Part shown: piece by piece, positions 1 to 64,000 of the stretch
How positions within the stretch are numbered: the stretch's first letter is position 1
Layout: every line of letters starts with the position of its first letter
From: Romanomermis culicivorax
Taxonomy: Eukaryota; Nematoda; Enoplea; Mermithida; Mermithidae
Direction: 5' to 3'
DNA length: 64,000 nucleotides
Assembly (NCBI GenBank): GCA_963922205.1
Contig: CAWUHX010000172.1
Span: forward strand, 547,351-611,350
Notes under the pieces: model-generated
Told to the model about the DNA's origin: nothing
What the model saw: the letters and a program-made list of their open reading frames with translations, nothing else
The model's database searches: none
Program-made: the position numbers and the translations under genes

Positions 1-822
1 AACCCGCAAAATCCTTTTGAATAGTTGATGGAAACTTTGTCCCCAAATAATAATTTAATAACCAAGACATGAGATTGAAATGGACATTGGAATCAAAATC
101 AGTAACCATTTTTACTTTGTTTTTTATACTTGCATTTTATATCTTCAATTTCTTTTTAGTCTTTTTCATTATGCTCATTTTTCCAAATTCTGTTCTGAGA
201 CTGTTGAAAGAATTCATTCAATCAAATTAAATTTTCTATTAATCTGGTCAAGATCAGTGCTTATCAAAACTTACAACGATAATTTAGCAGTGAACGCATA
301 CAAAAATTATAGTTAATTTTCTTACGACGAAAAGTACATAGGTAATTTCGGGCACAAAAAACATATAATAATTTTCTTTCCATAAGATATTCAATATTTT
401 TTGACAAACTGAACGAGGAATAGAACTAGGTTTGGATCGTGGGACACTTTCAAGATCTCTTAGAAATTAGAACAGACGCATCGAACCACGTAGAGGACGC
501 CTCAGCGAAGTCTTTAAGAAGTTATGCAAATAGATGCACATGTTTTAAAAAAAGCCTTTTCCATGCAGTGAGACTCGATTTCTAGCTCAGGTTTAGTACT
601 TTATGCAGTTTGATATACCAACACAGCCTCACAAAAGAAACTTAATTCTGCTACAAGCCGAAATCAAATAAATATTATGGAAATCCGAATTCGATTATGT
701 TTCTATAGTGACACTGACTCGACATTATACAAGCGTGTATGGAAATTGAGCCTAGTTAGTAGACAATTCTATGGAACCTCTTACTCCAATAATAATTTAT
801 TAGTGACTTGAATATCAAATAA
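1..822. other. AT-rich stretch without a supported gene
   Basis: I see no exon with convincing splice sites, no RNA gene and no repeat that recurs elsewhere in the window. It lies downstream of the last proposed exon of the minus-strand gene ending near 823, so part of it may be 3' UTR. Confidence 0.5.
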
Positions 823-1128
823 CTACGCGATTGCCTTACGAATCAATGTTTTTTCTTGAAACATCATTATAAAGACATCCACATTGACATACATTTTTTG
901 TGAAAAATTTGAATAAAAAATGACATGTACACCAACAGTATTATTACATCGGCCATTGGAAAGGGTCAGTGTTGCATTACTCAAATCGGTGGCAGCTATT
1001 GAATGCATTGGAAGATGTCCGACTTTAAAATTCACATCTGAATAATCCTTATTGTAATAGTCTTTCCCCGATTCACAGTGTAGCACTTCGAACTTTGGTC
1101 GTCTAAACGTTTGCTGCGGAAATCCTAT
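823..1128 (-). CDS. Candidate last exon of gene A
   Basis: The acceptor tgtcccctcag sits just before 1128, and its phase matches exactly the whole-codon end of the exon at 3567-3299. The frame stays open for 101 codons to a stop at 823-825. The first 60 codons look like normal protein ([19 protein letters not shown], then [13 protein letters not shown]), but the tail is AT-rich and could be intron: a GT follows the codons for NNTVG. It has few cysteines and no clear Fn1 module, so either this is the C-terminal tail or an exon is missing between it and exon 3. Confidence 0.4.
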   Translation of the reverse strand: MGFPQQTFRRPKFEVLHCESGKDYYNKDYSDVNFKVGHLPMHSIAATDLSNATLTLSNGRCNNTVGVHVIFYSNFSQKMYVNVDVFIMMFQEKTLIRKAIA

Positions 1129-4100
1129 CTGAGGGGACATTTTTTGACGGTCATTCTGAAGTCACACGCAGGTGCAAGTTTTAGGAAAATTCGTTCCCTA
1201 CAATTCGTCTCTAACAATTTGTCCACAGAAAAATTCGTCACGTGCACAATTCGTCCCCGGGAAAATTTCTCCAAACAATTGATCCCGAAGAAAAATCGCC
1301 CCCAAACAGGAAAATTCATCCCCAAATTTTTTTTAGGAAAAAATGTGAGAAATGTTGTCCATTCATGAGAAAAAAGTGGAAAATGCACATGATTGCAGTC
1401 AATTTTCCTACTACAGTCAGTTTTCATATATTTTTACTTATACAGATAATCGTTTATACAGTATGAATATTTTTACAGTGTGAAAATTTATGTGCATAAC
1501 ATGGTCAAAATTCAAAATCGTACAAAATACCATGCAAATAATTGAGCAAATTTACTACACACAATGTCAATTACTGATGAAAAATTCAAAAAAGCTACTT
1601 GGTAGCGCTACTGAAGATGAGATATACCATATAAAGTTAAAAATTAGACAGTAGTATGGACGAAAAAGATAATGGTATTATGTGAGTTCCTGAGCGACAA
1701 CGGGGTACTACTCTTTATAGGAGTAATGGATATTCTGTTATTTGTTTTCATCAAAAGTGCCGGTTTTTTCGGTCACATATAGTTGATTTTGACCTCAATG
1801 GAAAAAAATGTAACCCCAAATGAGAGGGACAGTAGTCCGAAAAAGTAAAATAGTGGTATGATTGTAGCAAAGATAGATAATCAATGGTATAATCAGCTCC
1901 TACTGTGTCATCTCCTACTGTATCACACATAAGGTTTTATTTTTTCTGAAAAATATTTTGACTGGGATAATTTACATTTGTACATTTTTTTCCTGAAATG
2001 CATTGAAAGTGAAAACAATTTCAGTGGACGAATTTTCCCAGGACAAATTGCTTGAGGACGAATTTTCCCAGGGGCGAATTGTATGGAGACGAATTTTCCC
2101 GGGGACGAATTGTTCTGGGGACGAATTGTCTGGGGACGAATCATCGAAAAGGAATTGTCGGGGACGAATTATCAGGGACGAATTTTCCCTATCTCGGTAG
2201 TGCATAATAGTACGTTAAGCCCCTCCTAAACTCCTACGGTCAGCGCAGGTTGGTGCCGGTCGGGCCAGGCCAAAATTTTTGCTGCTATACTTCAGCCGAC
2301 GCTATACGGCAAGTGGGAGGTTGTAATCGAAATTTCCTTTCTTTAATTGTTCATTTTTGTGATTTTTATTATCATAATTTTTATTGTTCCGATTTTTTTC
2401 TGAATGTTTTGATGTTGAGAATTTTCAGAATTTTTTTGGAAATGTTCAAAAAACAAAGAAATATAAGGTTTTTTTTATGTAAAAATCAGTATTTTCGGTC
2501 AAAATCTCATCAATTATTGTCAAAATCGTCTAGCAATCAATAATTTTTGTATCCTATGTTATTAAATTAGCACCGGCTCGTGCCGGTTCAGAAAATTTCG
2601 CTTGAGTTGAAATGGTCAAACCGGCGCCGGCCGGCGTGCGCAAGGCGAAGTATAGCGGGTTCTAATCTAACATTTCATCCTATTGCATTTACGTTAAAAT
2701 TTGCATTGATCAACAATGGTAAGTAGCTTGTTATTTATAAAATGTTTGTAAGTTGAGAAATTTAAAAAGAAGGACTATTTGCTGAAGCATTTGCCCAAAT
2801 CCGTAACCGTAGACCATTTTCTCAAAAATTTTGGAAATTCTACTTGTGTATGCTCACAAATACAGTTCCGTATCACGCATGGTTTAGGTGGAAATTGCAA
2901 AAGTACGATGTGGTGCTTGCTTTTCAACTTCATTATTAGAGTGACAAGAAATCAAGATCAGATTATTTTCTGAGCATAATGAGAAGCAGTTTGTAGTTCT
3001 GTGACTCCAATTGAGCAAGCATCCGTATGTTTGTGCTACCTCCTGTTCCTATACGAAGTTGATATTGTCGGCAACTTGTGTTCGAATTTTTTGAGAACCT
3101 GAAGTGTCAGCATAACAGCTTGCTCTGAACTATTTAATGCAGTGGAACATATCCAAGCTATAATTTTTTCAAGAATTCCCGTGCGCTATAGATTGTACAT
3201 AATGAAAAAATTACTCCGAAATGGCAACTTGGCCACTTTTCCTCACGTTTTCATTTTCTTTTTAGAAACATTTTCCACAAACAGAAAGCTCTACAAACCT
3301 CATGACTGATGCGATTATTAGCCGAGTGGCATTGGAATATGAAATGGCCCTTGACGTATTGCCGACCAGGCGGATATTTCTTGCCATGGTGGACGCAAGA
3401 GGTGGCGGCGAATTCTATGCCACCGCCGGCCCGTTTGCGACAAGTGAACGCGTAATTTGGATGAACAAGTTCGTCGTTGAGTAAAATTTCCTTTCCATCG
3501 TACATGCAGGCTACTGGGTCGATTCGCATAGTTCCTTCCTGGTAGCGACAGGCATAGATGTATGATCCTGTAAAAGTAAATAAAGATTCTCATGTTAATC
3601 TTTTCTTTTCTTTTCTTTTCTTTTCTTTTCTTTTCTTTTCTTTTCTTTTCTTTTCTTTTCTTTTCTTTTCTTTTCTTTTCTTTTCTTTTCTTTTCTTTTC
3701 TTTTCTTTTCTTTTCTTTTCTTTTCTTTTCTTTTCTTTTCTTTTCTTTTCTTTTCTTTTCTTTTCTTTTCTTTTCTTTTCTTTTCTTTTCTTTTCTTTTC
3801 TTTTCTTTTCTTTTCTTTTCTTTTCTTTTCTTTTCTTTTCTTTTCTTTTCTTTTCTTTTCTTTTCTTTTCTTTTCTTTTCTTTTCTTTTCTTTTCTTTTC
3901 TTTTCTTTTCTTTTCTTTTCTTTTCTTTTCTTTTCTTTTCTTTTCTTTTCTTTTCTTTTCTTTTCTTTTCTTTTCTTTTCTTTTCTTTTCTTTTCTTTTC
4001 TTTTCTTTTCTTTTCTTTTCTTTTCTTTTCTTTTCTTTTCTTTTCTTTTCTTTTCTTTTCTTTTCTTTTCTTTTCTTTTCTTTTCTTTTCTTTTCTTTTC

Positions 4101-7100
4101 TTTTCTTTTCTTTTCTTTTCTTTTCCTTTGCTTTCTTTTCTAATTACCAGCTTGGAAATTTTGTCCTGGGAGTAGTTGTTCATCTTTGCTGTTGAGACAT
4201 CCACTAGCAACAAATTCGGCCTTTCCAGCTCTTTTTGTGCACGTATAGTAGAATGGCTTTTCGATGTGAACTTCAGTTGGTTGATAGGCTTTACCTTTGT
4301 ACCAGCAGACTACAGGAGCAATCAGTGCCCATTTTTCTGACATCCTGTGACAAGCCCATTCGTAATCCGAAGACTGGAATGTGTGCCCTATAAAATAAGA
4401 GTTAAGCATAAGACATAAAAATTCTGTTGGTCCGGAAAGTATATTTAAATGAAAATTTTTGCATCGATTGATGGATCATTACAATAGTTATATTAAGGTT
4501 CGAAAGCACTGAAAAGAGTTAAGACACCATTTCTGAGAGATTCTACCTTCTGCTCCATTGACCTATGATAAGCTGAAAATTAAATTTGTTTGAAAAAGTG
4601 AAATTTTGAGTAGTTTTGCATGCTGAGTATCGTGACAGCATTTATTCCGCATAAAAATCAAAATTCGCATAGCTACAGTGCTCCAAAGTTTTGAATTTTC
4701 ACATTTTTTGGCATTTTTCGGTCTGTACATGTGTATCGAAATATCACAACTCAAAAATTACGTGACTCTGAAGCTGGGCGTTCATTGCATGCAGAAGACC
4801 ATGCTCTGTATTTAGGTGTGAAAAACATTTTCTAATCCCTTACCGTAAGCTTCTTATTCCATTTTGAAGTGTCAAAACGGAAGTTGAAATAAACCATAAA
4901 AGTCCTTTGGGGCCTTTTTTGGGCAGCTTCCCATAGGATGCCGCAGAATTGTTTCTTGATTTCTGTAGCCATTAATGTCCAACACATTGTGATAAAATTT
5001 CAACCAAATTTATATACAGTTTTGGGAGCTGTAGGTGTCTCCACATTCTGAAAGTTGATACAAAAATGCCGTTTAATGCCTCTAAATATACCATTAACAG
5101 GATGCAGGGAACATTAAAAAAGTTCAGATTAGACGAATAAAAGGAAAAGATGTGAGTCGAATCACTGTTAAAATTTCATCGATCAATTTACAATGGTTGT
5201 GAAACAGGGTGCCTCAGAAAAGATGCAACAAGAATTCCTCTCTTCACTAATTTGATAGAAAAAAATCGAAACTGTGAGTTTAATGTTACAACATGAATGT
5301 CGGCTGTCTGACTCCGGCCTATGTTATAAGCTGTTCCAGTAAAGCAAACAGTGTCCAAATACTTCTCGCCGTTTTTCTATAAATGGATTTCAAACAATCA
5401 CTCAATTTCTGAAATTTAACGAACAGAAACCATTATATCTGGATCGATGAAAATTTATCCGAACTTCGAGCCACATTTTTTCTTATAATGTATTAGGTAA
5501 AGACACATCCTGTGTTCCCAGAATATTGTTGCTTAGACATTTATCCAGATTCACAAATACATTTGAGTGACGGTGCAGTATATGCAAATGTCTACAGTTG
5601 CCAAAACGGTGCACGATGATGAAATGTTACTTTCGCAGCTTCTGTAAGAATATATGAACTAAAGAATAAAAAGATGAAATTCCTCGACATCTTGGTCGAA
5701 GGTGCTCCGGAGTTGCCATAAACAGAATTTTTCTTTTTTTGCTTTTTATTTTCGACACTTTAAACTTTTTTGCAGAGTGCAAAATGTTCGTTTGTGGAAC
5801 AATTAGTACATCAAACTATAGTCTGTTAGTTTTGATAATTCTGTTGTACACGTAATAAACGTATAAAAACGGTAGACAAGGGCCACCAGGAAGATGAAGT
5901 GACTTCTGAGTGACTTCCATGAGTATGCCTTCTTCAGAGCTGTGCAGCTCCCCAAACGGTAAAAAAATGTTGATGAAAATTTTACCAATACAGTAAGAAT
6001 GCATTAGCTATAAAATAAGAAAATAAAATTCTGCGGCATCGGATGGGAAGGTGATCGGGCACTTTAAGCTCTCTTAAAAGGTCTAATGTGCAAAAGTTTA
6101 CAGTAAATATTACATCAAAAGATAGCTTGTTCTCTCTTGTGTAAAACGACTATCCATTTATCGAAGAAATCAATCCGATCCTGAAATATCGCTTGGCTAG
6201 CAAGACCACAGAAAATGCCAAAAATACATCAATTTTCAAATTTCGACATACTGTAGTGGTGTGAATTTCCGTTTTCAAACAAAACGAATGATACCATGAA
6301 ACTCAGCATAGGAAACTGCCCAAAACACCTCATTTTGAGATATGATTAATTTTCAACATATCACAGGTAAGGTAGAACTTCTCAGAAATAGTGTCTTAAA
6401 ATCACATGAACTGCGGCAAAATTTTGAAATCGTTATTGTTGACTTTTCGAGAGTTAACGGTCATTTACACTTGCCTTTTCCGGCGGAACGGGACTGAACG
6501 GAACGGAATGCAATCGAACTCTACGTTACCGAACGAAAGGAAAATTTTCGTTCCGTTCGATTCGGTATGAGGTTACGGTCGGTCATTTTTTAGAAGATTG
6601 CCGTTATCCTTTCCCTTCGAAAGTGGATTTTCAAGCTGAACGTTTCAAGCTGTTGGCGATCGGTTCCGTTCCGTTCCGTCGAAAAAGGCAGGTATAAATG
6701 ACCTTTTAATGTCGCCAAGAACTAATCCGTCATTTTCAAATGAGCTTCTAGACCGGTAGCAAACAAATATTTACATATAGATAACGAACCTGCATCGTAG
6801 TCATTATTTTCTTTTCTCAGACCCTAGTCCCAACTGCTAGAGTCAATCTGAAAAAACCGCAGCGTGCGCAGGTTGTTTATTATCTGCATGAGCATCTTTT
6901 TACGTTCGGAAGCTCACTTGGAAAAAAACGGGCTATAGCACTCCAGCATGTCCGATTAAACTGGTGGATATATCAAGCGCAGATTGTCAGAGGAGTCATG
7001 AGGGGCTCGGACCATGAATCTTTTTGCGATTGGTTGACTCTGAAATACCTTCTTGCTATAGCCCATTTTCCCCGAACCAGTCTCGATGACGCCAGTGTTT

Positions 7101-8526
7101 AGCAATAGAAAACTAACAAATCGAAATATTTTTTCATAAATCGACTGTAGCGACCTATGAAAAAATCAATGTGCTTCACTTCAAAATCACTGTTTTATTG
7201 CTTTTATCTCTTTATTTCTCATTTGCATTTTGTATTTTTCACCGCCGAGGCTCATTCAAAATAAAATGGACAATAGAAGCAAAACCCTGGCTAACGTACC
7301 CAAATTGGAAATTGCCGATTTCTATAGATAGTTTTTCTTGACATACTTTTACATATTGGGTGGAAAGCAGGTGCTATTTCGTGTTTTACTATTTTCTGCG
7401 GAACCAATAAGACTGAAAATTTGTGACCCTACTCAACTAATCCTTACGATTTTAACTCCGTGTAAACGACTTTGAAGGCGATACTTGAATTGGGTCATTT
7501 CCGATTTACGAGCCTCCATTAAACAGATTATAGACACAGGAAATTAAAGAAATAATTTTCAGAAAACTTCATTACAAACTTATATTCTAGATAATGGTTG
7601 ATGTACGGCGATGAAGCCGTTGGTCACAACCTGTGCGCAACAAGTATGCAATTGATAGGACTATAGACAGTTTTTCTTAAAATGCTTCTAAACAAGCGGA
7701 AAGATTACTACTCCGTGTTTTTGTAACTTTCTGCTGGACAACTCGCCTTTGGTGGAGCTCAACTAACCGTCAGATAGTTCAAGATGAGGAAGTTCTACAG
7801 CAAAAGTTTCTTCTAAGCAATAATACAATATGCTTTTTGACATTTTAATTTTATAGGCATTCTACAAAAAATGAACTGTGGAGTGAATAACTACTTTTTC
7901 ATTGCCAGAAATGTTTTTTTCGTTCAGAGGACCAGGGCTCAGAAATGCTCCAGGCATGAAAATCTGGAACCTTCATCAGGTGGTAGAAAAATCGAGCACA
8001 GCAATTAGAGCTTCAGTAGCTCTAAACGAGGTATTTAAACTCAAATTGCGATATCTTATAGTAAGGTAAATGAAACCAGAACTCCGACGTCTGACAATGC
8101 AAAAGTTAGCATAGGAAAACATATGACTAAAAAAGGGGGCTTTCAACATTCCACGTATCGACTGAATTTCAGCAGAATAAACTGTTCGACTCATCGGTAG
8201 TTAGTATATGAAATTTCTTTTTACAAATGTGTCAAAGTAAATCATTTCAATTGCGCCTCTTGAAGAATAGTAGTACTGCCGAAGGTACTAAAAAAACAGA
8301 ACAGACCCCTACCAATAGGAACTTTCATGTCGTATTCTCCGAGGCATCCTGTCAATTCCAGTCGTTTTGATTTGCACGTGTAATATTGACCGAATTTTCG
8401 GAGTTCCTGACCTTCCCGTTTACAAGAGGCGCCGGGTGATATAAGAGCTTCGGGGGCATTTTCGGCCGCTTCCCCGTCTCCCATGGGAAAAAGTATCAAC
8501 AAAACGATGCGGCATATATTTTTCAT
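823..8526 (-). CDS. Secreted protein with MIG-18-like fibronectin type I domains (gene A)
   Basis: Four minus-strand exons: 8526-8313, 4387-4148, 3567-3299 and, less surely, 1128-823. The start at 8526 opens a hydrophobic signal peptide ([13 protein letters not shown]). Exon 1 then carries the first cysteine-paired module, with the motif FGQYYTCKS followed by LTGCLG. Exon 2 has [20 protein letters not shown] and ASGCLN; exon 3 has [18 protein letters not shown] and ATSCVHHGK. This alternation of C-x-(Y/W)-(K/D)-G, a F/Y-x-(Y/F)-T-C strand and a final (G/S)-C is the nematode MIG-18-like Fn1 domain. Junction phases fit throughout: exon 1 leaves one base, exon 2 takes two and leaves one, exon 3 takes two and ends on a whole codon, exon 4 starts on one. 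Acceptors read ttatag, tttacag and cctcag. The product is about 342 residues and probably extracellular; MIG-18-type proteins act in basement membrane and gonad-cell migration in C. elegans. A paralogue (gene B) lies at 21668-27206. A precise function is not shown here. Confidence 0.8.
1175..2192. repeat. Foldback element with tandem GGGACGAATT motifs at both ends
   Basis: The left end (about 1175-1335) holds repeated AATTCGTCCCC-type words. The right end (about 2025-2192) holds the same words on the other strand, GGGGACGAATTTTCCC, in at least seven spaced copies. The outermost 30 bases of the two ends are imperfect inverted repeats. The interior of roughly 700 bases codes for nothing recognisable. 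This is the design of foldback transposons with subterminal arrays. It lies in the last intron or 3' side of gene A. I could not fix the target duplication. Confidence 0.65.
2193..3298. other. Intron sequence of gene A with GC-rich inverted patches
   Basis: No exon is supported. GC-rich patches near 2235-2310 and 2570-2660 contain related CCGGC words and the words CTATACTTC / GAAGTATAG in opposite orientation, which suggests the ends of a small decayed inverted-repeat element. Confidence 0.35.
3601..4125. repeat. Perfect (TTTTC)n pentanucleotide microsatellite, 105 units
   Basis: From 3601 to 4125 the sequence is an uninterrupted run of TTTTC, 525 bases. It lies entirely in intron 2 of gene A, between exons ending at 4148 and starting at 3567. 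The transcript strand reads GAAAA, so the pre-mRNA carries a pure purine run. Open frames across it are artefacts. Confidence 0.99.
6459..6703. repeat. Short inverted-repeat element (MITE) with possible TTAA target
   Basis: The ends are inverted copies: GGTCATTTACACTTGCC on the left and the complement of GGCAGGTATAAATGACC on the right, extended inward by CGGAACGG words on both sides. TTAA occurs just outside each end (6454-6457 and 6706-6709), which would fit a piggyBac-type target. It lies in intron 1 of gene A. Confidence 0.6.
6919..7072. repeat. Small inverted repeat in intron 1 of gene A
   Basis: GGAAAAAAACGGGCTATAGC at 6919-6938 pairs with GCTATAGCCCATTTTCCCC at 7054-7072. The roughly 115-base interior codes for nothing. 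It is a probable small MITE or foldback. Confidence 0.45.
7323..7465 (+). repeat. MITE-A partial copy
   Basis: It begins TATAGATAGTTTTTCTTGACAT and continues with the family interior, including GGAAAGCAGGTGCTATTTCG and ACTGAAAATTTGTGA. The right end is not recognisable. It lies in intron 1 of gene A. Confidence 0.55.
7662..7800 (+). repeat. MITE-A partial copy
   Basis: It begins TATAGACAGTTTTTCTTAAA and ATGCTTCTAAA, the family left end, followed by a diverged interior (CTCCGTGTTTTTGTAACTTT). Confidence 0.5.
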
Positions 8527-9585
8527 TGCGCGATAGATATGGTTTAGGACAGCAAGACGATGTGTGAAAATGCACGAAAATTTTTCACTTGTTTTTTGCA
8601 AGCGACCAGTGTCAGTTGAACTGTAACGAAAGTGGTTCTGCAGAAAAGAACGAACTTTTTGGTGGTAGTTGGTCTAATACAGGCAACGTTGAAGTATATG
8701 TACGGTGAAAAGAACATATAATCATTGCATAGTGTAGATATTGTGCATCATCATTTACTGTTATAAAATGGGATAAAGAAAGAAAACTATCATCTAATCC
8801 TCAAATAAACGTCCACATTTAACATTAGAATCAATGATTAATTGATCTTTGGTACTGAAACCGCATTCTTTTTATGATACCGTACCGAAATTCAACATCG
8901 GAAAATCCTCCGTTGCGTACCATGTTGCACATTGATATGAAACCGTGAAGACAAGAGTAGCAGAATGAAGAAAAAGTTTGTTTTGTTGATATGCTAAAAA
9001 TATTGACATCCCAACTAACAACAATACATTATAGAATGACTATGTGTGAATTTGGATTCAGAGGCGACTAGAGATTCTTGCTTACTCTCAAATAATTTTT
9101 TCTGCTCAAAATAGTTCTAATCAGCATCGTTATCTTATTCTCTGATTTACTCTATTTTCCGTCATCTATATTCATTTGCCTTTCTTCAAACTAAACAATT
9201 ATGTTTTCTTACTTATTTATTGTTCAATTTTCTGCATGTTTATATCTGTATAATAAATTATTTCCATGAATTGTTCAATGTCAACCGACTTTCAACAGTT
9301 TTTCATACGATTGGCCAAAGATTCTGATTTTGTCATATGAACGGATTTCGGAAAATGTGATATGTCAACCGAAATATGACCTCATCGCTACACTAATAAA
9401 ATATCAGTTTCTGAAGCGTTGCTGTTTGAATAATGTAAGTACGTGTACGTGTTTTCCATATAAGTCTGTACTTCGAACCAAGCATTCAAACTACTAGGAA
9501 CAAAAATACTTCAAAAAACAAAATTAAGTAGACTTTGCATGAGGTAAATCCAAGTCAGGAATCGTCTATGCAAAAGACAGAGGTA
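8527..9585. other. Intergenic, upstream of gene A
   Basis: AT-rich sequence 5' of the gene A start on the minus strand, expected to hold its promoter. I see no clear TATA box, no other gene and no named repeat. Confidence 0.4.
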
Positions 9586-9769
9586 GGTTTCATCAAAGTG
9601 ACTTAAGCACCAACTGAGCTGCAGCTTAAGCTGTAGCTCAACTCTATATGTTATGGCGTTGTTGTCAAGGTGCAGCTCAGCTGCAGCTGAACTCATATAC
9701 ACAAAAATATCGAGGAAGTTAGGCTGCAGCTGAGCTGCCGGCTGGAGCTTAAGTTTTTTTGATGAAACC
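9586..9769. repeat. MITE-B copy (GGTTTCATCA ends)
   Basis: It starts GGTTTCATCAAAGTGACTTA and ends with the inverted form TTTTTTTGATGAAACC. The interior is rich in CAGCTGAGCTGCAGCTTAAG palindromes, so the whole unit folds on itself. A second copy lies at 17774-17993. Confidence 0.75.
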
Positions 9770-9930
9770 GGCCCACTTTTTCATAGAGCCTCTGAACACA
9801 GAAGATGCTCATACAAATAATCTTTCTCACCGATTATGATCACAACTTGAGACAAGACGATGTTGAGATATCATGCAGTTTTATCACCTGCCACCGGATT
9901 TCTTTTTTTCTGAGGCTCGTTTAAAAATAA

Positions 9931-12856
9931 ACTAGTTTATTAGAAAATGCCCCGATGGGGCAGAAAAAAGGACAATATACTTGCTTCGATAGTTGCCATG
10001 GTAGAAAAATAAGTGGACTAGATTTTTGAGAACTTGGGTCAAAGTTGGAAAAAATTCACTTCCTTTATATTGGATTTTCATTCTTTCTCAAAAAATTTTC
10101 CATGTGTGTGAAAAAGTATATTCTGCAGCTGAGTGCATTTTGTCCTTCCCCTGGCATCAACTACAATCAAATATTTTTTTAAGAGAATTATATGCGCATG
10201 ATTTCAAATGTAAAGAAATGGTAAATCAATAGCATTCTAACTCCCGACCAATTCAAAACTCCTGCCTCTCACACTAGCTGGAAAATAGTGTGGGAGGCAT
10301 ATTATAGTCATTTTCAGAACTATAAAGAAACCTGGGGTGGTCGCACTAACTCAACATGAGGATAATCTCAACATCGGGATTAAATTGACGATCCTGAGGT
10401 TGAGCTAATCGCAATGTTCAAATTATTCTCGTCCAATGCACAAACAACACTCACTTCAGGATTAACTAATACTGAGGTTTAAGTTCGAGTTTTGGAATTG
10501 CAGAAATTTTTATATTTATTTGCTTTAGAGATAAGAAAATTATGCAAAAATGTTAGCGCAACCCGACAGCTCGAGCTGGGGATAATCTCGACATTGAGCT
10601 CGTTATAATCCTGATGGCATTCAATTTATACCGGACTTGAGATCAAACTGATTCGCCTTTTTGTTCGAGATTACTTTGCGCTGGAGCTTAGACCCCTTTT
10701 GTGCAACTGGGCCTTGGTTACAGTCATTGGGCACTGATCTGCAAATGGGATTCAGCCGTGCCTATATTAGGGTTGTCGTTATATTAGATATTAGGGTGTT
10801 CTCCTCAACTCTACTGGCACTCCCATGGCAACAAAACGACTTTTTTAAAAGCAGGACGGGAGCGACAGGGATGGGCGAAATTGCTTCCCATCTGGAAGCC
10901 CGTAAAAAGCGCTCTTTCTGCAATTTCAGTTTAAATCCAAAAACTGTTAATGATGCTATTTTGTTGCATAGTTAAATAAGAGAGAATAAATTTGTTTATA
11001 GCTTGTAATCAGTAGAACTTATGGAGTGAATTTTATACGATATATTATAATATATAAAGTGAGTGAATGAAACGTATCGGGTACAATCGGTTTAGTTCTT
11101 AGAAGACTTTGTGTTGTAGCTTTTTTTTGTAAAAAAGCTGAGTGAGATTTTATGTGCCACTTTCCCACAGTTGATTTCCTTTGTTGACACCAAATTCAGT
11201 AAAAAAGTTCAACACAGTTGGAAGCAAACATATGTGTGAGGGGAGATGGGGCACAAACTTCCACAAGGGTTTTGGAACTGAAAAATTTGTTATGCAAAAA
11301 ATTTTTTGGTCAATTTTTTTTTAGTTTTTTGTCTAAAAAACGCCATAAAACCAAGATCCACCTCTGTACCCTCTAAAAATTTCAGAGATGCACATTGGTT
11401 GGAAAGTGTGTTGATGCACTCAGCTGCAGAATATACTTTTCCACAGACATAGACAATTTTTTTGAGAAAGAATGAAAATCCAATATAAAGGAAGTGAATT
11501 TTTTCCAACTTTGACCCAAGTTCTCAAAAATCTAGTCCACTTATTTTTCTACCATGGCAACTGTCGAAGCAAGTATATTCTCCTTTTTTCTGCCCCATCG
11601 GGGCATTTTCTAATAAACTAGTTCACCTCTTTTTAGTGGGCCTCAACCATGCACGAAAACTTTAATAGAAGCACATTGAAGTCTTAAATTTGGTCATCTG
11701 CACTTCAAAAAAAAACAATAAAAGAACTTCAAGCAACGAATTCTCACCTCCGGCAAAAGTAAAGGATGTGTAAACCGCATTGTACTTAAAAAACATTGTA
11801 AACAGACTGAAAAATGACCACACCTATTGAATTCCTCATGGTCTAGAATCCTTAAACCCAAAAAATCGCAGAAATACCTTTGTTTACACTCGATATGAAT
11901 TAGTGTGTAAAGTGATCACATTCATTAAATTCTCAGTGATCGAAAACCCCTCCCAAAGAAATTTTTTTGCGTAAAGTGATCGCATTCATTTGTTTACACC
12001 CGGGCTAGTTGTTTTATGTAAGATGATCACATTCATCAAATTCCCTGTGGTCGAAAACCCCTTCCACTGAAAAATCACGAAAATACGCTTGTTTACTCAC
12101 GGGATAATTTTTTGTGCAAAGTGATCACATTTATTGAATTCCTCGTGGTCGAAAACCCCTTCCAACCAAAAATCACGAAAATACGCTTGTTTACACAATG
12201 GATATTTTTTTGTGTTAAGTGACCACATCTATCGAATCCCCGCGGTCGAAAACTCCCCCCGCTGAAAAATCACGAAAATACGCTTGTTTACACCCGAGAT
12301 AATTTTTTGTGTAAAGTGACCGCGTCCATCAAATTCCCAATGGTCGAAAACCCTAGCAGCCCAAAAATCCTAATAAGGCTACAAGTTCAATTGAAACTGC
12401 AAAAAAATTAGTGCATTATGCGGCAAAAAATTATTTTTTTGAACCCATAAGTATTATATAACAAAATTGGGGAATTTGGCGTTTTCCCGGACTTTGGTCA
12501 ACCATATAATTGAATTGAGGCCATATTTCAAAGAAAAAAAAATTCGCATTTGAGATTACACCCCCAAGATGCTTAGGCCGAAGTATGGAGGTTGGATATG
12601 GCACACCGATTGCTGGGCATGGTGGAACTGGAGGGCCTTAAAAAGTGCGTTTTTTACCTGTTTTTGGGGCGCCACCGAGCACCACTTGCAGATAAAGGCG
12701 AAATGACAAAAGGCACCCCATAGTTTGCCCCTATGCCCGATATTATGCAAAAAACCCGAAGGTTCTAGCTCTTACCGTTTTGGCTCTAGAGGGGGGGGGA
12801 CATGAAATTTGAGGGCCAAGTATATTATAGGTTGACGCTGTCGCGCCACCTATGAT
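9931..12856 (+). mobile_element. R1 repeat element, longest copy (unclassified)
   Basis: A multi-part element seen three times in the window. Its 5' part begins ACTAGTTTATTAGAAAATGC. Two 209-base arms, 9931-10139 and 11414-11622, are inverted copies of each other. Between them is a non-coding 1.3 kb interior that contains further foldback sequence near 10270-10660. After the second arm come a unique block, a tandem array (11890-12340) and a 3' block ending CGCCACCTATGAT. No transposase or Rep/helicase frame is visible and no target duplication could be read, so it is non-autonomous. A Helitron-like or foldback origin is possible, but neither is shown. Confidence 0.7.
11890..12340 (+). repeat. 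Tandem array of about 98-base units inside R1
   Basis: Each unit contains the words GTGATCACATTCAT, GGTCGAAAACCCCTTCCA, AATCACGAAAATACGC and TTGTTTACAC in the same order, with point differences between units. Roughly four to five units are visible. The R1 copy at 31060-32811 carries a longer version. Confidence 0.85.
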
Positions 12857-13524
12857 GAACTGTGTAAGCACGTAGCCCAAGCCGATTTTAGAAATTTTTC
12901 AGTATGACGGAGAATCGCCTCTGAAAAGAGATGTTATTTGATTTGATACATCATGTCACCTCAGAAAGTTATTTCATATTGTACGAACTATATGATGATG
13001 GACATAACGTTCGCTTCAAACTTATCGACTTTGAGATGAATTATTGAAATCCATATAATATCTTCGGTTCTTATTTTCTTCTCAAATTTTTAGACTAAAA
13101 CTTGATACGCAAATTAGGGAAACTAGTTCCCTAGAATTAACTATGCCTTGAAAGACATACTTACTTTATTTACCTTTCGAAATTTAGTCTTGTTTTCTAT
13201 TCTTGTTTTGTTTTTCTGTCAAAATTTTCATTCCTCTCGCAATGTTTTGAAGTTACCACTGTCCTCAGAAAGAATAAGAATCAATCGATTGATTTTCACG
13301 CTTATTATCTTCTCAATTCCCTTATGTTTTTGCCACAATATCTAGTTTTTTTGTTATTCCCTTTGTACGAAGTGGGTAATCTATCAATTTAGACTGATTA
13401 CTTTATTTTAAAAGTGGATTCACGTCTTTCTACATTATTTCCTGATTCTACGTCCGTTGAGAATGTTAATCTTCGGTTGATTCTTTAGGATCTACAACGA
13501 AATTCGAGGATTTGGCGAAAAATC
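12857..13524. other. Intergenic, upstream of the K2P gene
   Basis: AT-rich sequence with long T runs. It should contain the K2P promoter or an unseen 5' UTR exon; there is an acceptor-like TTCTTTAG near 13486, shortly before the start codon. No other gene is supported. Confidence 0.4.
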
Positions 13525-16500
13525 ATGGAGCGCTCCATGAGAAAAATAAAGTACTTGTACCATTTTTTGGGAGTACGTCATTTTCTTCTTCTACTTATAT
13601 ATGTCATATTCCTATTTTTCGGCGCCTTCATATTTTACGGAGTCGAAAGCGAGAATGAGTATAAAATTAGGCGATCTTGGCTCATCTACTTGGAACAGAA
13701 TAGAACGGCGTTCATTAGAGAGAACATTTTACCTTCGATATTCAATAACAATGAACTATTGGTTCATGTCAATGGGCCCAGATCTATGAAGATAGAATGG
13801 CTGCTACAGGGTCACATGAAGGACTACGAACGCCTGTTGAAAGTGAAATTTCCGGACGCTGGACCTTTGGAGTGGACTTTCGCGAACTCGTTGGTGTATG
13901 CAGCGTCGTTGGTCACTACCATAGGTAAAAAGCATATAGGGCACCACTGATTTTTTATGTTTACGGGTTTGTCTATGGGGATGCATCTATCCGATGTAAC
14001 ACAGCATTTTGACCGGGGTCAGCACAATTACGGTAAGTTTACACTATTACTAATTTACATCACAATGAGCATTAAAAATTCGCATTGATTTTCGTCAGAA
14101 TATGGCTGGAATATATGACCCAGAACAACAGGGACTTATTGATTGCATTATGTGGTTCCTTAGGCACCTGATGCTGGAGCAACGTTCATCAACCGTATAG
14201 CTCAGAACGTGCAGCGATCAATTAATTGGGTATGCGTTAATCGGACCGAAATCCTCAGATACTGAATTTTGACATGGTCGACTTCTGCAAATATTACAAG
14301 AAGTTGAAACATTGAGGCTTAATCCACTCATAAACAACGAAAAGAAAAGAAAAAAGAAAATTCATTCGAAAGTTGCTCAAACGAATCTTTTTCGATGGAA
14401 CAAAAGCATTAGCTTTATGACCTTAAGCCACCACAGAGCTTCGGAAGGCCTGAAGCCGTTCCATGCTGTTAGTCGACCATTGGAAACCTTGAAGGTCGAT
14501 AGTGGCTTTGAGATTGATTGTCAGAATATAACGAAACATTTTTTTTCAATTTTTCCCTCTTAGACGAGTTTTCTGTTTCGACAATGGCAAAACCGAACTT
14601 TCAAAATGATCGAATTTGGGCAAATTGAGGATGATGAATATTTTCGTGGAATTGTGAGAAGCCTTGGTTACATTGGAATTTTCGTCATGTTCATTACGAG
14701 AAAATTGATATGGGTTTTAAAAGATCAGGATCAAATTTGGAATGGCTATTATTTTCGAGAAACAATTTTGACAGAACATGTTGCTTATGAGATCTCGCGC
14801 AGTCGAATTTTGAGGCAATGATGATTGGCCTGGAAAATCGCCTGATCTCAATCCTACTGAGCATGTCGGAGCAATTATTAAAGATAAATTTGAAGCTAAA
14901 ATGTTGGAAAAAGTGTCTTGCCGATATTCTGTTGAAATATGGGAGACAAATTTGAATATAGTCTTGAAGAATTTTAAAAATCGAACTTAAATTTTTGTTG
15001 AATTATTGTGTTCTTATTTGTTGCGTTTGAGAGCTTTTTGTGATGCTCATGGCAAACATACAAACTTCTACTTGGTGCTAATAAATTCCGTTTTTGATGG
15101 GCTTTCCTATAGTGTATCGTGTGTTGCATGAAGTAGTGAAGTAGTACCAGTATTACTGTGACCCCGATCAAAAGGTTATGTTACACCCTGTATACTGCAT
15201 TCATTTGGAAATGATAGATTCATTGATACCGTGATAGTGAGTTTAATGCGGAAAAAACTAGTAAGCTTATTATTGTGTCATCAACAAAAAAAATTTTCCG
15301 ACAGTGAGCTTAGTGAGCCAAACAGACACGATTTCTCGAATAGTGCGCTGAGTGTCGGCATCGGTCCATCTAAAGTGCATAATCAAGATCTTATCTCTGT
15401 GAGTTTCGCTTCCCTATTGCCGTTCGCTGCTGTTGCCAATGCTAATGATTGTTAGCTCAAATCGTCGAAAATAAATTGTAGCAACTGCTCTATAATTGTA
15501 AATTAATAGCATTGTTAAAATCAAATAGCTTAACAGTCCATTTCTTTGCTTTATCATTATGCATGCATGCAATACCGATCAGTTGGACTAGAGCAGTAAA
15601 AAACAACCCGAAAACTTTAGTTGCATCAAAAATCTAGTTTATCAGTGATACGAATCAACAAGTTTTCAATAATGAAGTTCACGTTACTGTTAATCGACGT
15701 ATTTTATACAAAACTATAAAGTGTTGAAAGGATCCTTAGGCGGCGCTCAAAATGTCCCATCACCGAGTAGTGTGGGAATAGGTGCTACCACCCCGACATG
15801 ATTTCAACAAAATCTGCCGGGCTCGGAACCTCTGGACTGGACGAAATATCAGTCCTACGGGAAAAATAATGTTGTATTACAACAAAAGCACCAATGAACT
15901 CAATAGCATTGACATGACAAAAAATCTATAGCCTTAGTGAAAATTTAGTGTTAAACTGGGAAATACCTAACGCTTCCATAGGCTCCATAAGATAGCCGAA
16001 GAGGCGACTATTGGATCACTGAATTTCTATTAAACACACTACTAAAAACGATAGGTAAACCATTGAACTACTGGAAATATTAGACAACGGACCACTAATT
16101 CCATGGGTTATAAGATTTTCTAGAATCGCATAACCCATGAAATTGACATGCGAAGTGCATAAAAGGTTTCACAGAAAACAATTGGTCTAAAAACTTTATA
16201 CCATAGCAACCAAATCAGTATCAGTTTCTTGCAATCCACTTTAAAATTGCTCTTATATTGTTTGTTTTTCTTGAGGTGCTTCTAAATATAAAACTGCAAA
16301 GCAAGTGTTATTTCATATTCTTACGATTTTCAGCAAAGTTGTGTGTCACATAAGACTGGAAATATGTGAGGATACTCAACCACCCTGAAGAATTTTTTTG
16401 AGTAAAACATTCCATAGCAGAACGTATTGTGTGCAATGACAATGTATATAGGTAAGAATACCGCTCGTTGTTGGCAGGTCAGATTTGAAACGGTGCTGAT

Positions 16501-19092
16501 AAAACGACAATACAACCATGCCAATTTCCACGAATTACCCGTGTTTTACATAATTCTACAATTTTTAATGACCGATTCCGGTACAATGTAACTTCAGTAG
16601 ATATCAGGGCCACAAATCATTTGATGGCTCATTGGCACAGGAAGTAATTTTTAGATCTCGGTGTGCTCTCTTGAATGTAATTTTCCGCATGCTTCGTCAG
16701 TCGCAGGTGTTGAGATCAGGTATAGTCGTACCGTTGTGGCCTACTTTTACGCAAATTTTGGTGTAAATAAGGTAATACTAGAAAGAAATGCCTATGTGAC
16801 CCCACTCTCCTCGAATGCACTACAAGTTGACCCATTTTAAAATTTCTACCGGAAAATGTTCCTCCGTTAGTGAGAAACAGCAAATAAAATATTATAAAAT
16901 CACTCATCAACCAACCAAAGAATTTGGTGCAAAAAATTCATGCAGCATTACTTACTCATGATACTTCGAACTTTGGAATATTTATTGTTAACATACTAGT
17001 AGTCATTAATAAACTATTGAGATCACTGAACTGTTGAACTATTCTACTGAACTATTTATGTAGGCGCAACCTACTCTTGATCTGATTGAAGAGTTTTTGC
17101 AGGATACGATCATGTTTACCCTTTGACCCGTGTTGGAATCATAGTCAGCATGGCGTACGCCCTGCTCGGCATCCCGTTTACCTTGATTTTATTACGAGAT
17201 TGGAGCCGCTTGATAGCCAAATTTTTGTCCTACCCGGGCATCGTTTTGCTCAAAGTTTGGGATTTTTTCCGTTTTTGTACCCTAAAATCAGTGGAAAGCG
17301 TCGAAGATTTGAAAAGCGAAAGAGTTCATTTGTCAGTCAAACGTAAATTATTCCAACATTCAGTTTTACGGATACCGACTATAGTGGCTTTTTTGGCCGT
17401 TTTCGGTTGTATTTTGGCAGGCGCATTCTCCTTTTGTGTTTGGGAAACGGAGTGGTCAACTTTGGTCAGTTTTCACTTTTGTTTTGCCAGTTTGACCACG
17501 ATTGGACCCACGGCCAACGCATTGCCGCAAGATTCTTTCATGCTGGCTTGCATGTTGGCCTACATTTACCTCGGACTGGCAATCGTTTCTTTGTTTATCG
17601 ATTTCGTTTATGCGAAAGTTTTGTACGCGTACACCCCTGCTGATCAGTTTTACCCGGCCTTGTCCGATTTTCCTCAATTTCCAGAAAATACTGATTACGC
17701 GACTTTGCTTGGCAATATTAGTGAAGGTGAGGTCCTTCGAAACTATTACTATAATACACATACATCTGGAGCTGGTTTCATCATAGAGACTTAGCTTTAG
17801 CTGTGCTACAATTTAAGATGTAGCTTAATTCTATATGTTATATCATTGCCGTTAAGGTGCAGCTCAGCTTAAGTTTCCCTTATGTTTTGTGTGTACGAGT
17901 TAAACAGCAGCTAAGCTGCACCTTAACGGCACCGGGAAAACATATAGAACTAAGCTACAGCTCAGCTGGAGCTTAAGTCTCTTTGATGAAACCAAACGCT
18001 AATCGTGAATCATCGTAAATCGCGAACCAAGACCAGAAAATTTTCTGCTACAATTCGTCACATAGTACTGAAAAATTTGTGAGTTTTGCGAACTTAGTAG
18101 AAGCTTTCTGTAAAGGGATTTTTACATCGGTTCTAATTCTTGTCATTTCTCACTTTAGAAGCATTTTGAAACAGACAGACTATACATAGGTTTTTTATAT
18201 ACCGCTGATTTAGATAGGCTACAGCAAAGCTGCGCTTATTTACGGTCAACCTCTGTTTCAATTTTCGGTTTGCGACCTACAATGACCGATAATATACGAC
18301 TGTGCTGCCCATTTCAATGTAGAAGTGCTCTCTCTGTATTCTATTCATTTGAAAATGATCGATGCAGCGAGGTCGCAGTCAAAGTTTTATTTAAATTATG
18401 GAGGTCTCATTGATTCTTCAATAGATTTTTCTTTCATGATAGAGACTACTTGATGACCATTCTTTTCAACCATTCCAAGATCATCGAAATTGGTTTCCTG
18501 ATCTCTAGTGAGGCAGCGTTTACCGAAACTTCGACGGTGCATCGATCATTTCAAAATGAATGGAGTATAACGATTATTGAACAAACTAAAAGTCTGGTTT
18601 TATCGTCGATCATGATAACCAAGAGCAGAATTGCTATTTCCAGTTCAATTAGCAGCTCATGAAAATCTATTGTGGAAGCTTTGCTTTTTCTATGAAACTT
18701 AAGAAAATAGACTGTGAGTAACGTATGTTGTTGTCTATGTAGAAAATCTGTGTGGAAGCCATGTTTCCACCGGCGCTCGCACGCTGGACATCGACGACTA
18801 TGAAAGTAGTGCCGCTTTGGGTTCCTGCGTCACCTTAGGCGTACTACAAATGAACAGACGTTTGCACGAAGAAGACGTTAGCCGCAAAAGGCGCCAACGC
18901 GACAGCAAGTATTGCCAAACGACCATCAGCGTTCCTGTGCGCCGCGTTGTAAGGGTTGACCGTCGGAACAGCCTTAAATCGCAAACGTACGTGGCGTCTT
19001 CGATCGCTACTTCATCCAGTGACGATGTGAATAGGCTGATCAGAGAATCATATTCTTACGGAAATCGTAGTCTTAGTAACAATAATAATTGA
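13525..19092 (+). CDS. Two-pore-domain (K2P, TWIK-type) potassium channel with altered selectivity filters
   Basis: Three exons, 13525-13924, 17103-17726 and 18743-19092, give 457 residues. Both introns interrupt a codon after its first base and both acceptors restore the frame. Order: M1 (residues 20-38), a long extracellular cap loop with an Asn-Arg-Thr glycosylation site, pore loop 1 (117-140), M2 (144-164, VGIIVSMAYALLGIP), M3 (224-244), pore loop 2 (255-276), M4 (281-303), then a basic cytoplasmic tail. SMAYALLGIPFTLI and FCFASLTTIG are hallmarks of the family. K2P channels normally carry background K+ current as dimers in the plasma membrane. Here pore 1 reads TTIGYD and pore 2 reads TTIGPT, where the family has TIGYG and TIGFG, so potassium selectivity is doubtful. 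The start is the first Met before M1; a short upstream exon cannot be excluded. Confidence 0.9.
13988..15192 (+). mobile_element. Decayed Tc1/mariner-type transposon in K2P intron 1
   Basis: The ends are inverted copies of about 40 bases: the left has GATGTAACACAGCATTTTGA and CCGGGGTCA, the right the complement of GGTGTAACATAACCTTTTGA and TCGGGGTCA, each with a terminal TA. Length is about 1.2 kb, normal for the group. Near 14822-14890 the plus strand still encodes DWPGKSPDLNPTEHV, the conserved C-terminal transposase motif around the last catalytic acidic residue. Stops and frameshifts have destroyed the rest. Confidence 0.85.
16254..16420 (+). repeat. MITE-A partial copy in K2P intron 1
   Basis: It has the left-end word TTTTTCTTGAGGTGCTTCTA followed by CAAAGCAAGTGTTATTTCAT and ACTGGAAATATGTGA, matching the order in the complete copy at 27663-27911. 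The right end is lost. Confidence 0.6.
17774..17993. repeat. MITE-B copy in K2P intron 2
   Basis: It starts GGTTTCATCATAGAGACTTA and ends AGTCTCTTTGATGAAACC. The halves are near-complete inverted copies (GGTGCAGCTCAGCTTAAG against CAGCTAAGCTGCACC). It begins 48 bases after the exon 2 donor. Confidence 0.8.
18060..18184 (+). repeat. MITE-A right-end fragment in K2P intron 2
   Basis: It ends CTTTAGAAGCATTTTGAAAC then AGACAGACTATA, the family right terminus, preceded by the family word TTCTTGTCATTTCTCA. Confidence 0.5.
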
Positions 19093-21667
19093 AATGATTG
19101 ATTACTGTTATATTGAGACTGACTGTGTTAAATCCATGATCCACCATGCTCATCATTTTTCTATTTGACTATTAGGTTGCTTGAAGGGAAGTTACGTTAC
19201 ATATTTCAGATTCTGCGGTTGACTATAGGATATAATAGCTTTTCAAACTCAATTTCACTGCTAGTAGTTCTTTTTAAATGTAAATTGAAGAATGACAAAA
19301 ATTTTTAAAACATTTACTGTAGATCCTTTGATATTTTTACGAAAAAATTGTACATTAAAGTCAATCGTGCGTCCTTATTAATTTTCAGTCTTATATGACG
19401 CATGACTTTGCAGAAAATCTTTAAAATGTGAAATAGTACTTGCTAAAGTGTTTCACGAAAAACAAACTATGGTGTGAAATTGCAATCTGTTTTTAATTCG
19501 GTTGTAAATTGAAGAACAAAAACTCGCACGGTTGTCAAAATTCTTACTACAAAGGAAATATTTTAGGAAGATTGTTCGATGAGTTTTCAATATGTTGACA
19601 TTTTTAGTCCCACGCATGTTGCCTGAATGAAAATTGTGACCAAACAATTGTGCACGTTCTGAATAAACGGTTGTGAAAAAAACGCAGCTTTATGAAATAA
19701 TTCGGTTGAAAAGTGCGGCTTAGATTCTCAAATGCCCACATCATTCCAAGCTGTGATGAAATATCACGAAACAACGCATCGTAAACATTTATTTGTAGAC
19801 CTAAAGCTACAAAAAAGGTCGTTATTGTAAGAACACCGCGTAAACTCAGTAATCTCATCAGTAAGAATACCACTAGTTATAATCGATTGATTTACTGACG
19901 AAAAAATATATTGAATCATCTAAATAATCACGATTTTTGCGACAAATTGGATGAAAAATTGAACAGTAAACAAGCAATCTGGAATTTTTTAAAGTAATTA
20001 CAAGCGAAAACTTATTTTCCGCGGAATGATTGACGAGCCAACCAAAAAAACCTGTACAAAATAGTCCAAATTCTAAGAATTCCGTACAATGTAAAAAGAA
20101 ATTTTCTTATACCCAATAAGTAATTTACGGTACAAATTCACGGTCAGAGTTTCCAATAATTGTACACAAGCGTCTACTTTGGCGGTGATAAACTCAAGTC
20201 GGCCGATGTCCTCGCTCTGTAATTGACGTTGAAGTTTTGGATGAAATATATGGGAATGATTATATTCAGATCGAGAATTAGCGACATCTCGATAGATTAA
20301 ATTTGATTCAGACTATCCTCGGCTCGAAAATCAAAACATCTAACTGAATTTGTACTATAGCGGACAATTCAGTTGACAATATTATGAAAAAGCATACGAA
20401 TTCAAACTATCAAATAAAAACAACTCGAACTTCAAACAGATCTGTCCCACTCACTGCACGAATCTTGTTTCCGTGAGAATTTCTAACGCGTTTATAAGAT
20501 ACAATTTTATTGGTATTTTCAGTTAAAAATGTGTCGCATGTAAAATATTTACATACCTATCAAAAGACTCGTCTGGGAAACGTCGTTCGTCTCATCAGTT
20601 AGTTTCATGCTGAATGAAAGAACAGTATCGTGAAATGATTGAGTTCGTCTGTTGATTAGATCAGGCATTTCACATCTACCTTCAACAAGCAAAACGAAGC
20701 CCTGCTCCAAAACTTTATTTCTTTCAACACTCCTAACGAGTGCTACGTTCACTTAAGAGTAAATTACCATAACATACGGATGAGATAAGAGAATCACCTG
20801 ATGGAGGACTAGATCGCTACCAAGTCTCTACCACAATAAACCATGCTGCCCAACACATACCCAAAACTTTCACGTTCTCGAATTTCGGGCCTTTTCAGTG
20901 TAAGATAGGCCACCAGAATACAATAGATTCAGAATCAATCAGTTCCATACATGAGTAGTAGTCAGATGATGCAATGACTGGCGTGTTATCAATTCAATAA
21001 GAATTAACACAACTTGGATTTTCTTAGCATTGAGGTCCTATGAGCCTTAAATTATCATACCAAAACTGACGGATTAGTATGAAGGCGTTTTCCCCTTATT
21101 GTAATTGATAAGCATAGACAATTATGCTACTCAAGAATTTACTGACTTTCTCTGTCATTCAGATAATCAAGCTAAGGTGAGACGAGTGTGATCTGCTGAC
21201 GGATCATCGATAAAGTAGATATTTTACCCTTTTTTCGATGTCCAACTATCAAAACAAAATTTGCAAAATATATAAGGTTCGACTAACACCCCTTATTCTC
21301 GACCTACGTGTGACTGTCAATGGAGTAAGGATTACTCGTCACCTCCAAAATAGAATCGCGACTATCGAACGTGCTCAAAAACTAGGCTGATCACCACTAC
21401 TGATTTATTATTATCGTAACACTTACTTTTGGGAAGAATGTGCGCACACATGCATACACGCTCCTACTGGTATATTGCTTAGAATGCAGAACTTCTTCAA
21501 CAAAATGAATAAGTCTTCGTCATCAATCACCCACCAAAAAACTATCCATTGAAAAAGTAGGACTTATTCATCGCGCTATTTTGGTATCTTCTTTCTTGTA
21601 CCTTTTTTCTTTATTGTAATTCGTCTTGATCTCAATTTCTTCGTCAATAGAAGCAATTTTCCACGAA
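19093..21667. other. Intergenic between the K2P gene and gene B
   Basis: AT-rich. I see no exon with supporting junctions, no RNA gene and no repeat of the families named here. The last 60 bases contain an acceptor-like TTCGTCAATAG before the gene B start, a possible trans-splice or 5' UTR splice site. Confidence 0.4.
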
Positions 21668-24600
21668 ATGACGAAGTTTTTTGTCTTCATATCGTTATCC
21701 TTATTTCTACCAATCCATTACGGACAGGAGCAGTCGATTTTCGACCCAAATTTAGAATGCTCCCCCGAAGAAGCGGAGGTTACAAGGGCCAACGTCTACT
21801 TTCGGTGTAGGAATAAAACTTTGAAGGTATTATGATTTGTTTGCATGTAAGCCCCTGTCCATGAATCACAATAAAGGGGAATTTATGACTTGTCATACAT
21901 TCGTTAAATCATTGAATTCGGAACATTGATTTATAATCTGTTTTCTATACAATAGTTGTGGATTGAAAAAGGACCAAAATTTGTACTATCGTCAAAACCG
22001 TGAACACAAAGATTTCAAAATAAGATTCCCCACTAAAGAAAGTGTTAAATGCTAGTTACAAACTTTCATTCCCATGTGTATGGTTCAGCATAAAACCTTT
22101 AAAATAGGAAACACTGCTTTGCATTTTTGTCATTTAGAATCATTTGGGGAAAGCAAACTACAATATTATAAGCAACAATCAGAGTTGCACAAATAGGAGG
22201 ATTCTTTTCATTATTTTGACAACGATAAATCGTCAATTAAGCCCGAAAAGAATAAATCAAGAATCTTAGCATGTTGACAATGTTGGCAATTGAAGATCGA
22301 ATTTTGTACTAAGCAATTCCCAATATTTGGAAACTGCACTTATTTTGAGTGACCGAGTGTCATTATAAAGGATAAAAGTCATTTTAAAAATCGGACTAGA
22401 TTTAATTATGCATAGAATCACAATAATTTTTCTATTGGAAGGACTTTGCTGTACATCAGAGGTCTCAAAAACACACCTCCCCGAAAAGTTATTTCTGCAC
22501 AAAAAGCATCTGCATATAAGATTAATTTTCCGACCGATTTCACCCACGGTTGCAAAATTAACGATAAAAACTCTTCGAAAAATTTATGTAGTTATACTTG
22601 GAAACGGGATCGTAATTCATTTCTGACCATATAATAAGGGTTATAAAATATAAGTTAGTTTACTATAAGTTATAGAGTATAAGTTAGGAGTATAAACTGG
22701 AGCCGAACACGGACAGGGATAAAGGAGCGAAAACCTATTTTTTCTTATGCCCTTTCAAACACGTTCATTCTATTGGGAGTCGCCCATTGACTCACTTTTT
22801 CTAAAAAATATCGAAGTTATTATCGTCCAAGGTGCTGTTTTGTCTGTCGTCATAGGCCAGTCAGAATCTTGCACAGGACTAGCAGGCGGCTGCCGAAACT
22901 CAGGAGTCACAGCAAAATTTGTTTTCTGATTTTAGAAGATCCTCAACATAAATTGTTTGGAGTAAATCAAATCAAGCAATAATAGAAACTGAACAACCCA
23001 TGACAAGAAGTAAAAAGTAAAGGCTGAAAATCAAGAGTAGAAAGAACTTTTCAAACGATAATAGATAAATAATAAAAGTACTATACGGTTTGTTTTTTTT
23101 ATGTGCACGAAACAACCATGTGCTGACTTGAAAATTATTTACAAAGTTTTTACTTTTGAAGTTTTTACTCTAGACTTCTGAGTACTTGAATGGTCAACAA
23201 ATTTTCAGTTTTAGTTGGAATGACAACACTCTAAGGAAAACAGAGTATAGAAACAAACTTTCGTGCGTTTTGTAAGGTACGATTCCGATTGTGAAACTGA
23301 GTCCGATTTTTGGTTTTCAAGTGTACTATTATTGGTACCTACCATTTAATGTGCCTCCACTCGCACAATACCTCTACTATCTATCTGTTATAAAAATTTT
23401 GATCTTACACAAATATATTAAAGAGAAGCATGTTGAACAGACCCAGAGACCTGAAGGTTTGAAAAAGTTTTCTTGTATTTATCTCGTGCCTGTTAAAGCT
23501 TCATTATTCCTAGAAGACTACAAACTTTCTTCTGAAATCGTCATGTAAATATTGTTCCTGCCATGCCTTGTTTCATAGGCCGCTGGATGTCTGGGTCATG
23601 ATATGATTCGCGTTCCGATCAACGAAACCTACAAAGCTTTCGGAAACTACGACATGTTGTGCAAACCGATCTCTGAATATTGGGCGCAACTCGTGCCTTT
23701 GACGTGTTGGTCGAACAATCTCCAGTACAAACCGGGCGAAACGTTGGTCGAAGGTTCCTTTTGGTTCACGTGTGAGAAAACCCAAGACGGGATTCAGAGC
23801 CGAATCAGTGGATGCTTAGGTAATCCTTTTAACGGATGTTTGTGAAGCAGTTTGTGGGGAACAATGCACAATAAGGGACAATGCCAATATGTAAATCTGT
23901 AGATAGAAAAACAAATATCGGCCTATCAAGTTGTGACCAATTTTACATTTACACCACATTTTTATTTTTGGTTCAATGTTGCAGACGTCCGGTCTGTCAA
24001 GAGCCTTCAATTCTAAAGCCTATACTTCATTCCGGGAAGTACTACGATCTGTGTACGATCTTACTCTAAGCAAACGGCGATTTTACTGTGTTCTATGCTA
24101 GAAAAAATGCTTCATTCTAAAAACAAGTCTAGATGGTTCTCTCAAGACTGTTTCAACGTCTTCTTTTTAAGGAAAAAATGGTTTCGGGCTATCATAGCAC
24201 ATGCTTAAGGATTCATTCCGCCGCTATAGAATCTGTTTTAGAGCTAGACAATTGCATATCCCGTGCAGCAGTTAAACGAAAAACATAATAGAAGTTATCG
24301 AATGCTCAACAAGTCATTGGTCAATTTTTAGTTTTATAAAACTTCCCACACTCGAGCATGAGTCATTTTTCAGTAAAAACTTGAATGAATGGTTTCATGA
24401 ATTGGAAGCTTAAAGATGTTTGATGGTTTTTAACCTCATTGCAGCTAATACGTTATAGGTGAAAATAAAGAGAAAATTCTACCGGGACAAAATTACAGGC
24501 GCGGTAATTTTGTCTACACATGTGTTTTAAGACCAGATTCCACGATCAGCGTCGAACCGAAAGCTTGCATCTACAACGGAGCCGAAGTGAGAAATTAGCA

Positions 24601-27206
24601 TAGAACTCAATGGTAGATCAAGGTATAGCTAGGCTGAAAGACTCCTTCCCTACCATTTATTTCTAGTCTGTTTTTTATACAATCTGATTGAGTAAGCGTC
24701 ACGAGTCAGGAATACAGCTACTTTTTATCTCATATCAGCAGCAGTCAGAGCGTAAACACACATTTCGATAACAGTTTTTAAATGCAGTTAGTCTTTTGCA
24801 CATGTGCTGATGTTGACCATACTGTGGATGCCATTTATCATTAAAGAAATTGTGATATTGAGTAGCCTCTATGCTTAAAATGATTGTAAATTACAGAACT
24901 GGAAAGCAAGTACTATTCCATAGTTTTCAGATTTCCTGATCAATTATACGTCATAAGGGACTGAAAATTTGTGATCATATTTACCTGAGCTTTAGAAATT
25001 CTTTGAGTAAAAAGTACTGCAGTAAAAGCTTAGTGTTAACAATCTGGCGAAGTTTATAGCTTCTGTCATTCTTCCATTCAAAAGCGCTTCATAAAAAACA
25101 GACTATACGAAGAGTAATTTTGTGGGCGTTGATTGATCGATGTTTGAAACTTTTGAATAGATGAAGGCGTCTAAACAGCTAAAAAAAGTATTTTCGTGAT
25201 TTAGTAGTTTGTTTGAATATTGTGTTCCCTAATCTCATCAGCTAAAATCTTAAACATGATCATAATCATGTGTCAGTACCGTAAAAACTATTCCTTCGAA
25301 CGAAAACATCTCAGCGTAGAGCACAACAATTTATAAATATACCAAAAAAATAAGGAATGAGATCACTCTTTTTTTCAGGCTAAAGTGGGCGAGCAAGTCA
25401 AAGGAACTAATTTTATGTTCACATGTATGTTGCAAAACAATCACATAGGCCTAACGCCGTCCGGTTGCGTGGTCGATAATCGTACTGTAGCTTTGGACCA
25501 GCAATTCAAAAAGAATGGCTTCCTCTACAAGTGCGCCAAGAAAGATAAAGTTATTAGCCATACAATAGTCGGCTGCGTGCAAGAAGAGACGGGAAAAGCT
25601 TACAGTATCGGTCAGAAATGGGTATCCGGTCAAGCTCCTTACAGGTGATCGTGCGATTTTCCTTTTCATTAAACAATCGGATCGGTGACACATTCACAAG
25701 GGATTGTTTTCGTGAAGATCTGCGCAAACACAAAATCCATCTTCTCATTTACTTACGTTCCATGAGGTCGTTCCTCCAACTTCGCGTGTAATAAAATACA
25801 TGGGATACTGATTTGAGCAACATATATTTTAAAGAAATGATTTTTCTGTAATCTATTCCATCTGAAACGGCAGAAGCAACATAGACGCCGTGAAATTTCT
25901 ACTCCAAATAGCGGAACACTTGTTGACAATATTTGAGTAATTTTTTTCGTGGAAAGTCCTTGATAATGATTTTTCTCAAAAGCTCTTGTATATGAGATTT
26001 TGATCACCAAATTTACCCTGTATCAGTCTGACATTTCAGAAAAAAATTATGATTGCAAAGAGAAGCCTGCATTTTCCAATTTAAATGTTTAAATCATTTG
26101 CCCGAGCGTCGTTATTGTACTAAGATTTACATGAATGTGATTACGATGGAATCTTGCTATTGTAGTTTTTTCGTATAAGAAATTCTGTAGTTTTTTCAAC
26201 GATCTGTTGAATGTATCCCATGGCCTTTCATAAAAGGGTCTGGATTCTAATCAAAGTGTCAAGAGATAGCCGGTCAACTTGTTCCGTATAGATTCCCAAG
26301 CTAAGTGGCTTACCCAATTCTCCATGTTTACAAATGCAAAATAATAATTTCACGATTTATACTTGGAAACCTAATTCATCGGAACAGTGAAACCGCATCA
26401 ATATAACGTTGAGTATGCAACTCTAGGTTTTGGGAATTTGATTAAAGTTAAGTTCAAGATAAGAAATCAAGATGTTCAGTTTTACATGGAGCGCACATGG
26501 CTTCCGCAGTTTGTGGAATTTTCAGTCAGTTCCATTACCTAAATTGACTCATTTGCTTGGGCTTTGGAGAACGTAGTTGGTTCCGAATGACTAAAAATCG
26601 GAAACTAAATGCAAAAAAGGAAATTTTTAGTTTTTTTGGAAGTAGTCTACGAATATTTTTTCTTCGCATATTTTTTCTTCTTCAATTGATCATGATTCAT
26701 GTAGCGTTCAAAATCGAGTTGACCGATTGAAGCTAGATTTGTATGAATTCATTCACCGTCAAGCTCGACGGGCAGTTTTAAAATTTTATCTATTTGGACC
26801 CATTTAATTCTTGGGGAAAATTCTCAATTTTCCGGAACCCCCATCGTGTTTATGGACTTCCACACTATGGTTATTGCATGTAATATATTATAAGATTAGA
26901 AGTCATTCTTTAAACACCATATTTCGTGGTGTGACTGTCAAGAAAATCACTGTGTCATTTTTTTCCAGATTCATCATCCAGTGCGTCCAATTCCCGTCCG
27001 GTTTCGTCTACAAACAAAGCATCCAGTGCGCCGTCGATCATCCTGAGGGGCGAGCCGTCATCGACCCCGGTTGCATGCGCAAAGTGGGTAAACAACTGAT
27101 ACAATGTTACAGCCCAAATTTTGGCGGCATTGGTTACACGGTGCGCAGTTTGGACGAACCGATGGTCGAAAAGAAGGCCGCCGCCTACGGGCTCAAATTC
27201 TGTTGA
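21668..27206 (+). CDS. Secreted protein with MIG-18-like fibronectin type I domains (gene B)
   Basis: Five exons: 21668-21826, 23579-23819, 24459-24586, 25379-25644 and 26969-27206 (343 residues). The start opens a signal peptide (MTKFFVFISLSLFLPIHYG). Repeated modules follow: VYFRCRNKTLK then AAGCLG across the first junction; CWSNNLQYKPGETL, FWFTCEKTQDG and SGCLG in exon 2; LPGQNY, FVYTCVLR and CIYNGAE in exon 3; FMFTCML, SGCVVDNR, FLYKCAKKD and VGCVQEE in exon 4; IIQCVQFPSG and a Cys-ending tail in exon 5. All five junctions are GT/AG and in phase (0, 1, 0, 2). As in gene A, spaced cysteine pairs and G-x-F-x-(F/Y)-T-C strands mark the nematode Fn1-like fold, so an extracellular matrix role is likely. 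Same architecture and almost the same length as gene A, but the opposite strand, with the K2P gene between them. Confidence 0.85.
24662..25107 (+). repeat. MITE-A copy with extra sequence, gene B intron 3
   Basis: The left end CTAGTCTGTTTTTTATAC and the right end ATAAAAAACAGACTATA are inverted. The family interior (GGAAAGCAAGTACTATTCCA) begins only near 24900, so about 200 bases on the left look inserted or rearranged. Confidence 0.6.
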
Positions 27207-27292
27207 AATTCAACCGGGAGATGTTTTTTCTCATTTTATGTTTGTTTTAAATTTCTATCACTTTTTCATTAAATTGTTGACTATATTCATAG

Positions 27293-27427
27293 ACAAGTCA
27301 CAAATATTTCACCACGACAAGCCAACTGACTATTTCGATGGAAATTTTGAAAGCGTTCCCATCATCCCGTCAAATTTATTACAGCCCAATTACTCTGAGA
27401 TTACAGAAGCTGGGATCATCCAAAAAG
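27293..27427 (+). CDS. Possible alternative 3' exon of gene B
   Basis: After the acceptor atattcatag the frame reads KSQIFHHDKPTDYFDGNFES and on to ITEAGIIQK before a GTAGGT donor, or a few codons further to a stop. The composition looks like real protein. A good internal donor (GTGG^GTAAAC, after 27087) in exon 5 would join to it in frame, replacing the last 40 residues. The main reading through exon 5 to its own stop is the better default. Confidence 0.3.
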
Positions 27428-27662
27428 TAGGTTCAATTTCACACAAAATTTTTACTTGATAAAAAATTTTATACCGAAGAAAAACGCCGGATCTATTCAG
27501 ACAACGTGAAAATCATCAAAAAAACGTCATGCTTCTCCACCTTGTCCTAACACGTGCTACTCGGGAAAGTTTGACGATCACCAGGTTGTTGAAGAAAATT
27601 TTCAGTTGTTTTGTTACCGCTCATACACGAATTTCTTTCATTAATTAAATTAATAATCTTAC

Positions 27663-27911
27663 TATAGTTTTTTTTTCTTGAAATGCTTCTAAATTATAAA
27701 AGTAGAAAGCAAGTACTATTTTAGATTTTTACAATTTTCAGCTAAATCATTCATCACGTGAGATAGAAAATTAGTGAGCTTATTCAATCAACCATTAAAA
27801 ATTTTTAGAGTAGAAAATCTTACTGTGAAAGCCTTGTGTACGCGATTTTAAAAGCATAGTTGATTCTTGTCTTTTTTCAATTTAGAAGCATTTTATAAAA
27901 AACAAACTATA
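27663..27911 (+). repeat. MITE-A, complete reference copy
   Basis: 249 bases with inverted ends: TATAGTTTTTTTTTCTTGAA then ATGCTTCTAAAT on the left, and the complement of ATTTAGAAGCATTTTATAAA then AAACAAACTATA on the right. No coding capacity. TA at the very ends suggests a Tc/mariner-type target. At least five more copies or fragments lie in the introns and flanks of the three genes. Confidence 0.8.
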
Positions 27912-28654
27912 GTTTTTTCCGCATTGAACTTACTTTCACAAAATCACAGCGTCCATCGTTTCAGAATAAATGAGCTATAATGTTACAGTAATTGATTCGC
28001 TTATTATAATAAATATTATAGAGAAAATACATGTAATTGGGAGGAAGTGTCATAAAAACCCCATTCAAAAATTATCGGCCATATGGTGATCCCCACAAGA
28101 TTTGCTATTCATATTGCTCGTCATATGGAAGTCGTAGGGAACCCCACATTTTCGGATGGTAAAATACTGAAAAATGTCCATTAGATGAAAAACGGTCATT
28201 TTTGAACAAAAAAATAGTCAAAAACTCCGACTTTCCCTTCGCTTCGCGCCATGAATAAAATTTTACGGTTTTTTACATAAAAAATTACTATCTCTGAACC
28301 ATTTTGCGGACGTTTTTGGTGAAAAAATCGATTTTTCTCCTCAGGGATTTCCCCTTCAAAATTTAGAGCAATCGATCCCAGGAAGATCGCTTGACCCCCC
28401 AAGCCTCAGAGGTTCATCACATGTATGATAGAGTATTTTGCAATAGTGATGGTACTTGGGAGTGGAACTTCACTATGAAAAGATTATTTCCTCATAAAAT
28501 GTTTGTATTGTCTTGGAAATCACTTGTATGAAGATTTTACTGTAGAATTTCTTACACAAAAATTGTTGAGCTCAATTGAAAAAAAACTTACAGCTCTTAT
28601 GACGCGTGGTTTAGCAGAAAACAATCCAATATGAAATCGTGTTTGTTATCCGTG
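27912..28654. other. Intergenic, no gene seen
   Basis: It contains AT-rich unique sequence and a patch near 28060-28400 with the palindrome-like CTTCGCTTCGCGCC. Nothing matches the repeat families named here. Confidence 0.4.
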
Positions 28655-29645
28655 ATCATAGGTGGCGCGATAGCGTCAACCTATTATATACTTGGCCCCC
28701 AAAATTCATGTCCCCCTCTAGAGCCAAAACGGTAAGAGCTAGAACCTTGAGGTTCTTTTCACAATTTTGGGCATAGGGGCAAACTATAGGGTGCCTGTTG
28801 TCATTTCCATCTATCTGCAAGTTGTGCTCGGTTTTCCCCAAAAACATGCAAAAAACTCACTTTTTAAGGTCCCACTATGCCCCACAATGGGTGTGCCATA
28901 TCCAAGCTCCATACTTCGGCCTAAGCATCTTGGGGTGCAATGTCAAAATTTTTTTAAACATCGCCTCAATACAATTATTCTGTGGTCCAAAGTCCCGGGA
29001 ACTACGAAATTCGGCAATTTTGTTATATAATACTTATTTCTTCAAAAAAAGTTTTTTTACAGCATAATGCACTACGGTGCCAGAATTTTTTGCTGTTTCA
29101 ATTGAACCATTAGCGTTATTGGGATTTTCGGGGTGTTAATGTTTTCGACAATGTGGAATTCAATGGACGCAGTCACCTTGCGCAAAAAATTGTCCTGTGT
29201 GTAAACAAAGGTATTTCTGCTGTTTTTTAAGTTGACGGGTTCCTGATCATGGGGCATTCAATGGAAATGGTCACTTTACACTCTGTTTACAACGTGTTCT
29301 AAGTACTATGCAGTTTACACATCTTTTACTTTTTCCGAAAATGAGAATTCATAGCTTTAAGATTGTTTTGAAGATGGCCAAATTTAAAACTTCAATGTGC
29401 TTCTATGAAGGTTGTCATGCATGGTTGAGGCCCAATGATAAGAGATGGACTAGTTTATTGGAAAATGTCCCATATATATACTTGCTTGGACAGTTGCCAG
29501 ACTAGAAAAAAGAGTTGACTAGATTTTTGAGAACTTGGGTTAAGGTTGGAAAAAATTCACTTTTGTAATATTGGATATTCATTCTTTCTCATGAAAAAAT
29601 TTTCTATGTGGGTGGAAAAGTATATTCTACATCTGAGTGCATCAA
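28655..29645 (-). mobile_element. R1 repeat, reversed and 5'-truncated copy
   Basis: The plus strand starts ATCATAGGTGGCGCGATAGC, the exact reverse of the 3' end of the copy at 9931-12856. It continues through the GGCCAAGTATATTAT block and the flank of the second arm, and ends with that arm itself (29470-29645). The tandem array is reduced and the first arm is missing. Confidence 0.8.
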
Positions 29646-30114
29646 CATACCTACCAACCCTTGATGCACGTAGGGTGGGGGAGTAAACTCTTCTACTGAG
29701 ACTCTGGATACCCCTGGCCGTGCTCTTGAAAATATAAATTGACTACCCCTGGACTTTTTCAAAATCTAAATGCATGTGAAAAACAGGTTGTTTGAGAAGA
29801 ACTGGTAAAAATTTATTTTTTTTGAAAATCCATTTTTTGCTCTTCAACGTCTCAAAATTTTTCCATTGCATCTCTACTCCCAACTACACAATGTACAGCT
29901 CTGAAATTTGGGGGGAAGGTGGTCACAGAAGGGGTGGACCCTGGTTTCTTGAGACAAAAATCTCAGAAAGTTTACTAATTTTTTTTTCATACAGGAAAAG
30001 ACGTGCAATTTTAAAACTCTGGAGGTACATACCCCCCCCCATATCAGCTCTCACATATGTATGTTTCCAACTGCACTTAATTATTTAATTTACTGTCAAT
30101 TAGACAGGAATCAA
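29646..30114. other. Unassigned repeat-like sequence
   Basis: It contains CTCTGGATACCCCTGG and GACTACCCCTGGAC words and homopolymer runs. No gene or known element is recognised. Confidence 0.3.
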
Positions 30115-30706
30115 TTGATGTTGACGCATAAAATCTAATTCAGGTTTTTTAGAGAAAAAGCAACACCATGAAGTCTTCTTAGAACCGGATCAATTGTGTG
30201 CCAAGCATTAAAGTTGTACAGATGAGGAAAAAATCTGAGATACAAAAATAAAATTGACATGAAACATTGCTGGGAGTGAAATAGTGAAGTCTCAAAACTT
30301 TCTGGCTTTAAAATAAATGTTAACAAAGCCCAAATACTAGAACTTGGACAAAATAAAAACAAAGACGGCAAGATAAATGGGAGTGAAATAGTGAGGACGA
30401 TAAAAATTCTTGGAATAAATTTTTCATACAATAAAGAAGAAATGTATAATGAGAATATCAGGAACAAAGTTGAAAAATGTAAACAACAATGCAAATTATG
30501 GCCATATGGCCGTATGGAATTATATCATAACTCCTAAAATCATGTACAGCCTAATAAATCTTCCAACCGAACAAAAAACAGTAAAAAACTTAAATGACGT
30601 GCTAACACACTTCTTGTGGAATGACCATAAACCAAAATTCAGAAAAAATGTCTTAATTCAGGATTATTGCAAAGGAGGGATAAAAGCTCCGGACATTGAA
30701 ATTATG
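30115..30706 (+). pseudogene. LINE reverse transcriptase fragment, left part
   Basis: The plus strand encodes, with several stops and shifts, the thumb and C-terminal region of a non-LTR retrotransposon RT: KLSGFKINVNKAQILELG, IKILGINFSYNKEE, then PKIMYSLINLPTEQKTVKNL, FLWNDHKPKFRKN and QDYCKGGIKAPDIEIM. The reading stops being LINE-like exactly at the 9-base word GAAATTATG (30698-30706) and resumes at 51714. Its 5' end and YADD region are not in the window. Confidence 0.75.
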
Positions 30707-30833
30707 GTACCGTCCCAACACCGCCACCGTCCCAACTCCGCCACTTTCGTGTCCCACCAACGCCACCCGTCCCAACTCCGCCACTTTCTTGTCCCAACTT
30801 TCGCAATCTTTCAAAAAGTTTATTTTTTGTAAC
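30707..30833 (+). repeat. Left terminal inverted repeat of the 9-base-duplication element
   Basis: It begins GTACCGTCCCAACACCGCCA. Two to three internal repeats of CCGTCCCAACTCCGCCAC are followed by a T-rich inner edge. Confidence 0.8.
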
Positions 30834-31609
30834 ACGTTAAACTTAACCAAATGTGCTTATTAGATCTATGAATGAAAAATATTTTAAGATATAAGTGATA
30901 ATTTTTCCGTGTCAATGTATCATGCGCTGCAATTAACACTAAATTACTCTTTAATTCCTGATTCATAAAATTTTTAATAGGAACAAAGTCACCCATGATT
31001 TGATTACACAAATTCGAATCAACTGACAACAAGAAATGAAAACAGACACGTATATTTGTACTAGTTTATCAGAAAATGCCCCGATGGGGCAGAAAAAAGG
31101 AGAATATACTTGCTTCGATAGTGCCATGCTAGCAAAAGGAGCGGACTAGACTTTTGAGAACTTGGGTTAAAGTTGGAAAAAATTCATTTTCGTTATATTG
31201 GATTTTCATTTTTTCTCAGTAAAAAATTTTCCATGTCCGTTGCAGCATCGTGCATTTTGTCCTTTCCCTGGCATTAACTACAGTAAAATTTTTCTGTACA
31301 AGAATTATATGCACATGATTTTAAATGTAAAGAAATGGTAAACCAGTAGCATTCTAACTCCCTACCAATTCAAAACTCCTGCCTCTCGCACTAGCTGAAA
31401 AATGGTGAGTGAGGCATATTATAGTCATTTTCAGAACTATAAAGAAACCTGAGGTTGGTTGCACTAATCCAACATGAGGATAATCTCAACATCGGAAATA
31501 AATTGGTGATCCTCAGTATGAGCTAATCGGTATGTCGAGATTATTTTCTTCCATTGCACAAACAATACTCACTTTAGGATCAACTAATACTGGGGTTTAA
31601 GTTCGAGTT

Positions 31610-31709
31610 NNNNNNNNNNNNNNNNNNNNNNNNNNNNNNNNNNNNNNNNNNNNNNNNNNNNNNNNNNNNNNNNNNNNNNNNNNNNNNNNNNNNNNNNNNN
31701 NNNNNNNNN
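31610..31709. other. Assembly gap of 100 N
   Basis: Exactly 100 N inside the R1 copy. Compared with the 9931 copy, the missing material would be near its first arm interior and second arm, so the true size may differ. Confidence 0.99.
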
Positions 31710-32019
31710 AACATTTTTATGTTAGTTTGGTTTAGAGATAAGAAAAATATGTGAAAATGTTAATGCAACCCGATAGCTAGGGCTGACGATCGGCATTGAG
31801 TTCGTTTTTTCGTCATCTTCACGTCAAAAACAATAAAAAACCATCTTCAAGCTACGAATTCTCACTTCCAGCAAAAGTAAAAGATGTGTAAACTGCATAG
31901 TACCTAAAAAACATTGTAAACAGACTGAAAAATGACCATACCTATTGAATTCCCCATGGTCTAGAATCCTTCCAACCCAAAAAATTGCAGAAATACCTTT
32001 GTTTACACTCGATATGAAA

Positions 32020-32735
32020 TAGTGTGTAAAGTGATTACATTCATTAAATTCTCAGTGATCGAAAACCCCTCCCTAAGAAAATTTTTTTGCGTAAAGTGAC
32101 GCATCCATTGAATTCCCTGCAGTCGAAAACCCCTTCCATAGAAAATCACAAAAATATGCTTGTTCACATCCCAGATAGATTTTTGTGTAAAAAGACGTAT
32201 CCATTGAATTTTTTGCAGTCGAAAACCCCTTCCACAAAAAATAACGAAAATACACTTGTTTAAACCCGGGACAGTTTCATATGTAAGATGATTGCATTCA
32301 TCAAATTCCCCATGGTCGAAAACCCCTTCCACTGAAAAATCTCGAAAATACGCTTGTTTACTCACAGGATAATTTTTTGTGTAAAGTGATCACATTCATG
32401 GAATTCATTGTGGTCGGAAATCCCCTCCACAAAAAAATTACGGCAACATGCATGTTTACACCCTGGATTACTTTTTTCTGTAAAGGGAATCATCCATTGA
32501 ATTCCCCGCAGTCAAAAACCCCTTCCATAGAAAATTACAAAAATACGCTTGTTTACATCCGGGATAGTTCTTTTATGTAAGATGATCACATTCATCAAAT
32601 TCCCCGCGGTCGAAAACTCCTTCCACTGAAAAATCACGAAAATACGCTTGTTTACTCACGGGATAATTTTTTGTGTAAAGTGACCGCGTCCATCAAATTC
32701 CCAATGGTCGAAAACCCTAGCAGCCCATAACTCCA
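32020..32735 (+). repeat. Tandem array of about 90-98-base units inside R1
   Basis: Same words as the array at 11890-12340 (GGTCGAAAACCCCTTCCA, AATACGCTTGTTTAC, TTTTTTGTGTAAAGTGA) but with seven to eight units, so unit number differs between copies. Confidence 0.85.
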
Positions 32736-33130
32736 ATAAGACTACAGGTTCAATTGGAACTGCAAAAAAATTACTAGTGCATTGTGCTGCAAAAAATTAT
32801 TTTTATGAACCTGTCACGTGCCGACGGATTTCGTCGAACGTCACGTGATTCACATCACAATTTTCCATTATGTTTTTCGTTATGTTTTTGTTACAGTAAT
32901 TTACATCAATTTTGCGTTTCGTTTTTATACTTTTTACATGCAATTTATGTGTGTACTTTTTATGTTTATTTCTGTTGCTTTTGCGCACATTTATTTCCGT
33001 TTCGATTTATTATTTTCAATCGCACACGTAGACTACGGTATGTACCCGCTAGTCAAGAATTTCCGTTAGAGATAAGCTCTCCGAGCTCATCGCTGTAATT
33101 AGAGCACAACGTGCACTTCTTATCAGTAAA

Positions 33131-33325
33131 AACTAGTGACGTTTCACAACGTGAAACGACTAGTTGAAATTCTTCACTAGTGACGTTCCTATGTTAAGCA
33201 TGGAGAGTGAAAACTCGCCCCAATGCTTAACGTTGTGAACAGAAAATGTCTATGTGATCATAGGCATCTTCTGCAACGATTTCCGCTGCAGAAGTTAGCT
33301 TGGGGGAGTGTTAACTCCGCCCAAG
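33131..33325 (+). promoter_or_regulatory. Run of four palindromes in the LTR upstream of the TATA-like box
   Basis: Stem pairs at 33131-33147/33151-33165 (CGTTTCAC/GTGAAACG inside AACTAGT/ACTAGTT), 33193-33201/33223-33231 (GTTAAGCAT), 33268-33275/33287-33294 (CTTCTGCA) and 33299-33308/33314-33325 (CTTGGG, GGAGT). The same set is in the 3' LTR at +16714. Confidence 0.8.
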
Positions 33326-33344
33326 GCATACTGTAGTCTATGGA

Positions 33345-33359
33345 GCCCTTTAAAAGGGC
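33345..33359 (+). promoter_or_regulatory. TATA-like box of the LTR promoter
   Basis: GCCCTTTAAAAGGGC, a palindrome around TTTAAAA. Transcription would start about 30 bases downstream, near 33385, which makes everything before it U3. Inference from position and sequence. Confidence 0.5.
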
Positions 33360-33871
33360 ATGTTTTGTGTGTTTTTGGCACTCTCCTTGAGCCTAACTGG
33401 TTTTCGTCATTTTAGCTTCACTTCGCGTCCGCCGTCGATATTTTTATATATTTCATTGTTGTCAACTGCGCCTTGCCGTACGTCGAATAAATTACCATAT
33501 TCTCGTCCCCGACCTACACATACATACACTCGCCTACAGTAACCCGACCGTAGGAACCCATCACCGTCGCCGTTAGTGTAGAGACCCGTCGCCCCTCGCC
33601 GAGGAAACGTTAGTTGTCGCCGCCTGCCATTTAGCAGCCGCCGAATCCCCACGCCGAATCGCTCGGAGTTCGTTCCCACATCGCCGTCCGCAGGACCCCG
33701 CGTTTGACCCCGAACCCGTCGCCCAGCGCCGAGTAACTTGAGAAGGAGTATCGTGAGTCCTCTCAGGGGTTATTGTTGTTGAGGGTTTATTTGTGGGAGT
33801 CTCCCCTAAGCTAGTTTTCCCTCGGAAGGACCCTCAGTTAAGAAAGCCCTCAGACCCTTAAGGTCAGGGCC

Positions 33872-33877
33872 AATAAA
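33872..33877 (+). terminator. Candidate poly(A) signal in the LTR
   Basis: AATAAA downstream of the TATA-like box; the copy at 50586-50591 would serve the 3' LTR. A second AATAAA lies at 33486-33491, and which one is used is unknown. Confidence 0.4.
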
Positions 33878-34238
33878 GGGGATTTAGGTTAACAATCGGG
33901 TCCCCTACAGTAAGCCGTTCCCCGAATGGCACCGTCCCCCATTCCGTAGAATGAGGATTAGGGATTGACACCCCCGACCCGGCCGCGTTGTCCATTATTC
34001 TACAGCATTAACCCCAGGACAAGGCCGAGATACACCAGAGGTTTACCTGTGGTAGTATCAGCTGGGTTGGGTTCCCGAAACAGAGAACATTACTGGAGCC
34101 ACCCCACGGGGTCACAGCATGTCACCTACCGTGTCATGGCCATGTTTCCTATGGGATATGGTACGGGTTTGCCCGTCAATGTGACTGATCACCAAATTCA
34201 GTTAATGTGACATGGCTCCACCTCTGTTTAATGTGACA

Positions 34239-34256
34239 TGGCGAGGCTGGAAAATC
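34239..34256 (+). other. Primer binding site of element 1
   Basis: TGGCGAGGCTGG follows the LTR end with no spacer, as expected for pairing with a tRNA ending CCAGCCTCGCCA. I do not assign the tRNA. Confidence 0.7.
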
Positions 34257-35639
34257 GACCTTTAAGTCTGACTCCACAGTCCTTGGGAACGAACCTTTTA
34301 ACCTTTTGAGTGAGATACCTCTTTCAACTAGGTAAATTTTCGATTTGAGTAGGGGAAACCTCCATCAGATCATGAGAATCGCCACTTGAGTGGGGAAACC
34401 TCTCTCAGGTCTGCTGATTCGCTTCCAAAGTGGGACACTGACCCTTGGGATGAAATTTTTGCCCTCATGTAAGTGGATACGCCCGTAAGAAGGTAGACTA
34501 CCCCTTAGGTCGGAATAGGCCCTTATATTCGAGTTTAACGCCAACTCAGATAGCACCGCATTTGAGTAAAACTTAATTACTGTAGGTCGGGATTTGCCCC
34601 CACGAGTGATTAAATTAATGATTCTTGCGTGTAATTAACCCCTTATGAGTATAGTAACTACCGTAAGCTTTGGTTAATCCTCTGGTATCGATTTTCCCCC
34701 AGATTTAATCCCCAAGAGTCATAAAATTCCCAGAGTTGAGTAAATCGAGTATTCTGCCGTCATTCTCCTCTGAGCTTTTATTTTTCCTTCTTCTTTCTAT
34801 TTTTCCCCTAATTTCGGGCCTCCATTCACTGCGTGTGATCGGATAGGTTACTGTAGCGCCGTAGGCCTTTTTGGTTACAGTATGACTGCGATTAGCACGT
34901 ACTCTAACTACAGTATACCTGGGTACGAGTACTTGAGTATCACAGCCCATGAGGTTTTCACAGCCCCTGAGGGTTTCGGGATCTCCGATCACGAGGTACA
35001 GTAACCCTTCCACTCTTGATTCTGGACGTCGAGTGTGGTCGTGAGTTGTTATCTGTGTCCGGTGCGTGTGTCAACACACTTTGTCAAAATTTTTCTTATC
35101 TTCACTGAGCACTAGCCAAGTTGCTCATTTGTCCGGCCAAACAAGCCAAAATTTTACTGTTGACACATATAACACCGTACTTAGCAGATCACATTGCTTA
35201 TCTATCGGGCCTCAAATTTTAATTTTATTTACTTTACTTTTATTTCTCGATCTTCTATGCGTCGTGTGTGACCCAATTAAAATCACTTTTCCACCTAATA
35301 AATTTTCTTATCTCCAAAATCAACTCAAATAAAACTTATACCCCACTTCCTTTTCTTTCCACTTTCTAACCAAACAAATTAAAAATTTATCCTTTTTTCC
35401 TACCAAAAAAAAAAAACCCCACACAAACAAAACTTTCTCTTTTCACTTCTATTCAAATTTTCAAAAACCAAAACTTTTTCTTTATCGGCCACACATACGT
35501 CATAGTTGGCAAACCTTCAGTAGGTCATTATTATTATTTTTTCCACTATTGTACGGTCTTTTTCTTTCCTCTCCTTTTCTTGCTCTCTTCTTCATTCTGG
35601 GTGGTTGCAAGTGGTGAGAACCTTACCGGTTGGGACCAC
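34257..35639 (+). other. Leader of element 1, first part
   Basis: Non-coding, with loosely repeated words such as GAGTGGGGAAACCTC near 34340-34410 and pyrimidine-rich runs at 35340-35590. A good donor-like TAG^GTAAAT occurs near 34331. No ORF is supported. Confidence 0.5.
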
Positions 35640-36420
35640 TGACGTCAGCAACAACTACGTACTGAGTTGTTGTTATGAGGTGTTGTGTCTTGTGCGACCC
35701 CACCTCTGACGTCCGCAACTACCTCACATGCTGCTGTTGCACTGAGGCTTGACTAGCGGGGTCATGCTTCTGACGTCAGCAATGGCCACATATCAGGTGG
35801 TCACTACGGGGTAGAAGGTTCTCAGTGTCCTCCCCCTGCGTCTGCAACAGCTGCATCCCTCGCTGTTGCTTTAAGGGGTGGGTGGCCCTCCGGCTCTACC
35901 TCTGACGTCAGCAATGGCAATGTAACAGGTTGTTATTGCAGGATGGTGACCGTATGGCACTGTCCTCTTGACGTCTGCAACAGCAGAGGCTCGTGTTGTT
36001 GCACTAGGATTGGTCGATTATTCCGACTTCAGTCCTTGACGTCAGCAACAACAATGCATCGTATTGTTGTTCGCAGATGTGAGGCCTTACAAACCGCACA
36101 TCTGGCGTCTGCAACAACTGCATCTCATATCATTGTCGTAGGATAACTGAGACTCAGATATTACCTTTTGACGTCAGCAACGGCGATGCTCCGTGTTGTC
36201 GTAGCAAGGTTGCTGGCCTAGGGCCCTATCTACTGATGTCCGCAATGATAAATCTCTATTCCAGTATCGGAATTAAGACTGTACAGTCTTATTCTGGCGT
36301 CAGCAATGCCCCGTATTGCCGTAGAGAGTTTGTAGCCGCAGGCTCTTACTCTTGGCGTACATACTGCAATACGAGATTATGGCACTTACATCCCAGTTAC
36401 CTGAGGTCAGCACCGAGTGT
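35640..36420 (+). repeat. 66-base hairpin array in the leader of element 1
   Basis: TGACGTC(A/T/C)GCAA or a close variant starts at 35640, 35707, 35771, 35837, 35903, 35969, 36037, 36103, 36169, 36234, 36295 and 36353, a period of 58 to 68 bases, mostly 66. After the motif most units form an inverted repeat whose sequence differs between units while the pairing is kept (GCAACAGC/GCTGTTGC in unit 4, AACAACAAT/ATTGTTGTT in unit 7). The array is cut by the hAT element; a further motif follows at 38319, and two more lie near 49340 and 49371. Confidence 0.85.
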
Positions 36421-36429
36421 GGTGGTGTG

Positions 36430-38298
36430 CAGGGTTTTTTTTTTTCCGCACAGTGCGGACTTTTTTTGGGCTGTGCGGAAAAATTTTTGGGCATTTTCCG
36501 CACAGAACGGAAATTTTTTTGGGCGTTTCTACTGCTGGCATTGATGAAAAGGTGCATTTTGGTGCAATTTAGATGGTCAAAATCTCAAATTTTTCCGGCG
36601 CTCCGCGCCGGCAAAGAAAATAATTTATAATATTAACTACAATTTAGCTGAAGCGCAGCCAAAAAGAAGTTTACTTTGATTTCTCGGTTGTCCCTGATTG
36701 TTTCCATCAATCTTATATGTCTCTGCTAGAGTGAGTAAAACTCGTCACTTTGTAGTGTGAATTGGAATTTTCATACGAATTTGCTGATTTTTCCTACATT
36801 TCTCCACACATTTATTTAATACCATCATTTTTCTAGGAAAAATCTAAACCGAAAGTACTACAAATTATCTCTAGAATACATTTTCCAACATTTCAGTAGC
36901 TCCTTTGTTCAAAAGTTCTCTGGTGTGACGCATCGGAAGTTGCATGGTTTTCATGATTTGGAGTTCCTCATCCCATTCATCCATTAGTTATCTTCAATAT
37001 TAGGTTCGGATTTTGTTGAAAATTGAGATTTAATATTGATCTTCATTAGAGCTTGACACCGGGCACCCGAACTACCCGGGTACAAAATGAAAACCATTAC
37101 CCGGGTAATTCGGGTACCCGTCTTGTATCCCGTATAATGTGTAGACTTGAGAGTAGAGGTATGCATAGTTTTTTTAGCCTTTTACAAGCCATGGCTTGTT
37201 GGACTGACAAAATGGCTTGTAGAATTTTAGTTCAACAAGCCAAAATGGCTTGTCAGAATTTTTTGAGTCATGTGTTTGATCATATCGGATACAGAAAAGA
37301 TGCATTTTGGTGCATTTTAGAAGGTCATAATCTCAAAATTTTCCGGCGCTTCGCGCCGGTTATAACTTAAATAAGCATTATTATTTATTTCCTAGCTCAG
37401 GCGCTGCTTCTAACATGTCTACCTTCATTTATCATTTAATCTTTGATAGTTTTAATCATCTTGAACGTATTATCTCATGTTTTAATTGGTAATCTTCAAT
37501 ACTTCATCTTGATATTTAATGAAGATTCACATTTTTCCCTTGGCACATTTTTTGAGAAAGATCAATACGTCAAGTCTCTAAACTTTTTGAAGCGATTATT
37601 TCTTTCTTAACGTAAAATCAATCCAAAAGCTTCATGGAAGTAGTTTTCGGAACTTTTTACTCATATCTTTTCGGCCAAGTTCATGAGAGTGTGTGAATAA
37701 AATAAAGGTTTTAAAATTTTTCAAACATAAAATTCTAGAAATTACGACTTTTGAACAGAAAATTCGAATCTATTTCTTCAAATAAGTGTTTGGAAAATTG
37801 ATTTTCCTGCATCGCAGAATGTCGATACCCAAAAAATTTTCCCGGCGTTTCAGGCAGGAAAGATTAATAGTTTTTTTGGGCTCTCACTTTTCATCATTGA
37901 GGACTTCACCGTCGATTTCTCATGTAATTCAAAGTCATTATGTTCTTGGATAGTTTGCTGGAAAATTTTTTCCACAATGCTTGTAGATTAGACTTCGATC
38001 AAACTCAAAAATTTCAAATGTTTCCTGTTGGAAAATCGATTGAAATCTATAAATCATCGGCTCTAATCAGAGAAATGACAGCAGCAACTATTAATTTTGT
38101 TTAATCAAGCTAAAATAATGTTTTTGAGCTAGAAAAACAGATACTTTACATTATTTTCTTAGCAATCTATAATTTTCGCTCATTTCGCACATTTTTCAAA
38201 TGATCTAAACTTCGAACGGAAAAAATTTTCGTGTGCGGAAAAAATTTTGGGTCATTTCCGCACGGTGCGGATGAAGGCGTGCGGAAAAAAAAACCCTG
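36430..38298. mobile_element. hAT-like non-autonomous element
   Basis: GTGGTGTG is duplicated on both sides (36422-36429 and 38299-38306). The ends are inverted, CAGGGTTTTTTTTTTTCCGC and its complement, with CCGCAC...GTGCGG words inside. An 8-base duplication and CAGGG ends fit hAT. The interior has two direct repeats (about 36545-36612 and 37293-37361) carrying CCGGCGCTTCGCGCCGG palindromes and GGTGCATTTT words. No transposase frame. It interrupts the leader array of element 1. Confidence 0.88.
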
Positions 38299-38306
38299 GT
38301 GGTGTG

Positions 38307-40183
38307 TATCACATCTTTTGACGTCAGCACCGGGTTACTGTGGGTTCCCAAGATGCCACTTGAGTTCTAGGTGATGATTGTAGTATTATTTTCTCACCTA
38401 CGGCTCTTGTCTTAGGGTTGTGTCTGTGTGCTACCGGTGCCTGGGAAACATCAGTAGACATACTCACGCAACCTGAGATGCACTCGGTCCGTGGCACTGA
38501 TCAAGTTGTCCGCAAGGGTAGCGGCACTGATGGATCAGCACGTGACTACTCTTCTAAGCTTTAACTGTAGGTTCGAACGGGTTTACACTCGGCCTCAGCT
38601 GGGTTGGTTGTTCAACATACGCAACCGTTAGGCATTTGCAGTCAGTACTGCCTGTGTCTAGCAACTGCAAGGGTTGTCAACCTTCCTGTAAATTTCTTAT
38701 CTAAATTCTCGCATTTCTTTCTCATCTATGATCTTCTTTAGTGTCCCCACCAGAACAATTCCTCAGGAATTACGGCACAGCCACTGGTTGGGCCTAAGGT
38801 GTAAAAGACCCCCCTGTATTCCTTTCTTTACACTCAAACGCCTTCGTTAGCTGGCCTAATAATGTCCGCACTAGAGTCGCCCTTAATCCTGAGTCCGCCT
38901 CCGTTGGTTTGTCCCTTAGCATAATATTACCGCTAGTCCGCCTAAGCGAAGGTGTTCGAGTCCGCCTAAACACATTACAACTAAGTCCGCCTTAGCTCCT
39001 CACTTTACACTCACTTATTCGAGACAGACTGTACCCCTGATCTCAAGATGCGTTGAGCCTAGCCTCGATTCATAGGAGGAAGCCTGCATTTCCCCACCTC
39101 CACCACCGGCACAGCTGGGCCAAGGACCCCCATGCCCTTTTACTGACTGAGTGTGTCAGAATAGCACCCTGGTACCTGGTGCTCTTATACCTCAACTGGT
39201 GACCTGCGATCCTCACTTCATCTCAGTGAACGGAAACCCGGCCCCCAGCTGTATATAATACTCCTGGAGAGTTCCCGTTCTGTTCAAAACGCGCATTCCC
39301 GTTTTTGGGCACGGTTGTAGCATACGCGCGAATGACGTCCTCCCGGGATCCTCCTGTCTAGTCATCACACTTTTCAGAGTTCGCAATTGCTCCTAGTGAG
39401 TGAGGCCGATTGCGTAATAGTGCGTTTCCCTTTGCATAGTCTGGTTTGTAAACTAATTTTGTCCCTATCTATTAGCACCCACTAAGTTTACTTTAAGTTG
39501 TCCCCCTTTACTTATTAATTCTTAAGCTACTCCATGCGCTACTCCTGGTGAGTAGGACTTTGTCGGTTACGAGCCCTCCCATATCCCAAAGTTTGTAAAC
39601 TAGTACAACGGACTTAACCTCCAGATAAAATTCCCTTTTGAGCGGGTTTATCCGTACGCCCTCACGTCGGTTCCTTAATTTTATGGTTTGGAATCCCACC
39701 ACTTTCTTTCAAATGTATTATACTTTTGGTTCAAATAACCGGGTCTTGCCCCATTTACCTCTAAAGTTTGGGTATGCTTCTCCCTCTCTTTACACTCGGG
39801 TTATCCCCTCTTTACCTCCATAGGTGACCAGATAAATTCCCTTCTGAGTCAACCTATTTTTTCCGTCTGGCTGTTCTGAGAGCTAAAACCTTGTCCTTTT
39901 CTAGCCCCATCGCTGAGTGGCCGCTAGATATTGGAAAGAACAAGAGTTACAGCCTCAACACGCCGTCGCGCAAACAATCTCGTACTTCCCGCGCTTCCTC
40001 GCCACGCGACTACAAAAGTAACTCTCACTTTACTTCTACAAAATAGAGACACCTAGACGTTCCTGTCGACTTAGTACTAAGTTTAAACGGACAAGTGAAC
40101 CTCTCTCTATTCAGTTTGATCGAATAACTTCACAGGCACGATCATCAGTCTTAGATACCTTACAGGAAGACGAATTCTCATCT
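38307..40183 (+). other. Leader of element 1, last part
   Basis: Non-coding. Four AGTCCGCCT words lie at 38892-38995. In the frame used by the first part of gag the sequence is open for about 140 bases before the first Met at 40184, so gag might start upstream by splicing or from a non-AUG codon. Confidence 0.5.
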
Positions 40184-42512
40184 ATGAAGTCAGAAATTGA
40201 TTTACCTTCACAGATTGAGAATAAGGTCCAAGCTGCATTTGAGAATGCCCTTGGACCACTCAACCAAAAGCTAGAGGCTATGAATGGCAGAAGGCACCCT
40301 CCTGTGTCCAGCTTCATGGCCCCTCCTGCCTTTTCCGGTGCTTTTGGTGAGTCCATAACAGATTTTATATCCCACTTGACCCGCTTCTTTACACTTCAAG
40401 GGGTAACAGAAGCGGATCATGCATATAAGAGTCTTGCCTCACAGGTCCTGCTCTGGCATCCTACCGGGACTTTAGCAGTGGTACTCCGCAGCCTACCCGC
40501 TACGAAGAGTTCACAGCTTTTCTTAGGAGAGACTTTCCAGTAGGGCGTGATTCAGATCTGCATCAGCAGTTGATCCAGGATCGACTGCAGAAGCCGACTG
40601 AATCCGCGATAGTCTACCTTGAGCACCTTAAGAGACTGTCCAGGGTGGCTTATCCGGATCTCGCGACTGACGTTAGGGATTCTATTATTAAACCTATCTT
40701 TCTAAGAGGGTTGAGACCAGTCCTTAGAGATAGTATTAAGTTCAGGGAGTTCACAACTCTTGAAGAGACGCTCAAAGCAGCCTGTTACGCGGAATCACAG
40801 ATTTTTCGGGATGAGATTAGGTATACTGCCCCATCTAATGCTGTTTTCTCTTCAGAACAAAGGACCGCCGACAACGTCAGGTCAATGTCGAATCAAAGGA
40901 GCACCGCTCAACGTCCGTCGGCCACGCCGTCCGACGAGGTTCGACGTTTACAATCGGAGATGGCCCGGCTCACGGCTCACGTTGCGCGACTTACGGCTCA
41001 GCAATCGGCGCCACCTTCGAGAAATTCGACGTCGTCATCGACGCCGTCGACGCGTGTCCAGACCGCCGGCGATCGCCCGTCAGGGGCACATCTACAGATG
41101 TGCTCCTACCATGGACGCTGCACCCACAACGACGCTACTTGCCGGGCACAAAATCCCGATAGCGCCGGCCCTAGCACCGCCTCCGCCACCGGCGCCAGCC
41201 GTTGCTATTTTTGTCGAACGAGGGCGCACCCGACTGACCGATGCGACAGACCCTGCCCGCATTGCCGAAAACTACGAGTGCACCGGGCAACAGCTTGCTC
41301 CAATCGAAATTCGACACTGCCTGGTGAGACTAATTTTGGTAACTCTGGTTATTCTCCTCAGGGGGCAAGTGGAAATTTTCGGAGGTATGCTAATCCAACT
41401 CCTCACGGGATAGGGAACCAATATCGGTCACCTCCACGGCAAAATAATGCTGTAGGGGTTACCGACGGACTTCTTCACCCAGATTTATTTGATCTGGATG
41501 ATGAAGTTTTGGCTGAACACCTGGCGGATCGCTCACAACTGTGTTATCCTGTCTGTGTAATCAGTAGTGGTTTTTCAGCTACGGCAGTGGTTTCGGTGAC
41601 CCCGTTGTCGACTTTTCCGCTGCCACCACCGAAATATGCGACGCCGGTCAACGTAAACCCGTCGGCGACACCGAAAACGACTGGCGACGTCAGCGTAATC
41701 GCGTCGTATCGACCGACGGTAGGTACAACGGCGCCACCGGCACGTGTTATCAACCAGGGACCGCCGCCCGGAATTCCCACGGACTCCGCGTTGGAGGTCG
41801 TCGGTCAATTGGAATCGATGAATCTGATAGGTAAACTGCCTTCTTTTTCTGAAGTTTCAAGTTCACAAAGTAGACATCTTTACAAGTCTCCGGCTTTACT
41901 GATTTCTTGCTTACAGATTCCTCATCCGTCACCGACGCGATGCGGGCTGTTTGGTCAACCGACTTGGCCAAAAAGCATCCGCACCTCCCCTGGGCGCTAC
42001 TCAACGAGCCGTTCGAGGTTGAGGCGCTTACGGCCGCCGACGTCATGCGATCGGCACCGGCGGTGTTGCGGATTTTGGGACCCGACGTCGCTCGACGGGT
42101 GCTCGAGTTTATCGCGGACGGAACTATTCGCGCCACCCCGGTGGACAAGATCCTGTTGGACGGTGAACCGTCATCGCCGGCAGTGGACGCCGTCCGCCGC
42201 GCTGTGGAAAAGGCCAGTCGCAACGTGCGGCCCACAGCAGTTGTTGCCACGTCACCGACGACAACGACGACGGGAGCCCAAACTCTGGCGGCGATTGCAC
42301 CACAGCAACCGGTCGCCAACGCCTTTGGAGAACCGTTGCCCGCCGTTCACAACGCCGTCAACGTCACCGAGGCGTCGCCATTTCCGACGGCTACCGTCCC
42401 GCGGTCCCCGAAGATTGGCGTTCTTCGAGAAGTCCACCCCGGAGGAGGCTTGGTCATCGACTTCCCCGGAGAGGAGCCCGCGTCGTCCGACGACGACGAC
42501 GTCGAAGAGTGA
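40184..42512 (+). CDS. gag: Gag of element 1, with one frameshift and one apparent intron
   Basis: Starts at 40184. The capsid-like region ([16 protein letters not shown], then [20 protein letters not shown]) shifts frame between 40429 and 40540 and continues in the next frame with [13 protein letters not shown] and [15 protein letters not shown]. This is the retrotransposon Gag fold, and the shift looks like a simple one-base lesion. A His/Cys-rich knuckle region follows ([34 protein letters not shown], about 41098-41300). At 41830 the frame meets GTAAAC, and after TTGCTTACAG at 41916 a different frame continues with balanced codon use ([20 protein letters not shown], then an acidic DDDDVEE end) to the stop at 42510-42512. 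The unspliced frame in the same stretch reads as Arg/Ser/Pro-rich noise, which supports real splicing. Gag forms the particle core that packages the RNA. Confidence 0.75.
41831..41916 (+). other. 86-base intron within gag of element 1
   Basis: GTAAACTGCC at the 5' end, TTTCTTGCTTACAG at the 3' end. Removal joins the codon phase exactly (one base left, two taken) and switches to the frame that looks coding. If retained, the frame stays open into the envelope-like gene. Confidence 0.7.
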
Positions 42513-42534
42513 AGCCGCCCGATGGGTGAAAAAT

Positions 42535-44409
42535 GTAAATTTTGGTGTAAATTTGCAGACACTGTTTGTAAATATTTTGTTTGTATTAAATTGGGCCTTC
42601 GTGACACTACTGTTCTTAGGAATGAGCTCTGCAACACATGCTACTCAATACCAATTTTGTGGTCTTTCAAGAAGCGGTCATCCACTTGAGTTACCTCAAA
42701 AAGTTGAATGCAAACCACCAAAATCTTCGTGGAGTCCACGACGCATGAATGTTACAGTATATGTACCTATTTCCGATCCAATCACGACTAAAGCATGGAA
42801 ATGTACCCTACGGAATCGTAAGGTATGCACAAACACTGGTTTTTTCGGATCTAGGGGCATTACTGCGGACGTCATTACTACTCAGCACCTCGCGCCTGCG
42901 GCGTGTACACTAGCACATCGCACAAAGGTGTTTGGTTTACAAAAGCTCGTGGAAATACGTCCTGGCTTTTATAGCACTAACCAAACACTGGAGGTGATGT
43001 ACTCATGGTGCTGCAATGACGTCTGCAAGACAGTGACTAACCTTTTCATCGAGGAGGGACAGGTCGCTTCGTGGGATGGCACTACAGCTCTAAGTACCTT
43101 AGGAGATGTAGGTGGATGCAGTCCCACTGCAGGTCAATGCACTACTCTAGACGGGGTAATTGTTTGGCCTGCCACAAACTTTACAGCACAGTGCCATTAT
43201 CGGCCACAAGGTAATTACACTGCGTCTGTATCAGGGAACCACATCATCATCGATGATTTGCAGGTTGCCCTGAAGATCCCGGGAAACTCCCGTGTGTTTC
43301 GACTGTGTCCTGACCTCCGGTTGAATACAGTACGAACGGATCAGGGTCTTCTTCTACGCATCCACGGAAGATTCAATCTGACCCAGAGGTTATTCGGATT
43401 GGCAAAGGACTCCGTCCCTGACCCCGTCAATGCCAAACTGAATTACCTGGCTCAGCAGATCAAAGAGTCGGAAATTAACAATTTTCGATTCATGTGGCTA
43501 GAGTTGTGTTCTCACGCTCAACGCTACCTTGATCTGACTTGGCAGTTGCTTCGTTTTGACCCTACACTAGGAGCCCGGGCATTCCTTCAGAGGAATGACC
43601 TGACGGCGGAATTCACGGGTGAAGCACTGACAATATGGCCGTGTCAAAAGGTCAACGCCACTTATGTCTATCATTCGTACCGAGTGGGAGACACCTGTTA
43701 CAAGTATCTACCCGTACAGGTTGGCGGTACCATTTATTTTGCCACCCCCGGTGGCCCAGATCTCACTAAATTCAGTCCAAAGGTGCCGTGTGACCACGAC
43801 TTTACAGGAATTTTCCGAAATCGCTCTGGCTGGTTTACTGAATCTGGCACGGTCCATGTGAGCCACATTCCGCTTGAACTGTTCTGGAAGCAGCGATTCA
43901 ACGTCACTCACTTTGACGCTCCTGCGCTCTTTCATGACCAGTTGGCGCTGACCCCTTCAAGTTTTGCTTTCTTTAAACAGTACGTTTACAAGACTGAGCA
44001 AATTGAAGCGGTCTTGAACCGGTTGGTAAACTATACAGCTGGTTTATCCCTACAACCAGATACCCTGTATCAGGCGGTTGCAGGGGTAGGGACTGACATC
44101 AGAGCCTCACTGGAAGGTGTTGGTCTGGCAGCAAACCACATGATTACTGGTCAGCAGCACAACCTCATGCAGGGCTTACAGTCTCTTTTGAGCGGACCAG
44201 TGCAGCTCATCTTTAACACACTTATTACCCTGGCAGTACTGGCCGGTACAGGATTTCTCATCTACGTTGGGATCTCCTATTACCTCAGCTACCGCCTGCG
44301 GAAAAGACAGGTTCGGTTTGTTAGCCAATACTCTCCGTTGAACCTCCTCCGGAAAGTTCAGCGTTGGGTAGGTTTTCATTACGTACGAACGATGTGCCAA
44401 CTCAGTTAG
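42535..44409 (+). CDS. Envelope-like glycoprotein of element 1, placed between gag and pol
   Basis: The frame reads a hydrophobic stretch (42562-42621) followed by SSATHA, like a signal peptide, then a roughly 500-residue ectodomain with many cysteines and N-x-S/T sites, and near the C-terminus one membrane span (about 44209-44290) with a basic tail (YRLRKRQVRF). That is the layout of a type I viral fusion glycoprotein. The pattern of a CC pair, an acidic G-x-V strand, then Cys-x6-Cys and Cys-x-Y faintly recalls the chuvirus/gB-like proteins of invertebrate retroelements, but I cannot assign the family. The first Met in frame (42622) is inside the signal stretch, so translation probably begins in an upstream exon joined at the acceptor TTTGCAG (42558). 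The last 46 bases overlap the start of pol. No internal stop. Confidence 0.75.
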   Translation, partial: VNFGVNLQTLFVNILFVLNWAFVTLLFLGMSSATHATQYQFCGLSRSGHPLELPQKVECKPPKSSWSPRRMNVTVYVPISDPITTKAWKCTLRNRKVCTNTGFFGSRGITADVITTQHLAPAACTLAHRTKVFGLQKLVEIRPGFYSTNQTLEVMYSWCCNDVCKTVTNLFIEEGQVASWDGTTALSTLGDVGGCSPTAGQCTTLDGVIVWPATNFTAQCHYRPQGNYTASVSGNHIIIDDLQVALKIPGNSRVFRLCPDLRLNTVRTDQGLLLRIHGRFNLTQRLFGLAKDSVPDPVNAKLNYLAQQIKESEINNFRFMWLELCSHAQRYLDLTWQLLRFDPTLGARAFLQRNDLTAEFTGEALTIWPCQKVNATYVYHSYRVGDTCYKYLPVQVGGTIYFATPGGPDLTKFSPKVPCDHDFTGIFRNRSGWFTESGTVHVSHIPLELFWKQRFNVTHFDAPALFHDQLALTPSSFAFFKQYVYKTEQIEAVLNRLVNYTAGLSLQPDTLYQAVAGVGTDIRASLEGVGLAANHMITGQQHNLMQGLQSLLSGPVQLIFNTLITLAVLAGTGFLIYVGISYYLSYRLRKRQVRFVSQYSPLNLLRKVQRWVGFHYVRTMCQLS

Positions 44410-47400
44410 ACAGGATCACTCCGTGTTTTGTCGTACTGGTTGACCACAAAGAAACTCCAGCTTTCCTTGATACTGGTTGTCCACGGACTATCATTAGTCA
44501 ACGCCTTCACAAAGCGCTGATCAAAGAGAGTCGGAAGGCGGCGATGGCTTTCCAGCAGCATCACGACTTTAATCCATTGATGAGTATCAATGGTAAAGCC
44601 GTTCATACTCTCCTTTCAGGACCGTATGAGCTAATGTTGCCGGGAACCCGTCAGCCACACACACGAGTGGATATACATCTCCATGTGTGTAAGACTACGT
44701 CTCCTTTCTGGGCACCGGTCGATCTGATTCTTGGATTGGACTTTTTAGAACAATTCCAGAATATTTCGTTTGACTACCAACAACATGTCTGCCGATTGAA
44801 TGCGGTAGAACTACCACTTCTGTTGACAGCAGCCGAGATTGATCAGATCGAACCCTGGTGGGAGAACACACGTTCACTATCAAGGGCCTCCCACAGGTCC
44901 GGGTCTCGATCAAGGTCAAGGACTTCGTCCCTCTCTCGGCCACCCTGGCGAGCTTCCTCCATTGCCTCATCCCGTGGGTCAACCAGAGGAAGTAGGACCT
45001 CTTCTAGACGGGCTAGTGGTCATTCCATGGCCAGGTCAGGGTCAAACTGCCCTCGACCACCGCCCGGAAATTCTCCAGTTACACTAGAGAAAGGCCGTTT
45101 TCGCGAGCCTAGTGACTCTGATGCACCTGCATCCCCTGTACTAGAGGTGCCACCACTCTCTGATGTTGAGGTTGAATCACTAGGAGCTACTCAGAGCTCA
45201 GGAGAGAGGTCAGATCATGTACTCACTGTTCAGGTCCACCCAACTCCTGAGGCCAATCCGGAAACATCGGTTGGCTATGCTCTGGTAGGTTTACTCCGAC
45301 GCACTGGCTTACCCATACCAAGGCGAACCAATGCGCCAGAGTCGAGCTTTGATGACTCTGTACCTGACCCAGGTCATGTCGTATCAGCTTTCTACCCCAC
45401 TGAGATGAGGACCCCTCATATCAAGGTTCTACTGAACAATTGGGTAGAGGCCAAAGCTCTAATTGATACTGGAGCTGTTTTCTCACTCTTGGATCACAAG
45501 TTGGCGGTCCAGTTACCCGACTTGGTACTCACAGAGACTAGGGCTCGCCCCATAGCAGCCAATGGGTCCCCGATTCTACTGCTAGGCTCTGCCTATGTCA
45601 CGGTGACAGTGGCTGATGTCTCTGAACGGATTCAAGTCCAGGTTCAAGAGAATTGTTCAGCTGAACTAGTCTTGGGGACGAACTTCCTCGGACGTTTTAA
45701 TTGCGTCAGCTTGAGCTGGGAGAAATCCTTTCTCCAGTTCAAGGAACTTCGAGTTCCGTGTGAAGGCCTCATCCACAATCCACCTTCTGCTCGTGGGGCG
45801 CTACCCTTGCAGGAGTTGATTGTCCTTGAGCCTCGCTCGCTAACACAATTCACTGCACCCGTACCTTCAATATATGCAACTGTGCCCGAAGTAGCTTTCT
45901 TCCCTAAGCCTCTTTTGGGTCAACAACGTAATGTATACTTTGCTGGTACTGTGAGTACTGTGACCAATGGTCGCATACCCCTACAGGTAGTTAACCCAAG
46001 CACACACGCAGTGGTTCTCTACCCACACACGACCATCGGTCATGTGCAGATGCACACTGATTCCTCACAGGGATCAGCGGTCAAGGCTGATACCATTCTT
46101 GACCGTAAGTGGGTTGAAACCAATGCTGTGATATCTTCAGATATCTCCTCACAGGACAAAACAGCGTTGCTCGATCTGCTGGTCGCATTTACTGACCTCT
46201 ACGCTGTTGATGAAAAGGACACAGGTTCCACTGACCTCGTGCACCATGAGATCAGCACGGGTGACGCTCGCCCAGTCCGCCGTTTCCCTTACCGCACCGC
46301 GCCCAAGGAAAAGGATCTCATCATACAAGAGGTCAAAGCGCTCCAAGAGAAAGGTATTATTTGGCCTAGCACTTCCCCCTGGGCTACTAACACCGTCTTG
46401 GTTCGCAAGAAAAATGGGTCACACCGGATGTGTGTTGATTTTCGTGGTCTCAACGAGGTCACGAAAAAGGATGTCTACCCTCTCCCACGGATTGATGATA
46501 TCCTGGACACACTCAAGGGTATGAAATACTTTACTACCCTTGACCAGGCTAACGCCTACTGGTCCATACCTATTGCCGAGGCAGACAAGGAAAAAACGGC
46601 GTTTAATACACCTATTGGACTTTACGAGTTCAACTATCTGCCTTTTGGTCTCTGCAATGCCCCTGGGACGTTTCAACGCCTCATGGATCTGCTTCTTACA
46701 GGACTGCAGTGGCGCACTGCACTGACCTATCTCGATGACATCTTGGTGTTCGGGAACTCTCACACCCAGATGCTTGAGTGCCTGACGGATGTGTTTACGC
46801 GTCTCCGTCAGGGTGGAATGAAGCTCAGACTGAGCAAGTGCAAGTTTTCGCACTCTGAGGTAGAATATCTCGGGTACCGCATCTCACAGAAAGGTCTCGA
46901 ACCCGACAAAGTCAAATTGGCTGCCGTCCAGGATCTACCCATTCCACAAAACGCTAAAGACATCAAGTCTTTTCTTGGTCTTGTGTCTTATTATAGGCGT
47001 TTCATCCCTGGTTGCGCTCGGCTCAGCGAGCCTCTGACCAAGCTCTTACGGAAGGAAGTTACCTTCCAGTGGTCAAAACCTCAGCAATCGGCGTTCGACG
47101 AACTCCGAAGGCTGTTGTCGAACCCTCCTGTCCTGCGCCATCCGGACTTTACGAAATCCTTTATACTTCAAACTGATGCAAGTATTTCGGGGATAGGAGC
47201 AGTTTTAAGCCAGTTGGACGAGAATGGATACGACCATCCCGTTGCGTACGCCAGTCGAGGGTTAACAGCAGCTGAGAAACACTACACTATTACGGAGTTG
47301 GAGACTCTCGCTGTTGTCCATTTCGTCAAGCACTTTCGGCCATACCTCTTTCAACATGAGGTGGTCGTTCAGACCGACCACACTGCTGTTAAGGCTGTGT

Positions 47401-49064
47401 TGGAAAAACCGAACCCTTCGTCCCGGATAGCTCGGTGGGGCCTCGCGTTAGCTGAATTCAAACTGACTATTCGGCCGCGGAAAGGTCGGTCTAATGGTAA
47501 TGCCGACGCATTATCACGCCTTCCTGATCCTAATTCCCTTGCCGGGGAGAGTATTGACGATATTCCCCTATACAGACCCGAGGGAGAAGTTATGATGATT
47601 TCCGATGGTGCTCAGCGCCTGGCGAACTCATCCCAAAGGACCACCAATGGTGCGCAGCACCTGGCCAGGTCTGAGTCTTATGCAGAGATATCACAGGATG
47701 CGCAGCACCATGACCTTCTCGCAACTCAATTCGAGGATCCGGAATTAGCCTCCATTCTCAGGTCACTAAAACCCTACGGTGATCAGAATGATGTTAATGG
47801 CTACCACCTGTTGGATAACATCCTTCAGAAGTGGACAGGCGAGTCCAACAAGATTGTTGTCCCTCGTTCAATGGTTACTACCATTATTGAGGCTCATCAC
47901 AACGACATTCTTGCTGGACACTTTGGTGCGAAACGTACCGCGAGGCTTATAGCCCGCAGGTACCACTGGCCTTCCCTCAGTGCGGACGTCAAGTCCTTTT
48001 GTCAGCGGTGTGATCTTTGCCAACGGAATAAACCTGCGAGACAGAAGACCCGTGCAACTCTGAAACCGATCTCCATTACGGGCCCGTTTCATCGAGTCGG
48101 TGTCGACTGTATGGTACCAATGACCACTAGTGAAAACGGAAACCGATTTATTGTAGTTTTTATAGACTACTTTACTAAATGGGTTGAAGCTTTCGCTACT
48201 CCGGACATCACTGCGCAAACTATAGCTCGACTTTTTGTTACTCAAATCATCTGCAGACATGGGGCGCCGCAGATTCTTCAGTCTGATCGTGGTACTGATT
48301 TCACGTCCAAACTGATGACTGAAATCACTGCCATTTGTTCAACTAAGAAAATCCACTCCACCGCTTATCATCCCATGACAAACGGAGAAGTGGAAAGAGC
48401 TAACCAAACGCTAGCCACACGGTTACGTATGTATGTCCACCAAGGCCATACTGATTGGGATGAACACCTGCCGTACTCTGTGTTCGCTGTCAACATTAGC
48501 ATGAATGAGTCCACAGGGTATTCACCCTTTGAGCTCATTTATGGTCATACGCCCATGCTACCTGTTGATGGGGCGCTCTCATTCAACCCTCCGGCCCATA
48601 TCATAGATGTTTCTACTTATGATATGGAGGTCAAACGGCATTTTAAAAATGCCTTGACCTTGATCCAGAACCGAATTGAGAGATCACAGGCGGCTTATGC
48701 CTGGTCCTACGATCACATGGCATGAGATGTCTCATACAAAGTTGGCGATCAGGTGCTCAAACTGCGCACCACCGGCAAACGTGGTCTGACGCCTGAATTG
48801 CTGCCCATTTATGATGGGCCCTACTTTGTAACGAATGTGGCACACCCCAATGTCACTATTCCGCTTGAGGCAGATCAAGAAGATACTGTGCATGTCAATC
48901 ATCTTAGACACTACGTGTCACCTGATCAGCCTACTGAAGTAGAGGAGATACCTTCCACTTCACAGGTAATTGAGACAGCACCTTTGTTGATTCTATCAAC
49001 AAACCAAGATGTTACACAAGATCTCATAGACCCACATCTTGATGCAGAGGTCTTCGACCCGTAA
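44364..49064 (+). CDS. pol: Pol of element 1: two proteases, RT, RNase H, integrase, with one in-frame stop
   Basis: Residues are counted from 44364, the first sense start in frame; real entry is likely by splicing. Protease 1 has DTG at 36-38 and LGLDFL near 129. An Arg/Ser-rich linker follows (about 173-230). Protease 2 has DTG at 368-370 and LGTNFL near 437. RT carries YLDD at 789-792 and [12 protein letters not shown]; RNase H starts with LQTDAS (Asp 938). Integrase has the H-H-C-C finger from 1178 ([10 protein letters not shown] to CQRCDLC) and the catalytic triad Asp 1248, Asp 1308, Glu 1342. An in-frame TGA at 48723-48725 cuts off the integrase C-terminal domain, which continues in the same frame to 49062. 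The domain order is Ty3/Gypsy. The enzyme set would process Gag, copy the RNA and insert the DNA. Confidence 0.88.
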
Positions 49065-49525
49065 TCAAGTAGCTCTTCTCTTCTTTACTTACGGACGGGG
49101 TCGTCCTTTTTCGAAGGACCGCCGTGCCCCTCACAAACTACCCACTTCTGTTCCAAGCTGGAATAGCAGCGTAAAGAAGAGAATGAGCAGCGATCAATGC
49201 ATCTAAACTAGGGTATTGCTTCACATTGCAGGCGCATCCATGCGATAGCCTATATCTCGCCTCTAAAATTTTTTCTTTCAGTCTCGTTTCAGATTTCACA
49301 AATCAACCGACAATTGGCAACTTCACCGAAGGGATCAAATGACGTCAGCAATTTCACGCATCTCCAATGGACGTCAGCAACTCCACGCAACATTGACACA
49401 ATTCCACAAACCAGAACATACCGAAAAACCACTGAACCAGCAACCACTCGCCACCACCCTCACCTGAACGTTTGACCGTCGCAGCCGGCACAAGGACGAG
49501 GACGCCCTTTTTCGAAGGACCGCCG
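49065..49525 (+). other. 3' untranslated region of element 1
   Basis: CCTTTTTCGAAGGACCGCCG occurs twice, at 49105-49124 and 49506-49525, the second copy touching the 3' LTR. Two TGACGTCAGCAA-type motifs lie near 49340 and 49371. There is no clear purine tract for plus-strand priming. Confidence 0.6.
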
Positions 49526-50952
49526 TGTCACGTGCCGACGGATTTCGTCGAATGTAACGTGATTCACATCACAATTTTCCATTATGTTTTTCGTTATGTT
49601 TTTGTTACAGTAATTTACATCAATTTTGCGTTTCGTTTTTATACTTTTTACATGCAATTTATGTGTGTACTTTTTATGTTTATTTCTGTTGCTTTTGCGC
49701 ACATTTATTTCCGTTTCGATTTATTATTTTCAATCGCACACGTAGACTACGGTATGTACCCGCTAGTCAAGAATTTCCGTTAGAGATAAGCTCTCCGAGC
49801 TCATCGCTGTAATTAGAGCACAACGTGCACTTCTTATCAGTAAAAACTAGCGACGTTTCACAACGTGAAACGACTAGTTGAAATTCTTCACTAGTGACGT
49901 TCCTATGTTAAGCATGGAGAGTGAAAACTCGCCCCAATGCTTAACGTTGTGAACAGAAAATGTCTATGTGATCATAGGCATCTTCTGCAACGATTTCCGC
50001 TGCAGAAGTTAGCTTGGGGGAGTGTTAACTCCGCCCAAGGCATACTGTAGTCTATGGAGCCCTTTAAAAGGGCATGTTTTGTGTGTTTTTGGCACTCTCC
50101 TTGAGCCTAACTGGTTTCCCTCGTTTTAGCTTCACGTCGCGTCCGCCGTCGATATTTTTATATATTTCATTGTTGTCAACTGCGCCTTGCCGTACGTCGA
50201 ATAAATTACCATATTCTCGTCCCCGACCTACACATACATACACTCGCCTACAGTAACCCGACCGTAGGAACCCGTCACTGTCGCCGTTAGTGTAGAGACC
50301 CGTCGCCCCTCGCCGAGGAAACGTTAGTTGTCGCCGCCTGCCGTTTAGCAGCCGCCGAATCCCCACGCCGAATCGCTCGGAGTTCGTTCCCACATCGCCG
50401 TCCGCAGGACCCCGCGTTTGACCCCGAACCCGTCGCCCAGCGCCGAGTAACTTGAGAAGGAGTATCGTGAGTCCTCTCAGGGGTTATTGTTGTTGAGGGT
50501 TTATTTGTGGGAGTCTCCCCTAAGCTAGTTTTCCCTCGGAAGGACCCTCAGTTAAGAAAGCCCTCAGACCCTTAAGGTCAGGGCCAATAAAGGGGATTTA
50601 GGTTAACAATCGGGTCCCCTACAGTAAGCCGTTCCCCGAATGGCACCGTCCCCCATTCCGTAGAATGAGGATTAGGGATTGACACCCCCGACCCGGCCGC
50701 GTTGTCCATTATTCTACAGCATTAACCCCAGGACAAGGCCGAGATACACCAGAGGTTTACCTGTGGTAGTATCAGCTGGGTTGGGTTCCCGAAACAGAGA
50801 ACATTACTGGAGCCACCCCACGGGGTCACAGCATGTCACCTACCGTGTCATGGCCATGTTTCCTATGGGATATGGTACGGGTTTGCCCGTCAATGTGACT
50901 GATCACCAAATTCAGTTAATGTGACATGGCTCCACCTCTGTTTAATGTGACA
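49526..50952 (+). repeat. 3' LTR of element 1
   Basis: Same termini and length as the 5' LTR, followed directly by the AACC duplication. No ordinary purine-rich tract precedes it. Confidence 0.97.
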
Positions 50953-50956
50953 AACC

Positions 50957-51359
50957 CATAAGTATTATATAACAAAATTGGGGAATTTGGCGTTTTCCGG
51001 GACTTTGAACAACCATATAATTGAATTGAGGCCACATTTCAAAAAAAACAGTGCATTTGAGATTACACCCCAAAGATGCATAGGCCGAAGTATGGAGGTT
51101 AGATATGGCACACTGATTGCTGGGCATGGTGGAACTGGGGAGCCTTAAAAAGTGCGTTTTTTACCTGTTTTTGGGGCCCCACTGAGCACCACTTGCAGAT
51201 AGAGGCGAAATGACAAAAGGCACCCCATAGTTTGCCCCTATGCCCGATATTATGCAAAAAACCCGAAGGTTTTAGCTCTTACCGTTTTGGCTCTAGGGGG
51301 GGACATGAAATTTGGGGGCCAAGTATATTATAGGTTGACGCTGTCACGCCACCTATGAT
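50957..51359 (+). mobile_element. R1 repeat, 3' part after the LTR element
   Basis: It resumes with CATAAGTATTATATAACAAA exactly where the copy at 12449 onward does, and ends CACGCCACCTATGAT. The uninterrupted copy shows the empty site GAACCCATAAG. Confidence 0.9.
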
Positions 51360-51591
51360 TTTAATGTGCAAAGCACACAGTTATTTTGGTAATATGCTAA
51401 TGAAGTAAATTCGGGTCTCATGCTCGTTGTTCTATTTTTGGTTATTTCGGTAGAATCGTTTGTATAGTTAAGTACGACTATACAAACGAAGATTATATAG
51501 ATACCATGTATTTATTGCTTTAATGTTAATATCAGTTTTTGCCATCATTTGAATTAGCAATGTCATGTTGTTAAGTTACAAAAAAAACTTT
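51360..51591. other. Interior of the 9-base-duplication element, right side
   Basis: Non-coding. It holds a perfect 13-base inverted repeat, TCGTTTGTATAGT at 51456-51468 and its complement at 51477-51489, with an 8-base loop. Confidence 0.6.
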
Positions 51592-51713
51592 GTTACAAAA
51601 AACAAACTTTTTGAAAGATTGGGAAAGTTGAAACAGGAAAGTGGCAGAGTTGGGACGGTGGCGGTGTTGGTATGGTGGCTGTGTTGGGATGGTGGCGGAG
51701 TTGGGGCAGGATC
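51592..51713 (-). repeat. Right terminal inverted repeat of the 9-base-duplication element
   Basis: The reverse complement begins GATCCTGCCCCAACTCCGCC and follows the left end through the same words to TTTTTTGTAAC. Confidence 0.8.
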
Positions 51714-51722
51714 GAAATTATG

Positions 51723-51890
51723 ATTAAAACGTTAAAAGCAAAATGGTTACTCAGATTGATTGAATCAGCAAAATGGAGTGAAGTGGCACTGCAACCACTA
51801 CAAGGGAGAGGAGGATTGACCAAATTAGTTAACGATAATTTCTCACGGAAAACATTAGGGGTAAAACTCACCTCATTTTACACATAAATA
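51723..51890 (+). pseudogene. LINE reverse transcriptase fragment, right part
   Basis: It continues the protein broken at 30706: the repeated codons for IEIM are followed by IKTLKAKWLLRLIESAKWSE and LQGRGGLTKLVNDNFSRKTL. Same family and same frame sense as the left part. Confidence 0.75.
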
Positions 51891-51953
51891 ATAGAACAGA
51901 TCCAAACAATCCCCTCAAATAACATTAGTAAAATAACCACCCATACCCAAGTC

Positions 51954-52522
51954 TGTTGTAGTGTGTTTTCCGCCGATTTTCGCTATTTTGTCAAAGCGCG
52001 TATGAGGCCCGCAGGTGGCAAGTGGAGCGAGCAACGCGGACCATTAGCAGCCGTCTTACTGTAGTGCACGTCGGTACGCGTGCGCTGGTCTCTCTCCATT
52101 ATTATTCATTTTTCGCTATTATTGTATTTTCTTATATACTAAGTGTGCGCCCCGCCGGCCACTTTTATATTTCACTATTCGTCGCCTCCCACCACGCAAC
52201 TTCCCTTTCTCGTCCCAGTGCATGGGAGTAGATTGTTCGCTTTTCTCGCCAGTTTTTCGTTTTGTACGTAAGTTTTCGTTTTGTTTTATTGCGTAATATT
52301 AAAGGTAGAAAATTCTCTCCTTCCGTTTTATGCAATAAGGGAGACAATTAAGGAAACTCATCTTTTCCTTAATTGGTGGGGATATTAGTGTTGGGTTTAA
52401 GTACAAGTAATATAGTTAATCGGGTAAATGTGGGCCTGGGAAACACATACATTAAGGACGAACCCTGGAATCCCAATCCTGCCTGTGACTTATCAGCGCT
52501 CGACCAAAATACAAATACAACA
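51954..52522 (+). repeat. 5' LTR of element 2
   Basis: It starts TGTTGTAG and ends TACAACA, inverted termini. A TATATA lies near 52133. 569 bases. The left edge is inferred from the termini alone, since the second LTR is outside. Confidence 0.7.
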
Positions 52523-52523
52523 C

Positions 52524-52541
52524 TGGTGACCACTTGGATTG
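52524..52541 (+). other. Primer binding site of element 2
   Basis: TGGTGACCACTTGG begins one base after the LTR end. The tRNA is not assigned. Confidence 0.6.
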
Positions 52542-52659
52542 CACGCTTCTTTTCCCCGCCGTTGCGTTGCATCCGACTACGCCAGCAAGCCTCAAAATTC
52601 AACCACGCCCTAGCTGCGCCCGAGGTTACAAGAAAGGTTATTACACCCTCTGGAAAAAG

Positions 52660-54945
52660 ATGCCAAAAGTGAGTCATATGCCACCAGATTTCACCCGCCT
52701 TCCGTCACGATCCAGTTCTCCCAATGCGGCCACAGCCATGCGCCGCACTTTAAGTTTTGATCAGATGCTCTTGCCACGACTGACAAATATTGCGCAATCA
52801 TCAGCAGTACCCACGGTAAGCCTCCCGCCCCATAATCCACCCTTGTCTACTTTTAGTACACCTGCGTTGGACGGGACTGCACAACCGCAAACATCGCTCA
52901 TTCCAACAATCACGGCGACAGCCGTTTCACAAGCGCTGCGGCTTCTGAGTCAAAACCCTTGCACTGCCACAGTCAACTGCCCTAACCCGCCGGCCGTATC
53001 ACAAATACTGCCGCCGAGCACTGCCCCCCAAACTAACAATGACCAAACCCTCACCAGAACTGACTCTTCCGAATCCTTCGTCAATATCGAACCACTGCAG
53101 GCCCCAGCCGCCACCCGCGCTTCAACAGACAACCACCGCAACAGCCTAGTAATCGCAAATGCCAATGAAGTTCGTAACTTTCGAATTGAGGCGTGTGACG
53201 CATTATATCAACTCAGCACCGTCGCCGCATGTATAACCAACAATGTTCCCACTGTCCAAAGGATTGATCAAATTATCAGCGCCGTTTCAGATCAATTTCA
53301 AGCCCAACAATTACGTGTTCAACGCAAAATTCAAGAACAAACTAAGGCTACAAACGCGCGCTTCGCCATCCTTGTGGAACAAATGCAACAGTTGATTTCA
53401 ACGACCGCCGCAGCAACTAACGCGCGTAATCCGCCTACACTAAGACCACCCCCGGTGTCCTCATGGTTTCACAGCGAGGAAACGCGAGATATTTACATCC
53501 CAAACAAAACTCTCCATGATACTGAACTGGCCCAGGTCTTTGGTTGACTGCCAATCCAGGTCAAACCTAAAGCGCCGTCCATGGATGCCCTATATAACAA
53601 CGAATTTTCCCGAACCGCAGGCGGTGAGGAAGACTTACCCCGGCCTGCGCCCCAAAGACGCCAGATGCCCGGGGCAAATCATTTTGGCTTTTCAGACTAC
53701 CTACCAGATGATTATTACGACCACCCGCAGCCACGGTACGAAATGCCGCGCACATCGCACCGCAAAGAAGATAGCCGCATCAAAACAATTGTCGACAATA
53801 TGCACCCGTTGATTATTGATGGCGCCGCGACCAATAAACGCTTATTACGCTTCTTCATTCGCCTGGAAAACGAGTTTGGATACAATGCCTCCAACCATGT
53901 AAAGATGAGCGCACTACGCCGACTTACCCATGATACGTTGAGCGATATGATCCAAGACATGAGGCGATACGAAGATGCCAAAAATTTGCTCATGTTCCAA
54001 TTAGCCCCGGATTGCAATCAAATGACTCTCAAACGCGAGCTTGCGTCAATTACCCCCGAAGTCGGAGAGGAACGTGCCGCGTTTTTGAGTAAGGTGATGA
54101 CTTATGTACAAATATTGTATCAGCATGAAGACCAAACCTTTCGGCACAAACAAGTAATTGACACCTTTTCAACAAAAATGCCTGTTTTCTATCAATTAAC
54201 GATTGGCGAACAAGCAAAAAGTTTTACAAATGTCCAACAATTGGCCAACGCCGTAGCTAAAGCCCGTAGTGTCCTCAATGCAACCAAAGCCGAAATTGGA
54301 ACCGCAGAAAGACCAATCCTCGTGAACCAAGCCGATCCGGAAGTGCAATCCCTAAAGTCTCTGCAGCCTTTTGACCGCCGTTTTGAACACCGCCGTAGCA
54401 TGGACCGCCCTCAAAACTGCTATCGCGAGCGCTCCCTTTCTGCCGAGCGCCGACCCCAAAATTCGGCACCACTACCTACTAAATTCGTCTCTTTCCAACC
54501 GCAGCCGCTCTAACAACTTATGCAACCGCCACCACGCATGGAGATGCTTTTAGAACAATTGATCCAAAGATATAACTGCGACTATGAAGAACAAAAATCG
54601 CGCCAATGCCCAGATGAAAACCCACTGGATAACCCGCAGCAAAGCCCTCCCTTTCAATCCCAAACCCAGGAACAGTACGCTGATCGTTTCGACCGATCCG
54701 CAAGCCGAGACCGCCTTCGCATCGCGCAACCCACTGGCCTTTGGTGCGACGCCCACAAATCCGGCACCTACAACACAGAAGATTGTGTCTGGCTCAAACG
54801 GCAAAATGCTCAAAAAATGACTCGGCAAGAGTCCAACCGCCCAACCTACATCACCCATTCACGGCAAACCAACTTCCGGACCAACTCCAACGATATTCGT
54901 GGCCAGCGCGATTGGAGACCCCACGGCGGAGCACCACCTCAATGA
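52660..54945 (+). pseudogene. gag: Gag of element 2, interrupted by in-frame stops
   Basis: One reading frame runs from the Met at 52660 with stops at 53545-53547, 54511-54513 and 54943-54945; coding quality continues past each. The first third is Ser/Thr/Pro-rich, followed by a helical region ([20 protein letters not shown]). The capsid-like core follows ([20 protein letters not shown], then [15 protein letters not shown]). Late in the frame WCDAHKSGTYNTEDCVW is a Cys-x2-His-type knuckle like that of element 1. Gag would form the particle core. The stops imply loss of function in this copy. Confidence 0.75.
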
Positions 54946-57900
54946 GGCGCAAACCACTCCCGTGGCGCACGAAACCATTTTCAGGAAAATAATTTTATAC
55001 GGCGCCCAAACGATTTTGTTCAGAACACCTACGCCGTCTACCCGAATCAACAATTTTTGGTGCCATGGGAACAACATATCCACTACAACGCAGTGCCGGC
55101 CCCATACATTACAACACCTACAGATTCATGGAGCGCCAGTTTTCAGGCCTCTGAACTACAACTAGCACTACCCCCCTTACCCCCGCCCAGGGCTGTATCC
55201 ACACCTGCCCTCGAACCACGCGCTACCAATCAATCGACTTCCGCCGCTAATATGGTCATCCCGTCCAAAGAAATAGCCTCCGCCGCACCGATTGTGAGCC
55301 CCGGGATAGTCTGTTGGAACAAGACCGGCCATGCTTTTCAAGATCCGTGCCACATTCGCTCGTCCGTCTGCCAAATCGACAATCTCACGCTGTCTTCAAA
55401 GATTTTCATTCGCAAATTCGCCTCTACAAGAGCCTTCCAAATTCCCATCAAAATCGGAGCCGTCAAAGCACACTCCCTCATCGATAACGGTGCCCAATGC
55501 TCTGTATTGTCCTCAGGCTTAGTCAAACGCGCTTTTGACGTTTCGACAAGCAATCGCTTCAACTCCCGATTTGCGGAAAAATCAAAGTAGCCAATGGCGC
55601 TGTTGTCAACGCTCATGGCCCAGTAGTCGTTACAATGGAATCCGCGTTCGGTGAACACATTATCAAGTGCATAATCCTCGATGACGACGGGAACGATCAA
55701 TGTATCATTGGCACTGATTTCCTTGCACATCTGGATATCCATGCTATCTTGAACTTCAAAGAAAATTTCATCGAGATCCAGGACGTAAAGCTACCGCTCA
55801 AAGTAATCACCATGGTCTGCTCCCAAACGGAACTGTTCTTAAACCCCGCGAATGACAACGTTTTGGAAGAAATCCCCGAAGAAGAGCGAGTAAGCTTCTA
55901 TGACGATAAATCCGATATTTTCAGCCAACCCAAAGAAATCGAGGCCAAACAACCAATTCGCCAAGCTCAACCTAGTCCACACCAACCGCCCACCTGGCGG
56001 CTGGAGGTTACCGAGCTAGCCGAACCAATTTTCCTCATCCCCCAAGTATGGACTTGGATTTCGCCGCATTGTCAACAATGGGTCAAAAGCACCGTTTTCC
56101 CCACGACAATGGGGACAATTCCAGACCTGATCATACAACCACTAGCCACTAACAGCATAGCTGCAGAACTCCCAATTGAAACTGCAATCCTCATCATCAC
56201 TAACGGTCATTGTCTGCTACTCTTCATAAATAATATGCCGAATAGCATCAAACTCCGCCCGAACCAGCTTATCGCAATGGCAAAACATACGCTAGGTCAC
56301 GCGGAACCATCTGTCAATTGCCAGGTAACGACCGCTGCAGCAGACCGCAACCTGACTGACCATGAACCCGCAGCTTATGATAAATCGTTCCCTTGCCACA
56401 CCTTGCAACAAAAACTGGAATTCGCCTGGAACAAGATGACCGAAAAAACTTACGTCACCGCCACGCAAAAGGAAAAGGCTCTCTCCATGCTTCGACAAAA
56501 CCGCGATGTTTTCAGCCTGCCTGGTGACAAACCAACTACCACCAGCTAATTGACAGTCAGTTTTGACACCCGCACCGCAAGGCCCATTTCCAGCCACTAT
56601 TACCATGCTGCGATGGAACAAAGACCAATTGTATGCCGCCATATTCAAGAAATGCTCGACAATGATTTTATCGAACAATTCTGCTCACCCTGGGCTGCAC
56701 CACTGTTCCTGGTAAAGAAAAAAAGATGGATTTTGGCGACCTATTGTCGACTACCGTAGAATAAAGGATGTCACACCCAGGGATAAATTTCCAATCCCGC
56801 GCATTGACAATTACTTGGATGCGATGGGACAAGCAAAATTCTTCACTACGTTGGATCTCAAAGCCGGGTACTGGCAGGTACCTCTCGACGCTGACTCATG
56901 TGATAAAACAACCTTTATCTGCCAAGAAGGTTTGTTCCGATTCAAAGTTTTTCCATTCGGCTTGAAAAACGCGCCCACCGAATTCCAGCACCTAATGGAA
57001 AGAATTCTCCGCCGTACATTTGGAAGATTTGCCTCATCTACATTGATGATATTATAATTTTCTCGAATTCATTTGAAGAACATTTGGAACACCTACAAAT
57101 CTTTTTTGACGCCCTCCCCACAGCGAACCTCACGCTTCGGCCAGACAAATGCAACCTCCTGCCGCCGCAAGTCAAATTCCTGGGACATCTCCTTAGCCCC
57201 CGCGGAATTGCTGCCGATCGGGATAAAGTCAAGGCCATCGCCCAATATGAATTCCCAAAGACCAAAAAAGGTATGCAAAGTTTTCTAGGCTTAGTTCAAT
57301 GGTGCAAACGATTCATCCTGAACTTGGCGACCTTGTCCAGTCCTTTGTACAGACTCCTACAAAAAGATGCTCAATATATCGCCAGGGACGAACATCACGC
57401 CACGTTTGAAGGTATCAAATCAGCCCTTACGTCATCGCCCTTTCTCTGCTACCTGGTCTATGATGGAAAAGCTCAATTCGTAATTCAAACTGACGCCAGT
57501 AGGACCGCCATCAGAGCAATCTTGTAACAAGAAAACAGAAATGATCAACGGGTCATCGCCTACAATAGCGGCATACTCACTGATGCCGAAACTGGCTACA
57601 GTACAACTGAGCATTAATGCCTTGCCACTGTCTATGGCTTCCGGATGTACCGCCATTATGTTTATGGCCAAAAAGTTATTGTCCGCACAGACCACAAACC
57701 CCTCAAATGGCTAAAAGATGAAAAACACTGAAACTCGCGCCTCCAACATTTCGCGATCAGCTTCCAAGATTACGATTATAAGGTTGAATACATTAAAGGT
57801 AAAGACAACGCTTGTGCCCATTTTTTGTCCAGAAAAGATGACCCCGACAAAACACCGATCCCGAACACCGAAAACTTAACCGCTAAGATTTTCCATAAGG

Positions 57901-59396
57901 ATTTCCACCCTGCTGGTGCAACCACGGCTGCCGACTTAACGGTACGGGATAAACTCCCAGCAGAGGCTACACTCGCCACGGAAGTTGATGTAGACGTTAA
58001 CGCCGTCACTCGTGCAATGACCAAAAAGACCATCAGTGAACCCACACTCTCCAATTCAATGCCATTGACCGCCGACTATGCACCGCCTCCAGCAGAAGCC
58101 ATAACAATCGCCTCTCATGGCGGAGTTTTAAAAGCCCAAGCCACGGACCCCGCAATTGCAAAAATCATCGCCACCCTCCAAACGGACAACGCCGCAAAAC
58201 ATCCACCTATTTTCTTTACTGAAGATGGTCTCCTATATCACCAGATCAAGGATAATCACCAATTAGTCGTCCCGGCATCTATGGTCGACCAAACCCTTCA
58301 CCAATTCCACAGCGCGAAAATCTTGAACCAGGAAGGATCTAACCGCACCCTAGCAGCAATCAAAGTTCATTTTTGGTTGCCCGGCACGGAAGAAAACGTT
58401 CGAGATTGGGTCAAAACTTGCAAGATTTCTCAACTAACAACACCGCGAATGTCACCGCCTCCGCCGCTATTGCCGATCCAACCAAAACACCCTTTTGAGA
58501 TCATGGCAACCGACATTGTCAATATTTCGCTGGTAGGTGAGAAACGCCCATACGTTATTGTTTTTCAGGATTATTTTACGAAATAGGTTTCCACGCATCT
58601 GATACCTGACTAAAAAGCCTCAACAATAGTAGAATGCTTCGTGAACAACGTCGTCCTAATGCAGGGTAGCCTGCTTGTCCTCCTCTCGGATCAAGGCGGA
58701 TGTTTCACGTCAAAGCTTATGCAAGATATTTGCGATCTAGTCAAAATACGAAAAGTCAAAACGACGGCATACCATCCCCAGTGCAATGGAATTGTCGAGC
58801 ATTTCAATCAAACATTGATTGCCCAATTAAAAAAATACACCGCCGACGACCCAGACAACTGGGAGTGATACCTGCCTTACACTGTATTCACCTACAACGC
58901 CACGCCTCATACAGCTACACGTCATTCACCCTTCAGTTTATTACGAGGCTACAAACGGCGCATTACTTTTGACTATGACTGCGCCCACCGACTCACATTG
59001 CCACTCAATTACGATGCTTACCAGCATATTCTCACGACAAAGCAACTCAAGATGCATGAGATGATAAAAGCCAATCTCAATTCAGCAGCCGCAGTCAGCA
59101 AAGAATATTTCGACCGAAAAGCCCGAAAACGTGATTTCCCTGTCAACGACCTTGTTCTTTTGACCAATACACCCAAGGCGAACAAAATCCAACCCGACTT
59201 CATTGGACCATTCCTCATCACGGACGCATCTCGCACAGCCGAAAACGTAGTCACCATCGATTCAATCGATACGCCCAGCTGACTGCAAACTGTTTCCATG
59301 ATGCGATTGAAACTGTTCATACCGCGACCAGCTAAAGAAGCATTCGAACTCGAAGCAGATGGACCACGCCTGCCTCACACTTCCGGCCGCCAATAG
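54946..59396 (+). pseudogene. pol: Pol of element 2: protease, RT, RNase H, integrase, decayed
   Basis: Protease lies near 55430-55560 with the active triad changed to Asp-Asn-Gly (55483-55491). The frame then shifts near 55560. RT is in pieces: [11 protein letters not shown], a shift near 56730, FFTTLDLKAGYWQVPL and FPFGLKNAPTEFQ, a shift near 57025, then YIDD at 57039-57050 and KFLGHLLSPRGI. RNase H begins IQTDAS near 57485. Stops at 57525, 57615, 57729, 58584, 58611, 58866 and 59280. Integrase shows a decayed zinc finger (second Cys pair broken) and the core words ATDIV, LLSDQGGCF and NGIVEHFNQTL. Domain order is Ty3/Gypsy. Not functional as it stands. Confidence 0.85.
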
Positions 59397-59478
59397 TTTG
59401 CTTTGAAATTTTTCCTTTGTGATACGGCGCTCATCACGCCGAGTTGTACATAATTTTTGCGTTTGTTTAATTTAGATC

Positions 59479-62400
59479 ATGGCGACCTTGTTGACGAGAC
59501 AGCGATGCAGATCACGTATTCCCCAAGCAGTAGCTTCCCCTCGCACCATTCACCACCAGCAAACTTCACCTATTTTACAACATTGCATTACACACCTCCC
59601 CGGTCTCCACACTTTTACCCTAGGAGGGAGTTTCTTATTTAATGTTAGGTTCTGCTCAGCGCGAGGCCATTCGGTTTATTTCCGCCTGACCCTTTGCCAC
59701 TATCACTCTCATAAGACTAATTGGAAAAGGTTGATTTTGGTCCCCATTAACATAGTGGTGTTGGTGTTGCTTTTCATAACCATAGTGTTGCATTTTCTTA
59801 CTTTACACTTTCTTCACCTTTCAGCAGCTTATTCTCTTATTATTTTATTTCTACCTTTTGCTTCCATCCGCAATAGTCGCATTTTCCAACTGCTCTTAAA
59901 AAAATTTTTTTTCAAAATGACGACTCCATTTACCACGTCCATCTCCACGGCCGATGAGCCCATCCATGAACATTACGTACGTTGGGCAGAGCAACAGCCC
60001 CATCAAAACGATTTAAGCTTCACCTGCAACGATATTTTTATTTTTTACGCCTACTTTGCTTCTATTTTTGCATGCCCTTTTGCTTGGGACCCCATAGGAA
60101 ACCCCCACAACCCATGGTCAGCCGCTGTGATCCCATCATCGTCAAGTTGTGGCACCACTACACCACAACCGGCTGCTGCTTTGATTTCCACATACAACAA
60201 CTCCCGCTATCTCGCTATGGTAGCTAGATCCAGTTGCCAAGATGCGCCCATCAAAGTGACATCACTGCCCAAGCCACCGTTTCTCAAGAGCGTGTTTCCT
60301 CTTTTCAAACAGCAAGCAACGCCACATTTTTCTCTTGGTTCCACTCTAAAATCACCCTTTTGCCTCCATTTCGCTCCCTCGATTTGGTGCCCAATGTGTC
60401 ATATGTCAAATATCGCGCTCACTCTTGTTTAAGAAAACAACGTCAAACATTTGATCTGCGCCCCTGATTTGGAATCGTGGCACATCTCTATGTACGCCCG
60501 ACCTCCCAATGTGTTGCCGCCCCCGATATTGCTCTCATCCGGAAGTTTAGGGCAGGCTTTGGCCACCCAACCCACACCAAACTTCCGAGGCTACACCCTC
60601 ATCGGCTTCGACACCGAATCGATCATGGCCGCAGACATGAAAAATTTTCAGTTCACCGTGCCTATGCCAGTTGACTCCAGGGCGTCTAGCTACCCATGAT
60701 ACATGCAACTTGGGTTTCCTAATGGCACAATGTTTGTCTTCTTCGCTCTATTCTCTCTAGTTGACGGCAAACACACCACCGTAGTTTCTTTCAATAGAGC
60801 GGACGACTGGGCGGGAATATACGCTCTCTTGGGTACTCAATTTCGAACCAACCGCTAAAAGAAGAATAAAGATCCCGTAGTCAAAGCGATACATTTTCAT
60901 GCATACCGTGTAATCGGAAATATCAACATCTCCCCACTGATATACGAGCTGGCTCGAAAAATCGGATTCTTTCCCAAAAAACGTATGTTGAAAGCCACCG
61001 TTTCCCCCATGTGGGCGCTGGACATTTCCAAACTCACGCTACGCGATATTTCAACAATGCGATATCTCAACAACCCGGCGACATGGTTCTTGCAATCGGA
61101 TGTCCTTGCCTACCCAGCTCCCGACGCTTACTATCCGCTGTTGTTGTTTTTAGCTTTCGGTCCTTACGGCTTCATCCCCGAGGTTTACAACGCCCCGGCC
61201 TTGTTTCCCCTCGACTCGCTGGACGCCACCCAAATCAACCACCTGGCCGAAATAATCATCGCCACTTTTCACAATGTCGCATTGTCGGATGTTCTACCCC
61301 CCGACTCCGCCGATCAAGTGTATCCCACTATATCGCAAATTGCTCTCCCCGCGATTATGCGAGACGAAGTTCTTTCCGCTTATATGTTTTTCATGTACGA
61401 TTGCACATCGTCGGACCACGGTTGGTCTTTTTGTTTAGGAATGGTGGCCAACGGTTTCCGCAGGGTTAAAGGCTTGACGCATACGACTCATCCCAAGCTG
61501 CTCACTGCCCCGAAAGCGCCCAAGAAGAAGAAAAAGAAACAGAAGGATGAGTGGAACAAATCACCGGACGTCTCCGATGAGGAAGACCCAGCACTCCAAC
61601 CGCGATCGTTATTTGAGGACCCCAAACGCCTTCAAGCAGCCATTACCTCGGCCATGAAGAGTAACCTGACTCACCGGATCATGGAACTTCTCAACTTCCC
61701 CGTTTCGCTGTTGTACAAACTCGCTATCTGGGACCACCTTCAATACGATGACCCCGCATTGCCACCGATTTGGCACAAAGTTGATGATGTATGGATTGAA
61801 TGCGTTGCCGCTGATCAGCCACTGCGTGAGCAAACTTATCAGGGTACCCATTACCATTATCACCCCTCCACCCTTCTTAATTTTTTACAGGTGGATGGAG
61901 ATTGGTTCCGACAGCTAACTTCTTTCATGCCATTGGCTGCGCTTTCGGCTTCTCTGTGTTCGGCCGCCGAATACGCCTTCGTGAACAACTTGTTGCTCCG
62001 CCACGCCCAGAATATGAATTCCAAAACGCCCGCCATTTTCTACGACTGTATGTGGGACGGCGCAGATGGCAACCCCAAATCGCGCCTCACCGATTGGATA
62101 AATCCCATCCCCGAACGTGAGCTGTCTTTCACCAGCAAACATGGAACTTACATTTGCAACCGGTTCCTGCTAGGCCCAATCATCTTCAACGAAGAATTTT
62201 ATATGGAAACAACCATTGAAGAAATCGAAATTGATGAATCTAATTATACGGCTAAATCGCACAGCCGTTTCCATCTTTATTCCACGTTCATTGCCATCAT
62301 CCACTTTCAAAATCAATTTTCGTTCCCCGCGCTGGTGTATGCTTACCCCTTGCCAACTACCGATTTGGTGCACACACTCACCACCGAGGAACTGCTTGAC

Positions 62401-64000
62401 CGCCCTATTGACATCAAAGTGGAACCTGCGGATGACGAACTCTTGGACACGCCAATTTTTGACCTGAACATAGCAAAGCTGCTGCCGTCAACCCAGGTGT
62501 CGGCCCTTCCTATGCCAGCTGCGCAGTCTGACATTACTGCGACAGCTACACAAATCACTGACTTTTTGAAGCTGACTCTCGACGAAATTTCAAGCATCGC
62601 CCCAGCACCGATGGACGAATCTACTCCCATTCAACCTGCCGCGATGGATTCCGAAACAACCACGACCACTGATCAAATGTTGATGGACATCCCCGAAGGA
62701 AGCACTGTAGATCAGTCCACGTCGATGGACATTGTTCCCGCAGAACCCGCAACTACGATGCCTGCAACGGCACCCGCCGTCAATCCGTGCATCTATTTAG
62801 CCACTCCGGCAGTTCTCCCCAGACCCCTGATCATAGCCATCATTGCCACTGCCAGGTATAGTGCTCCTGTCCGTTTCTCGCAACAAATCATTTCAGCTAA
62901 CCAATGGGACGCACTGGCTGCAGCGCTTACCGCGTATCATTTTCCACCACCACCGCCCGGTATGTTGTTCCCCGAACATCACTGGATGGACTACCCCGAT
63001 GCACTTAAGGAAGAGATACAGCACATTTTGCTGCTGCCTCGAATGTTGATAGCCCCGGCTCCTCAAATCACTCAAACGGCTCCGGTTATCGCCTGAAAAG
63101 CCGTGCAACCACCAGTTACATTACTGCCCCCGATCACGGTACAACCGCCACCAGTGCCGCAACCACCCCCGCCTGCGACTCTAGTGCCACCGACGGCACC
63201 TGTGGACGTTCAAACCCCACAGGCCCCCAGCACGTCCGCGCCGGCTCTAGATCGCTATGGCCAGCCTATTAGAAAGCCCAGTCGCTATGAACATTCCATG
63301 AAACGCAAACAACACCTTCACGAAGAAGCGGAATATCATAAGTCCCACAAAACACGCACAACGGACGAACCCTGTGCCAAGGGAACGCCGCCACCCAGCA
63401 CCTCACCTGCGGAGTGCAGCAAAACACCTAGCGAACGAACAACTCGTCGCTGCCAGCAACGCCAGAAACAAAAGGCCCATGAAGAAGCTGGTAAATCTTC
63501 CCAGACCACATCCACGCCGCAAAAGAAAATTCCATCAACGAAAACAGCAGCGCCAGCAGCACAAGCGCCGCCTGCCTGCCAATCAGATAGTCACCGTTCA
63601 CGCCACGAGTGATACTCTCGTGATGATGGCCACTGCAAAGACAGCCGTCAAACTCAAGCAACCAGTCGCGATAGCCGTCAACAAGAACGCTGCGACGATG
63701 CACCACCCCACCATACTCAGAGCAAACAAACACGCCAAGTGCACTCGACTGGCTTCTACGAAGACGCGCACCGGCGCATTTCTGTCGGTCACCGCCAAAG
63801 TTGTCAGATTACATAAGCCCGCTGCACAGGGACGCCAAAATTCAAAGACGTATAGAGGCTTTGAAAAACCCACCGAAAAACGTTTTCAAGGCTCCGCTCC
63901 TGCTGCCGCCTCCCATGGATGTAGAACCCACCCTGTCATCTGCAGCCTCGATTCCACCTACGGTCACGTCACAGCCGCCCAGGGCCCCCACACCCATTAT
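59479..64000 (+). pseudogene. Accessory third coding region of element 2 with DEDDy 3'-5' exonuclease motifs
   Basis: A coding region of at least 4 kb, 83 bases after pol, mostly in one frame. Likely start at 59917 (Met after TTTTTTTTCAAA), or 59479. The exonuclease region lies at 60590-61190: motif I LIGFDTES (Asp 60610, Glu 60616), a strand YMQLGFPNGTMFVF, a motif II region near 60880-60930 without an evident Asp, and motif III YPAPDAYYPLLLFLAF with Tyr 61111 and Asp 61123 in the Y-x3-D spacing of WRN, EXD2 and RNase D. A Lys-rich stretch (61519-61560) then leads into about 450 residues of unknown fold and a Pro/Thr-rich tail that goes on past stops at 63094 and 63610 to the window edge. 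Other breaks: frame changes near 60230 and 60440, TGA at 60697, TAA at 60856. It is not a known part of Ty3/Gypsy elements; the role is unknown. Confidence 0.65.

Follow-up and report, generated by a model that had tools for sequence, protein, structure and literature searches.

ORF3s of the DEDDy type have been published for LTR retrotransposons of bdelloid rotifers and for Athena elements (Rodriguez, Kenefick, and Arkhipova 2017; PMC5408684). As far as that account goes, the rotifer elements Juno and Vesta encode Gag, a pol with the order PR-RT-RH-IN and, in the env position, a separate ORF3 with a DEDDy signature, the function of which is unproven. The authors already consider 3′-end processing and a MUT-7-like role for the rotifer ORF3s, and with respect to their origin they favor exchange between retroelements (PMC5408684). 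A DEDDy accessory nuclease is also borne by the Athena/Terminon Penelope-like elements, which belong to a different retroelement class and are described as telomere-associated and endonuclease-deficient (PMC5408684, PMC6431247). Since DEDDy ORF3s are known in rotifer LTR elements, the original prediction for the locus discussed here was wrong in stating that Ty3/Gypsy elements normally carry nothing like such a gene.

The locus, referred to as element 2, lies in a window of 64,000 nucleotides (the whole stretch of DNA analyzed) from the mermithid Romanomermis culicivorax, and all features given below are on its forward strand. Protein matches agree with this species or a close relative as the source; R. 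culicivorax is apparently a parasite of mosquitoes. Element 2 belongs to a family of Ty3/Gypsy-type LTR retrotransposons with many copies, of which it is a decayed one. It resembles Juno and Vesta in layout and signature, with Gag, a PR-RT-RH-IN pol and a separate ORF3 in the env position whose function is likewise predicted; its host belongs to the Nematoda, whereas theirs are rotifers. A candidate 5′ LTR (51,954–52,522, with the start at 51,954 or 51,955) has the ends TGTTG...CAACA and is followed by a possible primer-binding site, TGGTGACC, at position 52,524. The call is tentative because there is no 3′ LTR within the 64-kb window. No tRNA corresponding to the primer match was found within the window. 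The gag/protease region (52,523–55,590) is one frame in stop-separated pieces, and two gag pieces scanned with Pfam gave nothing above the cut-off. The relative P0058, which has aspartyl-protease Pfam domains, aligns to window positions 55,123–55,889, placing the protease upstream of RT as in the Ty3/Gypsy layout. The window piece 55,539–56,546 gave no Pfam match at all, to protease, dUTPase, or any other family, whereas Juno and Vesta are described with a dUTPase between PR and RT (PMC5408684). Pol (55,539–59,396) is interrupted by stops and frame changes. RVT_1 (1.9e-18) and Integrase_H2C2 (1e-09) matched above the Pfam cut-off, RT_RNaseH_2 (8.1e-06) and rve (0.0023) below it, in the order RT-RNase H-integrase along pol, as in Ty3/Gypsy LTR retrotransposons. 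The integrase GPF motif is present as DFIGPF within the piece 58,869–59,282. The order in element 2 is protease-RT-RNase H-integrase-spacer-ORF3.

The stretch of ~0.5 kb between integrase and ORF3 (59,397–59,916) is T-rich and has the look of a spacer rather than of coding sequence: its AT skew is −0.24 vs +0.14 in pol, and only two proteins of the family align in it, over 17 residues. It contains TTTAATTTAG, ending at 59,475, which is splice-acceptor-like by resemblance only. Neither a direct-repeat search nor blastn brought up a convincing second copy of the candidate 5′ LTR in 59,280–64,000, where the best blastn match was 29 bp long with 79% identity (E 0.027). On these grounds, an LTR separating pol from ORF3 was rejected, and none was seen between 59,396 and 59,917, as the original prediction required.

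Is ORF3 part of the same element? Two homologue searches, each scoring about 8000 candidates, returned at least 20 and at least 72 proteins, respectively, every one of them under the name R. culicivorax; the matches listed in either search included no rotifer protein. Ten of the 79 gene models from R. culicivorax have, upstream of ORF3, gag/pol pieces that are colinear with those of the window, and it follows that ORF3 belongs to the element family, as had been predicted. Comparison of these models shows ORF3 as a recurrent part of the family, in what corresponds to the env position. Moreover, the copies resemble one another about as closely in the exonuclease part (0.684 over 58 proteins) as in pol (0.697 over nine). 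From gag through pol and the spacer to ORF3, GC skew stays even (−0.20 to −0.24), compared with −0.04 and −0.08 in element 1. The codon style had been described as that of gag and pol, but the likeness is weak: ORF3 correlates in RSCU at 0.38 with gag and at 0.25 and 0.38 with two pieces of pol, vs 0.15 and 0.26 with element 1. Clustering of the family gave essentially a single group, with no subfamilies to compare.

ORF3 extends from 59,917 and continues beyond the window end at 64,000 as a long third frame that follows pol. The ATG at 59,917 is probably the start, likelier than the in-frame ATG at 59,479 that had been put forward earlier, because P0031, P0044, and P0053 begin with similar sequence there. 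A long coding region had been predicted after integrase; a coding-type frame is indeed present, but it is interrupted by in-frame stops at 60,430, 60,697, 60,856, 63,094, and 63,610 and by frame changes near 63.78 kb and near 60.4 kb, the latter identified by eye against P0044. The exonuclease-like domain (60,574–61,190) is distributed over three stop-separated pieces and is missing a short stretch that relatives have. The window copy is therefore unable to encode the whole ORF3 protein; unbroken exonuclease-like domains occur in other copies of the family, P0010 among them. Downstream follows a middle region (61,191–62,400) that is conserved in the family and has no recognized domain: 60 and 57 of 79 proteins align to its two halves, with 71% and 65% identity, and 60,859–63,093 gave a single sub-threshold Pfam match. 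The remainder (62,401–64,000) is a proline-rich part with a basic tail, where 22 and 15 of 79 proteins align with 68% and 62% identity. One piece of this part, 126 residues long, contains 11 R, 13 K, 15 S, and 14 P. In this respect, the ORF3 of element 2 differs from those of Juno and Vesta as described, in that it extends far past the nuclease-like domain.

The motifs named in the original prediction are all present: motif I, GFDTES, at 60,604–60,621; the QL pair at 60,706–60,711; and motif III, Y-x3-D, at 61,111–61,125. In addition, the second D of RADDW (60,805–60,807), not named earlier, is the counterpart of the motif II Asp of the relatives. The window copy consequently has all five DEDDy residues in the correct order (D-x-E, motif II D, Y-x3-D), with codons starting at 60,610, 60,616, 60,805, 61,111, and 61,123. 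Across the family, the expected residue is found in 15/19 (D), 17/20 (E), 25/34 (motif II D), 37/38 (Y), and 32/38 (D) of the sequences; the QL strand has its Q in 29/29. The family thus has D-E-D-D, whereas the rotifer ORF3s are reported to have DEDD altered to DEED (PMC5408684). The motif-order string, which was devised after the family was seen, is contained in 18 of 200,000 shuffles of P0010. The order of motifs I, II, and III and the QL strand is that of the cellular PF01612 exonucleases (RNase D, NrnC, WRN, Rrp6, MUT-7). ORF3 differs from these in its longer stretches from motif I to QL and from motif II to III, in scoring below the Pfam cut-off, and in its location inside a retrotransposon ORF.

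The homology of the domain to known exonucleases appears to be remote. HHalign against five PF01612-type chains (a mixed RNase D/NrnC-type set) scored 24.1 (P 0.0064) with a probability of only 5.9%; the QL strand, the motif II D, and YAALD were in register with their counterparts, and one of 300 column shuffles scored as high. With a wider set, the alignment was confined to motif III (probability 3.2%; 1/200 shuffles as good). RNase D alone aligned out of register, though only two of 200 shuffles were not beaten, and among single templates NrnC was matched by 9/200 and PolA by 96/200 shuffles. The HMM search suggested for checking the prediction, against the DNA_pol_A_exo1-type family, turned out negative: PF01612 was above its cut-off in none of 27 family members, the best score being 12.5 bits, in one of the 27, against a cut-off of 23.6. 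On P0002, PF01612 matched weakly, around motif III (E 0.13). Nor did PF01612 score above the cut-off on the ORF3 pieces of the window, of which three were scanned, a set that leaves out the 52-residue piece 60,700–60,855. Neither Pfam nor NCBIfam gave anything above cut-off on the exonuclease region, and the Pfam matches above cut-off in the family scans were to fused pieces only (RNase H, astacin, protease). The PHROGs library sets no cut-off; there, 8/23 members matched one family, whose function is unknown (best E 0.013), and 1/23 matched another (E 0.00069). PDB sequence searches with single proteins gave no match, and the family profile gave five weak ones (E 0.26 to 9.7), none named exonuclease. 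Two AlphaFold models have mean pLDDT values of 46.6 and 42.6, too poor to judge the fold by; with them, Foldseek returned no exonuclease of RNase H-like fold above the noise level, the best matches were to unrelated proteins (E 0.23 and 0.28), and the sole exonuclease among the best 50 of each search was RNase AS (E 1.4, target TM 0.12). No relative is encoded in 35 pattern-matching stretches of viral contigs.

Taken as a whole, the motifs and the HHalign register make a DEDDy exonuclease the best reading of the first conserved domain, as had been proposed, while the Pfam score and the HHalign probability fall short of establishing it. With a probability of roughly 0.6, we suggest that ORF3 is an accessory DEDDy-type nuclease in the env slot that acts on the ends of the element's own RNA or cDNA. 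The domain would be a strongly diverged 3′-5′ exonuclease of the RNase D/WRN class. Where a copy is functional, the nuclease may target nucleic acids of the element itself, either inside the particle or at the transcript; its most probable substrates would be 3′ ends, whether of element RNA, of primer tRNA, or of cDNA. Binding to nucleic acids or to the particle might be the task of the basic tail.

A DEDDy fold could also have been retained for nucleic-acid binding or assembly, as in the class of Maelstrom and EXD1, which are cited as catalytically inactive derivatives (PMC5408684); it might then replace env or an accessory structural function. The catalytic columns are conserved at 0.74–0.97 against a column mean of 0.82 in mostly decayed copies, i.e., with no visible excess, which fits such a role; column conservation was accordingly rejected as proof of catalysis. 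Against this, the catalytic residue is the majority at all five positions, four of nine copies covering all five have an intact DEDYD, and the losses are compatible with general decay. We consider such a role in binding or assembly unlikely, although it fares best among the alternatives.

Somewhat less probable is that ORF3 suppresses RNA silencing: in a nematode lacking piRNAs, it would trim or degrade siRNAs whose 3′ ends are unprotected. R. culicivorax has been described as devoid of PRG-1/Piwi and yielded no 5′-triphosphate small RNAs, and Trichinella spiralis, a nematode of clade I, employs Dicer siRNAs and has no 2′-O-methylating HENN-1 (PMC4323106); a 3′-end nuclease would suit such unprotected siRNAs. 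The silencing roles of the rotifer ORF3s are, in turn, mere possibilities in the account cited (PMC5408684). In view of the described absence of PRG-1/Piwi and of 5′-triphosphate small RNAs, the parallel to MUT-7 drawn in the original prediction is weak. The capture of a host exonuclease, also put forward there, would differ from the exchange between retroelements that the rotifer authors favor.

That ORF3 is no nuclease at all but a lineage-specific retroelement protein with motifs arisen by chance is improbable, slightly more so than a role in silencing. The sub-threshold PF01612 scores, the low HHalign probability, and the poor structure models agree with it; the five residues and the QL strand in order, rare in shuffles even if the string is post hoc, and the in-register alignment to the mixed profile speak against it. 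Finally, a host gene or other element lying by chance beside a truncated pol is very improbable, since, even with a window devoid of a 3′ LTR, the gag/pol-then-ORF3 order recurs, no LTR-like repeat intervenes, and strand skew is uniform.

Among the literature matches listed, there was no case of a nematode element with such a gene. Given similar add-ons in rotifer elements, element 2 seems to repeat their arrangement in a nematode. If so, LTR retrotransposons with a DEDDy nuclease as an add-on would not be limited to rotifers but would extend to a second animal phylum, and the nematode case would be that of a nuclease within a much longer ORF in a many-copy family. Natural unbroken copies would then make the role of ORF3 (end processing, particle function, or counter-defense) testable, in an animal whose transposon silencing is unlike that of C. 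elegans. The R. culicivorax genome reportedly consists of 68% repeats. Should the suppressor activity be real, it would be part of the reason why the family has spread in such a genome, and in nematodes as in rotifers the nuclease ORF3s would become candidate counter-defense genes.

The element is a single decayed LTR-type retroelement on the plus strand, extending from ~51.95 kb to beyond 64 kb. Its pol region matches reverse transcriptase (Pfam, 1.9e-18) and integrase H2C2 (1e-09) above cut-off, whereas the matches to RNase H (8.1e-06) and rve (0.0023) fall short of theirs; the integrase end carries a GPF motif. The predicted order of the pol domains (RT, RNase H, integrase) is that of Ty3/Gypsy elements, and the class is read from this order. 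A candidate 5′ LTR (51954-52522, +) has TGTTG/CAACA ends and is followed by a possible primer-binding site. The element continues past 64000, with no 3′ LTR of its own within the window.

Directly after the integrase lies a T-rich spacer of ~520 bases (+), distinguished by composition and barely aligned by relatives in a comparison with 79 R. culicivorax proteins. It precedes ORF3, the long third frame in the env position, for which comparison with the homologous proteins P0031, P0044 and P0053 makes the ATG at 59917 the most likely start; the in-frame ATG at 59479 is a possible alternative. Upstream of ORF3, TTTAATTTAG, ending at 59475, resembles a splice acceptor and, on this resemblance only, might indicate a spliced ORF3 message. 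The frame extends beyond 64000 and is interrupted by in-frame stops at 60430, 60697, 60856, 63094 and 63610, together with frame changes near 60.4 kb (judged by eye) and 63.78 kb.

Does ORF3 belong to the element? The original prediction held that no LTR separates the integrase from the extra gene, and a search for repeats of the candidate 5′ LTR agrees, having found no convincing one in the pol-ORF3 interval or within ORF3 itself. It also proposed a codon style shared with gag and pol; here the agreement in codon usage is weak, although GC skew is even across gag, pol and ORF3 and differs from that of the neighboring element. Moreover, in 10 of the 79 gene models (P0014, P0017, P0018, P0019, P0032, P0050, P0052, P0058, P0071 and P0076) gag or pol pieces lie upstream of ORF3 pieces, colinear with the window. 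Such models are joined by software and each is weak evidence taken singly; all 10 together make a chance adjacency of pol and ORF3 very unlikely. Similarity to the window is about the same for the exonuclease part (0.684, 58 proteins) and pol (0.697, 9 proteins) among the 79 proteins, which were picked by ORF3 similarity, so that element copies lacking ORF3 are invisible in this set. Two homologue searches, each scoring only ~8000 candidates, gave 20 and 72 proteins among the matches listed, all named R. culicivorax, with best local identities of 51-79% in the former. On these protein matches the window is nematode DNA of R. culicivorax or perhaps of a near relative. In two public gene models, P0020 (an ORF3 fragment with an astacin domain) and P0045 (an ORF3 fragment in a model named Autophagy protein 5), annotation has probably fused pieces of the transposon to host genes.

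Within the exonuclease-like domain (60574..61190, +), the five DEDDy residues are encoded at D60610, E60616, D60805, Y61111 and D61123 (first base of each codon). In the family, the corresponding columns hold D in 15/19 and E in 17/20 copies (motif I), D in 25/34 (motif II), and Y in 37/38 and D in 32/38 (motif III), while the Q of the QL strand is present in 29/29. Among the nine copies covering all five positions, four read DEDYD and the remaining five differ at one or two of these sites, and conservation of the catalytic columns is no higher than the column mean of 0.82. The motif-order pattern, composed after the family had been seen, matches 120/120 NrnC-type exonucleases vs 18/200,000 shuffles of the ORF3 homologue P0010.

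The ORF3 family profile, with an effective diversity of just 1.7, was compared by HHalign with five chains of PF01612 type: RNase D, a NanoRNase C, a putative 3′-5′ exonuclease, an ancestor of diDNase and uncharacterized BAD_0989. The score is 24.1, with P 0.0064 and a probability of 5.9%. In the alignment, the QL strand, YAALD and the Asp of motif II each stand opposite their counterparts; motif I is not covered. Among 300 column-shuffled profiles, a single one reached this score. With the first 200 of these shuffles, the counts were 0/200 for the five-chain set, 1/200 for a wider set (probability 3.2%, aligned at motif III only), 2/200 for RNase D alone, but with the alignment out of register, 9/200 for NrnC alone and 96/200 for PolA alone. 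The family-model search suggested with the original prediction stays below cut-off: 1 of 27 members matches PF01612, with E 0.13 and 12.5 bits vs the required 23.6. PDB sequence searches with the ORF3 family found no exonuclease. Two AlphaFold models of P0010 (mean pLDDT 46.6 and 42.6) returned unrelated proteins in Foldseek (best E 0.23 and 0.28), which at such pLDDT is uninformative either way. Collectively, the predicted WRN/EXD2-like exonuclease stands as to its signature residues, present in order, and its identity as a strongly diverged DEDDy exonuclease is probable, not proven; this judgement rests partly on motif order and context, apart from significance testing.

The window holds other features. 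A second LTR-type element (32812-49825), flanked by 300-nt repeats that are 99% alike, encodes a viral fusion glycoprotein domain of Monjiviricetes type (PF24664, 9.4e-16) that shares its frame with a gag-like region and precedes pol; for an env-like gene this position is unusual. The segment 9930-11623 resembles a short DNA transposon of the terminal-inverted-repeat type: its inverted repeats are 169 nt long, 98% complementary and separated by 1356 nt. Diverged ~98-bp tandem units form two arrays (11808-12339 and 31927-32800), and a long simple repeat (3590-4143) translates as KEKKR or SFLFF. An ion-channel exon-like piece (17090-17794; PF07885, 4.7e-09) and 13489-13950, which has no Pfam match, perhaps both belong to one host gene for a two-pore potassium channel.

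Beyond the observed position, recurrence and signature residues of ORF3, we infer a mechanism. Encoded in the env position, the ORF3 product would be found with the particle or with cytoplasmic RNA, where the putative 3′-5′ exonuclease may trim the 3′ ends of element RNA, primer tRNA or cDNA; its basic tail would fit nucleic-acid binding. For the DEDDy ORF3s of rotifer LTR elements, 3′-end processing and a MUT-7-like role are both discussed by Rodriguez et al. 2017 (PMC5408684). The parallel with MUT-7 drawn in the original prediction is weak in R. culicivorax, since, according to PMC4323106, Piwi is described as absent and no 5′-triphosphate small RNAs were detected, while the clade I nematode T. 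spiralis silences by an RdRP/Dicer-type pathway; DNA methylation machinery is reported for R. culicivorax as well. The same silencing features make it an attractive idea that ORF3 might act as a nuclease on unprotected siRNAs.

The expectation that Ty3/Gypsy elements normally carry nothing like this is at odds with the rotifer elements Juno and Vesta, which, like the present one, are LTR elements with a DEDDy-signature ORF3; Athena elements have such ORF3s as well, and acquisition among rotifer LTR elements occurred at least twice (PMC5408684; restated in PMC6431247, PMC5718144 and PMC6338049). Literature searches for a nematode element with such a gene brought up no case among the papers listed. 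Since rotifer DEDDy ORF3s are published and no nematode case came up, we count the family, from a genome reported to have 68.2% repeats in its long-read assembly (PMC10879605), as a new form of a known kind: the kind of element is already known, and what is new is its occurrence in a nematode, as a family of Ty3/Gypsy type whose ORF3 is long and has several parts.
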